A stretch of DNA of 64,000 nt, from the NCBI GenBank assembly GCA_032622095.1, contig CP136067.1, forward strand, positions 49,577,899-49,641,898. Reading direction: 5' to 3'. The DNA is from Siphonodentalium dalli. Lineage: Eukaryota > Mollusca > Scaphopoda > Gadilida > Siphonodentaliidae. Of this stretch, positions 1 to 64,000 are shown one piece after another. Within the stretch, counting starts at the first letter, position 1. Each line of letters opens with the position of its first letter. The notes beneath the pieces were generated by a model that worked only from the letters and a program-made list of their open reading frames with translations, searched no databases and had not been told where the DNA came from. Position numbers and translations under genes: made by a program.

Positions 1-958
1 TGTGTTGAATGGAAACTGAACATTAATTGCTCAAAAACTAAGATAGTGGTGTTCGGCGAGGGCAGAGATGAAAACTACACATTTAAAATAGGTGAAAACA
101 ATGTTGAAGTAGTTAAAAGTTACAAATACCTAGGGGTAACCTTTAATAATGAAAATCATTTTGCAGAGGAAAAAAGAAATGTTGCATTGAAGCAAAAAGA
201 GCTATGTTTTCTCTGATAGGCAAATCCAGAAAATACAAACTGCCATTAGATGTACTAATTGATGTATACAATAAATGTATCATACCTACATTAATATACG
301 GATGTGAAGTATGGGGATATGGATCAAATACAGGTATTCAAACAACTGAGCTCTGGTTTTTCAAATTTATCTTAGAGCTAAAAAAAAATAGACAACACCA
401 ACCGCAATGGTGTACGGGCAACTTGGAATTTTACCGGTTACAACTAAAATTAAACTGCGAATGCTTTATTTCTGGGAGCGCTTGATAAACGGCGAACAAT
501 GGAACTTATCGAATATCATATTCCATGCTATGCTAAATAAACATAAGGGTAAAAGGTCACTCAGGTGGATCTGCAATATTGAGAAAATCTTGAATGAAAT
601 TGGTATGTCATATATTTGGCACTATCAAAATACCTATGGGACACAATGGTTTAACAATGCAGTCTATTGAAGACTGAGTGATGCATATATCCAAACATGG
701 AAAGCCATATTGAACTCTTCTAACAAATACTCCTTTAATAGACTGATAAAAAGTGATTTTGGAATGGAACCATATTTCAAATTCCTACCTGAAAGAGATG
801 CAAAAACCTTGGCTAAATTTAGAACACGGAATCATATATTGCCCATTGAAACTGGGGGTTGGGGACATGTAGATGAACATGTTGCTATAAATTACAGGAT
901 CTGCAATTTGTGTGACACTGGAATTGGTGACGAATATCATATAATTATAGAATGCTAA
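1..958 (+). pseudogene. Non-LTR retrotransposon RT C-terminal fragment, frameshifted
   Basis: The reading moves from frame 1 (1-~220) to frame 3 (204-~390) and then frame 2 (~395-958), with an in-frame TGA at 668. The pieces read as the end of a non-LTR RT. They show thumb motifs (NCSKTKIVVFG, SYKYLGVTF), the IPTLIYGCEVWG block that typically follows the palm, and a C-terminal zinc knuckle (CNLCDTGIGDEYHIIIEC). The catalytic palm is absent because the window starts inside the element. Two frameshifts and a stop make it a dead copy. The finger resembles those at 4714-5025 and 58150-58400, so several related elements inserted here. The exact clade was not determined. Confidence 0.8.
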
Positions 959-3067
959 TCCTTAAGCTATGTTAGAAACAGATTAATTGATAAATATTTC
1001 ATTTCGAAGCCCAGCATGTATAAGCTCTTTGAGCTTTTCACCCAAAACACTGACAAAATTAGACCAGTGACAAAATTACGCGAGAAATCTTTAAAAATCT
1101 ACAGGACCCAGTAAACCACAGGACAGTAGACAAATGCTGTAGTGTGTACATATATGTAAATCCATAGCTGACACTTATCAATGTTGTCCGAATTCTAAGA
1201 ATTGTGGCAAGCTTGTATAAATACTGAGATACTATCATACTGGTAGTACATGTAATTTAAAATGATAGAAATATTCTAATTACATAAACACAATATGAGT
1301 CTACATTCTTCTAACATGTATTATGGCATCCTAAGTTATTACTTGTACACTTAATAAACCATAAGTTTACATAATTATGTGGATCTAGAACCACTACTGT
1401 TAGTTTTAAGAATATTAAATATTCTTAAGAATAATATTCAACTTGAATGCTGAGTGAAATAGTAGGATAGATCAGTGTTAGGTGTCAGAGTTCAGAGATT
1501 GACATACCAGTACATGATGAGAACTTACCAAATAATTAAATAAAATAATTAAATTGATCACATGTATCAGCACCACTCATAGAGCCTTGTAGGCTAGTTG
1601 GCTATGTAATTACCAATGTGCATGCCATCCATCAGCTGTACCGAATATGGTACAAATAGTGAACTCGACAAGGGTTCAAACCAACTAAGTATATTTATAC
1701 ATGGACAATAACACACAGTCATAATTTATGCTATATCTTATATGTGATAATTTCAGGTAATGAATAAACTTTAATCCTGATATATATGCTTACATTTGGC
1801 TTCTCATCAAGTACTAATTCTAAATATGAAAATTTACCGCACTAAACTATTTATTTGTAGTGCAACACATGTTTTATGGCTGAGTGTATACACTGTCCAG
1901 TATTATGTGCATAATATGTGAATCACGCCTCATGTTAATATTGACAACATCATGGTATTGTTTATATATGTAAACTAGAAAGTTATATTATGATATGACA
2001 GTATCAGACTGAGAACAACGTTATTTCTCAAACATTATCATATTAATATATGATTTTTAAGTTATATGCTCAGAGTTAATAACCTGAAAACGAATATAAA
2101 TAAAAGAAAACAATGATTTATAATAATAAATAAATAAGGCATGGGGATCACACTGCTTGTGCATACATGTACTAGTATACCGATAAAATAATAACTACTA
2201 AGCATTCACGTCTAAGGGTCTCATAGCCATGCACCCAGCCAATTTTTACAACCGAATGAAATATATTTTGACATGCCAACATAGAAATAAGAATGGTCCT
2301 TTAGTGTTATCGATAAGACATAAGGAGCATTCTGAGGCATAAATTAGATAATAAATTAATTAATTAATTAAACATTCCAAAGTATTTAAGTTTTAAATTA
2401 AACGACTACAAATGTTGGAAAGTGAAATTGACAAGAAACTAAGATACAGCTTGTTACTTGTGTTCCTAACTACCTATAACCTAAAACTTAACATACTGTG
2501 CTGGGCGAATGACTGTGTGACCCAACACTGAAACAGAATTATTGAAATAATTATTTAGATATGTAAATAAGTGATACATATTTATAAGATATAAGTAAGT
2601 GATACATATTTATAAGACAGGTGGGCATAGCATTGAGTCAACAGGTTTAATACCAGTTTACTATCAAAGGATATAATTAATATCCTAAGTTTCTTAGAAA
2701 TGGAAAGGGCAATAGATTAAAATATTTAAAACACAATACATGTAGCAGTGTACCTTAGTGTCTTTATGGTAAAATACAACTTATAAGGGGGAAACCAACC
2801 ATAACTCAATGCCACCCCCACTCATCTATGCAACTCCCAAGTCGACATCCCTGTTGCTGTGGGTCGTCTTTTGACATGCACGTGTATACAACTACAGAAG
2901 AGAACTTACCTAGATGCATTATATAGTCGTTGCCCATGAGGGACTGGTGTTTGTTATAAATGTTTTTGATTCAGATCAAACTTTAAATCAAAAACCTTGC
3001 GACAAGAAAGAGACAAACATTTTTATGTTAACCGAACACATGTGACGTCAAAAAATGGAACAAATCC
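959..3067. other. AT-rich non-coding, probable element 3' UTR then unassigned
   Basis: About the first 170 bases probably belong to the 3' UTR of the preceding retroelement. The rest has no supportable ORF. It holds a TTAATTAA-type run near 2345-2370 and a direct repeat of about 28 bp (AAGTGATACATATTTATAAG) between 2562 and 2618. I see no gene here. Confidence 0.6.
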
Positions 3068-4713
3068 ACGAATAGCCTCTTTCAAGTTTCTAACCAGTCT
3101 CGGTAAATTAGACAATTCATGACAATTACACAGGCACTAACAACATTATAATACCTACTCCGTGATTAGATAACTAATTCTCTTTTAATTTCTATCTGAT
3201 TCGAACAAACGGTGAATTAGGACAAGGAATAAACAAACACAGCGACATCAGGGCCACTAGACTCGGTCACGTGACGGGTAACGAAACACTCATAACAAAT
3301 AGCTAATTCTCGCTTCCGATGCTTATTTCTCGAAAACAACAAATATTATTGTTGTGCCATAATAGCGAAAGAAGAACTATATATTTCTTGTGTCCATTGA
3401 ACAAAACCGCTTTTAGAAATATAGTCCCGTATAAAGCTGATGCCTCGCACAAATTTCAATCTCTTACTTCTCACCCATTTTCGCGCTGGTGGCTTTTATT
3501 GATAACGCCAACACATTTAACCCAATTTCACCAGTAAGAAGCATTTGAGCTTTATTTAGAACATTTGTCCATCCGGTATAATAGACAAAAATTGAGAAAC
3601 ATATTCCTGAATGAATTTCAAAATATATCTTGCAAATGTGCGCACCTATCCACTCTCTGTGCCTTCAAATGTAATATTGGTAACGTTCGGACAACCGGCG
3701 AGGCATGATAACGCACACACAGTAATATAATATCGGCTAAATGTTGTAGCTTTATTCACATGGAACAAAGCCGAGAACGCTTACAAGCACTGAACGATTC
3801 TACTATCGGACAATATTGCAGGGATAGTCCTCCAAATGGAACAGATACATTTTTACGATATATTATCTATTTACAATAGAAACAAAGGAACGAATTCCCC
3901 GTTATATACACAAATAATTTGTGAAACATGTCATTATTAGAGTTGTGGGAAAACAGTTGTATTATAATGCAATCCAAACCTGATTTTGTCCAGAAAAAAC
4001 TTAATTGTTATGGAGCCCAATCGGGACCGATACATGTTTTTCGGGGCACTGATTATTGGTATTTTTTCGGCAAGGGGAGATGGTCAAAGTTGTAATTTGC
4101 AATTTCACCTCGCAGATAAAAATTCACAATTGAAAATACTCCATTTGTACCCCTCAAGTTGTAGTTATATATCCACCTAATCCCCCACGTTTCCCAATAG
4201 GTGGAAATGTCCACGTCACAATCGAAACTTGAAGAAAATATTATAATCTATATATATCAGACGACATAATTATATTATACTATAAAGAATGGCGGAAAGT
4301 CAAACTATCGGTGCAATCTCAACAACACATAATTATTCGGTCTGAAGTATCTGGCTGCTGCTGCCCCTTATGTCACCACGACCATACGGTACATTTGACT
4401 ACTCACCACAGATCCGAGTTACAATTGTTGCAGAATAGTTTATTCTTCCACCATTAGAAATGGTACATAGAATGGATCAATAAATACACGATACGATGCA
4501 TGCATACAAGACAATAGACAAAAGTGTGCATCCGATTAGGGACAAGACGGCCCACCCGTTATTCGCCCCCAGCGCACGCCCACGCTCTTAGAGTCGAACT
4601 CAGTATCCCTGGTTATACGATGGTAGCTCACAACGATATGCGCCATAGTTCAGTATCAGCTATGTTCAGATGCTAAATTGTGGAAAAGACAGTGTATAAC
4701 GTGCGGGTGCATC
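3068..4713. other. No gene seen (start of duplicated unit)
   Basis: Only short ORFs without recognisable motifs are present. I saw no tandem or inverted repeat. The same stretch recurs at 14170-15815. Confidence 0.5.
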
Positions 4714-5025
4714 TCAACCGTTTACTCGGGAGAAATACCAGTTTTGTTCATTTAAAAAATTAACAAATTTACTCAGTTTCTTCAACATTGATATCTTTTT
4801 CGAGGAGAGCAAGATACGGAATTTGGCGCTATTAGGATATTTGTGGTATGCCTTCGGGATATACTGCTCTCTTTCGTGAGACATTTCTGTGCAATGAAAT
4901 ATATGATAGTGCAATTCATCTCCCAACAAGTTCTTATTACAAAGTTTACATGCTCTTTTGTTACGTGGCGTCCCATTCCAACGGACTGTTTCGATCGGTA
5001 ATTACTAGTTCTAAACCTGACTATG
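4714..5025 (-). pseudogene. Non-LTR RT C-terminal zinc-knuckle fragment
   Basis: On the minus strand, one frame reads ACKLCNKNLLGDELHYHIFHC followed by an Arg/Lys-rich tail up to 4714. The segment just upstream, in a second frame, reads like the FRTSNYRxxxxxGRWNGTPR block that precedes this finger in Jockey/CR1-type ORF2 proteins. The RT palm is missing and there is at least one frameshift, so this is a 5'-truncated, broken insertion. The C-terminal tail resembles that of the 57855-58400 fragment. Confidence 0.8.
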
Positions 5026-6352
5026 GTGCACGTCCGTTCACATATACATCACACACCATTTTATTCAATAACAAAATTACCATAGGTCCAGGTCGTTTGT
5101 TGAACTTGGTATCTGAACATTTCCTACAATGATAAATTAAATTCCTGTAATTTCCTCTAGAATATAGTCTAAAATGCATCCAATGAACATAAAGTCAAAC
5201 CTGTCACGAAATTGTCCTGTCATAGTTCTTCCAAGTTATAGCTGGCAAAACACTTCCGCTAGATAACATAGCTTTTTTACTGTGGATTGAGGTTATCAAT
5301 TGGTACCGATGCATAAAGAATACAGGGATGCGGTACTCGAATGACGTTAAGTGGCAACAAGCAAGACGGTACACCATTGATGACGTGGATATTTATATTT
5401 CGAAACACTGTAACCAGGTCTGGCACATCCTGAACTGATTACTTATAGTTATATTTATCGATAAGAGTTTAATGTGGATATCGCCGTTTCGTGAATTGGT
5501 AGAAGGTGCATAACGAACATAACGTATTTTACAAAAACGAACCAAACACAGCGTCGCAGAAGATTGTACCATGCATGCTTGTTTCTCCGTGCATGTGAAT
5601 GATTAATCATGGTGCCATACATGTATGTCACGGTAAGGAAGTCAATTAGTACTGGCATTGGTATGGATATTGCAATTGTATTGGGTATAAAATAATAAAT
5701 ATTAATTGAGGACCAATGTCCGAAAACGCTTCTATCAATTAATATTGATTTTATTTCGAATAATTTATTATAAAATGAGATGATTTGATGGGACACTTTA
5801 TTGTTCTATTTTAGAACGGACCATTCAGGCCATACCATATAGCGATAGAGATCTTTATGGTGTTCCCATAGCTATGCTGCGAACGTCAAATGACACATAT
5901 ATTAATGTTTGTATTGTTTTATTACATAGTTATAAGCGACAATGAGTCTAATTAACGTTTATTTGTGACAAAATTGCACAATAACATTTCTGGTTCTGTT
6001 AACAGTAACACTATTGTTCGTTAGATAAACGACCACACGTTTTTAGACCAGAATATATTCGATTATAATCCATATTAATCGATAGAAGCATTTCTTGACA
6101 TGGGTCTTTGATTCATATCTAATATTTTATACCCCGGTGACTATATAACACATGTTTACACGGAGATAGACCATCTTTAATGTTACTTAGAATGGCTTAG
6201 TTGTGCGATTATTGAGTAAAAAAGCTTGCGCAAAAGGCCGCACAGAATTATATATGGATAACGTTCATTTGCTTGCCACATTGTTGAGATTGCAACATGC
6301 ATGGCTGTGTATAAGTGAGATCACCGAGTCGCGGCTATATTCAATTCATGAA
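5026..6352. other. No gene seen
   Basis: The minus-strand ORF of 113 codons at 5455-5796 has no recognisable motif and no supporting context. The rest is AT-rich. Repeated at 16128-17454. Confidence 0.4.
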
Positions 6353-6502
6353 GCCCCCTCCCCATTCCGCGGTTTAAGTGCTACAGGTCAAAGTTCTGGT
6401 GGTGCATTCGATGTATATGGAATCGTGAATATTCAAAAGTTCCATATATGGAATGCACCTCCAGAACTTTGACCTGTGGCACTTAAACCGCGGAACGGGG
6501 GC
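6353..6502. repeat. Foldback palindrome, arms of about 65 bp
   Basis: Arm 6353-6422 (through CCGCGGTTTAAGTGCTACAG) is the imperfect reverse complement of arm 6440-6502 (GACCTGTGGCACTTAAACCG), with a loop of about 17 bp. An isolated long hairpin in AT-rich DNA suggests a MITE or foldback element. The ORF across it is produced by the palindrome. Confidence 0.85.
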
Positions 6503-6834
6503 TGGATGAATCCAACATGGCCGCGATTTTTAACGATACCACTTGAATATAACTATAATAGTTGAACTTAGGATTCGCCAAACATGATAATACTTTGTCT
6601 TATTAATTAGATATGACATTTTTGTCCAGAACGGCCTGTTATCGAACTTTGTGTGAATATCGCTTCAATTTGCAATTAAACCGAATAATATCATTTTATC
6701 ACACATCCGAGTAATATAGTTTTCACGACGCGATAATTTATCTACTTCACTACTAAATAACGTGTATATCGATATGGTGACGTCACTCATATGAAAGAGT
6801 TGCCAGTTACTAAGAGGCAATCTAATTAATAATT

Positions 6835-6971
6835 AGGATATTACTTGGTTGGCTTGATAGTATATAGGCCTGATATCAACCATCGATAACCTCGGCCTTT
6901 GGTCTCAGGCTGATATGAGATTACCTCGGGCTGATATGGGGCCTAATATCAAACCAACCAAGTAATATCCT
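6835..6971. mobile_element. 137-bp MITE-like element with 18-bp perfect TIRs
   Basis: It begins AGGATATTACTTGGTTGG and ends CCAACCAAGTAATATCCT, exact reverse complements. The interior has repeated GGCCTGATATCA/GGCTGATATG motifs that extend the self-complementarity. No clear target-site duplication is visible in the flanks (AATT left, CTAA right). Most likely a non-autonomous DNA element. The superfamily cannot be assigned. Confidence 0.8.
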
Positions 6972-8076
6972 CTAAATAGTCCCTGGTGGACAAGCATCGC
7001 ATTTTGCACGGAGAAGTGTATTATGTGTACATCAATAATGTACTGATATTTCAGTCTTCCGACATTTGATTATCACTTGGATAGTATCGGTATTAGAATT
7101 GGAATGAAGCTTTCGTTAGATGTACATGCATGTGTACTTCAAAATGTATAAAAAATAGTCCCCATGCAATACATTAAATTGGTATGACTATACGCACACA
7201 TTTGGGTTCTTTCAGAAGCATATATATAGTTATGCATGTTGTTAATAATAAACACATCCCTGGGCATATATCTAGAAATTATAATAAAGAATGATTGTGT
7301 AACTTAATAAGATACTTTAATCAGTTAAGTAAAGAACTGTCGATCGTTTGATAACATGCGTGAGTATGAAACTGACAACGTTTCGATCCATTTATTCGCT
7401 TCCCCGCACTTTCCTGAGTAGATTGTTCGTAGGACACCATATGTACACTTCTTTTGAGAATTTGGTAGTGATGACTCTGTCATTGCGACATATATAACCT
7501 GTGGAAGATATAAAAATCATTCTCAAGTAAGAAAATAGTCAACTCATTATATCCGCTGGCTAAAATGGATCGAAACTGATGTGAAAATGTGAGTATCCGT
7601 GTGTGACGTGAGCGTTACCCGCAGTTTGGGCGTTACCTTTTTTTATTTAACTAGGCTTGTTGTTAACAATTTGCCAACAAGTGCATATTAAAAATATTCC
7701 AGAGACATTTTGTTTCTCGTGCACTATTTAAATGAATAGTTTAGCTCCGTTTAGCGGCTGTATTGGCAATTAAAGTTATTTTTTTTTAGCGCAATCGCAA
7801 TTTTCTATACGTCGACAATAGGCAAGTTAAACTAGTTGGGAAGGCATCACGAATAACTCGAAACATCTAATGGAAATTATTCTAATCCTTCCATTTAATT
7901 TTTTTACTCAGCCTTCTCTCCGGTGGGTCTACTAGTGGTCAATTGAACAACAAAGTTATACAGAACTCAGTACTTACTTTGAGGTGATAAATCCGTCGGC
8001 CATTTGTACACTAAAAATAGTAACCACGTGACCAAGTTTGGTGGCCCTGGACATTGCATGAGAATAAAAGCACATC

Positions 8077-8885
8077 GGTGATACTGGGTGCAATTTATCT
8101 GATCTTCGATTTTGAAGAACCCCCGATTCCTACCGAAAGATATTCGGCATTACTCGGTTTGACGTCTGGGTGTATTCTGCACATACTCCGAACAGATCCC
8201 CAATTTGTAACATACCCGAGCTACGGGACATAACTCTAATCCATACATGCCAAGTTTCATCAAGACATTTCGCCGTATTGAAGGAACAAACACCACAGTC
8301 AAGTCGAAACGTGAAATGTGTACCTATTTAAGCACTGTATAAATAGGTAGTGATTGGTAGTGCAGTGAACACGAGTATAGCATGTTGGAATTGATGTTTT
8401 CAATAGTAGACTATACTTCTACTATGTCGGCACTTAATGATTAAAACAATTTATTTATTTACTTTGTGCGCTTATTTTTTTATTATTTTTTTTTAAAGGC
8501 TTTTTCGTAACGTCTGGTGGCGTTCTACACCACCGTAACTGACTGTTCTGTGTCTGTTCAAAGTCAAACTATAGACGTATATAAATATCGTCTGCATGAT
8601 TGTTAAAAAACAATTTTCATTCATGATTGATTGACATTCAATAATTAATTAATTGTTAATTCGTCTTTATTATATATACGGTATTTTTATAATCGCAGAG
8701 TACACAAATAAATGTAAATTATAACATCAAATAAAACACACAACGGCAGTCAACATCAACAAAAACAACAGCGAAGTATACTCAGATCTCCGATGTTGAA
8801 GATCCCCCGGAGATACCCGAATCGGCTCGGCAATATTCGGGGGATCTTCAAAATCGAAGATCCGCGTCCTTGCATACTGGGTCAC
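8077..8885. mobile_element. Candidate DNA transposon remnant with about 50-bp TIRs
   Basis: Sequence from 8077 (GGTGATACTGGGTGCAA, then GATCTTCGATTTTGAAGA) matches the reverse complement of 8836-8885 with a few mismatches. The interior of about 710 bp has no transposase. A smaller hairpin (GATCCCCCGG against the CGGGGGATC run) overlaps the right end. It fits a non-autonomous TIR element. A copy lies at 19179-19987. Confidence 0.6.
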
Positions 8886-9337
8886 CAAGCGAGCAAGTGG
8901 ACCGAATCATGTTTTTCACGTTCATGTCAGAATGACGCGACGTTTTATTGCAGCAGCCCGGTGTGCACTGAGGGGGCGATCAAAGAAGTACCTCTTTTTA
9001 ATGTGATGTTATGCCAGTAATCGATGCGTATTTTCAGAAATGTAGAACATTGTATGCATTTGCGGGGGCTCCATCCCATTCACAGCCAACTCATTCGGCA
9101 TTAAATGACAACTATAGCTACCGTAGGGCGTAGGCTTTGTGTCCGTATATAGCATATAACTTGACATGGGCTTGAACTGGTCATGCTCGCCCAGCGTCGA
9201 TCTCTACTCTTGGCGCACCGGACCAGCTCAGCAAAATGCCCTGCCATATAAATACGCGCTTAATAATAACCACATATATGACGTCATCGTCATCCATCAT
9301 TCATCGGACCTCCAGAGAGCTTGGATCGCCACCTCTT

Positions 9338-9973
9338 ATGATGAACTCGCCACCGCTAATCCCAATTAGTATCACTAGTATGCATGTCACGCATTGTCTG
9401 AGCTGGTCACTCCACGCTTACAAAGGCGGATACCAGTTGATTCTAGCAAAGCCCTTTTCAGGGCTCTCTATCGGGAGGGGACTGGAAAATACCAGATCAG
9501 CGCGGAAGCCTCGCTGAAGGAAAAAGAAAACACCATCAAGGAAAAAAAGAGATGCCGAGAGACTAGCAGCATGGAAAGTGAAAAAGTCGACGGAAACTCC
9601 ACCAGTCAACTCCACCCACGCAGTCGATATCCAGGCCCAGTCTGTCCAGGAGATGGAATCACCACAACCATCACCACCACGGCCAGACGAGGATACTGAA
9701 GACGAAAACGAGGACCCCTCTGACTTCGTCCCGAAGACTCCGGAGTGTACCGAGCCGGAGCCTTCACCCTCAACCCAAGCAGAAACCGCCGGAACCATGA
9801 GAGGAACCGTCAAGAAACCGATAAAAATAATGACCTTCAATTCAATTGCTGAAATTTTCGACACCCTTCCACCGCCGACCTCACATCTTCCTTCGCCACC
9901 ATCATCTTCCACTTCACCACCACCGAAGAAAAGAAAGGAAGAAAAGAAAAAGAATAAACCAAGCAACAGCTAG
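9338..9973 (+). pseudogene. Basic, Pro/Ser-rich ORF1-like retroelement fragment
   Basis: One frame is open on both sides of a single TGA at 9515-9517. After the stop it reads a strongly basic block (RKKKTPSRKKRDAERLAAW), then an acidic and Pro/Ser-rich linker, and ends in a Lys-rich tail (PPPKKRKEEKKKNKPSNS). From memory of invertebrate retroelements, such KTPSRKxRD blocks occur in ORF1/Gag-like proteins, but no enzymatic domain is present. The region is more GC-rich than its surroundings. It is followed by non-coding sequence ending in AATAAAT and an (ATG)n tract near 10340-10362, which may be the element's 3' tail. The antisense 182-codon ORF is a low-complexity shadow. Confidence 0.45.
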
Positions 9974-10362
9974 AGTCCAACTTCACCTGACCCACCTGAG
10001 CCACGGCCTAGACAATCGTTGGTACTTACAAGACCAAATAAAAAATCAAGTCAGGGCCTAAGGGCGATCTTCGGATGAGCCCATCATCATCCTCGTGCCG
10101 CCCTTCGGGCGAACACGCAAATCCTTACACAACAACCACATATATGATATATATAAATCAAGTTAATTAAATGACTAAAACTGAATACATCCTAGAAAGA
10201 TCTAAAATGAACACGGAAATTAATTAAATGTATTATGATTATATTATGCGTGATGGTGCACACGTGACTGTAGGCCTATATATTATTTGTATATAATTAT
10301 TTGTAATTTGTCTAGAATGTCTTATATATAGATGTTAGACAATAAATATGATGATGATGATG

Positions 10363-11346
10363 ATCGATATATGCAACTCATATGCTCTGAATTGGCGATT
10401 TATGTTCTCGAACACCAAAAGTATTGTTGTTGTATTCAACGAGTCGGTGCATCAACACGAGCGCAGCAACAGAACTTGGACAATCGGAGACCAAACGCTC
10501 CCTGAGACGACAGACTGTGTGCATTTAGGGATAAAACAGTACAAGTTCAAGAATAGTAATATCAGGGCCTCTGATATTTCTGATAAGCTTAGAAAAACAT
10601 TATTCGCAATTGCTGGAAGAAATATCACGAAACAATGCACTCCGCCCACGATGACCTCTCTCTTAAAAACTATTGTTCTGCCAAAATGTCTCTATGGGTG
10701 TGAAAGTCTGACCTCTACTGATTCCAATGTTTACTGTGTGGAGAAAGCTTATCGCTCGTGTGTTAAACATATAACTCGGACTCCTACTGTTATTTCAATG
10801 AGCCTGTTAGGTCTTATGCCACTCGAAAACGAAATTCACATAAATAAACTTTCATTCCTCGCTGATCTAATTTACCTTCCCGACGGGAATTTTCTTATAT
10901 ATATTCTTCTTACACAGCCTCTTCGGACGTGCGACAACAGGGTTTGTTTCAGACATTACACAGTTACTTCGGCAATACAATCTGCACGCGTATCTGGATA
11001 CTTTCGTGGCGACGGGCGAATTTCCTTCTAAATCAGCATGGAAGCACCTCTGCAAATCAACAGTACAGTCCCAATATGTTATACAATGGAAAACTACAGT
11101 GGACCGAGATATCTCACTTAATTTGTTCGCATTGTCATTTTGGAGTATTTGGACATTGCTGAAAAGGCACCCTAGCGCGTCTCAAGCTCTGAAAAACTCG
11201 CTTTACTGCTCAACAGAACTAGGGCCTATACATTTTATAATGATCGCACGTGTCGCGCTTGTTGTAACGTGATTCAGAATGACATACTACACGCCCTTCG
11301 TTATTGTACAGCAGCCAATTCACTTGCGCTTCGGAATTCGTTCTGA
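10363..11346 (+). pseudogene. Non-LTR retrotransposon RT 3' fragment
   Basis: Frame 1 runs to 11031 and reads an RT thumb: ALNWRFMFSNTKSIVVVF, a HLGIKQ block, then TIVLPKCLYGCESL. Frame 2 continues (11006-11272), and a third frame gives a zinc knuckle (TCRACCNVIQNDILHALRYC) ending at 11346. The palm with its Asp pair is missing, so this is a 5'-truncated copy. The block TPTVISMSLLGLMPLENEIHINKLSFL closely parallels the minus-strand element at 28412-28642, so both belong to one family. At least two frameshifts have occurred since insertion. Confidence 0.85.
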
Positions 11347-11839
11347 GAATATATTATTGATCAGGTTGGTCTCTCGACCTTTCTGTACATGGATTCTGGA
11401 GATGATATGTCTCTGTTAGCCCTGCTTCTGGGCGGTGAGCCAATTAACTCACCCGCCGAACTTGACAATAATATAGAAACTATAATTCTCGACATGGCTC
11501 ACTTCATTTATGTTATGTGTCATCTGATTCAGTAACAATTACTTTATGTAAATAAATATGTGTTTGCGCATAAAACAAAATCGCATTCGCATGGACGGGT
11601 CTCTTCAAGATATGACGCCTTCGATCAGCCACGCAACGGTTCTGTTTTCTTAAACATATCCATTTGCTGCATAATATATATTTCCATGTATGTATATTTT
11701 CTTCTCCTACAAGGAGGTATACAATAAAATATAACTACTCGTTCACGCCTCATTGATATCTTCCCTTTTCTGCGTGCAGAAATTATTTTCCGCCTAATTT
11801 ACTACGTTCAAACGTCGGAAATTATATTTGCAGTGGTAA

Positions 11840-12167
11840 CTTTATTCATCAAACGAATTCCAGAAACAAGACAGTACATTTTGAAAGGGAAAGTATAACA
11901 ATAATGCAGGGTCTATGTCACTCTATTTTCGCAGAATTTTAAACAAATTCCCATTATTTAACTATACTTTCAAGTTCACTTCTTGGTACAGAGAAAATTA
12001 ATAATTCAAGTTTTTCTGTAATACTCTATCGGATATCTATGCATATTTATTTGTTCAAGCCAACATTTTTGAACTTTACTCTCGATTATTGTCAATCAGC
12101 AAGCCGGTCAAAATTTACTGCCAGCCGCAGACACGTCTTGGTTTTGGAATTCGTTTGATGAATAAAG
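11840..12167. mobile_element. MITE-like element with 33-bp inverted ends
   Basis: CTTTATTCATCAAACGAATT at 11840 recurs inverted at 12135-12167, two mismatches over 33 bp. The interior of about 260 bp is AT-rich and non-coding. The target-site duplication is not clear. A copy lies at 22942-23269. Confidence 0.6.
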
Positions 12168-12246
12168 ATGGAAAATTGGCCACAAACACATCTGATGAAT
12201 TAAAAAAGGTATGAGTGGCGGAACATATATGGGCATTTATAGATTA

Positions 12247-12658
12247 TTTTTTTTTTTTTAAATAATTTTTATTGAAAGAGTCAGATGATTTTACGTGCAA
12301 ATTGAATGGTTGTACATGTTGGATACAACATAACTATAATATTCATCTGATACATACATTCAGGTATACACTCATTCACGCACTCACGCTTGCACTCTTA
12401 CTTACATCAACCGGCATTCAGTGGCTCTAAACAGGCTATCGGGAAATCTTTGATATTGTAATTTAAATCATGATATACAACCGAGAATGATTTGAATTTT
12501 TTTATTTTTCATTTTTTGTTTCGGTTTAGCACGACACTCAACTGAAGGGTGACTATAATTACTATAATTGAAGAGAGTAAGAGGTAGAACGGAATCATAA
12601 TTATTAAAGGAAAAAGCGCGAGTCTGATGAGTATATATCAAGAAATGTATGCTTTTTA
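12247..12658 (-). mobile_element. Candidate poly(A)-tailed retroinsertion, 3' end
   Basis: On the minus strand the sequence has AATAAA (rc of 12268-12273) followed within about 10 bases by a 13-nt A run (rc of 12247-12259). This is the 3' end of a polyadenylated retrocopy. The body has no recognisable coding motif. A copy lies at 23349-23760. Confidence 0.45.
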
Positions 12659-14165
12659 GTCGAGTTTTTTTCAAAAACTCGACTTATAGTTTAATGAGGG
12701 ACGGTGGGCGGGCGGCGGACGGGCGGGCGGGCGGGCGGCGTGTTTTGCTTATAACTCAACCGTTTATTGACGGATTTTGGTGTGTGAGTACATATCCATG
12801 CACGTAAGCTGCAGACAAAAAAGCGGGTTCGTCCGCACATTTATTACAGAGTTATGGCCCTTTGCCATTTTTCACTGATTTTAGAATCGTTAGCGCAACA
12901 ACTTCAACAAACGTTATCTGATTCGATTGAAATTTGGGATATAGGTGTCTCCCAAGAATATCTCGGACGAGTTCGAAAACCGGCCTGGTCCGATAAAATT
13001 TGATAGAGTTATGGCCCTTAATTAGTCATTTTTCACGAATTTTCAGCTCGTTAGCGCGATAACTTCAACAAACGTTATCCGATTTGATATTGAAATTTGG
13101 TATATAGGTGTCTCCCAAGAATATCTCGGACGAGTTCGAAAACCGGCCTGGTCCGATAAAATTTGATAGAGTTATGGCCCTTAATTGGTCATTTTTCACG
13201 AATGTTCAGCTCGTTAGCGCGATAACTTCAACAAACGTTATCCGATTTGATTGAAATTTTGTATATAGGTGTCTCCCAAGAATATCTCGGACGAGTTCGA
13301 AAACCGGCCTGGTCCGATAAAATTTTATAGAGTTATGGCCCTTAATTAGTCATTTTTCACGAATTTTCAGCTCGTTGGCGCGATAACTTCAACAAACGTT
13401 ATCCGATTTGATTGAAATTTTGTATATAGGTGTCTCCCAAGAATATCTCGGACGAGTTCGAAAACCGGCCTGTTCCAATAAAATTTGATAGAGTTATGGC
13501 CCTTAATTAGTCATTTTTCACGAATGTTCAGCTCGTTAGCGCGATAACTTCAACAAACGTTATCCGATTTGATATTGAAATTTGGTATATAGGTGTCTCC
13601 CAAGAATATCTCGGACGAGTTCGAAAACCGGCCTGGTCCGATAAAATTTGATAGAGTTATGGCCCTTAATTAGTCATTTTTCACGAATTTTCAGCTCGTT
13701 AGCGCGATAATTTAACAAACATCATCCTATTTGATTGAAATTTTGATATATAGGTGTCTCCCAAGAATACCTCGGACGAGTTAGAAAACCGGCCCGGTCC
13801 GATAAAATTTGATAGAGTTATGGTCCTTAAGTAGTCATTTTGTACGATTTTTTAGCTCGTTAGCGCGATAACTTCAACAAACGTCATCCGATTCAACTAA
13901 AATTTGGTATATTAGTGTCTTCCAATAATATCCTGGACGAGTTCGAAAATTTTGATAGAGTTATGGTCCTTAATTAGTCATTTTTCGTGAATGTTTAGCT
14001 CGTTAGCGCGATAACTTCAACAAACGTCCTCCGATTTGTTTAAAATTTGGAATAGACATACTTGCCAAGAATATTTCGGACGAGTTCGAAAACAAGCCTG
14101 GCCCGATAAAATTTGATAGAGTTATGGCCCTTAATTAATCATTTTTCGATTTTACCTATTAATTA
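12659..14165. repeat. Hairpin, GC-rich minisatellite and ~162-bp satellite array
   Basis: It starts with the hairpin GTCGAGTTTTTTTCAAAAAC...TCGAC (12659-12682), then a GGGC/GGCGG minisatellite (about 12700-12740), then about nine tandem units. The landmark GAGTTATGG(C/T)CC occurs at 12849, 13006, 13169, 13330, 13491, 13654, 13815, 13958 and 14119, giving periods of 157-163 with one short unit of 143. Central units are most alike and edge units more diverged, as expected for unequal exchange. Each unit contains GGTGTCTCCCAAGAATATCT and GACGAGTTCGAAAACCGGCC. No coding capacity. Confidence 0.93.
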
Positions 14166-15815
14166 GTCTACGAATAGCCTCTTTCAAGTTTCTAACCAGT
14201 CTCGGTAAATTAGACAATTCATGACAATTACACAGGCACTAACAACATTATAATACCTACTCCGTGATTAGATAACTAATTCTCTTTTAATTTCTATCTG
14301 ATTCGAACAAACGGTGAATTAGGACAAGGAATAAACAAACACAGCGACATCAGGGCCACTAGACTCGGTCACGTGACGGGTAACGAAACACTCATAACAA
14401 ATAGCTAATTCTCGCTTCCGATGCTTATTTCTCGAAAACAACAAATATTATTGTTGTGCCATAATAGCGAAAGAAGAACTATATATTTCTTGTGTCCATT
14501 GAACAAAACCGCTTTTAGAAATATAGTCCCGTATAAAGCTGATGCCTCGCACAAATTTCAATCTCTTACTTCTCACCCATTTTCGCGCTGGTGGCTTTTA
14601 TTGATAACGCCAACACATTTAACCCAATTTCACCAGTAAGAAGCATTTGAGCTTTATTTAGAACATTTGTCCATCCGGTATAATAGACAAAAATTGAGAA
14701 ACATATTCCTGAATGAATTTCAAAATATATCTTGCAAATGTGCGCACCTATCCACTCTCTGTGCCTTCAAATGTAATATTGGTAACGTTCGGACAACCGG
14801 CGAGGCATGATAACGCACACACAGTAATATAATATCGGCTAAATGTTGTAGCTTTATTCACATGGAACAAAGCCGAGAACGCTTACAAGCACTGAACGAT
14901 TCTACTATCGGACAATATTGCAGGGATAGTCCTCCAAATGGAACAGATACATTTTTACGATATATTATCTATTTACAATAGAAACAAAGGAACGAATTCC
15001 CCGTTATATACACAAATAATTTGTGAAACATGTCATTATTAGAGTTGTGGGAAAACAGTTGTATTATAATGCAATCCAAACCTGATTTTGTCCAGAAAAA
15101 ACTTAATTGTTATGGAGCCCAATCGGGACCGATACATGTTTTTCGGGGCACTGATTATTGGTATTTTTTCGGCAAGGGGAGATGGTCAAAGTTGTAATTT
15201 GCAATTTCACCTCGCAGATAAAAATTCACAATTGAAAATACTCCATTTGTACCCCTCAAGTTGTAGTTATATATCCACCTAATCCCCCACGTTTCCCAAT
15301 AGGTGGAAATGTCCACGTCACAATCGAAACTTGAAGAAAATATTATAATCTATATATATCAGACGACATAATTATATTATACTATAAAGAATGGCGGAAA
15401 GTCAAACTATCGGTGCAATCTCAACAACACATAATTATTCGGTCTGAAGTATCTGGCTGCTGCTGCCCCTTATGTCACCACGACCATACGGTACATTTGA
15501 CTACTCACCACAGATCCGAGTTACAATTGTTGCAGAATAGTTTATTCTTCCACCATTAGAAATGGTACATAGAATGGATCAATAAATACACGATACGATG
15601 CATGCATACAAGACAATAGACAAAAGTGTGCATCCGATTAGGGACAAGACGGCCCACCCGTTATTCGCCCCCAGCGCACGCCCACGCTCTTAGAGTCGAA
15701 CTCAGTATCCCTGGTTATACGATGGTAGCTCACAACGATATGCGCCATAGTTCAGTATCAGCTATGTTCAGATGCTAAATTGTGGAAAAGACAGTGTATA
15801 ACGTGCGGGTGCATC

Positions 15816-16127
15816 TCAACCGTTTACTCGGGAGAAATACCAGTTTTGTTCATTTAAAAAATTAACAAATTTACTCAGTTTCTTCAACATTGATATCTTT
15901 TTCGAGGAGAGCAAGATACGGAATTTGGCGCTATTAGGATATTTGTGGTATGCCTTCGGGATATACTGCTCTCTTTCGTGAGACATTTCTGTGCAATGAA
16001 ATATATGATAGTGCAATTCATCTCCCAACAAGTTCTTATTACAAAGTTTACATGCTCTTTTGTTACGTGGCGTCCCATTCCAACGGACTGTTTCGATCGG
16101 TAATTACTAGTTCTAAACCTGACTATG
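15816..16127 (-). pseudogene. Non-LTR RT C-terminal fragment, duplicate
   Basis: Identical at the protein level to the fragment at 4714-5025. It is present because the 11.1-kb unit is duplicated, not as an independent insertion. Confidence 0.8.
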
Positions 16128-17454
16128 GTGCACGTCCGTTCACATATACATCACACACCATTTTATTCAATAACAAAATTACCATAGGTCCAGGTCGTTT
16201 GTTGAACTTGGTATCTGAACATTTCCTACAATGATAAATTAAATTCCTGTAATTTCCTCTAGAATATAGTCTAAAATGCATCCAATGAACATAAAGTCAA
16301 ACCTGTCACGAAATTGTCCTGTCATAGTTCTTCCAAGTTATAGCTGGCAAAACACTTCCGCTAGATAACATAGCTTTTTTACTGTGGATTGAGGTTATCA
16401 ATTGGTACCGATGCATAAAGAATACAGGGATGCGGTACTCGAATGACGTTAAGTGGCAACAAGCAAGACGGTACACCATTGATGACGTGGATATTTATAT
16501 TTCGAAACACTGTAACCAGGTCTGGCACATCCTGAACTGATTACTTATAGTTATATTTATCGATAAGAGTTTAATGTGGATATCGCCGTTTCGTGAATTG
16601 GTAGAAGGTGCATAACGAACATAACGTATTTTACAAAAACGAACCAAACACAGCGTCGCAGAAGATTGTACCATGCATGCTTGTTTCTCCGTGCATGTGA
16701 ATGATTAATCATGGTGCCATACATGTATGTCACGGTAAGGAAGTCAATTAGTACTGGCATTGGTATGGATATTGCAATTGTATTGGGTATAAAATAATAA
16801 ATATTAATTGAGGACCAATGTCCGAAAACGCTTCTATCAATTAATATTGATTTTATTTCGAATAATTTATTATAAAATGAGATGATTTGATGGGACACTT
16901 TATTGTTCTATTTTAGAACGGACCATTCAGGCCATACCATATAGCGATAGAGATCTTTATGGTGTTCCCATAGCTATGCTGCGAACGTCAAATGACACAT
17001 ATATTAATGTTTGTATTGTTTTATTACATAGTTATAAGCGACAATGAGTCTAATTAACGTTTATTTGTGACAAAATTGCACAATAACATTTCTGGTTCTG
17101 TTAACAGTAACACTATTGTTCGTTAGATAAACGACCACACGTTTTTAGACCAGAATATATTCGATTATAATCCATATTAATCGATAGAAGCATTTCTTGA
17201 CATGGGTCTTTGATTCATATCTAATATTTTATACCCCGGTGACTATATAACACATGTTTACACGGAGATAGACCATCTTTAATGTTACTTAGAATGGCTT
17301 AGTTGTGCGATTATTGAGTAAAAAAGCTTGCGCAAAAGGCCGCACAGAATTATATATGGATAACGTTCATTTGCTTGCCGCATTGTTGAGATTGCAACAT
17401 GCATGGCTGTGTATAAGTGAGATCACCGAGTCGCGGCTATATTCAATTCATGAA

Positions 17455-17604
17455 GCCCCCTCCCCATTCCGCGGTTTAAGTGCTACAGGTCAAAGTTCTG
17501 GTGGTGCATTCGATGTATATGGAATCGTGAATATTCAAAAGTTCCATATATGGAATGCACCTCCAGAACTTTGACCTGTGGCACTTAAACCGCGGAACGG
17601 GGGC
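17455..17604. repeat. Foldback palindrome, duplicate copy
   Basis: Second-copy counterpart of the 6353-6502 hairpin, with both arms preserved. Confidence 0.85.
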
Positions 17605-17936
17605 TGGATGAATCCAACATGGCCGCGATTTTTAACGATACCACTTGAATATAACTATAATAGTTGAACTTAGGATTCGCCAAACATGATAATACTTTGT
17701 CTTATTAATTAGATATGACATTTTTGTCCAGAACGGCCTGTTATCGAACTTTGTGTGAATATCGCTTCAATTTGCAATTAAACCGAATAATATCATTTTA
17801 TCACACATCCGAGTAATATAGTTTTCACGACGCGATAATTTATCTACTTCACTACTAAATAACGTGTATATCGATATGGTGACGTCACTCATATGAAAGA
17901 GTTGCCAGTTACTAAGAGGCAATCTAATTAATAATT

Positions 17937-18073
17937 AGGATATTACTTGGTTGGCTTGATAGTATATAGGCCTGATATCAACCATCGATAACCTCGGCCT
18001 TTGGTCTCAGGCTGATATGAGATTACCTCGGGCTGATATGGGGCCTAATATCAAACCAACCAAGTAATATCCT
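17937..18073. mobile_element. 137-bp MITE-like element, duplicate copy
   Basis: Counterpart of 6835-6971 inside the second 11.1-kb copy, with the same perfect terminal inverted repeats. Confidence 0.8.
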
Positions 18074-19178
18074 CTAAATAGTCCCTGGTGGACAAGCATC
18101 GCATTTTGCACGGAGAAGTGTATTATGTGTACATCAATAATGTACTGATATTTCAGTCTTCCGACATTTGATTATCACTTGGATAGTATCGGTATTAGAA
18201 TTGGAATGAAGCTTTCGTTAGATGTACATGCATGTGTACTTCAAAATGTATAAAAAATAGTCCCCATGCAATACATTAAATTGGTATGACTATACGCACA
18301 CATTTGGGTTCTTTCAGAAGCATATATATAGTTATGCATGTTGTTAATAATAAACACATCCCTGGGCATATATCTAGAAATTATAATAAAGAATGATTGT
18401 GTAACTTAATAAGATACTTTAATCAGTTAAGTAAAGAACTGTCGATCGTTTGATAACATGCGTGAGTATGAAACTGACAACGTTTCGATCCATTTATTCG
18501 CTTCCCCGCACTTTCCTGAGTAGATTGTTCGTAGGACACCATATGTACACTTCTTTTGAGAATTTGGTAGTGATGACTCTGTCATTGCGACATATATAAC
18601 CTGTGGAAGATATAAAAATCATTCTCAAGTAAGAAAATAGTCAACTCATTATATCCGCTGGCTAAAATGGATCGAAACTGATGTGAAAATGTGAGTATCC
18701 GTGTGTGACGTGAGCGTTACCCGCAGTTTGGGCGTTACCTTTTTTTATTTAACTAGGCTTGTTGTTAACAATTTGCCAACAAGTGCATATTAAAAATATT
18801 CCAGAGACATTTTGTTTCTCGTGCACTATTTAAATGAATAGTTTAGCTCCGTTTAGCGGCTGTATTGGCAATTAAAGTTATTTTTTTTTAGCGCAATCGC
18901 AATTTTCTATACGTCGACAATAGGCAAGTTAAACTAGTTGGGAAGGCATCACGAATAACTCGAAACATCTAATGGAAATTATTCTAATCCTTCCATTTAA
19001 TTTTTTTACTCAGCCTTCTCTCCGGTGGGTCTACTAGTGGTCAATTGAACAACAAAGTTATACAGAACTCAGTACTTACTTTGAGGTGATAAATCCGTCG
19101 GCCATTTGTACACTAAAAATAGTAACCACGTGACCAAGTTTGGTGGCCCTGGACATTGCATGAGAATAAAAGCACATC

Positions 19179-19987
19179 GGTGATACTGGGTGCAATTTAT
19201 CTGATCTTCGATTTTGAAGAACCCCCGATTCCTACCGAAAGATATTCGGCATTACTCGGTTTGACGTCTGGGTGTATTCTGCACATACTCCGAACAGATC
19301 CCCAATTTGTAACATACCCGAGCTACGGGACATAACTCTAATCCATACATGCCAAGTTTCATCAAGACATTTCGCCGTATTGAAGGAACAAACACCACAG
19401 TCAAGTCGAAACGTGAAATGTGTACCTATTTAAGCACTGTATAAATAGGTAGTGATTGGTAGTGCAGTGAACACGAGTATAGCATGTTGGAATTGATGTT
19501 TTCAATAGTAGACTATACTTCTACTATGTCGGCACTTAATGATTAAAACAATTTATTTATTTACTTTGTGCGCTTATTTTTTTATTATTTTTTTTTAAAG
19601 GCTTTTTCGTAACGTCTGGTGGCGTTCTACACCACCGTAACTGACTGTTCTGTGTCTGTTCAAAGTCAAACTATAGACGTATATAAATATCGTCTGCATG
19701 ATTGTTAAAAAACAATTTTCATTCATGATTGATTGACATTCAATAATTAATTAATTGTTAATTCGTCTTTATTATATATACGGTATTTTTATAATCGCAG
19801 AGTACACAAATAAATGTAAATTATAACATCAAATAAAACACACAACGGCAGTCAACATCAACAAAAACAACAGCGAAGTATACTCAGATCTCCGATGTTG
19901 AAGATCCCCCGGAGATACCCGAATCGGCTCGGCAATATTCGGGGGATCTTCAAAATCGAAGATCCGCGTCCTTGCATACTGGGTCAC
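19179..19987. mobile_element. Candidate TIR element, duplicate copy
   Basis: Counterpart of 8077-8885 with the same terminal inverted repeats. Confidence 0.6.
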
Positions 19988-20439
19988 CAAGCGAGCAAGT
20001 GGACCGAATCATGTTTTTCACGTTCATGTCAGAATGACGCGACGTTTTATTGCAGCAGCCCGGTGTGCACTGAGGGGGCGATCAAAGAAGTACCTCTTTT
20101 TAATGTGATGTTATGCCAGTAATCGATGCGTATTTTCAGAAATGTAGAACATTGTATGCATTTGCGGGGGCTCCATCCCATTCACAGCCAACTCATTCGG
20201 CATTAAATGACAACTATAGCTACCGTAGGGCGTAGGCTTTGTGTCCGTATATAGCATATAACTTGACATGGGCTTGAACTGGTCATGCTCGCCCAGCGTC
20301 GATCTCTACTCTTGGCGCACCGGACCAGCTCAGCAAAATGCCCTGCCATATAAATACGCGCTTAATAATAACCACATATATGACGTCATCGTCATCCATC
20401 ATTCATCGGACCTCCAGAGAGCTTGGATCGCCACCTCTT

Positions 20440-21075
20440 ATGATGAACTCGCCACCGCTAATCCCAATTAGTATCACTAGTATGCATGTCACGCATTGTC
20501 TGAGCTGGTCACTCCACGCTTACAAAGGCGGATACCAGTTGATTCTAGCAAAGCCCTTTTCAGGGCTCTCTATCGGGAGGGGACTGGAAAATACCAGATC
20601 AGCGCGGAAGCCTCGCTGAAGGAAAAAGAAAACACCATCAAGGAAAAAAAGAGATGCCGAGAGACTAGCAGCATGGAAAGTGAAAAAGTCGACGGAAACT
20701 CCACCAGTCAACTCCACCCACGCAGTCGATATCCAGGCCCAGTCTGTCCAGGAGATGGAATCACCACAACCATCACCACCACGGCCAGACGAGGATACTG
20801 AAGACGAAAACGAGGACCCCTCTGACTTCGTCCCGAAGACTCCGGAGTGTACCGAGCCGGAGCCTTCACCCTCAACCCAAGCAGAAACCGCCGGAACCAT
20901 GAGAGGAACCGTCAAGAAACCGATAAAAATAATGACCTTCAATTCAATTGCTGAAATTTTCGACACCCTTCCACCGCCGACCTCACATCTTCCTTCGCCA
21001 CCATCATCTTCCACTTCACCACCACCGAAGAAAAGAAAGGAAGAAAAGAAAAAGAATAAACCAAGCAACAGCTAG
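20440..21075 (+). pseudogene. Basic, Pro/Ser-rich ORF1-like fragment, duplicate
   Basis: Second-copy counterpart of 9338-9973 with the same in-frame TGA (20617-20619), basic block and Lys-rich end. The inactivating stop therefore predates the duplication. Confidence 0.45.
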
Positions 21076-21464
21076 AGTCCAACTTCACCTGACCCACCTG
21101 AGCCACGGCCTAGACAATCGTTGGTACTTACAAGACCAAATAAAAAATCAAGTCAGGGCCTAAGGGCGATCTTCGGATGAGCCCATCATCATCCTCGTGC
21201 CGCCCTTCGGGCGAACACGCAAATCCTTACACAACAACCACATATATGATATATATAAATCAAGTTAATTAAATGACTAAAACTGAATACATCCTAGAAA
21301 GATCTAAAATGAACACGGAAATTAATTAAATGTATTATGATTATATTATGCGTGATGGTGCACACGTGACTGTAGGCCTATATATTATTTGTATATAATT
21401 ATTTGTAATTTGTCTAGAATGTCTTATATATAGATGTTAGACAATAAATATGATGATGATGATG

Positions 21465-22448
21465 ATCGATATATGCAACTCATATGCTCTGAATTGGCGA
21501 TTTATGTTCTCGAACACCAAAAGTATTGTTGTTGTATTCAACGAGTCGGTGCATCAACACGAGCGCAGCAACAGAACTTGGACAATCGGAGACCAAACGC
21601 TCCCTGAGACGACAGACTGTGTGCATTTAGGGATAAAACAGTACAAGTTCAAGAATAGTAATATCAGGGCCTCTGATATTTCTGATAAGCTTAGAAAAAC
21701 ATTATTCGCAATTGCTGGAAGAAATATCACGAAACAATGCACTCCGCCCACGATGACCTCTCTCTTAAAAACTATTGTTCTGCCAAAATGTCTCTATGGG
21801 TGTGAAAGTCTGACCTCTACTGATTCCAATGTTTACTGTGTGGAGAAAGCTTATCGCTCGTGTGTTAAACATATAACTCGGACTCCTACTGTTATTTCAA
21901 TGAGCCTGTTAGGTCTTATGCCACTCGAAAACGAAATTCACATAAATAAACTTTCATTCCTCGCTGATCTAATTTACCTTCCCGACGGGAATTTTCTTAT
22001 ATATATTCTTCTTACACAGCCTCTTCGGACGTGCGACAACAGGGTTTGTTTCAGACATTACACAGTTACTTCGGCAATACAATCTGCACGCGTATCTGGA
22101 TACTTTCGTGGCGACGGGCGAATTTCCTTCTAAATCAGCATGGAAGCACCTCTGCAAATCAACAGTACAGTCCCAATATGTTATACAATGGAAAACTACA
22201 GTGGACCGAGATATCTCACTTAATTTGTTCGCATTGTCATTTTGGAGTATTTGGACATTGCTGAAAAGGCACCCTAGCGCGTCTCAAGCTCTGAAAAACT
22301 CGCTTTACTGCTCAACAGAACTAGGGCCTATACATTTTATAATGATCGCACGTGTCGCGCTTGTTGTAACGTGATTCAGAATGACATACTACACGCCCTT
22401 CGTTATTGTACAGCAGCCAATTCACTTGCGCTTCGGAATTCGTTCTGA
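21465..22448 (+). pseudogene. Non-LTR RT 3' fragment, duplicate
   Basis: Counterpart of 10363-11346 with identical frames and frameshifts, so the decay happened before duplication. Confidence 0.85.
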
Positions 22449-22941
22449 GAATATATTATTGATCAGGTTGGTCTCTCGACCTTTCTGTACATGGATTCTG
22501 GAGATGATATGTCTCTGTTAGCCCTGCTTCTGGGCGGTGAGCCAATTAACTCACCCGCCGAACTTGACAATAATATAGAAACTATAATTCTCGACATGGC
22601 TCACTTCATTTATGTTATGTGTCATCTGATTCAGTAACAATTACTTTATGTAAATAAATATGTGTTTGCGCATAAAACAAAATCGCATTCGCATGGACGG
22701 GTCTCTTCAAGATATGACGCCTTCGATCAGCCACGCAACGGTTCTGTTTTCTTAAACATATCCATTTGCTGCATAATATATATTTCCATGTATGTATATT
22801 TTCTTCTCCTACAAGGAGGTATACAATAAAATATAACTACTCGTTCACGCCTCATTGATATCTTCCCTTTTCTGCGTGCAGAAATTATTTTCCGCCTAAT
22901 TTACTACGTTCAAACGTCGGAAATTATATTTGCAGTGGTAA

Positions 22942-23269
22942 CTTTATTCATCAAACGAATTCCAGAAACAAGACAGTACATTTTGAAAGGGAAAGTATAA
23001 CAATAATGCAGGGTCTATGTCACTCTATTTTCGCAGAATTTTAAACAAATTCCCATTATTTAACTATACTTTCAAGTTCACTTCTTGGTACAGAGAAAAT
23101 TAATAATTCAAGTTTTTCTGTAATACTCTATCGGATATCTATGCATATTTATTTGTTCAAGCCAACATTTTTGAACTTTACTCTCGATTATTGTCAATCA
23201 GCAAGCCGGTCAAAATTTACTGCCAGCCGCAGACACGTCTTGGTTTTGGAATTCGTTTGATGAATAAAG
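22942..23269. mobile_element. MITE-like element, duplicate copy
   Basis: Counterpart of 11840-12167 with the same inverted ends. Confidence 0.6.
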
Positions 23270-23348
23270 ATGGAAAATTGGCCACAAACACATCTGATGA
23301 ATTAAAAAAGGTATGAGTGGCGGAACATATATGGGCATTTATAGATTA

Positions 23349-23760
23349 TTTTTTTTTTTTTAAATAATTTTTATTGAAAGAGTCAGATGATTTTACGTGC
23401 AAATTGAATGGTTGTACATGTTGGATACAACATAACTATAATATTCATCTGATACATACATTCAGGTATACACTCATTCACGCACTCACGCTTGCACTCT
23501 TACTTACATCAACCGGCATTCAGTGGCTCTAAACAGGCTATCGGGAAATCTTTGATATTGTAATTTAAATCATGATATACAACCGAGAATGATTTGAATT
23601 TTTTTATTTTTCATTTTTTGTTTCGGTTTAGCACGACACTCAACTGAAGGGTGACTATAATTACTATAATTGAAGAGAGTAAGAGGTAGAACGGAATCAT
23701 AATTATTAAAGGAAAAAGCGCGAGTCTGATGAGTATATATCAAGAAATGTATGCTTTTTA
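23349..23760 (-). mobile_element. Candidate poly(A)-tailed retroinsertion, duplicate
   Basis: Counterpart of 12247-12658 in the second 11.1-kb copy, with the same A run and upstream AATAAA. Confidence 0.45.
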
Positions 23761-25267
23761 GTCGAGTTTTTTTCAAAAACTCGACTTATAGTTTAATGAG
23801 GGACGGTGGGCGGGCGGCGGACGGGCGGGCGGGCGGGCGGCGTGTTTTGCTTATAACTCAACCGTTTATTGACGGATTTTGGTGTGTGAGTACATATCCA
23901 TGCACGTAAGCTGCAGACAAAAAAGCGGGTTCGTCCGCACATTTATTACAGAGTTATGGCCCTTTGCCATTTTTCACTGATTTTAGAATCGTTAGCGCAA
24001 CAACTTCAACAAACGTTATCTGATTCGATTGAAATTTGGGATATAGGTGTCTCCCAAGAATATCTCGGACGAGTTCGAAAACCGGCCTGGTCCGATAAAA
24101 TTTGATAGAGTTATGGCCCTTAATTAGTCATTTTTCACGAATTTTCAGCTCGTTAGCGCGATAACTTCAACAAACGTTATCCGATTTGATATTGAAATTT
24201 GGTATATAGGTGTCTCCCAAGAATATCTCGGACGAGTTCGAAAACCGGCCTGGTCCGATAAAATTTGATAGAGTTATGGCCCTTAATTGGTCATTTTTCA
24301 CGAATGTTCAGCTCGTTAGCGCGATAACTTCAACAAACGTTATCCGATTTGATTGAAATTTTGTATATAGGTGTCTCCCAAGAATATCTCGGACGAGTTC
24401 GAAAACCGGCCTGGTCCGATAAAATTTTATAGAGTTATGGCCCTTAATTAGTCATTTTTCACGAATTTTCAGCTCGTTGGCGCGATAACTTCAACAAACG
24501 TTATCCGATTTGATTGAAATTTTGTATATAGGTGTCTCCCAAGAATATCTCGGACGAGTTCGAAAACCGGCCTGTTCCAATAAAATTTGATAGAGTTATG
24601 GCCCTTAATTAGTCATTTTTCACGAATGTTCAGCTCGTTAGCGCGATAACTTCAACAAACGTTATCCGATTTGATATTGAAATTTGGTATATAGGTGTCT
24701 CCCAAGAATATCTCGGACGAGTTCGAAAACCGGCCTGGTCCGATAAAATTTGATAGAGTTATGGCCCTTAATTAGTCATTTTTCACGAATTTTCAGCTCG
24801 TTAGCGCGATAATTTAACAAACATCATCCTATTTGATTGAAATTTTGATATATAGGTGTCTCCCAAGAATACCTCGGACGAGTTAGAAAACCGGCCCGGT
24901 CCGATAAAATTTGATAGAGTTATGGTCCTTAAGTAGTCATTTTGTACGATTTTTTAGCTCGTTAGCGCGATAACTTCAACAAACGTCATCCGATTCAACT
25001 AAAATTTGGTATATTAGTGTCTTCCAATAATATCCTGGACGAGTTCGAAAATTTTGATAGAGTTATGGTCCTTAATTAGTCATTTTTCGTGAATGTTTAG
25101 CTCGTTAGCGCGATAACTTCAACAAACGTCCTCCGATTTGTTTAAAATTTGGAATAGACATACTTGCCAAGAATATTTCGGACGAGTTCGAAAACAAGCC
25201 TGGCCCGATAAAATTTGATAGAGTTATGGCCCTTAATTAATCATTTTTCGATTTTACCTATTAATTA
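23761..25267. repeat. Hairpin, minisatellite and ~162-bp satellite, duplicate
   Basis: Counterpart of 12659-14165 with the same unit lengths, including the short 143-bp unit. The array was therefore copied as part of the 11.1-kb unit. Confidence 0.93.
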
Positions 25268-25369
25268 GTCTACCGATACTGATGCACACAAATTGGCGGT
25301 AGCCACCGGCGGTAGCCACCGGCGGTAAGCCACCGAAAACGAGACACAGCATCTCTGATGCCACCTCTT

Positions 25370-27170
25370 GTTTTTAGTTATAGCACTTTCTATCAGGAAC
25401 CAGTTTTTTCTCAAATTCTGCAATCTTCATATTACAACGAGCATTGAATCTGTCACATCGATACCTGTATTGGAGGGCTGCTATAAAAGCATTGACGGAC
25501 AGCATATCTGGGTTGAATTTAGTTCGATATATGTATTGTTTGACAAGCAGCCAAAACAAATTGGTGGTATAATTTCCTTCTGTTGGTGGAGAACCTAGAA
25601 TAATTATTTGTTTCGAAGTTTTGAGATTAAGGTTATTTTTGGTTGACCAATCGTTAAACTCACCTATGAATTGTTGTACGCATGCGCAGTCCCAGAATAT
25701 ATGTGAGATGTTCTCATTATTATTTCTGCATCGATTACACTGGTCATCAGATCTTACTTTTTTATTTTAATAAATCTATTAGTTGATAATATCCGAGAAG
25801 TAATCCTAAACTGTAACCACTGCAGCTTTGTATCAGGCGTCGTGGAGTAAGGTATGCGGTTGAACGATGTCCAGTATATTTCTGGCTCCCCAAGTTCAAT
25901 TGCCCATTTGCTTTGGGGCTTGGGGGAAAATTTCATAGCATTCAAAATTTAATAGAAGTCTTGCCCACCCTTTGAATTTTGAAAAAGTGGAACCATATTA
26001 GTACAACGAGTTAAGGTTTTCGTATATTTTTTGGCTAATGAATTAATTTGTCTACGAATTGCGTTCTGCAGGGTGATGAAGTCGGTGGATACATTAAAAG
26101 ACGCGTAAAGACTTTCGGGTGTGTGGAATTTACCATTTGTATGTATCACGTCATTGATAAAAAATATGCCATGTCTTCTCCATGTAGCGAAGTTGATCAT
26201 TTTGTCGTGACACTTTATGTTTGGATTATTCCATAAGACCCATGTACATATATTCCCGTTTGACTCGTTCTTCTCGCTGAAATAGCTCCATGTTGTGAGT
26301 ACATCACGCAAAAATGGATTTAATATATTTTTGGAGTAGTTTCGCAAGTACATGCTGTCATAAAAAAGAAATAGTGAGTCATCGGCAACAGGGAGATCAG
26401 TTAATGGGATCCATTTCGAGTTCATTGCTACAAGACGTCTAACCCAAGTTAATTTCATTGACATTATGAAGTGTTTTATATCTACCATTTTCAAACCGCC
26501 ACGTTGATAGTCTTGATATATGAGCTTTCTTTTTATTCTGTCCCTATTCGAATTCCAAAGAAATTTGTAAAGAAGTGATTCGAGTTGTTTAATAAATGCT
26601 TGTCCAGGATCTGGTAATGCTATGAATAGGTGGGTAAGTTTAGATAGTATAAGAGATTTGATCACTGTTATTCTTCCGATTGGTGTTAATAGTCTATGTT
26701 TCCATGTTTCGATCATACGGTTTATGTCTACTAATTTGTTATCATAGTTGTGACTCATCTCGCCTAGGTCTGTATTGAACTGTATACCCAATAAATCGAA
26801 GGTATGAGAAAAGCCAGATATGTTTGCAAAGTAGTCTAGTACTTTATAAGCTTCTCGTAAACTATTTTCACTACCATCTAAGATGAGTGTCGTGTCGTCT
26901 GCGTACTGTGTTATTTTGTACTAATGATTGCCGAGGGTTATTCCTGAACTGAACATTTATCAATGGAAATTTCTAGTTCATTTTTTATTTTTAGTAATGA
27001 GCCTTCTTTTTCTTATCGCTCATCATGATTATATAGCGATTGATACTTAACCGGGGTTCATGATTATATAGCGATTGATACTTAACCGGGTGCACAATTA
27101 TATAGTGATAGAAACTTAACCACGCTTGCGTTTAGCCGAATACGCCACTGTTTATATTCTGTATTGCCTC
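25370..27170 (-). pseudogene. L1-like retrotransposon, internally deleted copy 1
   Basis: The minus strand carries the ORF2 C-terminal half of an L1/Tx1-like element. It shows IETWKHRLLTPIGRITVIKS, then LSKLTHLFIALPDPG, FLWNSNRDRIKR and RGGLKMVDIKHFIMSMKL (25949-26791), and a zinc knuckle CNRCRNNNENISHIFWDC (about 25690-25745). Further upstream the sequence jumps at about 26944 from the palm region to the EN/RT linker seen in copy 2 (ATTCCTG joined to AACTGAACATTTATC). About 830 bp, including the core RT motifs, are missing. A 35-bp triplicate repeat interrupts the linker at 27020-27115. Not functional. Confidence 0.88.
27020..27122. repeat. Three tandem ~35-bp repeats inside the L1-like copy
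   Basis: ATTATATAGCGATTGATACT followed by TAACCGGG occurs twice in full, and once more in diverged form (ATTATATAGTGATAGAAACT). It sits between two pieces of L1-like linker that are contiguous at 45900-45930 in the other copy. It is either a local expansion or a small insertion. Confidence 0.8.
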
Positions 27171-27779
27171 CTCGTGGGAGAGAGTGTACATGTCGAGCAT
27201 GACAGTGTGTTTGATATTTACAGGTGCAAATTATATACAATATAATAGGTACATATACAATTATTTGTATGGTCGTGCCGGCAATTCGGCAGAAATATTG
27301 TGTTGGGATAAGCACATGCGTTCGACGGGATTCATGATCTAGGTGAGGGTATGGTCAGGAATAGTCCAACTTCGATAAAGGTTTCATGCCATGGGTTGAG
27401 ATGAGATCCTATATAATAGCGACGTTAATTGTTAGATATGACATGCGGAAAATGACATATGTATAAGCTATACTACCAATATCGATGACCAGAACTTGTT
27501 AATAATCGAGATTATAGTAATTTAATATGCGTGAGATTTGTTAAGCTAGTTAAGCAATGAGCAATCTGACGAATTGATCTTACTCTGAATGTTCACAATG
27601 GTGACATTTAAGAAGATAACCATTATCTACATTATGTATTTCGGTGGTCACATAATTGCGAAATATTCATTTCGTTATCGATTAACAGGTGTGGTGGTCT
27701 TAGTGTACGAATAGATCAATCTCATGACAGTGGCAGACATCTGATGTTAGTAAATCGATACACATATTATATTAGTCAA

Positions 27780-30320
27780 TCAGGTGCTGTTCAATGTCTT
27801 CACGATTCTGCTATAAAATAGCAAAAAAAATATGCTGTTTCAATGACTACATTGTCAATTACTGGTGCCAACTCCACTGGAATATGCACACAAGAGCCAC
27901 CGAGGATAATCGCCATCAATTGTTGAAGCTACATGCTGTCCGGGAACATATACATTGGAATACCATATTTGTCAATAATAAGGTTCCAATAATTATATCG
28001 CATCTGGATAATCGCATCCGAGCTACGTGTCCAAACTACGTGCATCAATTCATTGCTGTATCTCGAACCACACTTAAGACACAGAACATTATTGTCATAT
28101 GGAGTAAGGCCAGGTGTTTTAGTGCCACGGTGTGCGGACGATTCCTACGCATTAATTTCCATATGTTACAGCTGTCCAGTGGATGCGGGTGACACTGTAC
28201 CAACATAGCCAAGCTAGTGGTGGTACATGTAAAGTTGAACCACTCTGCACAATAGTTTTGTTCAACGGCCTGGCGACTGTGTTTTTTCCAGATATCATCA
28301 GAAGGGAATATTCCGTTATCAAGGAAATCGGTGAGGAAATGTCTGAGGTTGTATCTGTCCAAGATTCGAAAGATGTCAGCGACAAACCCGGAAAATATAC
28401 TACCGAATAAATTATACTGGTATGTTGAATAGAAACAACCTGAGTGGAATTTGATGTCCAATCGGCAGGTGGATTAGCTTCCCAAGAAAGGAGAGTTTTC
28501 TAATATGAATTTCTCTTTCTATCGGCATCAACCCGAGGAGTCCCAAAGCGAGATGAGTTGTGGATCTGGTAGGTAGTGATTGGCACATGTCCGATACGAT
28601 CTCTCCAGTGTGAGTAGTGCGGATGCTTTGTCCATGGGACACAACTCAGATCCATACATTGCTCGAGGAATAACTACGTTTTTCAAAAGTTTAGATATCA
28701 CAGACGGAGAACATGAATGCAGAATACGTTTGCCATCTAGTCCGAAGTATGTGCTCCTCATGTTATGCGACATTTGCTTTGATCGGATCGATGTGATATC
28801 GAATTTTCCTTGAATTATGCCTAGGTGTGTGCATTCAGTAACCACTTCAATTGTGTGTTCTCCAAGTTTCCAGGTTCTTGAAATATCGTGTTGTCTTTCA
28901 GTTTCGTTAAATATAACGACTTTACTCTTTGTGTTAGAAAAATTGAAGCTTCACTTCGTACTATATTCGTGACATGTGGAGAGCATTTTGCCAAGACCAG
29001 CTTTAGTGAGTGAGATTATAGCTATGTCGTCTGCTGTTGTTGGGGCAGCACATGTTATATTGTGAATAGTGAGACCTTCTGGTGAGTTGGCGAGTTGTTG
29101 AAGTAGTTCATTCACGTAGACCAGGTGGAAGAACGGGGAGCATACGGCCCCTGGTGGGTTCCTTGTGCGATTCGAATAGAGTTAGAAATATTTCCATTGC
29201 ACACAACACGGCTACTGCAGTCTGCATGCATATCGCGGAAAATTCGCAACAGCTTTCCTCGAATTCCTAACTCATGGAGTTTGACTATAAGTCCTGCATG
29301 CCAGACGCGATCAAACGCCTTTTGAGAGTCCAAGTAACACACAAAAGCTGGAGATCCCATGTCCGATGCATAAGACACTGATTCCTGCATAATGAACGAC
29401 GTCATCAAACAGCTCATATTCTTTTGGATGCCGCTTTGAAGTTCATTGGGGAAATTTGATGTCACTGAACTAGAACTGATGCGGTTAATAAGAATTACTT
29501 CAAGTATTTGTACAAAACCGGCAGTAAAGTGATGGCACGGTAACTGTCAGGCAAATGCCGAGCTTTCGGGTCGCCCTTGAAGAAAGTTAATATGAGTCCA
29601 GTTTTCATGTCTGGTGGTATGCTTTCTAGACTAAGAATGCCATTGTAAAACGTACACAGTAGATCAAGGAATGATTCAGGTGAGTGAAGCGAGTGTTCAT
29701 TCACTATGTTGTCTATTCCACCAGCTTTGTTTCTGTTGAGGTGGCGAATAACAGTGTTGATTTCCAAGGCGGAAATAGGCTTACACAATAATGAAGAGGA
29801 GTAGTCTTGGTGCCCAGGATCTAGAATATATCTCAACTGGTGATCTACATGTTCTTCGAATGACGGATCCTTGTGTGGAGATTTGGAATATACATAAGAG
29901 AATTAGTCCCTCCATCCCGACCATCTTACCGTCGAATTCCGTTTCCGACATAGTTGCTTGTTTGGTGTTATCAGAATTGAGAAGCTTCCAGAAAGCTGTT
30001 TGGTCACGGATTGCTAAATTTTCAAGGTTATCACAACGCTGTTGCTTCAGCTCAGACGTTCCACGGCGTAGTACACGACGAAAGGTTCGCTTCGCATTCT
30101 TGTACATCGTGTAAGTCGCCGATGTGGTGGAGTGTGACTTTCCGTCGTGAATCCATTTTTGTCGACAATCCATCGAATTATTACGAATGAGACTCAGTTC
30201 TTCACTCCAGAATGGTTTGGCATGTTTGACGAATTTCTTGCGCCCAACAGCGACATCCGCTGCGTTTAACAAAAGTTTGACAATATCTTGATATAGGCGA
30301 GGCAGGTCTGCGATGCACAA
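27780..30320 (-). pseudogene. Decayed non-LTR element, RT and C-terminal region
   Basis: Minus-strand pieces in order: linker (30320-29860), fingers (RHLNRNKAGGIDNIVNEHSL and YRAITLLPVLYK, 29836-29495), palm motif A (CYLDSQKAFDRVWHAGL, 29465-29112), motif C (TADDIAIIS near 29010-29040), thumb (TECTHLGII, LLKNVVIPRAMYGSEL, 28845-28528), GLLGLMPIEREIHIRKLSFL (28412-28560), and a zinc knuckle (CLKCGSRYSNELMH near 28030-28080). Frames change at least four times, so it is dead. It shares the thumb block with the plus-strand fragment at 10363-11346. It probably forms one element with the EN and ORF1-like parts at 30950-32900. Confidence 0.88.
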
Positions 30321-30940
30321 AATTGGGCTGTTGTCCGATAGTACATCAATAGTTGGGGTTTGTTGTGTGTGATATTTCCCTGTATTGTGTTGATAGGGTT
30401 AATTATGTTATGGCTAAGCACTATGTAGAGAGACAGAGAGGTATACGAAACGATAAGTACAAGATTACACATCTAAGCAACATAGCATACCTATAATTGT
30501 CGACGACTGATCGACTGGTTGCATTCATAGTACAGCACAGGTATGCGAGTAGATAATAGACTGTTCCAGTATCAATTGTGTGATATACACTATAGCAAAA
30601 GTATAGATAGCTTGGATATCATGATACCTCGGACCTTATATGGACAAATGATATACCAGCGATACTGAGAATAAGTATACTTCTCCGAGAGCGGAGTGAT
30701 CACTTTTAAACTCACCGTCGTACCGAGATGACCTATCTTAACTTGTCTACACAGTGCTTCGCCGGCAACTATTTACCTACATTAAATTATCAAACCAACG
30801 GATGTTCTGATCTGAATCGTTCCCGATATCACGGCCAATCAACATCTAAAACCTAGACGTATCGGGACACTGTTAAGCATCTGAGTTTATAAATGAGTGA
30901 TATTTTATAACATCGATGCGCTTCCAGTTGTAGAATATTT
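30321..30940. other. Unassigned sequence inside the decayed element
   Basis: This lies between recognisable EN C-terminal sequence (ending near 30950) and the RT linker. No motif is legible in any frame. It may be a degraded EN-RT connector or a later insertion. Confidence 0.4.
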
Positions 30941-31796
30941 TTCTGTGATGTTCGATTTCAGCCGTGCCGTTGTGGGAGTGTTTTGGTATTGTAATCGAAC
31001 ACGTTACTGGGACATGACAAGACGTGTTGGTATGAGAGTCACTTAGTATTTGACATCGAATGAGGAGGTTCTTGAATGAACATGGGATTACGATATGGTC
31101 AATCAGTGTTGGTGAGCCGACAGAACTGCAGGGAAAGAATGAGAATTGTCCACCTTCACATTTCTCTGATAATGTTGTTGGTGTATAGATTTCAGTCTTT
31201 CGAGGAATTCCGAGAACAACCGCCTGCGGACAGAATGGCCAGATGCTGGATTGTCAGATCACCATAATGAACATTGAAATCACCAATGAGAACGACGTAT
31301 CCGTCATGTGCGTAGAAGTTTGCTACGTTCTCAAGCGACTCCTGTGTATCTTCGAAATACGAGTCACTGTGACTTGTACTAGGTAGATATACCTGTATTA
31401 TGGTTAGGTGGAATCCAGCATTAAATGTAATCTGAACACCAATGAAACGTTGATTATCGATGCTAATTGAGATACACAGTCTGAGCAACCTACGTTGGAC
31501 AAGCAGGGCTATGCCATCCCTAGTGAAGCAGCCGCCCATTTGAGTGCGAATCTCTCTGCCAGGTTTTGAAAAAGTCATATAATCACCACAGATCGATCCA
31601 GGAAATGAAGATTGTTTTCGTTGAGCCAATGTTCAGAAAGGCCGATTACTCCATATTGGCGAGAATTTATTATTTCACATAGATAGTCGCTATTGGAGGT
31701 GACACCACTGGTGTTCCAGGTAAGTATATTAAGCAACTGGTCCATGATTATGAACTGCGTTACGCTTGTGGTGGAGTCCGTCTCCACGGACGCCAT
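30941..31796 (-). pseudogene. Apurinic-type endonuclease of the decayed element
   Basis: Reading on the minus strand from 31796: NILTWNTSG and GVIGLSEHWL (EN N-terminal blocks), then GIALLVQRRLL, ITFNAGFHLTIIQVYLPS and VLIGDFNVHYGD (the GDFN block). In another frame follows GSPTLIDHIVIPCSF with a late SCHVPVT segment, where intact family members have SDHxPV. It would nick target DNA for target-primed reverse transcription. Two frame changes and the lost SDH signature make it inactive. It lies directly upstream of the RT on the same strand, as expected for ORF2. Confidence 0.85.
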
Positions 31797-32900
31797 GTGA
31801 CACCAGCCGGGAGGAATCCATTCGACGTCAGAATTTCAACGTCTTTAGAGTGGATTATCACTCTTGCGGATTGAGTTCCCATGATAGAGCTACGAAACAG
31901 TTTGACAAAAGTCGGAGTCACGCCTCTCTTTTGTAGATAGGCTCGAATGATTTCCTCGGTAGATCTTGGTGAAATTTTCCCAAGATAAAATTTCTTTGTC
32001 CGCTTAGCGTTCCGGTTTACGACACCCATGAAACACTCAGAGTAATCGTTATCTATTTTATGTTCAGGGAGGTCTTCAATACCATACGATTCATTTGCAT
32101 CGGATATGTTTGTAACGGTCTCATTTCATCGCTGTTTGGGAAGAGTGTATCCACTAGTAGGTGATGTAGACTGAATGTTATCTTCATGACGAGAGCATTT
32201 CTTTAACGATGTGATGCTCACATCTACGACTGACTCATCGGGCGAGTTTCAGTGAGCGTTCATAATGTTCTTGGCATCACCGTTTTCGGGTTGGATATCG
32301 GTCGTATTCTCAATCTGTTCGCTTGATGGAATAGAACCCGATACACGGGATTCATGGGCTGCCGCAACTTGAGAATTTCGCTACGTTAGTAAGGAATGTT
32401 CATTCAATTGAGAAATGTACTCATCAACAGTAGTCAATGTGCCGCTGTCTCCTCTCGAGTGGCCCGAGTTGATACGATACGACGATTTACCTTTTGGATC
32501 AGGTTGACGGGATCCTGTGTCGGCGACTAATTTATGGAAGAATGCTTCAAGAGATGCAAGTTTGTCTTCGTGATTAGTTGACTGGCAGGCATTGTGCGAC
32601 TTCCCCGCTGGATCAGCATAACCATTAATTACTTATGTGTGCCCCTGACAGCACTTTCACGTGCGGGTTTACATAGCTGCAGAGGTCTTGGTATTTCACC
32701 ATCGTATTTGCAGCAAATAGTTCGAATACAGAACACATGTGTTTTTCCACATTGTCAACGTGATTTTTAGTCTGATTTGACAAGGAGGGGAGGCACATTT
32801 CTGTGAATTAGCGTTCAATCGTTGGTTGAGGGAATCAGATTTTACACACATTTTTGAGAGAGACTTGAGTTTGTTTTCCATGGTCTTTCCAAGAGTGTCA
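31760..32900 (-). pseudogene. ORF1-like remnant of the decayed element
   Basis: The ORF at 31760-32029 (89 codons) reads RTKKFYLGKISPRSTEEIIR, then FVKLFRSSIMGTQSARVII and a final LPAGVTWRPW. This pattern matches the C-terminal nucleic-acid-binding part of ORF1 proteins in CR1/L2-type elements. It overlaps the start of the EN frame, as adjacent ORF1/ORF2 often do. Further upstream to about 32900 only short open pieces remain. Confidence 0.55.
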
Positions 32901-33217
32901 CGTTTCTCGCTAAAGTCAGATATTTCATCCTTTATTTGCTTTAGTGTAAACTTATTTTATTCTCTAAATCATGCACATGAATTAACAAGCTAATGGTACA
33001 AGTATAACATAAAGACAATTTTATTAGAGAATGGGATTTGGCAGAAAGCATGATGCTTATATCAGCCATGTCCCCATCTTTAGCATTCACAGGTGGTGTC
33101 TTTATTGATTATTCATAATGTTCTTTTCCCAGTTAGATTTTGCTTTCATGTTCAATGTTTCTATCTTATTGGCTTTGTCAGCCATCTGGGGCATAGACTG
33201 TCAAACAGTAACTCATC
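32901..33217. other. No gene seen
   Basis: AT-rich non-coding DNA between the decayed element and the 293-bp repeats. Confidence 0.4.
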
Positions 33218-33291
33218 ATTACGCCACCTAGTGTGGTGTTTCTAGCATTTGTTTTTTTTATATCGCATGGAGTACAGGGCGAATGTATTCT

Positions 33292-33815
33292 TGGAGATTG
33301 TTTGTACCTTACTCAATCGTACCGATATAATCACGTAGATGCCGAAATTGTAAAGTTTACGCCAGCGGTGTATAATACGTTTATGAAAATATGATAAATC
33401 CTATCGATAGAGTCAGGACAGGCTCAAATTGTAAACTTAAAGTCACCGGTGTAATAATATGTTGTTGAAAATATAAATAATCTGATAGCCTGAAAATATT
33501 GTATAACCTATTGGGAGCCCATAATAAATGGGAATAACCTATTGGGAGCCCCTGCATGTAGTGAACTGAATTGTGGGTATTTTATGGAGATTGTTTGTAC
33601 CTTACTGAATCGTACCGATATAATCACGTAGATGCCGAAGTTGTAAAGTTAACGCCACTGGTTTATAATATGTTTATGATAAATCGTATCGATAGAGTGA
33701 GGACAGGCTCAAATTGTAAACTTAAAGTCGAAAATATAAATAATCTGATAGCCTGAAAATATTGTATAACCTGTTGGGAGCCCCTGGTGTAGTGAACTGA
33801 ATTATGGGTAATTTT
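33292..33815. repeat. Two tandem ~293-bp units
   Basis: The unit begins at TGGAGATTGTTTGTACCTTACT, 33292 and 33585. Both contain CGATATAATCACGTAGATGCCG, ACAGGCTCAAATTGTAAAC and CTGATAGCCTGAAAATATTG. Unit 2 is shortened by an internal deletion. A related lead-in (TTACGCCACCT, then ACAGGGCGAATG) occurs at 33218 and again near 35040-35105, so the family is dispersed. Confidence 0.85.
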
Positions 33816-35383
33816 AATTGGAGTGCGCATGTCTGTTTTTTTTGTAGTAACGGCCATCTTTTATTTTCTGTAATTATGGTAAGAGTTTATGGTTTAATTT
33901 ATTTATTATTTAAGTTTGTTTCAATTTTTGAATGGTTTTATGTTAACCCGATAATTTGTATTTTGTAAAGAATAAAATTGTTTGAAGAAAAATGGCGAAT
34001 TTCCAAATTTCCGGCTTCGGATGCTGTTCTGAGTGTCAGCTCGATAGTGAGACTGAGACTGTGACGGTGTGAGTGACTGAGAGTCTCAAGTTAGTTTATT
34101 TACAGTTGTGTTCCGAGTATTTTTTGTAGTCAAATATTAATGAAATACGCTTTGTTTATATATACTAATTTGCTTATTTATAGAAACGTGTAATATTAAT
34201 TTGAAAGTTATTTCGATAGACTATTTGTTTTTAGTTGAAGATAAAACAAATTTGGAAAACAAATATTATAACCCATTGTGAGCCTCGTGAAGTGTATTGT
34301 GGGTATTTTAATATAATTGCGCATGCGCAGTCTATATGCGTTCTTTTGGGGAAATTCGCTATTTTGGTTAAGTGAAACAATGGTATGAGTTCAATGTTTG
34401 TTTGTATATAAGAAAGTATATTGAATTTTGGAGGCCGACAATTGTATCTATTTGAAGATTAAAAGTTGCTTGTGTGTATTTAGCTGTGCATGGTTCGTTA
34501 ATTAGGCCAGCCTATTGTCATATTAGAACGTCTCCAATAACATACAACCTCTCTGCAGTTAACATTGTGAATTTGGCAACAGTCCAAGCAGGCCCTCTAA
34601 TGGAGCACTGTGAATTTGGCAACAGTCCAAGACACGTGGGGTATAATAACTGAACACCTGTGGCCAACTTGATCTCCAGAATGTTTTTAAGTGGAAGGGA
34701 CAGTGTAGTGGGGTGGGGGTGGAAGTTAGATTTTGAGTGTGTATGATTCACAACTTTTGTAAAAAAAAGTTAATGCACATGTAGTTGGAAATTTCATACA
34801 TTATTACACTACAACATAAAGGTTAAAATACATGGTTACCATTGCCTGGTATCCCAACTATGATGGGGACGGGGATCGAATGATGGAGGTATTTTGAGGG
34901 GGTGGGAGTCACAACTGTTATAAAGAATTTTAACAGTTGGAAATTTCATACATGATTACAGTAACTTTTTGTCCCCATTTATTTTACTGCTGTCTTGTTT
35001 GTTACTGTATTCCTGATATGGAAATAATAAAGAGCATTTATTACGCCACCTGTGGTGTATCTAGCTGCTGAGATTTTGATATTGCGTGGTGGACAGGGCG
35101 AATGCATTGTGGGGCTTTTATTTATAGAGTTGGAAATTCCGTTTATTTAAAAGTCGGAACTACGCGACCAGTAGGCCAAGTCCAGTAAAACGGTTCGTTA
35201 TAGGTGCTGGTTGTTATTGTTATTTTAACGGAATTCTGAGTTGGTCATTCGCGAAACCAATATATTTTATATTCTATAATTAAAACCGTGGGTATATAAT
35301 ATATGATCCTCTTTATGGATATTGTAGGAAGGTAAATTTAGCTAAAGCGGTGGGATATCTTGCAAGACAACACATTTCGGTTT
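33816..35383. other. No gene seen; diverged repeat fragments
   Basis: Short partial repeats only (GTGAATTTGGCAACAGTCCA twice at 34566-34631; GTTGGAAATTTCATACAT twice near 34780 and 34936). No convincing coding region. Confidence 0.45.
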
Positions 35384-36090
35384 GCGCTATAACTGCTCAA
35401 TGTTTTAAGGTGTTACACAACGTCTGATAAAAAGAGTTCTATCGGGAATATTCACACTATTTTTTCAGAGAACATGCATAGAGTAAACATAGTCCTATCG
35501 GACTATCGTAAAGTAGTTCCGTTTGATTCGGGATTAATTAACCCTCAGACTGCCGAAACTGCCGACAATAAATTCGCTTGTTCGTGTCCGCCGAAAATCA
35601 AACTTGCCTGTTTAGAGGTCCCATTTTCGTGGCTAATGGTGATAGAATCACAATTTTTCAGTCAAGTTCATGGATAAATTACATTACACTTAATCGGCTT
35701 ATGTCCGCGGCCATAAACCTGCGTTTTGATAACAATTTATTTGAGACAAACTGTTGCGCGGGTATCAGTCGGCGCTTATCGGTTGAAGTTATTATGATCG
35801 TGCAGCCTGCGCGTGCAACAAGTGTTCAAATACAACAGAAGAAAAAAATACTATGTCAAATAAATAACGTCATCAATGGACAGACAAGTTTCATTTCCGC
35901 GGGACACGAAAAAGCGAATTTAATGTCGTCAGTTTCGGCAGTCTGAGGGGTTTAATTAATCTCCTTTACGATATCCCGATAGGACTATATTTACACTATG
36001 TTCTCTGAAAAAAAATGGTGTGAATATTCCCGATAGAACTATTTTTATCAGACGTTTTGTAACACATTAAAACATTGAGCAGTTAGCGCA
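35384..36090. mobile_element. ~700-bp foldback element with ~230-bp inverted arms
   Basis: The left arm (35384-35615: AACTGCTCAATGTTTTAAG, AACGTCTGATAAAAA, AGTTCTATCGGGAATATTCA) is the imperfect reverse complement of 35862-36090. The spacer is about 245 bp. No transposase is present. The ORF of 122 codons at 35578-35946 spans arm and loop and has no known motif. It is flanked at a distance by direct repeats of TTAACGGAATTCTGAG (35225 and 36483). Confidence 0.85.
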
Positions 36091-37009
36091 ATTTTCTGGA
36101 ATTTCGGACTATTTCGTCTATAAAAATACGATGAGCAACTGAAAATGTTTTTCAACATTCTGGAAGGGGTAGATGTCCAGGTATATATGTTTAAAATTTC
36201 ACGCATAAACTATGACAGATAACAAAGTTATAATTAGTTTTATAGGCCCACCATAAATCCCCTATAATAAACGCATGCCTCCGTAAGCACATGGCTTTGC
36301 TGTGGATGCTTTCGTTCCCAGCATGCATCATTCTCGCTATCTGTAAAATGTCTATGAACAATGGCTGTGCCACGCACTCTTAGCTTTGATCCGCATTTAG
36401 AAGCATTCTGGTGTGGCGAATGAGAAACCTGCAGTAATTTATAAGCCGTAGTTCATTGTAATAATTTGAAGAATTACTTATCTTAACGGAATTCTGAGGC
36501 GGTCCATTCATGTAACCAATATATTTTATATTATGATTTATATGTATGGCTAATAATACGATCTTGGTGGCGTTACCATTTCTGACTATGGTTTTCTTGT
36601 GAGTCACTGCTGGGCAGTCCATGCATCAGATGACCGGAATTGTTACATGTATGTGACCTGACCCCAGACCTACCCCATCATTTTCTAATAATCGTAGCTC
36701 AAAGTTCAAGTTTCGAAATCAAAACGACAAGAGAGTTGTGTCTTATAGTATTACGAGCAAAATATAATACATGTATACTGAAATATATGATATTTTTCCA
36801 CTTTTCTAAGTTATCTATCTTCTATCTTCTATCTATCTTTTGAGAACTCCTTGTATTCGAGAGATAGCCCACACCCTCCGGACCTCAATGATGTGATCGT
36901 GAATGAGTATTGATATACCCCACTAAACTTTGACAAACACCAGTAATGGTGTGTAGATCATTTACATATCTCTCCTATATATTTTGATACAATCTATCTA
37001 ATTTACATA
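36091..37009. other. No gene seen
   Basis: Non-coding, apart from the right member of the TTAACGGAATTCTGAG direct repeat at 36483-36498 and a short (TCTA)-rich stretch near 36815. Confidence 0.4.
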
Positions 37010-37633
37010 TCTCTCTTATATATGTATGTTTGTGTGTGTGTTGTACTTCATACAAATCTACGATTCTCGACCGATCGGGACGAAACTTGGTACGTGTGTG
37101 TAGTTTGACCAGGCGGTGGTCGTTGTCGTATTGGCGAGCCCGTGCGACGCCCGTGCAGCGCATGCGCAGACGAGATCTCGGAAACGGGTGGAGCTATCGA
37201 CTTGAAATTTGCTATGTGAATGTATCTTGCGCCGGGTACAAATTTTATCGGGTCGCCGAGCCCGTGCGACGCCCGTGCAGCGCATGCGCAGACGAGATCT
37301 CGGAAACGGGTGGAGCTATCGACTTGAAATTTGCTATGTGAATGTATCTTGCGCCGGGTACAAATTTTATCGGGTCGCCGAGCCCGTGCGACGCCCGTGC
37401 AGCGCATGCGCAGACGAGATCTCGGAAACGGGTGGAGCTATCGACTTGAAATTTGGCATGTGAATGTATCTTGCGCCGGATACAAATTTTCATGCGCAGA
37501 CCAGATCTCGGAAACTGGTGGAGCTACCGGGTACACATTTTTCTTATTGAAACGCGTGGAGCTAAAAATTAAAAAAAATTATATAAAAATGTCATGTTTC
37601 GGACAAGCCGCCGGTGGCGGGCTAACCTGCTAG
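37010..37633 (+). mobile_element. Helitron-like non-autonomous element 1
   Basis: The 3' end has a short hairpin (CCGCC-GGT-GGCGG, 37608-37620), ten bases later CTAG (37630-37633), then T. Helitron ends have this form: a terminal hairpin, CTRR, and insertion before T. The body holds three 122-bp tandem units (about 37128-37490) with CGCATGCGCAGACGAGATCT. The 5' end near 37010 is uncertain. No Rep/helicase ORF is present. ORFs across the tandem units are in-phase repeats, not genes. Confidence 0.6.
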
Positions 37634-37639
37634 TACTAT

Positions 37640-37655
37640 ATATTTTGAGACTTCG

Positions 37656-37695
<40 letters not shown>

Positions 37696-38672
37696 ATAGA
37701 ATCCAAAACGCGTGTACAGATTGAGCTCAAACTTCCTATGTAAGTGTCAAATCCCACCGACACGACCGTGGTCGCGGTTTAGAGAAGCTCAGAGCACCCG
37801 TTCTCCAATCTCAAATCACCGCAAAGGCACGGCGGGGGTTAATCAAGTGATTATTTAATGAGCGTTTGTTTTTGACGCATCTCTATAAAGAGCGTCTGTT
37901 TCCCATTCAACGTTATTCGCATCTGCAGAGTTATACGGGAACGCAAACGTTATCGCTCGAAATTTATTCCCTGCGAGCACGGATGGCGCGCTCTGTTTTT
38001 ACAGTATATACCTTCGGTATATACCGAAATCATCCCAGATAATCACAAATATAGCATCAGATTTCTCCCCAGATATACCGTTATAAAGCTACTGGAATCT
38101 GCCAATCTACTGGAAATTCCAGGGAATGCCGATTGAGCTCAAACTTGCTACCTACGGGAAGTGTCATATATATGAGTGTGTCCTTTATAGACTCTAACCG
38201 ATTGAGCTCAAACTTGCTAAATAAGAAAATAGCCACCAAGCCGTAAATATCAACAACAACGATATTACTAAATACACGTTTTCGGCAATGTGAGAGTTTT
38301 CGGGGAGCCGTGATGCCAACAACAATGACCCGAAGACAGATTTCCCGACGGGAAGCGTTTGTTTTAAATTCAATGCAATGTTATCGTAGAGAGATTTCAC
38401 GAAACAAAGAATGCGTTGTCTGTCGTTCCTAGGAAGGGGGGGGGGGGATTTCTACGGGTAAATTTTTCCGCCAGAAACAAAAAAATTAATTAAAACAATT
38501 TACAATTTAATTAAAACAATTCAGAGACAAAATATATTAAATTTAAAAAACATTAAATTCATATTCAAAAATAAAAAACAAAAATAAATAAAAACAAAAT
38601 AATTACAAAAATGTCATGTTTCTGAAACAAAGCCATGGGACGAATGCCGCCAGTGGCGGGCTAACCTGCTAG
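37640..38672 (+). mobile_element. Helitron-like non-autonomous element 2
   Basis: It shares its 3' end with element 1: CCGCC-AGT-GGCGG (38647-38659), then GCTAACCTGCTAG ending at 38672 and a flanking T. The stem is conserved while the loop differs. The 5' part starts near a (GT)n run (37661-37691) and ACTTCATA, as element 1 does. The body contains the phrase TTGAGCTCAAACTTGCTA twice, plus AT-rich filler. No ORF. Confidence 0.6.
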
Positions 38673-38789
38673 TACTGTATAATTGGTAACTTCGAAGTCT
38701 AGTTTTCACACGTTCACGTTGTTTCATAGAGGCAGAATGTTTTATTTATTTATAAAGTTTATTTATAAAGTTAGCGACTTAGGAAAAGT

Positions 38790-39578
38790 TCAATTTGGAA
38801 ATCGTTTAGATAAAATTATGAATTTTTGGACCCTCATAAATAAATCTATTATCTCTTCCAATGATAGTTTGTGGCTTCCATGTAGCAAGGTTTTTACTCC
38901 TGGTCTTGTTATTAATCCCCCAAAACACCTATCTCTTTCAACCAAATATCTGCGACAATAAAAAAGAAAATGTTCTGATGTTTCTTTGGCACCACAAATA
39001 CACAACGGACTATCTCTCAGATGGTTGCTGAAAAGATCATAGTTTAAATTACTGCATTCCAGTCTTAATCGGCAATGGTATATTTGACTTGCTCTCGTAT
39101 ATGCATATTCCAAGTATCTAGGACGCTCTTTGAGGTCACTATTCAAAAATGTTTTGAAGTCTGAGAGTGTTTCACATTTCCTCACTTCTGGTTTTAACTC
39201 GTTCCAAAGATTGATTGTGTGTGGAAGAAATGATTTCTGATAAGTAACTGAGTTGCAGAAAGGTACTCTAAGATCATCTGATCTCGTGTCATATCCACTA
39301 GTACTCGATATTGTATTCGGAACAGCATTGTATAGATAAGGGGGAGTGAGTTTTTTCGTCATTTTAAAAAAGAGCATGAGTTTAGTCTTTACTCTCCGTT
39401 TTGATAATTTTTCCCACCCAACTTCTTGAAGAACTGTGCATTTATTACAACTTCTTGTTCCACCGGTTACTATTCTAGCGGCTTCGTACTGAATATCTTC
39501 TAGTGAATCGGCTTCTTCGCCTGTACAATTGTCCCATACCGAGGAAGCATATTCCAAGACGGGACGAATATAGGACAA
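38790..39578 (-). pseudogene. CR1/Jockey-like ORF2 C-terminal part (3' half of a split element)
   Basis: Minus strand: SYIRPVLEYASSVWDNCT, then the thumb and a C-terminal zinc knuckle (LCICGAKETSEHFLFYC), ending at 38790 with a 3' UTR to about 38690. It starts exactly where the minus-strand RT at 41804-42225 stops (LERIYLSYI), so the two are halves of one protein. The frame is open to the breakpoint. Residues before SYIRP in this ORF derive from the inserted plus-strand element. Confidence 0.9.
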
Positions 39579-41803
39579 TAGTGCCAATTCATAAAAAAGA
39601 AGACAGGAGTAAAATGTCTAACTATAGGCCTGTATCACTGCTCAGCTGTATATCAAAGGTGTTTGAGAAATGTATATATAAAAAAATTTGGGACTTTTTA
39701 ACACTTAATGGACTAGTATCAAATTTACAGTCAGGATTTGTCCGTGGTGATTCCACTGTCTTTCAACTCACCGATATCTACGATTACATTGCAGACTCAT
39801 TGGACCAAGGTAAAGAAATAAGATCTGTCTTCTGTGACGTTAGCAAAGCGTTTGATAAAGTATGGCACACAGGTTTATTGTACAAACTTGAACGTATTGG
39901 TATCACTGGTAAATTACTTCACTTGATCGAGAGTTATCTAAGTCAACGCCAACAACGAGTAATAATTGACAATGAAAACTCAGATTGGAAACCCGTACAA
40001 GCAGGTGTTCCCCAAGGATCTATACTTGGACCTTTACTATTTATAGTTTATATAAACGATATATCTGAAAATGTTACTTGTCACATCCGACTTTTTGCTG
40101 ACGATACATCCATGTTTCTTACTATAGAAGATCCAGACAGAGCAGCAGATATGATGAATATGGATATCGCGAGACTAGCTAATTGGGCACATCAGTGGCT
40201 TGTTACTTTTAATCCTCAAAAAACTGAATCTCTTCTCATCTCCAGAAAGCGAACACCCATAGCCCACCCACCACTTCAGATGTCCAATTCTATTATCACA
40301 GAAGTTAGCTCGCATAAACACTTAGGATTAACATTTGACAATCAAGCGAAATGGGGTGACCACATAGATGATATTACTGATAGAGCTTGGAAGAAAATTA
40401 ATATAATGCGAATGCATAGATTTTCGCTGAATAGAAAAACCCTTCAAAAAATATATTTCTCTTACATTCGTCCAATCATAGAATATGCTGCACCAGTATG
40501 GGACAATTGTACATGTGAATTGAGCACACGACTTGAAAAAATTCAATTTGAAGCAGCAAGGATCGTTTCAGGAGCCACGCGTAGCACTAACAATAGCGAC
40601 CTTCTATCTGAACTTGGGTGGGAAACATTAGCAGAAAGGAGAAAAAAATTTAAACTACATCAGTTTTATAAAATGTTTGTTAGATCATCACCATCCTATT
40701 TATACAACATGATCAACACCGATACCCCGGGTTCCCAGAGATATAATTTTAGGAGAAAAGACTTAAGACCTCCGCAAGCTGACAACTCGGCATATATGAA
40801 CACCTTCCTTCCATCTGCTACTCGCCTGTGGAATGTGTTAACACCCGAAACTAAAAGCGCAAAGTCTTTAGAGATATTCAAGTCACGACTAGATATAGAA
40901 AAACGGAGAAATTCATTGAAAGTCCAACATTTTGATTATTGTTTAAATCGCGAAACCCAAATATTCCATGCCCGTTTAAGACTCAAGTGTAGTAATCTAA
41001 ATCGTGACCTTCGTGAAAACCATTTACGCGATTGTGACAAATGTGTATGCGGGGATGTAGAAAGCGCTGAACACTTTCTATTATTCTGTCAAAGATATAC
41101 TCAACTCAGGTCTGACTCATTCTCAAATATTGACCCGACTTTCTTAACTACCAAGATCTTACTCAAAGGCATACCATTGCTATCATCTGAAATAAATAAT
41201 GAAATATTCCGAGCTACGCAATACTTCATTCAAAAAAGCGGACGTTTCAAACAATACACTAACAATTCAACGGCATAGCAACGATAACCCATGGAGTTTT
41301 CATATTTAGTTTTCATGTTTAGTTTCCATATTTAGTTTCCACATTTATTTTCAAAACAATTCATTTTCAAAATAATTCTTTCCACAAGTTAGTCTAAAAA
41401 TGTTCATAACAGTGGTACCGACTTTTCTTTCACATACAAGCTCTTTATTTCCATCGCTTCACCTATCTCTGTCTCGTATTCCTTGTGAATACACCCCTCT
41501 CATTATTATCCACATAAGCTTATTTATCATTTCAACACTTATTGTAAACTCGTCTGTACATCATAATATTAATATACCATCACTTCTTAAACCTATTGTT
41601 TCTCTAACTCGACCATTTGCCATTCGCTCGATCTTCCTTGATTTCTACAATTTTTCTACTTGTCTGAGGAGATAGCTCAACAAAAGCACATATCTGCTTG
41701 CTGCTAAATCCTCTTCCCCTTTTCTATTCTACTCATGTTTCCATCATCTAAATGTTGTTCATCATAAATGTAATATTGGGGCTAATAAATATTGTTTAAA
41801 TCA
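39579..41803 (+). mobile_element. 5'-truncated CR1/Jockey-like element, nested, 12-bp TSD
   Basis: It is bounded by direct repeats AATATAGGACAA at 39567-39578 and 41804-41815. Outside them the minus-strand element is continuous. The body is the RT part of ORF2 plus a 3' UTR of about 525 bp with AATAAA near its end (41786-41791). No EN or ORF1, so it is a standard 5'-truncated insertion. Its coding region is undamaged, implying recent arrival. Confidence 0.93.
39581..41278 (+). CDS. Reverse transcriptase domain of CR1/Jockey-like ORF2 (N-truncated)
   Basis: About 565 codons are open without a stop. Motifs in order: IVPIHKKED and NYRPVSLLS (fingers), FCDVSKAFDKVWH (motif A), AGVPQGSILGPLLF (motif B), RLFADDTSMF (motif C, catalytic Asp pair), HKHLGLTF and SYIRPIIEYAAPVWD (thumb), RLRLKCSNLN, and a C-terminal zinc knuckle (CVCGDVESAEHFLLFC). 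It would copy element RNA by target-primed reverse transcription. The first 26 codons of the longer open frame (39503-39580) are antisense to the host element and not part of this protein. Without EN and a promoter it cannot act autonomously. Confidence 0.92.
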   Translation: MPIHKKEDRSKMSNYRPVSLLSCISKVFEKCIYKKIWDFLTLNGLVSNLQSGFVRGDSTVFQLTDIYDYIADSLDQGKEIRSVFCDVSKAFDKVWHTGLLYKLERIGITGKLLHLIESYLSQRQQRVIIDNENSDWKPVQAGVPQGSILGPLLFIVYINDISENVTCHIRLFADDTSMFLTIEDPDRAADMMNMDIARLANWAHQWLVTFNPQKTESLLISRKRTPIAHPPLQMSNSIITEVSSHKHLGLTFDNQAKWGDHIDDITDRAWKKINIMRMHRFSLNRKTLQKIYFSYIRPIIEYAAPVWDNCTCELSTRLEKIQFEAARIVSGATRSTNNSDLLSELGWETLAERRKKFKLHQFYKMFVRSSPSYLYNMINTDTPGSQRYNFRRKDLRPPQADNSAYMNTFLPSATRLWNVLTPETKSAKSLEIFKSRLDIEKRRNSLKVQHFDYCLNRETQIFHARLRLKCSNLNRDLRENHLRDCDKCVCGDVESAEHFLLFCQRYTQLRSDSFSNIDPTFLTTKILLKGIPLLSSEINNEIFRATQYFIQKSGRFKQYTNNSTA

Positions 41804-43905
41804 ATATAGGACAAGTAAATTCTTTCTAGAGTTCTTCTATCAAGGATAAATTTATACTTCCTCAGTATGTACAATCTTTTGGACGCTCGGTTTTCAATAT
41901 CTTCTATATGGTCTTTCCATTTACCCTGTCGGTTGAATGTCAGACCCAAATGTTTATGTGTGTCTACCTCATTTATTCTCTCGTTTGACATGTTTAGTAC
42001 TGGTTGGTCAATAGGTATTTGTTTCCACGAAACAAGCACGGATTCTGTTTTCAATGGGTTGAATTTAACTGCCCAGGTCTTTGACCAGTTGAATATTTTG
42101 TGTAGGTCTGAATTGATCAAATCTGCAGCAATTGTGGGATCTTCTATAGCAATATAAAGTGATGTATCATCCGCAAATAATCTTATATTACATGTAATTC
42201 CCTCGACTATGTCGTTTATATACACGAGAAATAGGAGAGGGCCGATTATTTATCCTTGAGGCACTCCTGTTGTAACGTCTTTCCATGGCGAATTAAAGTT
42301 AGAAATTGTTACTCTTTGTTGTCTACAATCAAGATAGTTTTCAAGTAGTTTTAAAAGCTTCCCAGTTATCCCCGTTCTTTTAAGTTTAAAGAGGAGACCC
42401 CTGTGCCAAACCTTATCGAACGCCTTGCTTATATCGCAGAATACACCCCTTATTTCCCTCCCATCGTCAAGGGCTGAGATAATATAATGGTAAATATCGA
42501 TCAATTGGAATACTGTGCTATCGTTCGGTGTAAATCCCGACTGTAGGTCGGTTAAAAGCTTATTCTTCGTAGGTATTTTGATATATGATAGAATAGACAT
42601 TTCTCGAAGACCTTAGACAGACAACTGAGTAAGGATACTGGTCGATAATTGGATGGATCGCTGGGATCTCCATTTTTGAAAATTGGGCATACGTTTGCCT
42701 TTTTCCATTCTGAAGGAAAATACGACCGTTCAATGAAAACCCTGAAAGAGAATGCTAGTGGTTTAGCTAGTGATATCGAACAATTTTTTAATACTTTGGA
42801 ACTAATACCATCGTATCCGGCCGCTTTCGATGTCTTGATTGAGTTTAAACTTTCGAGTACACGTTCATCAGATATTTCAATGTCGCTCAGGCGCTTAACC
42901 GTTAACCAATCAAAGATGGGTAACTCTAACTTATCTTCATCAGGTAAGGAGGAGATTTTACAAAAATAGTTATTTAATAAGTCTGCCTTTTCTTCATTTT
43001 CGGTTATTATAATCTGGTCAGTTTTTAGGGCTGGTATTGGTTTAGGTTCTGGTTTCATGAGGTGGTTTAATGTTTTCCACCAGAGTGAGGAATCAGTGAA
43101 ACAACTACCCAGTATTGACTGTGTTTTCTCCAGAGACTTTTGCTTGGAACGTCTTATTTTTGCTATAACTTCATTTCTTTTCTTTTTATAATTCGTCCAC
43201 GCTTCAATTGTTTCTCTTTGTTTTGCCAATTTGTAGTAACGTCTCCTTTGTCTCATAAGTTTTCGAATTTCACATGTTAACCATTCAGGTTCATTGTGTC
43301 GAACTATTACGAGTTTATTTGGTATATATAGATTCGCGGTGTCAATTATTTTTTTCGTTAGAGCTTCTGCTATTTCATCAGATCGAATTGCTGAGAGATC
43401 TCTCTTAAAGTCCCACGCGTTGAAGGCATTATTCATTGCGGAGTAATCGGCTCGATTATAATCCCATATCCTTCTTTTCATGATTTCACTCGGCTTCTTA
43501 AATTTCAAATTCAAACGTAGCAAGATTGGACAATGAAACCGAGTTAAATCCGAAAAGAATGGATCTAAGATTTCATTCGGTTCAACAACCTCAGGGGTAT
43601 TTGTAAAATATAAGTCTATGAGAGAAGAAGAACTTTCTGTGAAATATGTAGCTTGTTTAATTATTTGCTTTAGGCCAAAGCGCTGATAAATATATTTAAT
43701 TGGTTTTGTTTCTAATGGTATTTGGTTTGAATTAAAATCTCCAGTTATTATAACATGTGGGATATTAGTACGATCGCCCAACGCCAAGTCAATATTTGTA
43801 TATATATTTTCCCATATACTGATGGGTGTATTTGGTGGTCTATAAAACGTACCAAGCAAAAATCTCATTGTGGATGTTTCAATCTCTAGCCATACGCTCT
43901 CTCTT
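41804..43905 (-). pseudogene. CR1/Jockey-like ORF2, EN C-terminal part and RT N-terminal half
   Basis: It begins inside the EN domain (ESVWLEIET, then LLGTFYRPPN, VIITGDFNS). Linker and RT follow: SIKTSKAAGYDGISSKVL, NYRPVSLLSCLSKVFEKC, motif A (FCDISKAFDKVWH), motif B (TGVPQG followed by a TAA where family members have Ser), motif C (RLFADDTSLY) and thumb up to LERIYLSYI. Damage: one frameshift around 42560-42600, the nonsense codon near 42250, and loss of about 80-100 EN N-terminal residues at the ORF1 junction. The 3' half continues at 38790-39578. Confidence 0.92.
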
Positions 43906-44604
43906 GCTTTAGTTGGGCTTTAAGATTGTCTATGCCCATGCATTTGGCACTTTGAATCCTTTCGTAGGCTAGATCCAAGGACGAGTGCTTGGACACTAAG
44001 CCATCGATTGCGGATGAATTTGATGAAGACATCTTCGATAGGGCGTCGACTGTTTTTGTCAGAGTGCAAACAGTCTCCGACATTTCCAGTTGCGTGCTTT
44101 TGATGGTCGTGAGTCCTGTATCTATTCCAGATACCTTCTCTTGGTGAGACCGAGTGTTCGCTTTCATCAATGTGAGCTCAGTCAATGCGGAAGCAAGTTT
44201 CTCCTGAATACAAACAGCATTACACGGGCAGGTTGACGCAGGCGACTGGGCACTTTCAGGTGGTGCTGAATCATTGGGCTGAGTCGTCCTCGAAATGCAC
44301 TCGCGGATTTCATCAAATGGTCCTCCGTGTATGAACTGGGTAAGGCTATAAATATCCTTAGCTAGTTTTGTCTCCAGTGGAACTCACCCGCGTTTGGCTG
44401 GGAGGCGTGGTTTCGGTTTATATGTCCAAAGGTCAGCGTAAGTGTCCCGTGCCTCCGCGAAGACTTGCTGTCGGGCAGATTCCAGATTAACTGGGCCCGG
44501 GATCTTCAGAATAGGATTGCTGATCAATGATTCCTTTGGGAGGTGGATATTTCCTTCTATGTCACATTCCACGTATGGGTCCTGTGGTGGTTGCTTTGAA
44601 TTCA
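43886..44604 (-). pseudogene. ORF1-like coiled-coil protein upstream of the split element
   Basis: A single frame runs from 44604 to 43886, broken only by TGA at 44384-44386. It reads DPYVECDIEGNIHLPKESL, TYADLWTYKPKPRLP, a Cys pair region (STCPCNAVC), then a helical, heptad-like segment (about 43890-44180) suggesting a coiled coil. It lies just 5' of, and in the same direction as, the EN-RT frame, where ORF1 is expected. Its 5' part is cut off by L1-like sequence at 44605. A GTGAGT after the TGA could be read as a splice donor, but the same frame stays open beyond it, so a nonsense mutation is simpler. A host-derived exon cannot be excluded. Confidence 0.55.
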
Positions 44605-46850
44605 GATCTGGTAATGCTATGAATAGGTGGGTAAGTTTAGGTAGTATACGAGATATGTTCCAACTTAAATGTTGGCTTTGCAAATAAACAATCAATCAAG
44701 ATTTGATCACTGTTATTCTTCCGATTGGTATTAATAGTCTATGTTTCCATGTTTCGATCATACGGTTTATGTCTACTAATGTTTTATCATAGTTGTGACT
44801 CAGCTTGCCTGGTCTGTATTGAACTGTATACCCAATAAATCGAAGGTATGAGAAAAGTTTAGATTTAGATCGGGATAAATACAATCCTTCCGACATGCGT
44901 ATGATCCTATCCACGACGCCTGACATTTGCTAGGGTAGATTCGCAAGCCAGATATGTTTGCAAAGTAGTCTAAGATGAGTGTCGTGTCGTCTGCGTACTG
45001 TGTTATTTTGTACTAATGATTGCCGAGGGTTATTCCTGCCATATTTCCATTTTGCTTCACCAAGAGAGATAAAATTTCTGCGCATATCAAACAAATATAC
45101 GGTGAGACAGGGTCACCTTGTCGACAGCCTCGGGAAAGACTGAAACTCCTTGAGATGTGGCCATTTATCAGAATTGATGAATTAATATTGTTGCAAAAAA
45201 TTGTAATCCATCTCTTTAATGATTCACCAAAATTGAACATATCTAAACAGTTCATAATGAATTTCCATGATACGGAATCAAATGCTTTTTCAAAATTTTG
45301 AGAAGGTGTGGGCCTTGTTTTTGTGTCATAGAAAGCTCACCATCAACGAGGGATTCATTTAGCGATTCACACAGCAGTTGACCGAGGTCAGTCCAGAACA
45401 ATTTCCAGAACTCATAAGGATAGCCATCTAAGCCGGAAGATTTTTCCGTTTTTCGATTTTTTTAGTGCCATCGTTAGTTCACCTAGAGTTATCGGGCCTT
45501 CTATACTTTGGGATGCCTCGGGCGATAGTCTTGAATATTCACCTTGATCCAATATTGATTTGTAATCAAAGTCTATTGTTTTTTTTGACGAGTACAAGGT
45601 TTGGTAGAAATTTCGTGTTTCATTTAAAATTTCATTTTGTTTTGTTAACTTTTTTCCGTTTGAATCCTCCAAGAATGCCAGGGTTTTTTATATATATAGT
45701 TTCGTTTTCTAAATTCAGAAAGTATTTCGTTGGTTTTTCTCCCTGCTCAATCCACTTTGTTTACGATCTCATCATTGCTCCTTGGGTAGCTTCTATTCTC
45801 ATTTCATGGAGTTCAGGGTTAATGTTTTGAATTTGTTCCATTATACTGGCCTTCTTATTTAAATCAACTGAACATTTATCAATGGAAATTTCTAGTTCAT
45901 TTTTTATTTTTATTTTTTCGCTCACGCTTGCGTTTAGCCGAATACGCCACTGTTTGACCGCTGATATCGAGGAGAATTGCGTCAAGAAATAGTTGTTTGC
46001 CAATTTCGCATCTATTTGAGGTGGAATCCGCTTCACCGCGTCTGATATATTTGTATCTACATTTGTTTGATTCTATGATAGATTTAACCAATTCTATATA
46101 TTTTTCTTCGCGTAAGAGAGAAGTATTGAATTTCCAAAAACCCTGGCCTCTCTTGATATTATTCAGCGCTAAAGATAGAGTAATAATAGAGTGATCTGAT
46201 CTATATCCTGGTAATATATCTGGGCCCGCTCCTGTGATACTAATTAGGTCATTTGATATCAGGAAATAATCAAGTCTTGCCATTTTAATTGGAGATCTTC
46301 TCCTCCAGGTGTATCGCTTCTCATTTTCATTATTAAGGCTCCATACATCTACAAGTTCGAGTCTAGTCTGTCGACAAGTGGTTCCACTGCTTTTAATGCT
46401 TTTGGGTTATTTATATGTTTATAATTATAAGTATCCATGTTTTGGTCGCGAGCTAAATTCCAGTCCCCACAAATGATAACTTGTGTGTTGCCAATATCAA
46501 GAATTTTATTTTTGAGTTGAAGATAGAAATCTGGATTATCTTCGTTTGGTCTGTAGATATTTGCAAGAGTTACTCTCATTTTTTCAAAAGTCATGTCTAG
46601 TATAATAAAGTTTCCGTTGTCATCCTTTAATATGTATATGATAGTCAAAGTTATTGTTGAAAAGAATTGCTACTCCGCGTGATTGGGATTTGTAAGAAGC
46701 TGCTTCAATTTTGAAGCCCCATTCGGTAGATTTCGGTATCGATATCTCGACATCGCTGCGTTCAATTTCGCCGAGTTATATGTCAAATGAAAGGGAATTT
46801 TATTGCCAATAAGACACATCTGAGGATATTTTTGCCTGCAATTATCGATT
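44605..46850 (-). pseudogene. L1-like retrotransposon, copy 2 (3'-truncated)
   Basis: Minus-strand order: EN N-terminal part (YKSQSRGVAILFNNNF, about 46640-46700), LANIYRPN and VIICGDWN (46349-46648), ARLDYFLIS and GYRSDHSIITL (46283-45897), linker, then RT (SINGHISRSFSLSRGCRQGDP with SPYICLICAEILS, 45255-45013; a short word is read before SINGH), and IETWKHRLLIPIGRITVIKS (44926-44696). It ends abruptly at 44605 just after the THLFIALPD block, so the zinc-knuckle region is gone. Frameshifts are frequent. Relative to copy 1 it keeps the RT core but lacks about 39 bp near 44972, and has a 44-bp insertion at 44655-44698. Confidence 0.88.
44655..44698 (+). mobile_element. 44-bp retroelement tail inserted in L1-like copy 2, AGAT TSD
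   Basis: Copy 1 of the L1-like element is uninterrupted at the matching point (GAGATTTGATCACTG). In copy 2, 44 bp ending in CAAATAAACAATCAATCA lie between AGAT (44651-44654) and AGAT (44699-44702). A short AATAAA-bearing tail flanked by a small duplication suggests an extremely 5'-truncated retrotransposition. Confidence 0.6.
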
Positions 46851-46915
46851 TCTAGAACTTATTAGGGCTTTGACAGTTTGTGTGGTTTTAAACCAAAATC
46901 AATACTTTCAACCTT

Positions 46916-47238
46916 GTCACTAGTATAGTCGATATTGGTATTTTAGTCATTTTCCCCAGGGGCCTGTAGTACTGATCATATTATTATGCTACTTTGATAT
47001 ATCCTCGGGCTAATAGGTTCACATTGGACCTGAATACTGACATTGGTTCATATTGGACTTACTTGGTTCTGATATAGCCCATAATGGACGTATACCCGTC
47101 GTTATAACCTACGACAGGGTACCCTGAGTCACCACACCAAATTTGTTTGAAATCGGACCAGTAGTCTGGGAGATAAATCCGGACAGACAGACGGACAGAC
47201 AGATCCTACTCTTGTGTGTGTATATATATATATATATT
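46916..47238. repeat. Left ~320-bp direct repeat flanking the PLE pair
   Basis: From GTCACTAGTATAGTCGATAT to the (TA)n run this is identical, as far as read, to 55568-55890. It contains CAAATTTGTTTGAAATCGGA and GACAGACAGACGGACAGACA. Diverged relatives lie at 56195-56290 and, inverted, at 63285-63440, so the sequence is also a dispersed repeat. Here it most likely marks the target duplicated on PLE insertion. Confidence 0.9.
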
Positions 47239-47557
47239 TTGAAAGTGTGGAGAGCGCGGGCACAGGTCGGAATCCGATTTCTTATGTAATTATTTCTATG
47301 GAACTAGCTAAATTTTTTTAGGTTGTGTCGGAAATTGACATAAATTTTGTTAGGTTGTGTCAGAAATTGACATAAATTTTGTTAGGTTGTGTCGGAAATT
47401 GACATTGAATAATTTGTTGAGCATTGTTGTCATTCAAAGATGGAACTAGCTAAATTTGTTTGGGTTGTGTCGGAAATTGACATAAAATATTGTGTTGAGC
47501 ACAAACTAAGGATAATGGTGTTGACATAAGCTAAAAGCTAATTGAACTGCGTGTTAA

Positions 47558-49936
47558 TCAAGGTCTGAGTCTAGATCGAACGAGCATATCTCTCAAACTG
47601 GGATTTTTCTTGTAGGCAATAATAACCCGTTTGTCGAGAGGCTCGGTCAATTTAGTGTTTAATAATGCAAAGTTTTTTCTGAAAATGTTTGCGATTTCAA
47701 CATTTCTACGATTGTAGATCAGAGGAAAGCACAAGAAATTTCGAGAAACACCTTTGTAGTCAATGTTAAGTCCGAACGGAAGATATGTTTTAAGTACGCC
47801 CATCCAATGATTTTCGCGTTCTAGGCGTATTGAATCGGTTTGGTCTTCGTCGGCTAGAATTGGTGTCTGTTCTATTGGCTGAAAGCTGAAATGGGATTTA
47901 ATGTCATGATTAGATGAGTTGAAATGATCGGAAATTTGCATGTCGAGTTTTTTGCGAACACTGGAAAGATGATTAGACATTCTAACTTTGAGAGAGGTTT
48001 TTGTTTGTCCAACATATTGTATACGGCATCTTTTGCATGTGATTAAGTAAATTACATTTTTAGAATCACAATTAAGTTCGCTATGCATTTGATACGATAT
48101 GCGTGTTTGTTCGCTGGTGAAAGTGTTACTAGTATTGATATATCCTATTGTATTGATGTAACATCGTTTTTTGTGACAAAATGAGGCTGAACCATTACCC
48201 AACACCGGCCGGTTGTGCCGTATCCTTGTTGGTTCAGTCGATGTTGGGTCATGGCGTGACGAGTTCAATTCTCTGAGAGTTTCGGACTTTACTTGGCGCA
48301 GTAATCTACTAGAGTAGCCGCGCGGTCGTAAAGCCTGGAAAAGCACTGAACAAGCTTGATTTAGGTCGCTTCTGTTCGTGCAGTTCCGGTGATATCGAAT
48401 GATTTGAGATTTAATCAATCCATTGAAAAGTTTTGGCGGATGGAAAGATTTACGATGAAGTAGCTGGTGAGAATCCGTTGGTTTCGTAAAAAGTTTTGTA
48501 TCTAAAATGTTGCATGATGTAAATTGTGGGCCCTTAAATATTGTTAAATCAAGGAAATCAATGCTGGTTTGCGATATTGATTCTTTGAGTTTGATTGATT
48601 CGTCATGACTGTTCAAGATGTCCAAGAACACCCTAAACTCATCCAGACCATGAGTCCAAATGATAAATATGTCGTCCAAGAATCTATAATAGGCTAATGG
48701 TTGTTTATCAGATTTGGCCAGGGCGCCTTTCTCCCACTCTGCAACAAAAATTGAGGCAAAATTAGGACTAAACTTCTTGCCCATACTGCAGCCGGAGACC
48801 TGTAAATAATATCGTCCATTAAATTCAAAGTCATTCCCTTTAAGAGAAAGTTCTAATAATTGAAGTAGTTCATCTCCAGGTCTATGAGGATCATGGTGGA
48901 AATCAAATGCATTCTTAATTGACTTTAATCCGGCATCGATTCCAATATTTGTATACATAGATTCCACGTCGAGACTAATTAGGTAAGCAGAAGGTGGAAC
49001 TTCAATTTTCGACAATTTAATGAGGAAGTCCTCCGTGTCTTTTAGATAGCTCGGATGGCGGGTAGCAATTGGTTTCAAATAGAAATCAATAAACTCCGAA
49101 ATGTGGTACGACTCCGAAGCCACGTCGCTGATGATGGGGCGACCGGGTGGTGTGTATGGATTAGTCCAACAGCTCAAAGGTTTGTGTATTTTAGGTAGCA
49201 AATAAAATGTCCTATTATTGGATTCAGGTTTTGCAATTAGATACTGAACATGTTTTTTCTTTAAAACGTCCTGGTCCAGCAAGCTTTTGAGAATGAGATT
49301 GAATTTTAAAACATTGGATTTCCAAATTGGCTCATCCAATGGTTTGTAATATTTAGTGTTGCTTAATTGGCGCGTCGCTTCTAGAATGTAATTTTCTTTA
49401 GACATGATGACGAGCGAGCTGCCTTTGTCACAAGGTTTGATTACAATGTTTTTATTGCTGCGAAGAGTTTTTAGTGCAGTTCTTTCAACTTTAGTGAGGT
49501 TATCCTCGTTGTGAAATTTTGGTAAATTTGTGATGTCGGTTTTGACTAAGCCAGCGACCTCGGGAATGGAGTGGTCAATCTGGCGATCAGAGGGGGTCCA
49601 TATCGAAGGTTCTTTAAATTGATCTTTTAAACCTGTCGAATTGCGAAAGAAATCAGCCATAGCTGTTACTTCCCTAAATTGCATGCTTGCTGGACCGCCG
49701 TTCATTTCCATGGCATACATAGAGTCTGGTAAAACCAATGTTCCATCCTCCGTCTCAACAACATGTGGTGTTTCTTTGAGATCGGGTGGGGTAGGAACAA
49801 AGGTTAGACCATACCTAAGTATTGATTTCTCACCAGCGCTCAGGGAAAGATCGGGTACAAGATTGACTATCTCGGTGCCGAGACCGACTCTTTCCGCATG
49901 GCTGATGCGCTTCTGAGGAATTAGTTTAAATGACCT
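47558..49936 (-). CDS. PLE ORF2: reverse transcriptase plus GIY-YIG endonuclease
   Basis: 792 codons open from the end of ORF1. The first 66 codons have no Met but carry the PLE-typical block SLSAGEKSILRYGLTFVPTP. Counting from codon 67: KPCDKGSSLVIM (101-112), LLPKIHKP (180-187), PPGRPIISD (197-205), motif A LDVESMYTNIG (256-266), motif B SGCSMGKKFSPNFASIF (315-331), motif C YRFLDDIFIIW (351-361, Asp pair 355-356), a Cys pair CHKKRC (521-526), and GIY-YIG: NVIYLITCKRCRIQYVGQT (561-579), Arg in SLKVRMSNH, and a downstream Glu (about 641). The endonuclease nicks target DNA and the RT copies PLE RNA. The C-terminal EN marks a canonical EN-plus PLE. All catalytic residues appear intact. Confidence 0.95.
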   Translation of the reverse strand, partial: RSFKLIPQKRISHAERVGLGTEIVNLVPDLSLSAGEKSILRYGLTFVPTPPDLKETPHVVETEDGTLVLPDSMYAMEMNGGPASMQFREVTAMADFFRNSTGLKDQFKEPSIWTPSDRQIDHSIPEVAGLVKTDITNLPKFHNEDNLTKVERTALKTLRSNKNIVIKPCDKGSSLVIMSKENYILEATRQLSNTKYYKPLDEPIWKSNVLKFNLILKSLLDQDVLKKKHVQYLIAKPESNNRTFYLLPKIHKPLSCWTNPYTPPGRPIISDVASESYHISEFIDFYLKPIATRHPSYLKDTEDFLIKLSKIEVPPSAYLISLDVESMYTNIGIDAGLKSIKNAFDFHHDPHRPGDELLQLLELSLKGNDFEFNGRYYLQVSGCSMGKKFSPNFASIFVAEWEKGALAKSDKQPLAYYRFLDDIFIIWTHGLDEFRVFLDILNSHDESIKLKESISQTSIDFLDLTIFKGPQFTSCNILDTKLFTKPTDSHQLLHRKSFHPPKLFNGLIKSQIIRYHRNCTNRSDLNQACSVLFQALRPRGYSSRLLRQVKSETLRELNSSRHDPTSTEPTRIRHNRPVLGNGSASFCHKKRCYINTIGYINTSNTFTSEQTRISYQMHSELNCDSKNVIYLITCKRCRIQYVGQTKTSLKVRMSNHLSSVRKKLDMQISDHFNSSNHDIKSHFSFQPIEQTPILADEDQTDSIRLERENHWMGVLKTYLPFGLNIDYKGVSRNFLCFPLIYNRRNVEIANIFRKNFALLNTKLTEPLDKRVIIAYKKNPSLRDMLVRSRLRP
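49895..49936 (-). promoter_or_regulatory. Candidate programmed -1 frameshift site (T TTA AAC)
   Basis: The heptamer TTTAAAC occupies 49930-49924 with ORF1 codons CAT TTA AAC TAA. Slipping back one base gives TTT AAA CTA ATT, exactly the ORF2 frame. TTTAAAC is among the most efficient known -1 slippery sequences. Fourteen bases downstream lies a small stem (CGCAT-CAGCC-ATGCG, 49909-49895), and a second hairpin (TCTCGGCACCGAGA) lies at 49883-49870. The first spacer is longer than the usual 5-9 nt, so the true stimulator may be a larger fold. Confidence 0.75.
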
Positions 49937-51363
49937 TTAAAGATGTTGGTCCAGCCTTGGTAGATTTTCGCCGCCGTCTGTGATGTCCAGTGGATGTTGT
50001 CATTCTCCACGTGAAAGTCGCGGGGGGGTATTGCCTGTATGACCTTGAGGTTCTGTGTCTGACGAGCTTGGCTGTTAATGGCACGCAGAACATCCTGGTC
50101 CCTAGAATCTAAACTGAATGAGATATTTATTTCCTGAAAATGAAGTGTCGCATTAGGAAAAACTTTTCGGAAATTACTAACCATGTTAGTTACCCTGCTT
50201 TTAGCTGTGGTGCCTGCTGTTTTGCCTTTGTCGTTGTCTATCTTCCAGTCCTCTCGGTTGTTGATGCCAATGTTGATGATGACGTGTCGAGGTGTCTTTT
50301 CTGGCTTCGATTTCAGTTTGTGGGCCATGTTGCAGAAATGACCTAAATTGCCACCTGGGTAAGAAGCAATACAAACATTTTTGGGAGGATCGACATCGAT
50401 CCGGGACACATTAGAAGAGCCTAAAATAACAACAGGGTTTTTTATCTGTTTAGGGAAGGACCAATCCTTCTTAGGGCCAGGTTGACGAAATTTATAAAAT
50501 TTGGATACCTTAGGTGATGTTGATAATACCTCGGCATACGATGGTGATGATGTTGAAATCGCTGGCGATGTCATCGAAGCAATGGAACCAACAGGCGAAG
50601 GAGGGCTGGAAGAGATGTGCTTTGGTGGTGTTGTTTTCTTGGCTGGTGAATTTTGAAGTGATGTATTTGGTGGAGTGGATATGCGTGACGTCCGTGGTTT
50701 TGGTGCAGGTCTCTGTGGCTGTGGTGTGGCTTTGACGCGTTTTGGTGTGGATCTCACAGACGACGACGTTGTCGGATCCCTGGCTGGACTATCCTGAAAT
50801 TGAAGCTGGCGAGCGATTAGTGGGGGAGGGGAGGGTGACCGACCACGTTTGTTTGTATGAGTTTGGACGCCAACTCGTGTACCTATCGAGGACTGAAGAT
50901 TACCACAGATGCTCAAGAACTTTGATTTTGTCTCATTAGTTAATTTGGTGCCAAAATTCTTCAGTCCCCATTTTAATGCCGTGTCACGTGCTCGGTCGAA
51001 GTCAAGGGTTTTAGAAGAAAGAGCCGAAAGAACCTTGACTTCAATTTCTGATTCCGTTTTCCGATAATAATTTACCAAAGTTTTCATGGAGTTTAAACCC
51101 CACTGAAAAGCGTCCGCTTTAAGCGAATTGAAGACATCGTCACAGGGGAGCACTGGTCGGAATGTCTTCTTTCGCCCTGACTCAACGATGGCCGAAAAGC
51201 CTTTCGGAAGGACCTTCTTCTCCAAACGGTCCTGTAAAAAATTAATATGGTGCCAAAGTTGTAGAATTTTGTATAGCAACTTTACTAGATTTGAATGGTC
51301 TAAATAAGCCTGGTCTTTTTGCCGCTCTGGGCGGTTAGTTTTTCCACGTTTAGGTTGAGTCAT
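49921..51363 (-). CDS. PLE ORF1 with C-terminal SGNH/GDSL-hydrolase-like domain
   Basis: 480 codons, starting at an ATG. Residues 1-155 are charged and mainly helical (LVKLLYKILQLWHHINFLQD; FDRARDTALKWGLKNFG). Residues 160-310 are Pro/Ser/Thr-rich and basic, a likely disordered RNA-binding linker. Residues 309-480 fit an SGNH hydrolase: VVILGSSNVSRID (315-318 in place of GDS), NIGINN (GxN, 366-369), and DNIHWT (455-458, the D-x-x-H block). The nucleophile Ser, the Asn and the His are present; the usual Asp before Ser is Ser. Related esterase domains are known in ORF1 of CR1-type LINEs and in giant Athena PLEs. It ends with the slippery codons TTA AAC before TAA, so a fraction of ribosomes is predicted to continue into ORF2. 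Confidence 0.85.
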   Translation of the reverse strand: MTQPKRGKTNRPERQKDQAYLDHSNLVKLLYKILQLWHHINFLQDRLEKKVLPKGFSAIVESGRKKTFRPVLPCDDVFNSLKADAFQWGLNSMKTLVNYYRKTESEIEVKVLSALSSKTLDFDRARDTALKWGLKNFGTKLTNETKSKFLSICGNLQSSIGTRVGVQTHTNKRGRSPSPPPLIARQLQFQDSPARDPTTSSSVRSTPKRVKATPQPQRPAPKPRTSRISTPPNTSLQNSPAKKTTPPKHISSSPPSPVGSIASMTSPAISTSSPSYAEVLSTSPKVSKFYKFRQPGPKKDWSFPKQIKNPVVILGSSNVSRIDVDPPKNVCIASYPGGNLGHFCNMAHKLKSKPEKTPRHVIINIGINNREDWKIDNDKGKTAGTTAKSRVTNMVSNFRKVFPNATLHFQEINISFSLDSRDQDVLRAINSQARQTQNLKVIQAIPPRDFHVENDNIHWTSQTAAKIYQGWTNIFKGHLN

Positions 51364-51490
51364 TTTGATCCAGGACTTGAATTTTGGCTGTGAATAAAGG
51401 TAATGATTAGTAACATATAATACACAAAGAACGGAACGCGAAGATATACAATAAAAAAGTACTTAGGAGCGCACTGTCAAGTTGCCTCAA

Positions 51491-51516
51491 CGTTTCGGTA
51501 GAATTACCTTCTTCAG
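51491..51516 (-). ncRNA. Hammerhead-ribozyme-like core in the PLE 5' UTR
   Basis: The minus strand reads CTGAAGA, then A, stem GGTA-ATTC-TACC, then GAAACG, followed by GTTG-AGG-CAAC, a possible stem III. The order CUGANGA / stem II / GAAA / stem III matches the hammerhead layout, and PLEs are known to carry minimal hammerheads in their pseudo-LTRs. Weak points are an extra A before stem II and no convincing stem I. It could be a degenerate or structurally variant ribozyme. Confidence 0.35.
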
Positions 51517-52161
51517 GAAGCAAGCTAGGTTCGAATGTTGAGGTTTTTCCATGGATCTTATATACCCGTGTGAGATAAGCTCCCATTGTGCTCCAGGGTT
51601 TCGAGAGACGTGTCAACAGCTATGTTCCTGTTTAAAACAAACAGTGAAACAATGCATACAAAATGTTTGGCGCCGTCACGACGCCCGTGTTTATTTAAGA
51701 TCGCGCGTTCTTAATGGGTTGTGTAATGGCTTCCGGAAGCCCCTAATCCAAATCCTAGTGACAGTACGCAATTAGACAGTAATACATATGTGTTAAGTAA
51801 ATAGAAATAAAAGATATCCCTGGCACAGGCGATATATATATTTTGAAAGTGTGGAGAGCGCGGGCACAGGTCGGAATCCGATTTCTTATGTAATTATTTC
51901 TATGGAACTAGCTAAATTTTTTTAGGTTGTGTCGGAAATTGACATAAATTTTGTTAGGTTGTGTCAGAAATTGACATAAATTTTGTTAGGTTGTGTCGGA
52001 AATTGACATTGAATAATTTGTTGAGCATTGTTGTCATTCAAAGATGGAACTAGCTAAATTTGTTTGGGTTGTGTCGGAAATTGACATAAAATATTGTGTT
52101 GAGCACAAACTAAGGATAATGGTGTTGACATAAGCTAAAAGCTAATTGAACTGCGTGTTAA

Positions 52162-54540
52162 TCAAGGTCTGAGTCTAGATCGAACGAGCATATCTCTCAA
52201 ACTGGGATTTTTCTTGTAGGCAATAATAACCCGTTTGTCGAGAGGCTCGGTCAATTTAGTGTTTAATAATGCAAAGTTTTTTCTGAAAATGTTTGCGATT
52301 TCAACATTTCTACGATTGTAGATCAGAGGAAAGCACAAGAAATTTCGAGAAACACCTTTGTAGTCAATGTTAAGTCCGAACGGAAGATATGTTTTAAGTA
52401 CGCCCATCCAATGATTTTCGCGTTCTAGGCGTATTGAATCGGTTTGGTCTTCGTCGGCTAGAATTGGTGTCTGTTCTATTGGCTGAAAGCTGAAATGGGA
52501 TTTAATGTCATGATTAGATGAGTTGAAATGATCGGAAATTTGCATGTCGAGTTTTTTGCGAACACTGGAAAGATGATTAGACATTCTAACTTTGAGAGAG
52601 GTTTTTGTTTGTCCAACATATTGTATACGGCATCTTTTGCATGTGATTAAGTAAATTACATTTTTAGAATCACAATTAAGTTCGCTATGCATTTGATACG
52701 ATATGCGTGTTTGTTCGCTGGTGAAAGTGTTACTAGTATTGATATATCCTATTGTATTGATGTAACATCGTTTTTTGTGACAAAATGAGGCTGAACCATT
52801 ACCCAACACCGGCCGGTTGTGCCGTATCCTTGTTGGTTCAGTCGATGTTGGGTCATGGCGTGACGAGTTCAATTCTCTGAGAGTTTCGGACTTTACTTGG
52901 CGCAGTAATCTACTAGAGTAGCCGCGCGGTCGTAAAGCCTGGAAAAGCACTGAACAAGCTTGATTTAGGTCGCTTCTGTTCGTGCAGTTCCGGTGATATC
53001 GAATGATTTGAGATTTAATCAATCCATTGAAAAGTTTTGGCGGATGGAAAGATTTACGATGAAGTAGCTGGTGAGAATCCGTTGGTTTCGTAAAAAGTTT
53101 TGTATCTAAAATGTTGCATGATGTAAATTGTGGGCCCTTAAATATTGTTAAATCAAGGAAATCAATGCTGGTTTGCGATATTGATTCTTTGAGTTTGATT
53201 GATTCGTCATGACTGTTCAAGATGTCCAAGAACACCCTAAACTCATCCAGACCATGAGTCCAAATGATAAATATGTCGTCCAAGAATCTATAATAGGCTA
53301 ATGGTTGTTTATCAGATTTGGCCAGGGCGCCTTTCTCCCACTCTGCAACAAAAATTGAGGCAAAATTAGGACTAAACTTCTTGCCCATACTGCAGCCGGA
53401 GACCTGTAAATAATATCGTCCATTAAATTCAAAGTCATTCCCTTTAAGAGAAAGTTCTAATAATTGAAGTAGTTCATCTCCAGGTCTATGAGGATCATGG
53501 TGGAAATCAAATGCATTCTTAATTGACTTTAATCCGGCATCGATTCCAATATTTGTATACATAGATTCCACGTCGAGACTAATTAGGTAAGCAGAAGGTG
53601 GAACTTCAATTTTCGACAATTTAATGAGGAAGTCCTCCGTGTCTTTTAGATAGCTCGGATGGCGGGTAGCAATTGGTTTCAAATAGAAATCAATAAACTC
53701 CGAAATGTGGTACGACTCCGAAGCCACGTCGCTGATGATGGGGCGACCGGGTGGTGTGTATGGATTAGTCCAACAGCTCAAAGGTTTGTGTATTTTAGGT
53801 AGCAAATAAAATGTCCTATTATTGGATTCAGGTTTTGCAATTAGATACTGAACATGTTTTTTCTTTAAAACGTCCTGGTCCAGCAAGCTTTTGAGAATGA
53901 GATTGAATTTTAAAACATTGGATTTCCAAATTGGCTCATCCAATGGTTTGTAATATTTAGTGTTGCTTAATTGGCGCGTCGCTTCTAGAATGTAATTTTC
54001 TTTAGACATGATGACGAGCGAGCTGCCTTTGTCACAAGGTTTGATTACAATGTTTTTATTGCTGCGAAGAGTTTTTAGTGCAGTTCTTTCAACTTTAGTG
54101 AGGTTATCCTCGTTGTGAAATTTTGGTAAATTTGTGATGTCGGTTTTGACTAAGCCAGCGACCTCGGGAATGGAGTGGTCAATCTGGCGATCAGAGGGGG
54201 TCCATATCGAAGGTTCTTTAAATTGATCTTTTAAACCTGTCGAATTGCGAAAGAAATCAGCCATAGCTGTTACTTCCCTAAATTGCATGCTTGCTGGACC
54301 GCCGTTCATTTCCATGGCATACATAGAGTCTGGTAAAACCAATGTTCCATCCTCCGTCTCAACAACATGTGGTGTTTCTTTGAGATCGGGTGGGGTAGGA
54401 ACAAAGGTTAGACCATACCTAAGTATTGATTTCTCACCAGCGCTCAGGGAAAGATCGGGTACAAGATTGACTATCTCGGTGCCGAGACCGACTCTTTCCG
54501 CATGGCTGATGCCCTTCTGAGGAATTAGTTTAAATGACCT
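52162..54540 (-). CDS. PLE ORF2 (RT plus GIY-YIG EN), copy B
   Basis: The 726 codons from the first in-track start onward are identical in sequence to copy A, including the Asp pair of motif C and the GIY-YIG residues. In the 66-codon upstream extension one base differs (plus-strand 54513 C, copy A 49909 G), changing QKR to QKG. The slippery heptamer at 54534-54528 is conserved. The element lacks a complete ORF1 and 5' UTR, so it could be expressed only from outside. Confidence 0.93.
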   Translation of the reverse strand, partial: RSFKLIPQKGISHAERVGLGTEIVNLVPDLSLSAGEKSILRYGLTFVPTPPDLKETPHVVETEDGTLVLPDSMYAMEMNGGPASMQFREVTAMADFFRNSTGLKDQFKEPSIWTPSDRQIDHSIPEVAGLVKTDITNLPKFHNEDNLTKVERTALKTLRSNKNIVIKPCDKGSSLVIMSKENYILEATRQLSNTKYYKPLDEPIWKSNVLKFNLILKSLLDQDVLKKKHVQYLIAKPESNNRTFYLLPKIHKPLSCWTNPYTPPGRPIISDVASESYHISEFIDFYLKPIATRHPSYLKDTEDFLIKLSKIEVPPSAYLISLDVESMYTNIGIDAGLKSIKNAFDFHHDPHRPGDELLQLLELSLKGNDFEFNGRYYLQVSGCSMGKKFSPNFASIFVAEWEKGALAKSDKQPLAYYRFLDDIFIIWTHGLDEFRVFLDILNSHDESIKLKESISQTSIDFLDLTIFKGPQFTSCNILDTKLFTKPTDSHQLLHRKSFHPPKLFNGLIKSQIIRYHRNCTNRSDLNQACSVLFQALRPRGYSSRLLRQVKSETLRELNSSRHDPTSTEPTRIRHNRPVLGNGSASFCHKKRCYINTIGYINTSNTFTSEQTRISYQMHSELNCDSKNVIYLITCKRCRIQYVGQTKTSLKVRMSNHLSSVRKKLDMQISDHFNSSNHDIKSHFSFQPIEQTPILADEDQTDSIRLERENHWMGVLKTYLPFGLNIDYKGVSRNFLCFPLIYNRRNVEIANIFRKNFALLNTKLTEPLDKRVIIAYKKNPSLRDMLVRSRLRP

Positions 54541-55567
54541 TTAAAGATGTTGGTCCAGCCTTGGTAGATTTTCGCCGCCGTCTGTGATGTCCAGTGGATG
54601 TTGTCATTCTCCACGTGAAAGTCGCGGGGGGGTATTGCCTGTATGACCTTGAGGTTCTGTGTCTGACGAGCTTGGCTGTTAATGGCACGCAGAACATCCT
54701 GGTCCCTAGAATCTAAACTGAATGAGATATTTATTTCCTGAAAATGAAGTGTCGCATTAGGAAAAACTTTTCGGAAATTACTAACCATGTTAGTTACCCT
54801 GCTTTTAGCTGTGGTGCCTGCTGTTTTGCCTTTGTCGTTGTCTATCTTCCAGTCCTCTCGGTTGTTGATGCCAATGTTGATGATGACGTGTCGAGGTGTC
54901 TTTTCTGGCTTCGATTTCAGTTTGTGGGCCATGTTGCAGAAATGACCTAAATTGCCACCTGGGTAAGAAGCAATACAAACATTTTTGGGAGGATCGACAT
55001 CGATCCGGGACACATTAGAAGAGCCTAAAATAACAACAGGGTTTTTTATCTGTTTAGGGAAGGACCAATCCTTCTTAGGGCCAGGTTGACGAAATTTATA
55101 AAATTTGGATACCTTAGGTGATGTTGATAATACCTCGGCATACGATGGTGATGATGTTGAAATCGCTGGCGATGTCATCGAAGCAATGGAACCAACAGGC
55201 GAAGGAGGGCTGGAAGAGATGTGCTTTGGTGGTGTTGTTTTCTTGGCTGGTGAATTTTGAAGTGATGTATTTGGTGGAGTGGATATGCGTGACGTCCGTG
55301 GTTTTGGTGCAGGTCTCTGTGGCTGTGGTGTGGCTTTGACGCGTTTTGGTGTGGATCTCACAGACGACGACGTTGTCGGATCCCTGGCTGGACTATCCTG
55401 AAATTGAAGCTGGCGAGCGATTAGTGGGGGAGGGGAGGGTGACCGACCACGTTTGTTTGTATGAGTTTGGACGCCAACTCGTGTACCTATCGAGGACTGA
55501 AGATTACCACAGATGCTCAAGAACTTTGATTTTGTCTCATTAGTTAATTTGGTGCCAAAATTCTTCA
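54525..55567 (-). pseudogene. PLE ORF1, copy B, N-terminally truncated
   Basis: It keeps the Pro/Ser-rich linker and the whole SGNH-like domain with GSSN, GINN and DNIHWT, but lacks about the first 133 residues. The upstream limit coincides with the start of the 320-bp direct repeat. The frame is open to that limit. Confidence 0.9.
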
Positions 55568-55864
55568 GTCACTAGTATAGTCGATATTGGTATTTTAGTC
55601 ATTTTCCCCAGGGGCCTGTAGTACTGATCATATTATTATGCTACTTTGATATATCCTCGGGCTAATAGGTTCACATTGGACCTGAATACTGACATTGGTT
55701 CATATTGGACTTACTTGGTTCTGATATAGCCCATAATGGACGTATACCCGTCGTTATAACCTACGACAGGGTACCCTGAGTCACCACACCAAATTTGTTT
55801 GAAATCGGACCAGTAGTCTGGGAGATAAATCCGGACAGACAGACGGACAGACAGATCCTACTCT

Positions 55865-55898
<34 letters not shown>

Positions 55899-55899
55899 G

Positions 55900-55961
<62 letters not shown>

Positions 55962-55985
55962 CTATATATATATATATATATATCG
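55568..55985. repeat. Right ~320-bp direct repeat and long (TA)n microsatellite
   Basis: Identical to 46916-47238 up to the microsatellite. Here the (TA)n tract is expanded to about 115 bp with two GC interruptions (55866-55985). The 109-codon minus-strand ORF covering it is repeat-derived. Confidence 0.93.
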
Positions 55986-56194
55986 TATAAAGTGTTGAGA
56001 ACTATATGCACAGATATATATATAGTAGAAATGAATAAACTTATACCCGTTATTCTGTTGGACGGCACGGGCCACAGTGAAACACATCTATAAAGACCTG
56101 AAATAGGCACATAGTGAGCGTATTTTATTTTATTTTTTGTGTGTATTTAATTATAATTTTTTTAATCAACAGTTTGAAAAACTAACCTCCGCCA

Positions 56195-56292
56195 GATTAT
56201 CCCGAGTCACCATACCAAATTTGGTTGAAATCTGACCAGCAGTCTGGGAGAAACACCCGGACAGACGGACAGACAGATCTTACTCTTTTATA
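56195..56292 (+). repeat. Diverged copy of the flanking repeat's 3' half
   Basis: GAGTCACCATACCAAATTTG, then GGTTGAAATCTGACCAG, CGGACAGACGGACAGACAGA and a (TA)-rich end parallel 47126-47235 with several changes. This shows the 320-bp sequence belongs to a dispersed family rather than to the PLE. Confidence 0.75.
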
Positions 56293-56836
56293 TATTTTGA
56301 TAGCTGATAATGCTGTTATCAAGAGAGAACTATCGCGACGCGAATGGAGTTATCTTTCTTATAATGCATTCCCGATCGAAGACAAATTAGCCACATTTTG
56401 ATCACAACTTGATGAAAGGTATTGGAAAAATGTCATATAATTGAAAACTATTCTTAAAATCATATTCAAACTGAAATATTTGAACGTTCTACACGATTAT
56501 CATTGTGTGTTGACAAATCACTGTAACAGTACTGTTTACATATTTGACAACTGGTTTCAAGTCTAGAAATTTCGTTATTCCAGAAAATTCAATAATTAAT
56601 ATAAGAACAAAGTTTATTGCGAGCAACTATTCTGGCATCGTGCCAAAACACACCCGCGTCCACCTGTGCTATCTGGAAGATACATTTATATGTAGTCTGG
56701 CTCATAACATATGGCGGAGGAAAATGCTAAACGTATGCTATGTTGTCAGCATACATAGTTTATTTGCGTTAACTGTGATATATATAGAAGATTATGTAAA
56801 TTTGTAATCGTAAAATTATAACATATTCTTTTTCAG
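56293..56836. other. Presumed intron, glutamate receptor gene
   Basis: Ends in a pyrimidine-rich stretch and AG (TTCTTTTTCAG, 56826-56836). The 87-codon ORF within has no motif. No other feature seen. Confidence 0.5.
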
Positions 56837-57102
56837 GAGTCAACGGATCCAGATTATAGTAAACTGTGGCGCGCGATGAGCGATGGGCCGCATCATCCGC
56901 ATGTGACTTCACGAGAAGATGGAGTAGACCATGTTTATTCTGGCAAATATGCGTATATAGGTCGGAGAATGGGTGCTGAAGTGATAGTATCAGATCCTAA
57001 ACATTGTGGTAATCTCGCTTTGGCAGACGAAACCTTTAACACCGCTGGTGAAGGATTCATTCTACCCGAAGGTGCGGCTTTCACGGAGCTATTTAATAAA
57101 AA
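56837..57102 (+). CDS. Ionotropic glutamate receptor, penultimate exon (ligand-binding lobe S2)
   Basis: An acceptor AG at 56835-56836 and a donor GTATGT at 57103 bound 266 bp. The reading starts in phase 0 (ESTDPDYSKLWRAM) and ends in phase 2. Landmarks of the iGluR S2 segment: SKLWRAM, SREDGVDHVYSGKYAYIG (the EGVxRVxxGKYAYI pattern), a Cys (DPKHCGNL), and AGEGFILPEGAAFTELFN (GxGFxxPKGSPxxxxFN). The product is a membrane cation channel subunit gated by an amino acid. The position after KYAYIG that usually bears an acidic ligand-contact residue is Arg here (KYAYIGRR), so ligand preference may differ. Exons for the N-terminal domain, S1 and M1-M3 were not found in this window and presumably lie upstream. 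Confidence 0.88.
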
Positions 57103-57596
57103 GTATGTTCACTATATATTTCTTCTCCGTCATAAATCATATTTTAATTTTTTGTCTCATCTAGTATAGATTTATGGAAAATATAGGCTATCCAACAATG
57201 CGTTATTTCCTTTATGTATCCAGGTTTTAAAATAAACCCAGCAAGCTGGGCCATAATACTCCAAGATACGTTATAGTAGCTGACAGTTCAAACCAAATTA
57301 TTAATCGCATCACTCGCCCAACGATCTTCCCAGCGCCAAAGAGAATACAGAACTATAGTCAAATTCCCGCTTTTTATCCCGAGCTGTCTTAATTGACACT
57401 TGGGGTAACATTTCCTGATGAGAGGATTTCTATAATAGCCATATGGCTTGTTATTTTTGTTATGCCATCCTTATTTGACCTGTTCGTTTATTTGTGAAAA
57501 TATAAATTGTCAATGTGGTGTTCTGTTTTGGATCAAATAAATAATGATTGTTATAAATATATATTAAGCTTGTTAACCTATCCTATTCCATCTTAA

Positions 57597-57830
57597 CCGC
57601 CACCTCCTCTTTTGTTACTAACTTGTTCAAACAAGTTCCCTAACTTGTTCAAACAAGTTACCTAACTTGTTTAAACAAGTTACGAACTTGTTTAAACAAT
57701 TTAGCTAACTTAATTAAACAAGTCAGCATCTGGCCAATCACTCATAACCATTTTCTACGAAAGCGTAGAGCCACCACCTGCTCTTCTGTCACTAACTTGT
57801 TTAAACTAAAAGAGGAGGTGCCGGTTCTAC
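57597..57830. mobile_element. MITE-like element with palindromic 22-bp tandem units
   Basis: The ends are inverted (CACCTCCTCTTTTGTTACT at 57601; AAAAGAGGAGGTGCCGG at 57808-57824). Inside are five 22-bp units starting at 57619, 57641, 57663, 57684 and 57706. Each is built on the palindrome AACTTGTTTAAACAAGTT. A sixth partial unit lies at 57793. No ORF. Confidence 0.75.
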
Positions 57831-57854
57831 GCTGCCGTACAATTATTCTGTTTC

Positions 57855-58400
57855 GTGATCCTGATTTTGGGAAATATGATTAATAGTGACATTTATGAGA
57901 TAGTCCATGACTATTTCAAATGGGTCAGGGCAGGTTCACGATGTTATAGGCCAAATTGGTCAATGGCCAATTTTCTTTTCGAAAATGGCAAAAAAAAATT
58001 CATTTGGCGAAACTTTGTTTTACGCGAAATTGGAAATCTAATTCAAAAACTCAAAATGATGTTGAAACGGGAGCGAGATCAGAATCAAATTTATAATATT
58101 GAAAAAATCAAATTTATAATATTGAAAAAGTTAGACATCATCAACCTATAATTAAGAGACTGTGCCTTAAATGCAGGACCGGTTCTGATATAGAAAATGA
58201 GTATCATTTCATTATGGAATGTCCACACTATTGCGATCTCAGAGATGAACTTTTCCAAATTGTTGGTAGATATCAAAGTAATTTTACAAGTATGTCAAAC
58301 GATAAGAAATTTAATGTTATAATGAAAAATGATAACCCTGAAATAATCAGCAAAATCAGCAACGTGGTCCGGCGCTTCTTTGATAAGCGTTCTGAATGAA
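57855..58400 (+). pseudogene. Non-LTR RT C-terminal fragment in the intron
   Basis: Frame pieces include a zinc knuckle (LCLKCRTGSDIENEYHFIMEC, about 58160-58222, followed by PHYCDLRDELF) and a tail ending at 58399. A 25-bp direct repeat (AATTTATAATATTGAAAAA) at 58088-58127 breaks the frame. The 3' end carries AATAAA and a (CGTAT)n tail (58535-58551), typical of a microsatellite-tailed LINE. The palm is absent. Same strand as the host gene. Confidence 0.82.
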
Positions 58401-59747
58401 CATTACGCTTGTCATCACATAATAAAATACATATAGCTAGACATGCAATTGCTTATTAATTGTTTATTGTTTTATTATGAATTGTATTGTTAGCATACTG
58501 CCTTTATTGGTGTTTATTATGCAAATAAATCGTTTCGTATCGTATCGTATCTGCCAACATACCAAACGTTTTAACTAGCATGCGTGCATACAACAATAAT
58601 TAAAATCATTGTTCTTCATGATATATGTGCATGATAACATGAGTGACAAACATTTACAATGTTTTAACATTTACTGGGTCAGCTCATTGATTAGGTGATA
58701 CAACTTGATGGGCCATAAAATGCAATAACACAGTAATGTAATTAACACTAATGAAACCTTTGTCTGTCATCAAGCTGAATGGTATATGGTGGGTAGTGGT
58801 ATATTTCCATGTAACAATGAGGGATTAAAGATACAGTATTTGGTACGATGTCGTCATATATTTGTTTCACTTGGTTGAGCGGATTTATATTATTATAATT
58901 ATATATAATGTTAGATGTTAAATAAAAAAAAACAATATTCATTAAATGTGAACCCAGTTTTTTAATTTGGCCCAAAAATCAGAATTGGTCAACAAATTGA
59001 CCCTGCGTGAACATTGAGTCCTGGTCTGAATAGGCTCGCCTGGCGCCTGAACCCGATGTCATGTCAGTGTATATCTGTACAAGTTGTTATGTTGTTCCAG
59101 CCAGAGGCCGGATAGGATGATCCGAGTGCAGTGTACAGTTCCCTTCATCCTATTTGCACAAATAAACTGTTTAACCAGTTATATAATGAATGAATTTTCC
59201 CACTCAGTTATAAAGGTTTATAATGGGGTGGTCTATTATTTATTTGGAGGTGTGTTCAAGATAAATTAGCAGACGATGGTGACTCGATAAGCTAGTACAG
59301 GTTCTGAAGTATTCGTAAGTTCAACAAACGCAAACTCTTTGATTTAACGGATTATCACACCAAGTATCGAGCCAATACCGGTACGACAAGACTTAGTGAG
59401 AACAACTCTATATTCATCATGATTATTTACGCATTACTTTCTCGTTGTTCATGCTACATGCAACCCAGTTTCCCACTACGTTTCGTGAAGATCTATTGAC
59501 AGTAGTCCCTGTCCCGTCCACGAAACGTGTAAACAATAGATTAGTGTGTACATATTTCGTGGATGGGAGAGAGACGCCCAATATATTGTAACAACTCTTA
59601 GTACAATACCCATTTGTCATCAGCTGTTAGTTAGTTGTATTATATGCGGGGTGGATAGTGAATACGTTATTTCAAACGGGTAGACGATTTAACGTTCAAA
59701 TTCGACTACTTTGTGTTGACTTTCTAAACCAACACATTTATGGATAT

Positions 59748-59900
59748 GGGAGCTCGATAGCCGACCCGTTAGCGCGTTCGACTTGAAGTATTGTCAGCAT
59801 TGTGAGTTCGCCGCCCGCCGGTGGAATATAGAGTCTCCCACAGCATTGGTAGTAAGCAGTGTGTGGCAAACTATATGCAGGATCTATCTCCATTTATGAC
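59748..59900 (+). mobile_element. tRNA-Ser-related SINE-like fragment
   Basis: The head GGGAGCTCGATAGCCGACCC, then GTTAGCGCGTTCGACTTGAAG, resembles the A-box and anticodon arm of a serine tRNA (ACTTGAA loop). It is followed after about 22 nt by GTGAGTTCGCC, a degenerate B-box. The acceptor stem does not close and a non-tRNA tail follows, so this is a SINE relic rather than a tRNA gene. Confidence 0.45.
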
Positions 59901-60924
59901 TCAATAAGACCGCTGCTACCTGCGATATTTTACCCGAATTTGGTGGAATAGAGCAACATTTTTGCCCTTATTAAGCACACACAATTTCGGTCAAAGGTTG
60001 TGTAATGTCCTACCTTAAGTTTTGAAACTCCCACAAGAACCAAAGAACTATATTGCGAAACGGTGTGATTTGGTTCTCTGATTATTTTCTCAACACGAAA
60101 GTCTAACCGCACATAGACGACAGCATGCATGGCAGTTGAGACGCAAGAGTTACCATTTGCTGCCATTTTGCTAAGGAGTGAAAATCTTAAACAAATCTAC
60201 CGCTTTAATTCTCCATTGTGGCAATATGTTTTTAGTGCGGGATTGTTCTCAAGGTACATAGGAAATTTGACTTTGCTCAATCGGTTTCGCCATTTTGTCT
60301 TTAATATAAAAACCAGCGTTAAATATAGAAAACCACAGACTAGTACCCTGTACGCTGTTTTAAGTCGCCAGGTTGAGACCCTTGAATACCTTAAATAAGG
60401 TCACTCGTACTGTGAATCGGCTCCATCCTACCTATAGGCGTAAATAGGTACATGGCGTGTTGTTCCTGTGGAGGTGTATGCGTATATGTGCATATCTCGC
60501 CGCTCTGTAGTGGATTACCAATTACCATTACTGATTACCAAAACAGAATTTTATGAATACACTATATATGCGTATAAACTAATTACGTTAATCTAATTGA
60601 TCAGAACTTACAGAATGTCAACTGTAATAGCGGAGATATGTTTAAGAGCAATTCCGAACACGATGTATCCAAAGAAACGCACACGACGAACTTTAGAAAC
60701 TGTTCTTAATCAATTCTTAAGTCTCAGCCCAGCAGGCAATACTAAATTCACGGTACCGTCATACCAGATGTTTGAACGTATTTATTGTGACCCACATATA
60801 CATGGAATATTTTACATAACACATAATATTATACACAATGGTGTGGGTGCACATGGGATCGGAGCACAAGTTACCAAATTTAGTGAGGCTCCTCTCCCCT
60901 AGCGTTCAGCTGCTGATGAGTAAA

Positions 60925-61110
60925 ATCGATGGTGTTCATGAAGGAATTCGATGGTGTTCATGAAGGAAATCGATGGTGTCCAGGAAGGAATTTGATGACA
61001 GCATTTGTTTGTTATTTGAATGGGGAATGGTGTCCCGTGTCATACCCGTTTATGATCAGACAATTATATCATGTTTTACGATCAGACAATTATATCATGT
61101 TTTACGATCT
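60925..61110. repeat. Two small tandem repeats
   Basis: Three units of about 23 bp (TCGATGGTGTTCATGAAGGA) at 60925-60998, and two 28-bp units (GATCAGACAATTATATCATG) at 61053-61108. ORFs spanning them are repeat-driven. Confidence 0.85.
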
Positions 61111-61695
61111 CGGATTTGCATACATGTATATGATACTAATTATTGTAGATACAACAATCTTCTTTTCTCATTTGTAAATATGTTGTGTCTCAATACTCAT
61201 GCAAGTTTACAAAATACGGTTAAGAGCATACACTAATTGAATTGGAGCTCATGTAAAATGGTCGTACGCATTAGAACAACATGGCTCAAAATTTGGAATC
61301 GTATCTCCCAACTGGGTTGATATACATTCCAGGTAAATTATAACGGGCAACACGCAACTATCTTATGTCGTCGATCGTTGACGTCGCATGCGGTTTAGAA
61401 ATATCCAATGAAGGGGATTTGACGACGATCATAGATCGACCGCAATTATTTATCGCATTCGCTTATTGCAGTTTACATGCATGCTTAGTTCGTTTCAGGT
61501 ATGAGCAACGTGTTTTATACTAATCTTCACATTCTTGAAAATACATTAAAAGTGATGGGAAGTATCCACCAGCTTCAACTCTCATTCCGCAGAAAGATTC
61601 AGACTTAGTCTGTACCTCTATTTTGCGGATTGTATCCGATTAGTGTTGGCGATTTATTCGTGGTGCGGTGGGCATGATACATATTAATATAACAT

Positions 61696-61962
61696 AAATA
61701 TGTTGCTTAGTTATTATCTTTCCTTAATTATGTACTAATGTAGGTGAAGATCCCAACTCAAAATATCATGATTTAATTATCTTTGGGAGTGATTTTGCAT
61801 CACGTTCCTTACAATTATGGAATTGCTCCTGCATGGGTCAATAATTCACTGTTTTTTTGTTTTTGTTTTGCAATATCGGCTCAGAAAAGCATGTAATTTC
61901 GAGTTGGGACCTTCACCTACAGCGAACAAATTATTAAGGAAAAGATACTAACTAAGAAATAT
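61696..61962. mobile_element. ~267-bp MITE-like hairpin next to the last iGluR exon
   Basis: The left arm (61696-61763: CTTAGTTATTATCTTTCCTT, GTAGGTGAAGATCCCAACTC) is the imperfect inverse of 61893-61962. The loop is about 130 bp. It ends 132 bp before the splice acceptor. No ORF. Confidence 0.82.
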
Positions 61963-62094
61963 AATCCCCGAGTTATTTTTGAAACTTCAAAACTGTTGGA
62001 ATATGATCTCTACGGTCGTTAGCCAGAGTAGAGATTCATGGCATGATCTACAGGGGTCCGTTTATTCTATTGATTGTGTCATTACACGTTTCAG

Positions 62095-62434
62095 CATAAT
62101 GAATATGCAAGAGTCTGGGTTAATTCAGCGATGGAGGAAAAAGTGGTTCCCTTCGACAGATAAATGTACCAGAGGAGAAACCGGTGGGGCCTCGTCCTTA
62201 GTGATGAACAACGTGGCGGGACCATTTCTAATATTCGGTGGAACAGCCATAGTCGCAGCCGTCTGCTTGATACTGGAAATCGCTTTGAGGCGACACATCG
62301 GGACCTCTTGCTCTGCCCCGACTGGAGAACACGTCAACGATAATATACAAACTGAAACTGAGATGAGCACCAGCATAATAGACAAGGGATTGCACTCGGT
62401 CGATCTGGATTATGACCAAACAACGAAGCTCTGA
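62095..62434 (+). CDS. Ionotropic glutamate receptor, last exon (M4 and cytoplasmic tail)
   Basis: The acceptor is AG at 62093-62094. The first base completes the split codon of the previous exon. It reads IMNMQESGLIQRWRKKWF (LQExGxxxxxxxKWW pattern) and a Cys pairing with that of the previous exon. The M4 helix follows (AGPFLIFGGTAIVAAVCLIL), preceded by the conserved LxxxNVxGxF motif (SLVMNNVAGPF), then a cytoplasmic tail of about 55 residues rich in Ser/Thr and acidic residues, ending TTKL and TGA. Together with 56837-57102 it gives the C-terminal third of the receptor. The final residues do not form an obvious PDZ ligand. Confidence 0.9.
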
Positions 62435-62530
62435 TTTGCATTCCAGTGTCGAGAAACACGTTTTATGGGAAGTTCTAAATGAAATGTATTATGCAATATT
62501 GAGGAGATAAACATACTCTGTTCAGTTGGG

Positions 62531-62730
62531 TACAGTAATGCTCTAAGTAATCGACATATTAACCACAGCAGAATTATGGGTAACTCTTCAGGATTTAGTC
62601 GGAAATATGGCTTGTTGCCTCGGGGAGAGCTTTCCGATGATGGCAACAAGCCATATTTCCGACTAAATCCTGAAAAGTTACTCATAATTCTGCTGTGGTT
62701 AAGAAGTCGATTAATTAGAGCATTACTGTA
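62531..62730. mobile_element. 200-bp foldback MITE in the presumed iGluR 3' UTR
   Basis: Arms of 89 bp (62531-62619 and 62642-62730) are near-perfect inverted repeats (TACAGTAATGCTCTAAGTAA against the inverse ending at CATTACTGTA) around a 22-bp loop. It lies 97 bp after the stop codon on the same strand. The minus-strand ORF of 198 codons across it is an artefact of the hairpin. Confidence 0.9.
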
Positions 62731-63284
62731 TGAAGGGCTTCGAGCATGAAAGTAGTTTGCGAACAAGCCGGCGAGTTCGTAAACTGATTTACTGCTCGAA
62801 TCCCCGAATATCCAACCAAGCAGGGTACGTTTATCCCTATTGAATTCTGTGATAATTACAACAAAAATTACCGCGCGGATTAATACCTTTTCGAAAGCTG
62901 CGCATGAGACCAACAACAGACATCGCAAGTTGATTGCTTTGTTCATTAAAGTTAAATTATTGTCCAACGTTGAACTAACGATAATAGGCACAAACCAAAG
63001 AGGCAAATTGGTGGACTATATATTTCGTCGCCATTCAGGGTGCGCAATAGTGTCGTATATATACGGTTGTGAAGCGTCTCAGCCAGCGCCTTGCATTTTG
63101 CATGCATTTTTCAGCTTTTAAGGATTTGGTTTCTTAAAAAGGCATAAAGCTCTAGTTTTTTTCTTGTGATACAGAAGATCTTCATGTTGGGATACAAAAT
63201 TTTATGAAACTCGTTTGATAAATTTGATTCACAACTCGTCTATATGTGTGTTCACTGTGGTCCGCACCATCCAACGGAATAACG
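62731..63284. other. No gene seen; possible iGluR 3' UTR
   Basis: No convincing ORF. No AATAAA with a clear downstream context was identified before 63470. Confidence 0.4.
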
Positions 63285-63440
63285 AGTATAAGTCCACTAT
63301 GGGCTTATTCCAGAATCAAATAAGTCCAATGTAAACCAATGCCATTATTTAGGTCAAATACGAACCTACTTGCACGAGGATAAATTGCAGTAGCATGATA
63401 AATATCTATATATATATATATATATATAGTAGGATCTGTC
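63285..63440 (-). repeat. Diverged inverted copy of the 320-bp repeat family
   Basis: The reverse complement reads GTAGGTTCGTATTTGACCTA and ACATTGGACTTATTTGATTC, matching 47010-47095 with substitutions, and ends in a (TA)n tract (63405-63427) and AGGATCTGTCTG. It supports a family of terminal-microsatellite repeats. Confidence 0.75.
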
Positions 63441-63761
63441 TGGCATGCGCATGAAGCGCACAGATGGGCACTGAATAAAGGCTCATGACGGGAACCTGTT
63501 TCAGCTAGTATATATGTTATATTTATTCGCCTGTGAGTGGCACATTTATTTACGAAATCGTGACAAATAGGGTGGTCATCCTTAAGACATTAATAATTTC
63601 ACAAACAATTAACTGAATAAATATAGCCATAATTCTCAGACTCAACTCGTGTATATGCATGTGTATGTATAATGTATATCTATAAGTATCCATGCAACTC
63701 TCTTTGTTTAAATTTAATTTTCAAAATATAACAACAGATGGATTCTACCATGTGTCTATAT

Positions 63762-64000
63762 TCAAGCATTTTCGTGAGTCACTCGCTTTTTCAGTTGTTT
63801 CATGGTGGCACGCACACAGCACCCCAGAAAGCATATAATGCACATGATTAGCATCATAAGATATCCGTACTGTACACAGGACAGTCCAGTGCAGTAAATC
63901 GAGTTCACGTCATCTATTGATTCGTCGTATATATAACCGAACATATACTGGAACAGTGTTCCGGCGATAGATTCGGCAGCAAGAATAAACCCCCAATTGC
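63762..64000 (-). CDS. C-terminal exon of a multi-pass membrane protein, MFS-like (partial)
   Basis: The frame is open from the window edge to TAA/TGA-type stop at 63762. It reads NWGFILAAESIAGTLFQYMF, GYIYDESIDDV, a loop with three Cys, a hydrophobic helix (YGYLMMLIMCIICFLGCCV) and a basic tail (KQLKKR). Two closely spaced helices with a GYIYD-like turn and a Lys/Arg end are usual for the last pair of helices in major facilitator transporters, but no family signature decides it. It runs convergently with the glutamate receptor gene. The upstream exon boundary is outside the window. Confidence 0.5.
   Translation of the reverse strand, partial: NWGFILAAESIAGTLFQYMFGYIYDESIDDVNSIYCTGLSCVQYGYLMMLIMCIICFLGCCVRATMKQLKKRVTHENA

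Follow-up and report, generated by a model that had tools for sequence, protein, structure and literature searches.

The slip site U UUA AAC is used by coronaviruses, and retroviruses and animal LTR retrotransposons make Gag-Pol by -1 frameshifting. Of 51 animal retroelements covered by a survey of LTR elements, 28 have pol in the -1 frame, according to a paper that also lists U_UUA_AAC among the most shifty heptamers for mammalian ribosomes; the name Penelope was absent from the examined part of that paper (PMC5009743). Another means of reaching a downstream frame, overlapping stop-start coupling, has been observed for SART1, and reinitiation has been proposed for L1 (PMC5972666). Canonical Penelope-like elements are described as single-ORF elements (PMC11167929), and the parts of the literature examined do not state how the two-ORF forms make their enzyme. 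An esterase ORF1 in Penelope-like elements was noted previously from RepBase (PMC3905857), and GDSL ORFs were described in rotifer Athena elements (PMC5408684). The word frameshift was absent from the main text of the former paper and its sole use in the latter concerns LTR elements; in the text examined, neither mentions a frameshift between Penelope-like ORFs. No report of a frameshift in a Penelope-like element was present among the titles and abstract openings listed from the open-access literature. As far as these searches reach, the case described below would be without precedent as a programmed frameshift of the Penelope-like class.

The window analyzed here, a stretch of DNA of 64,000 nucleotides, carries on its minus strand a Penelope-like retroelement with two ORFs, present as a tandem insertion (47228..55570) with a unit of 4,604 bp and a second unit that is 5' truncated. 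ORF1 of the complete copy, copy A, encodes 480 aa (49921..51363, minus strand, from an AUG at 51363 to a UAA at 49923-49921) and consists of a conserved N-terminal domain, a P/S-rich linker and a C-terminal SGNH-like domain. ORF2 is an open frame of 792 codons (47558..49936, minus strand) in which a reverse transcriptase domain was detected at 48605..49000 (minus strand; Pfam RVT_1, E 1.7e-6; 28.3 bits, just under the cut-off of 29.6) and a GIY-YIG endonuclease domain at 47795..48058 (minus strand; Pfam PF01541, E 1.9e-8, above the cut-off). The element thus exhibits both the reverse transcriptase with a C-terminal GIY-YIG endonuclease, the RVT_1 match being slightly below cut-off, and the tandem or partial tandem copies (pLTRs) by which Penelope-like elements are recognized. 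A hammerhead ribozyme in the pLTR is taken here to be a common rather than a defining trait of these elements. None was detected at E values up to 1 within positions 45000-57000 of the window, and hammerheads are carried by other Penelope-like elements (PMC11167929). In copy B, the 5'-truncated ORF1 occupies 54525..55568 and ORF2 occupies 52162..54540, both on the minus strand. The tandem insertion is flanked by a 322-bp direct repeat (46916-47237 and 55568-55889) that is 100% identical and resembles a very long target-site duplication.

The SGNH/GDSL-like domain of ORF1 extends from VVILGSSN to DNIHW (49987..50433, minus strand; Pfam GDSL below cut-off, E 0.023), and single ORF1 proteins either fell under the Pfam GDSL cut-off or gave no match. 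A profile of six ORF1 proteins matched PDB 4c1b, the ORF1 esterase of LINE ZfL2-1, with an E value of 1e-7 over a region that takes in the S, G and N blocks but not the H block; all four signature residues of SGNH esterases (S, G, N and H) were invariant in the six aligned ORF1 sequences. Judged by these alignments, ORF1 is a LINE-like SGNH protein whose C terminus resembles the ORF1 esterase of CR1/L2 LINEs; unlike the window element, those LINEs carry a LINE reverse transcriptase and endonuclease. The element shares a Penelope-class reverse transcriptase and an SGNH/GDSL domain with the esterase-ORF1 Penelope-like elements described earlier (PMC3905857 and PMC5408684). As such ORF1s are already on record, the ORF1 protein is not new; what seems new is the route by which ORF2 is reached.

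ORF1 of the window element ends GGT CAT TTA AAC TAA. The heptamer T TTA AAC (49924..49930, minus strand) is followed directly by the UAA stop (49921..49923, minus strand), and ORF2 is open in the exact -1 frame with an overlap of 16 nt. A canonical X XXY YYZ heptamer is therefore present in the 0 frame within the overlap with a -1 ORF, an arrangement read correctly in the original prediction, which had proposed -1 frameshifting at this site and had rated U UUA AAC as a strong slip site, in agreement with the paper cited above (PMC5009743). A change of frame after AAC would yield a protein of 480 + 788 = 1268 residues, as computed, close to the predicted 1,270. The heptamer was also claimed to be kept in both tandem copies, and it does occur at the same site in copy B (54528..54534, minus strand); however, copies A and B are 99.97% identical over 3739 nt and the shared heptamer is therefore no independent evidence. 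As in retroviral and LTR Gag-Pol and in coronaviruses, the first ORF carries an in-phase X XXY YYZ at its end, the enzyme ORF is in the -1 frame, and one mRNA is proposed to give two products. Unlike retroviral and LTR Gag-Pol, the window element is a non-LTR element whose reverse transcriptase is joined to a GIY-YIG domain, its ORF1 is SGNH-like rather than Gag, and any stimulator is putative.

The weight of the case for frameshifting lies in the comparison with relatives and not in the single window sequence. The host genome (2.2 Gb, 9 contigs) was searched for related elements. For the window-family ORF2, 57 places were scored (of 3642 candidates), all with an intact 792-codon frame and 99-100% identity, and the 33-nt window-family junction was found at 222 genome places with three or fewer mismatches; among the matches listed (100 of 222), all were exact. 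A reverse transcriptase motif pattern designed to miss the window family and blind to the junction hit 142 places vs 54 for the reversed pattern, and 20 regions were then examined. A second reverse transcriptase motif pattern hit 15 places, most of which were window-family sequence save for one letter. Two further families with both ORFs were recovered: RSM, with 68% identity to the window family in ORF2 and 51% in ORF1, and KNM, with 49% in ORF2 and about 33% in ORF1. The intact copies of RSM (L044 and L045) and KNM (L039-L042) have ORF2 in the -1 frame and an ORF1 that terminates in T TTA AAC TAA, and the residues at the ORF1 C terminus vary before the heptamer (GHLN, QSLN and CPLN in the three host families). 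The heptamer letters were intact at 8/8 distinct window-family sites, 12/12 KNM sites and 6/8 RSM sites among the loci examined; seven KNM loci (L015, L017, L020, L022, L027, L028 and L036), together with a single RSM site (L010, also L046), could not be aligned across the junction and were left out of this tally. The heptamer site was lost in RSM copies L030 and L047, and two more RSM copies, L048 and L050, retain the letters out of phase with the open frame taken; these copies look decayed. Loci incomplete at the junction (L051, L052 and L055) or too decayed (L046, L056 and L058) were not counted, nor were the three readable copies of other host-genome clades (L053, L054 and L057), which have a single-ORF layout, are partly decayed, and carry an in-frame AUG upstream of a block, GLxF/YCPT, that resembles the ORF2 N-terminal block of the window element.

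Conservation of the junction was compared with the silent-site background. The heptamer and UAA, both invariant among the representatives of the three host families, showed 0/10 changes in each of the three family pairs. The 60 nt upstream of the heptamer contained 25, 44 and 45 differences in an ungapped register, and 8, 23 and 21 of 48 sites differed at nt 7-55 downstream. The proportions of four-fold sites differing were 0.57 (window-RSM), 0.80 (window-KNM) and 0.69 (RSM-KNM) in ORF2 and 0.56, 0.67 and 0.68, respectively, in ORF1, and a single codon was kept at only 2/36 three-way conserved Leu residues in ORF2 and 3/11 in ORF1. From -60 to +150, heptamer plus UAA formed the longest three-way identical run (10 nt; the next was 5); this run ranked second longest among 2409 ORF2 columns, and in the ORF1 alignment the seven letters of the heptamer were the second longest run, behind one of 8. 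The residues FKL in ORF2 plus LN in ORF1 could jointly help to fix the letters of the heptamer.

The chance expectation for the heptamer was also examined. TTTAAAC is common in the window, with 28 occurrences vs 21 +/- 5 expected and at least 28 in 11/100 shuffles, and ORF1 of the window element contains five further in-phase X XXY YYZ heptamers, one of which is TTTAAAC. Codon shuffling gave p values for an in-phase TTTAAAC within the overlap of about 0.0005 for the window element (16-nt overlap), 0.003 for RSM (79 nt), 0.0006 for KNM (22 nt) and 0.0016 for L059 (85 nt), the last being a relative from outside the host genome that is described below. The corresponding values for any canonical heptamer were 0.017, 0.12, 0.023 and 0.08. 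Taken singly, the p value of each family is suggestive.

The point at which ORF2 translation begins was examined from the pattern of substitutions downstream of the heptamer. Between the window element and RSM, nt 9-60 from the start of the heptamer gave a dN of 0.054 and a dS of 1.50 in the ORF2 frame, vs dN values of 0.31 and 0.20 and dS values of 0 and 0.22 in the two other frames, and 7/8 changes at nt 7-55 fell at ORF2 third positions. This stretch precedes any in-frame AUG in both elements. Between these two families, the sequence immediately past the heptamer thus changes in the manner of ORF2 coding sequence. In the window family the ORF2 frame is interrupted by a stop 2 codons upstream of the heptamer, and in KNM by one 4 codons upstream, so that in both families the frame has to be entered at that point; RSM and L059 have it open upstream for 23 and 21 codons, respectively. 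The ORF2 N-terminal block SLSAGEKSILRYGLTFVPTP (49787..49846, minus strand), which includes SLSAGEKS, was aligned with four relatives. The absence of an AUG before this block, as originally noted, was confirmed, since the first in-frame AUG of the window ORF2 is at 49720 (codon 71), downstream of the block. The first in-frame AUG likewise follows the block in RSM (codon 51) and L059 (codon 371), whereas in KNM one lies before the block, 17 codons into the frame past the heptamer (codon 17).

Relatives outside the host genome were sought with a three-family profile scan of prokaryote assemblies, from which L059, L060 and L061 were obtained. These sequences come from assemblies filed as bacteria (Epulopiscium, Enterovibrio and Saccharibacteria); the contigs look eukaryotic and are probably contamination of bacterial assemblies. 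An initial scan, in which the window protein was the sole query against genome contigs, confirmed no relative, none was confirmed in viral contigs, and no match was obtained in plasmids with an L059 protein query or in phages with a KNM protein query. A family closer to L059 than the known ones was not seen in the host genome (59 places scored of 2877 candidates). L059 has an SGNH-like ORF1 and an ORF2 with 37-40% identity to those of the host families, in the -1 frame. Its ORF1 ends TAT TTA AAC TTC AAA GCC CCT TAA, with the heptamer in phase and separated from the stop by four sense codons. L060 has 35% identity in ORF2, which is again in the -1 frame, and its ORF1 ends GAT TTA TGT TAG, without the heptamer. 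At L060:1045-1096, the place of the heptamer in the others is taken by an ORF2 AUG that overlaps the ORF1 stop (AUGUUAG). The heptamer is missing from the distant L061 as well, in which an in-frame AUG follows the ORF1 stop at a distance of 53 nt; an in-phase CCCAAAC located 90 nt before that stop was not counted as a slip site.

The heptamer and a -1 ORF2 were thus found in 4/6 two-ORF families (window, RSM, KNM and L059), beyond the silent-site background in diverged relatives, which upheld the conservation that the original prediction had proposed to check in homologues. That prediction had also named relatives without the heptamer as evidence against it: such relatives do exist, namely L060 and L061, and in both of them an in-frame AUG precedes the conserved block. 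In a tree rooted at the midpoint, L059 and L060 (98/98) were sister to the three host families in a five-family clade (97/96), with L061 on a very long branch, a topology from which the heptamer is probably ancestral. The simplest history consistent with this tree, and a possible one, is an ancestral heptamer with a switch in L060 to stop-start coupling of the SART1 kind. More broadly, we consider it likely that this esterase-bearing Penelope-like clade, in different hosts, has kept a U UUA AAC frameshift since its common ancestor as a means of setting the ratio of ORF1 protein to reverse transcriptase-endonuclease, and that one lineage swapped in a stop-start AUG with the offset unchanged.

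These comparisons of sequence favor programmed -1 frameshifting at U UUA AAC far above any other reading of the junction, with a probability that we put at roughly 0.86. Ribosomes would read ORF1, an SGNH-domain protein that by analogy may be an RNP component, and most would stop at the UAA. A minority would slip back by one base at U UUA AAC, the P-site Leu and A-site Asn tRNAs re-pairing with UUU and AAA, and would continue into ORF2 to produce an ORF1-reverse transcriptase-endonuclease fusion of approximately 1268 residues. The frequency of slipping would set the ratio of abundant ORF1 protein to rare enzyme, as for Gag and Gag-Pol.

Splicing could reach ORF2 with no frameshift if an intron removed the end of ORF1 and joined an upstream exon to ORF2 near CTAATTCCTCAG. 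In rotifers, intron retention and a Penelope copy that carries a spliceosomal intron have been described (PMC3846280). In the window element and RSM, the site is followed by CAG and a short run of pyrimidines, and in KNM L039 by ATCAG. This acceptor is, however, not kept in place, being ATCAAG in KNM L041 and CAAAG without pyrimidines in L059, and neither a fixed -1 offset nor an invariant in-phase heptamer would be accounted for by splicing. We regard splicing as an unlikely route to ORF2.

Equally improbable is a separate initiation of ORF2 near the junction, whether by termination-reinitiation, at an internal start or at a non-AUG codon. The AUG of L060 that overlaps the ORF1 stop resembles the coupling known for SART1 (PMC5972666), and the AUGs of L061 and KNM (53 nt after the ORF1 stop and at codon 17, respectively) would also suit such a route. 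In the window family, unlike in SART1-type coupling, no AUG overlaps the ORF1 stop, all AUGs of the window element from that stop to 49720 are out of frame, and the conserved block would be missing from a protein begun at 49720. In L059, no in-frame AUG occurs before codon 371, and separate initiation leaves the heptamer unexplained. An origin of the offset by chance, through an indel in a dead copy, or through faulty assembly was considered because most retroelement copies decay and the site is gone from RSM copies L030 and L047, but is in our view refuted by the open 792-codon ORF2 at all 57 scored places (of 3642 candidates) and by the offset shared among four diverged families.

With programmed frameshifting as the favored reading, the sequence downstream of the heptamer was examined for a stimulatory structure. 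A candidate stem (49830..49916, minus strand) starts 7 nt after the heptamer in copy A, with an MFE of -31.3 and a z score of -2.3 (1/200 shuffles as good). The 100 nt that begin 5 nt past the heptamer ranked near the top in stability within each ORF2 (0 to 3 of 80 segments as stable), with z scores from -3.4 to -0.8; segments of 50 and 75 nt were less distinctive (0 to 9 of 80). Copy B, the common form of the window family, breaks one pair of the copy A stem and weakens it. The pseudoknot for which the original prediction had suggested looking was not borne out, no H-type pseudoknot being detected in the window element, RSM or KNM at the thresholds used. In L059, a hairpin and a pseudoknot candidate are located 6 nt past the heptamer (6/40 shuffles as good for the pseudoknot), and the plain fold gave a z score of -1.1 (31/200 shuffles as good), so that neither structure stands clearly above chance. 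A consensus stem with covariation was not detected, as 11 to 90 of 200 column shuffles were as good, depending on the rows and length used; the consensus folds were only weakly better than column shuffles, and conservation of the pairing across families was not detected. A stimulator thus remains a candidate feature of the mechanism.

If the ratio were fixed in a Gag-Pol-like manner, these elements would need much ORF1 protein per enzyme, as LTR elements do, and the enzyme would be delivered fused to ORF1 protein. L060 and the heptamer families form a natural pair for comparing two solutions at a single site.

Other repeated sequences were observed in the window. An 11.1-kb tandem duplication (3065-14171 and 14167-25273) is 99.98% identical, and a satellite-like array with a period of approximately 160 bp is present inside each of its units. 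Reverse transcriptase and endonuclease open frames at 39479-41278 (plus strand) and 42552-43919 (minus strand) probably belong to other retroelements.
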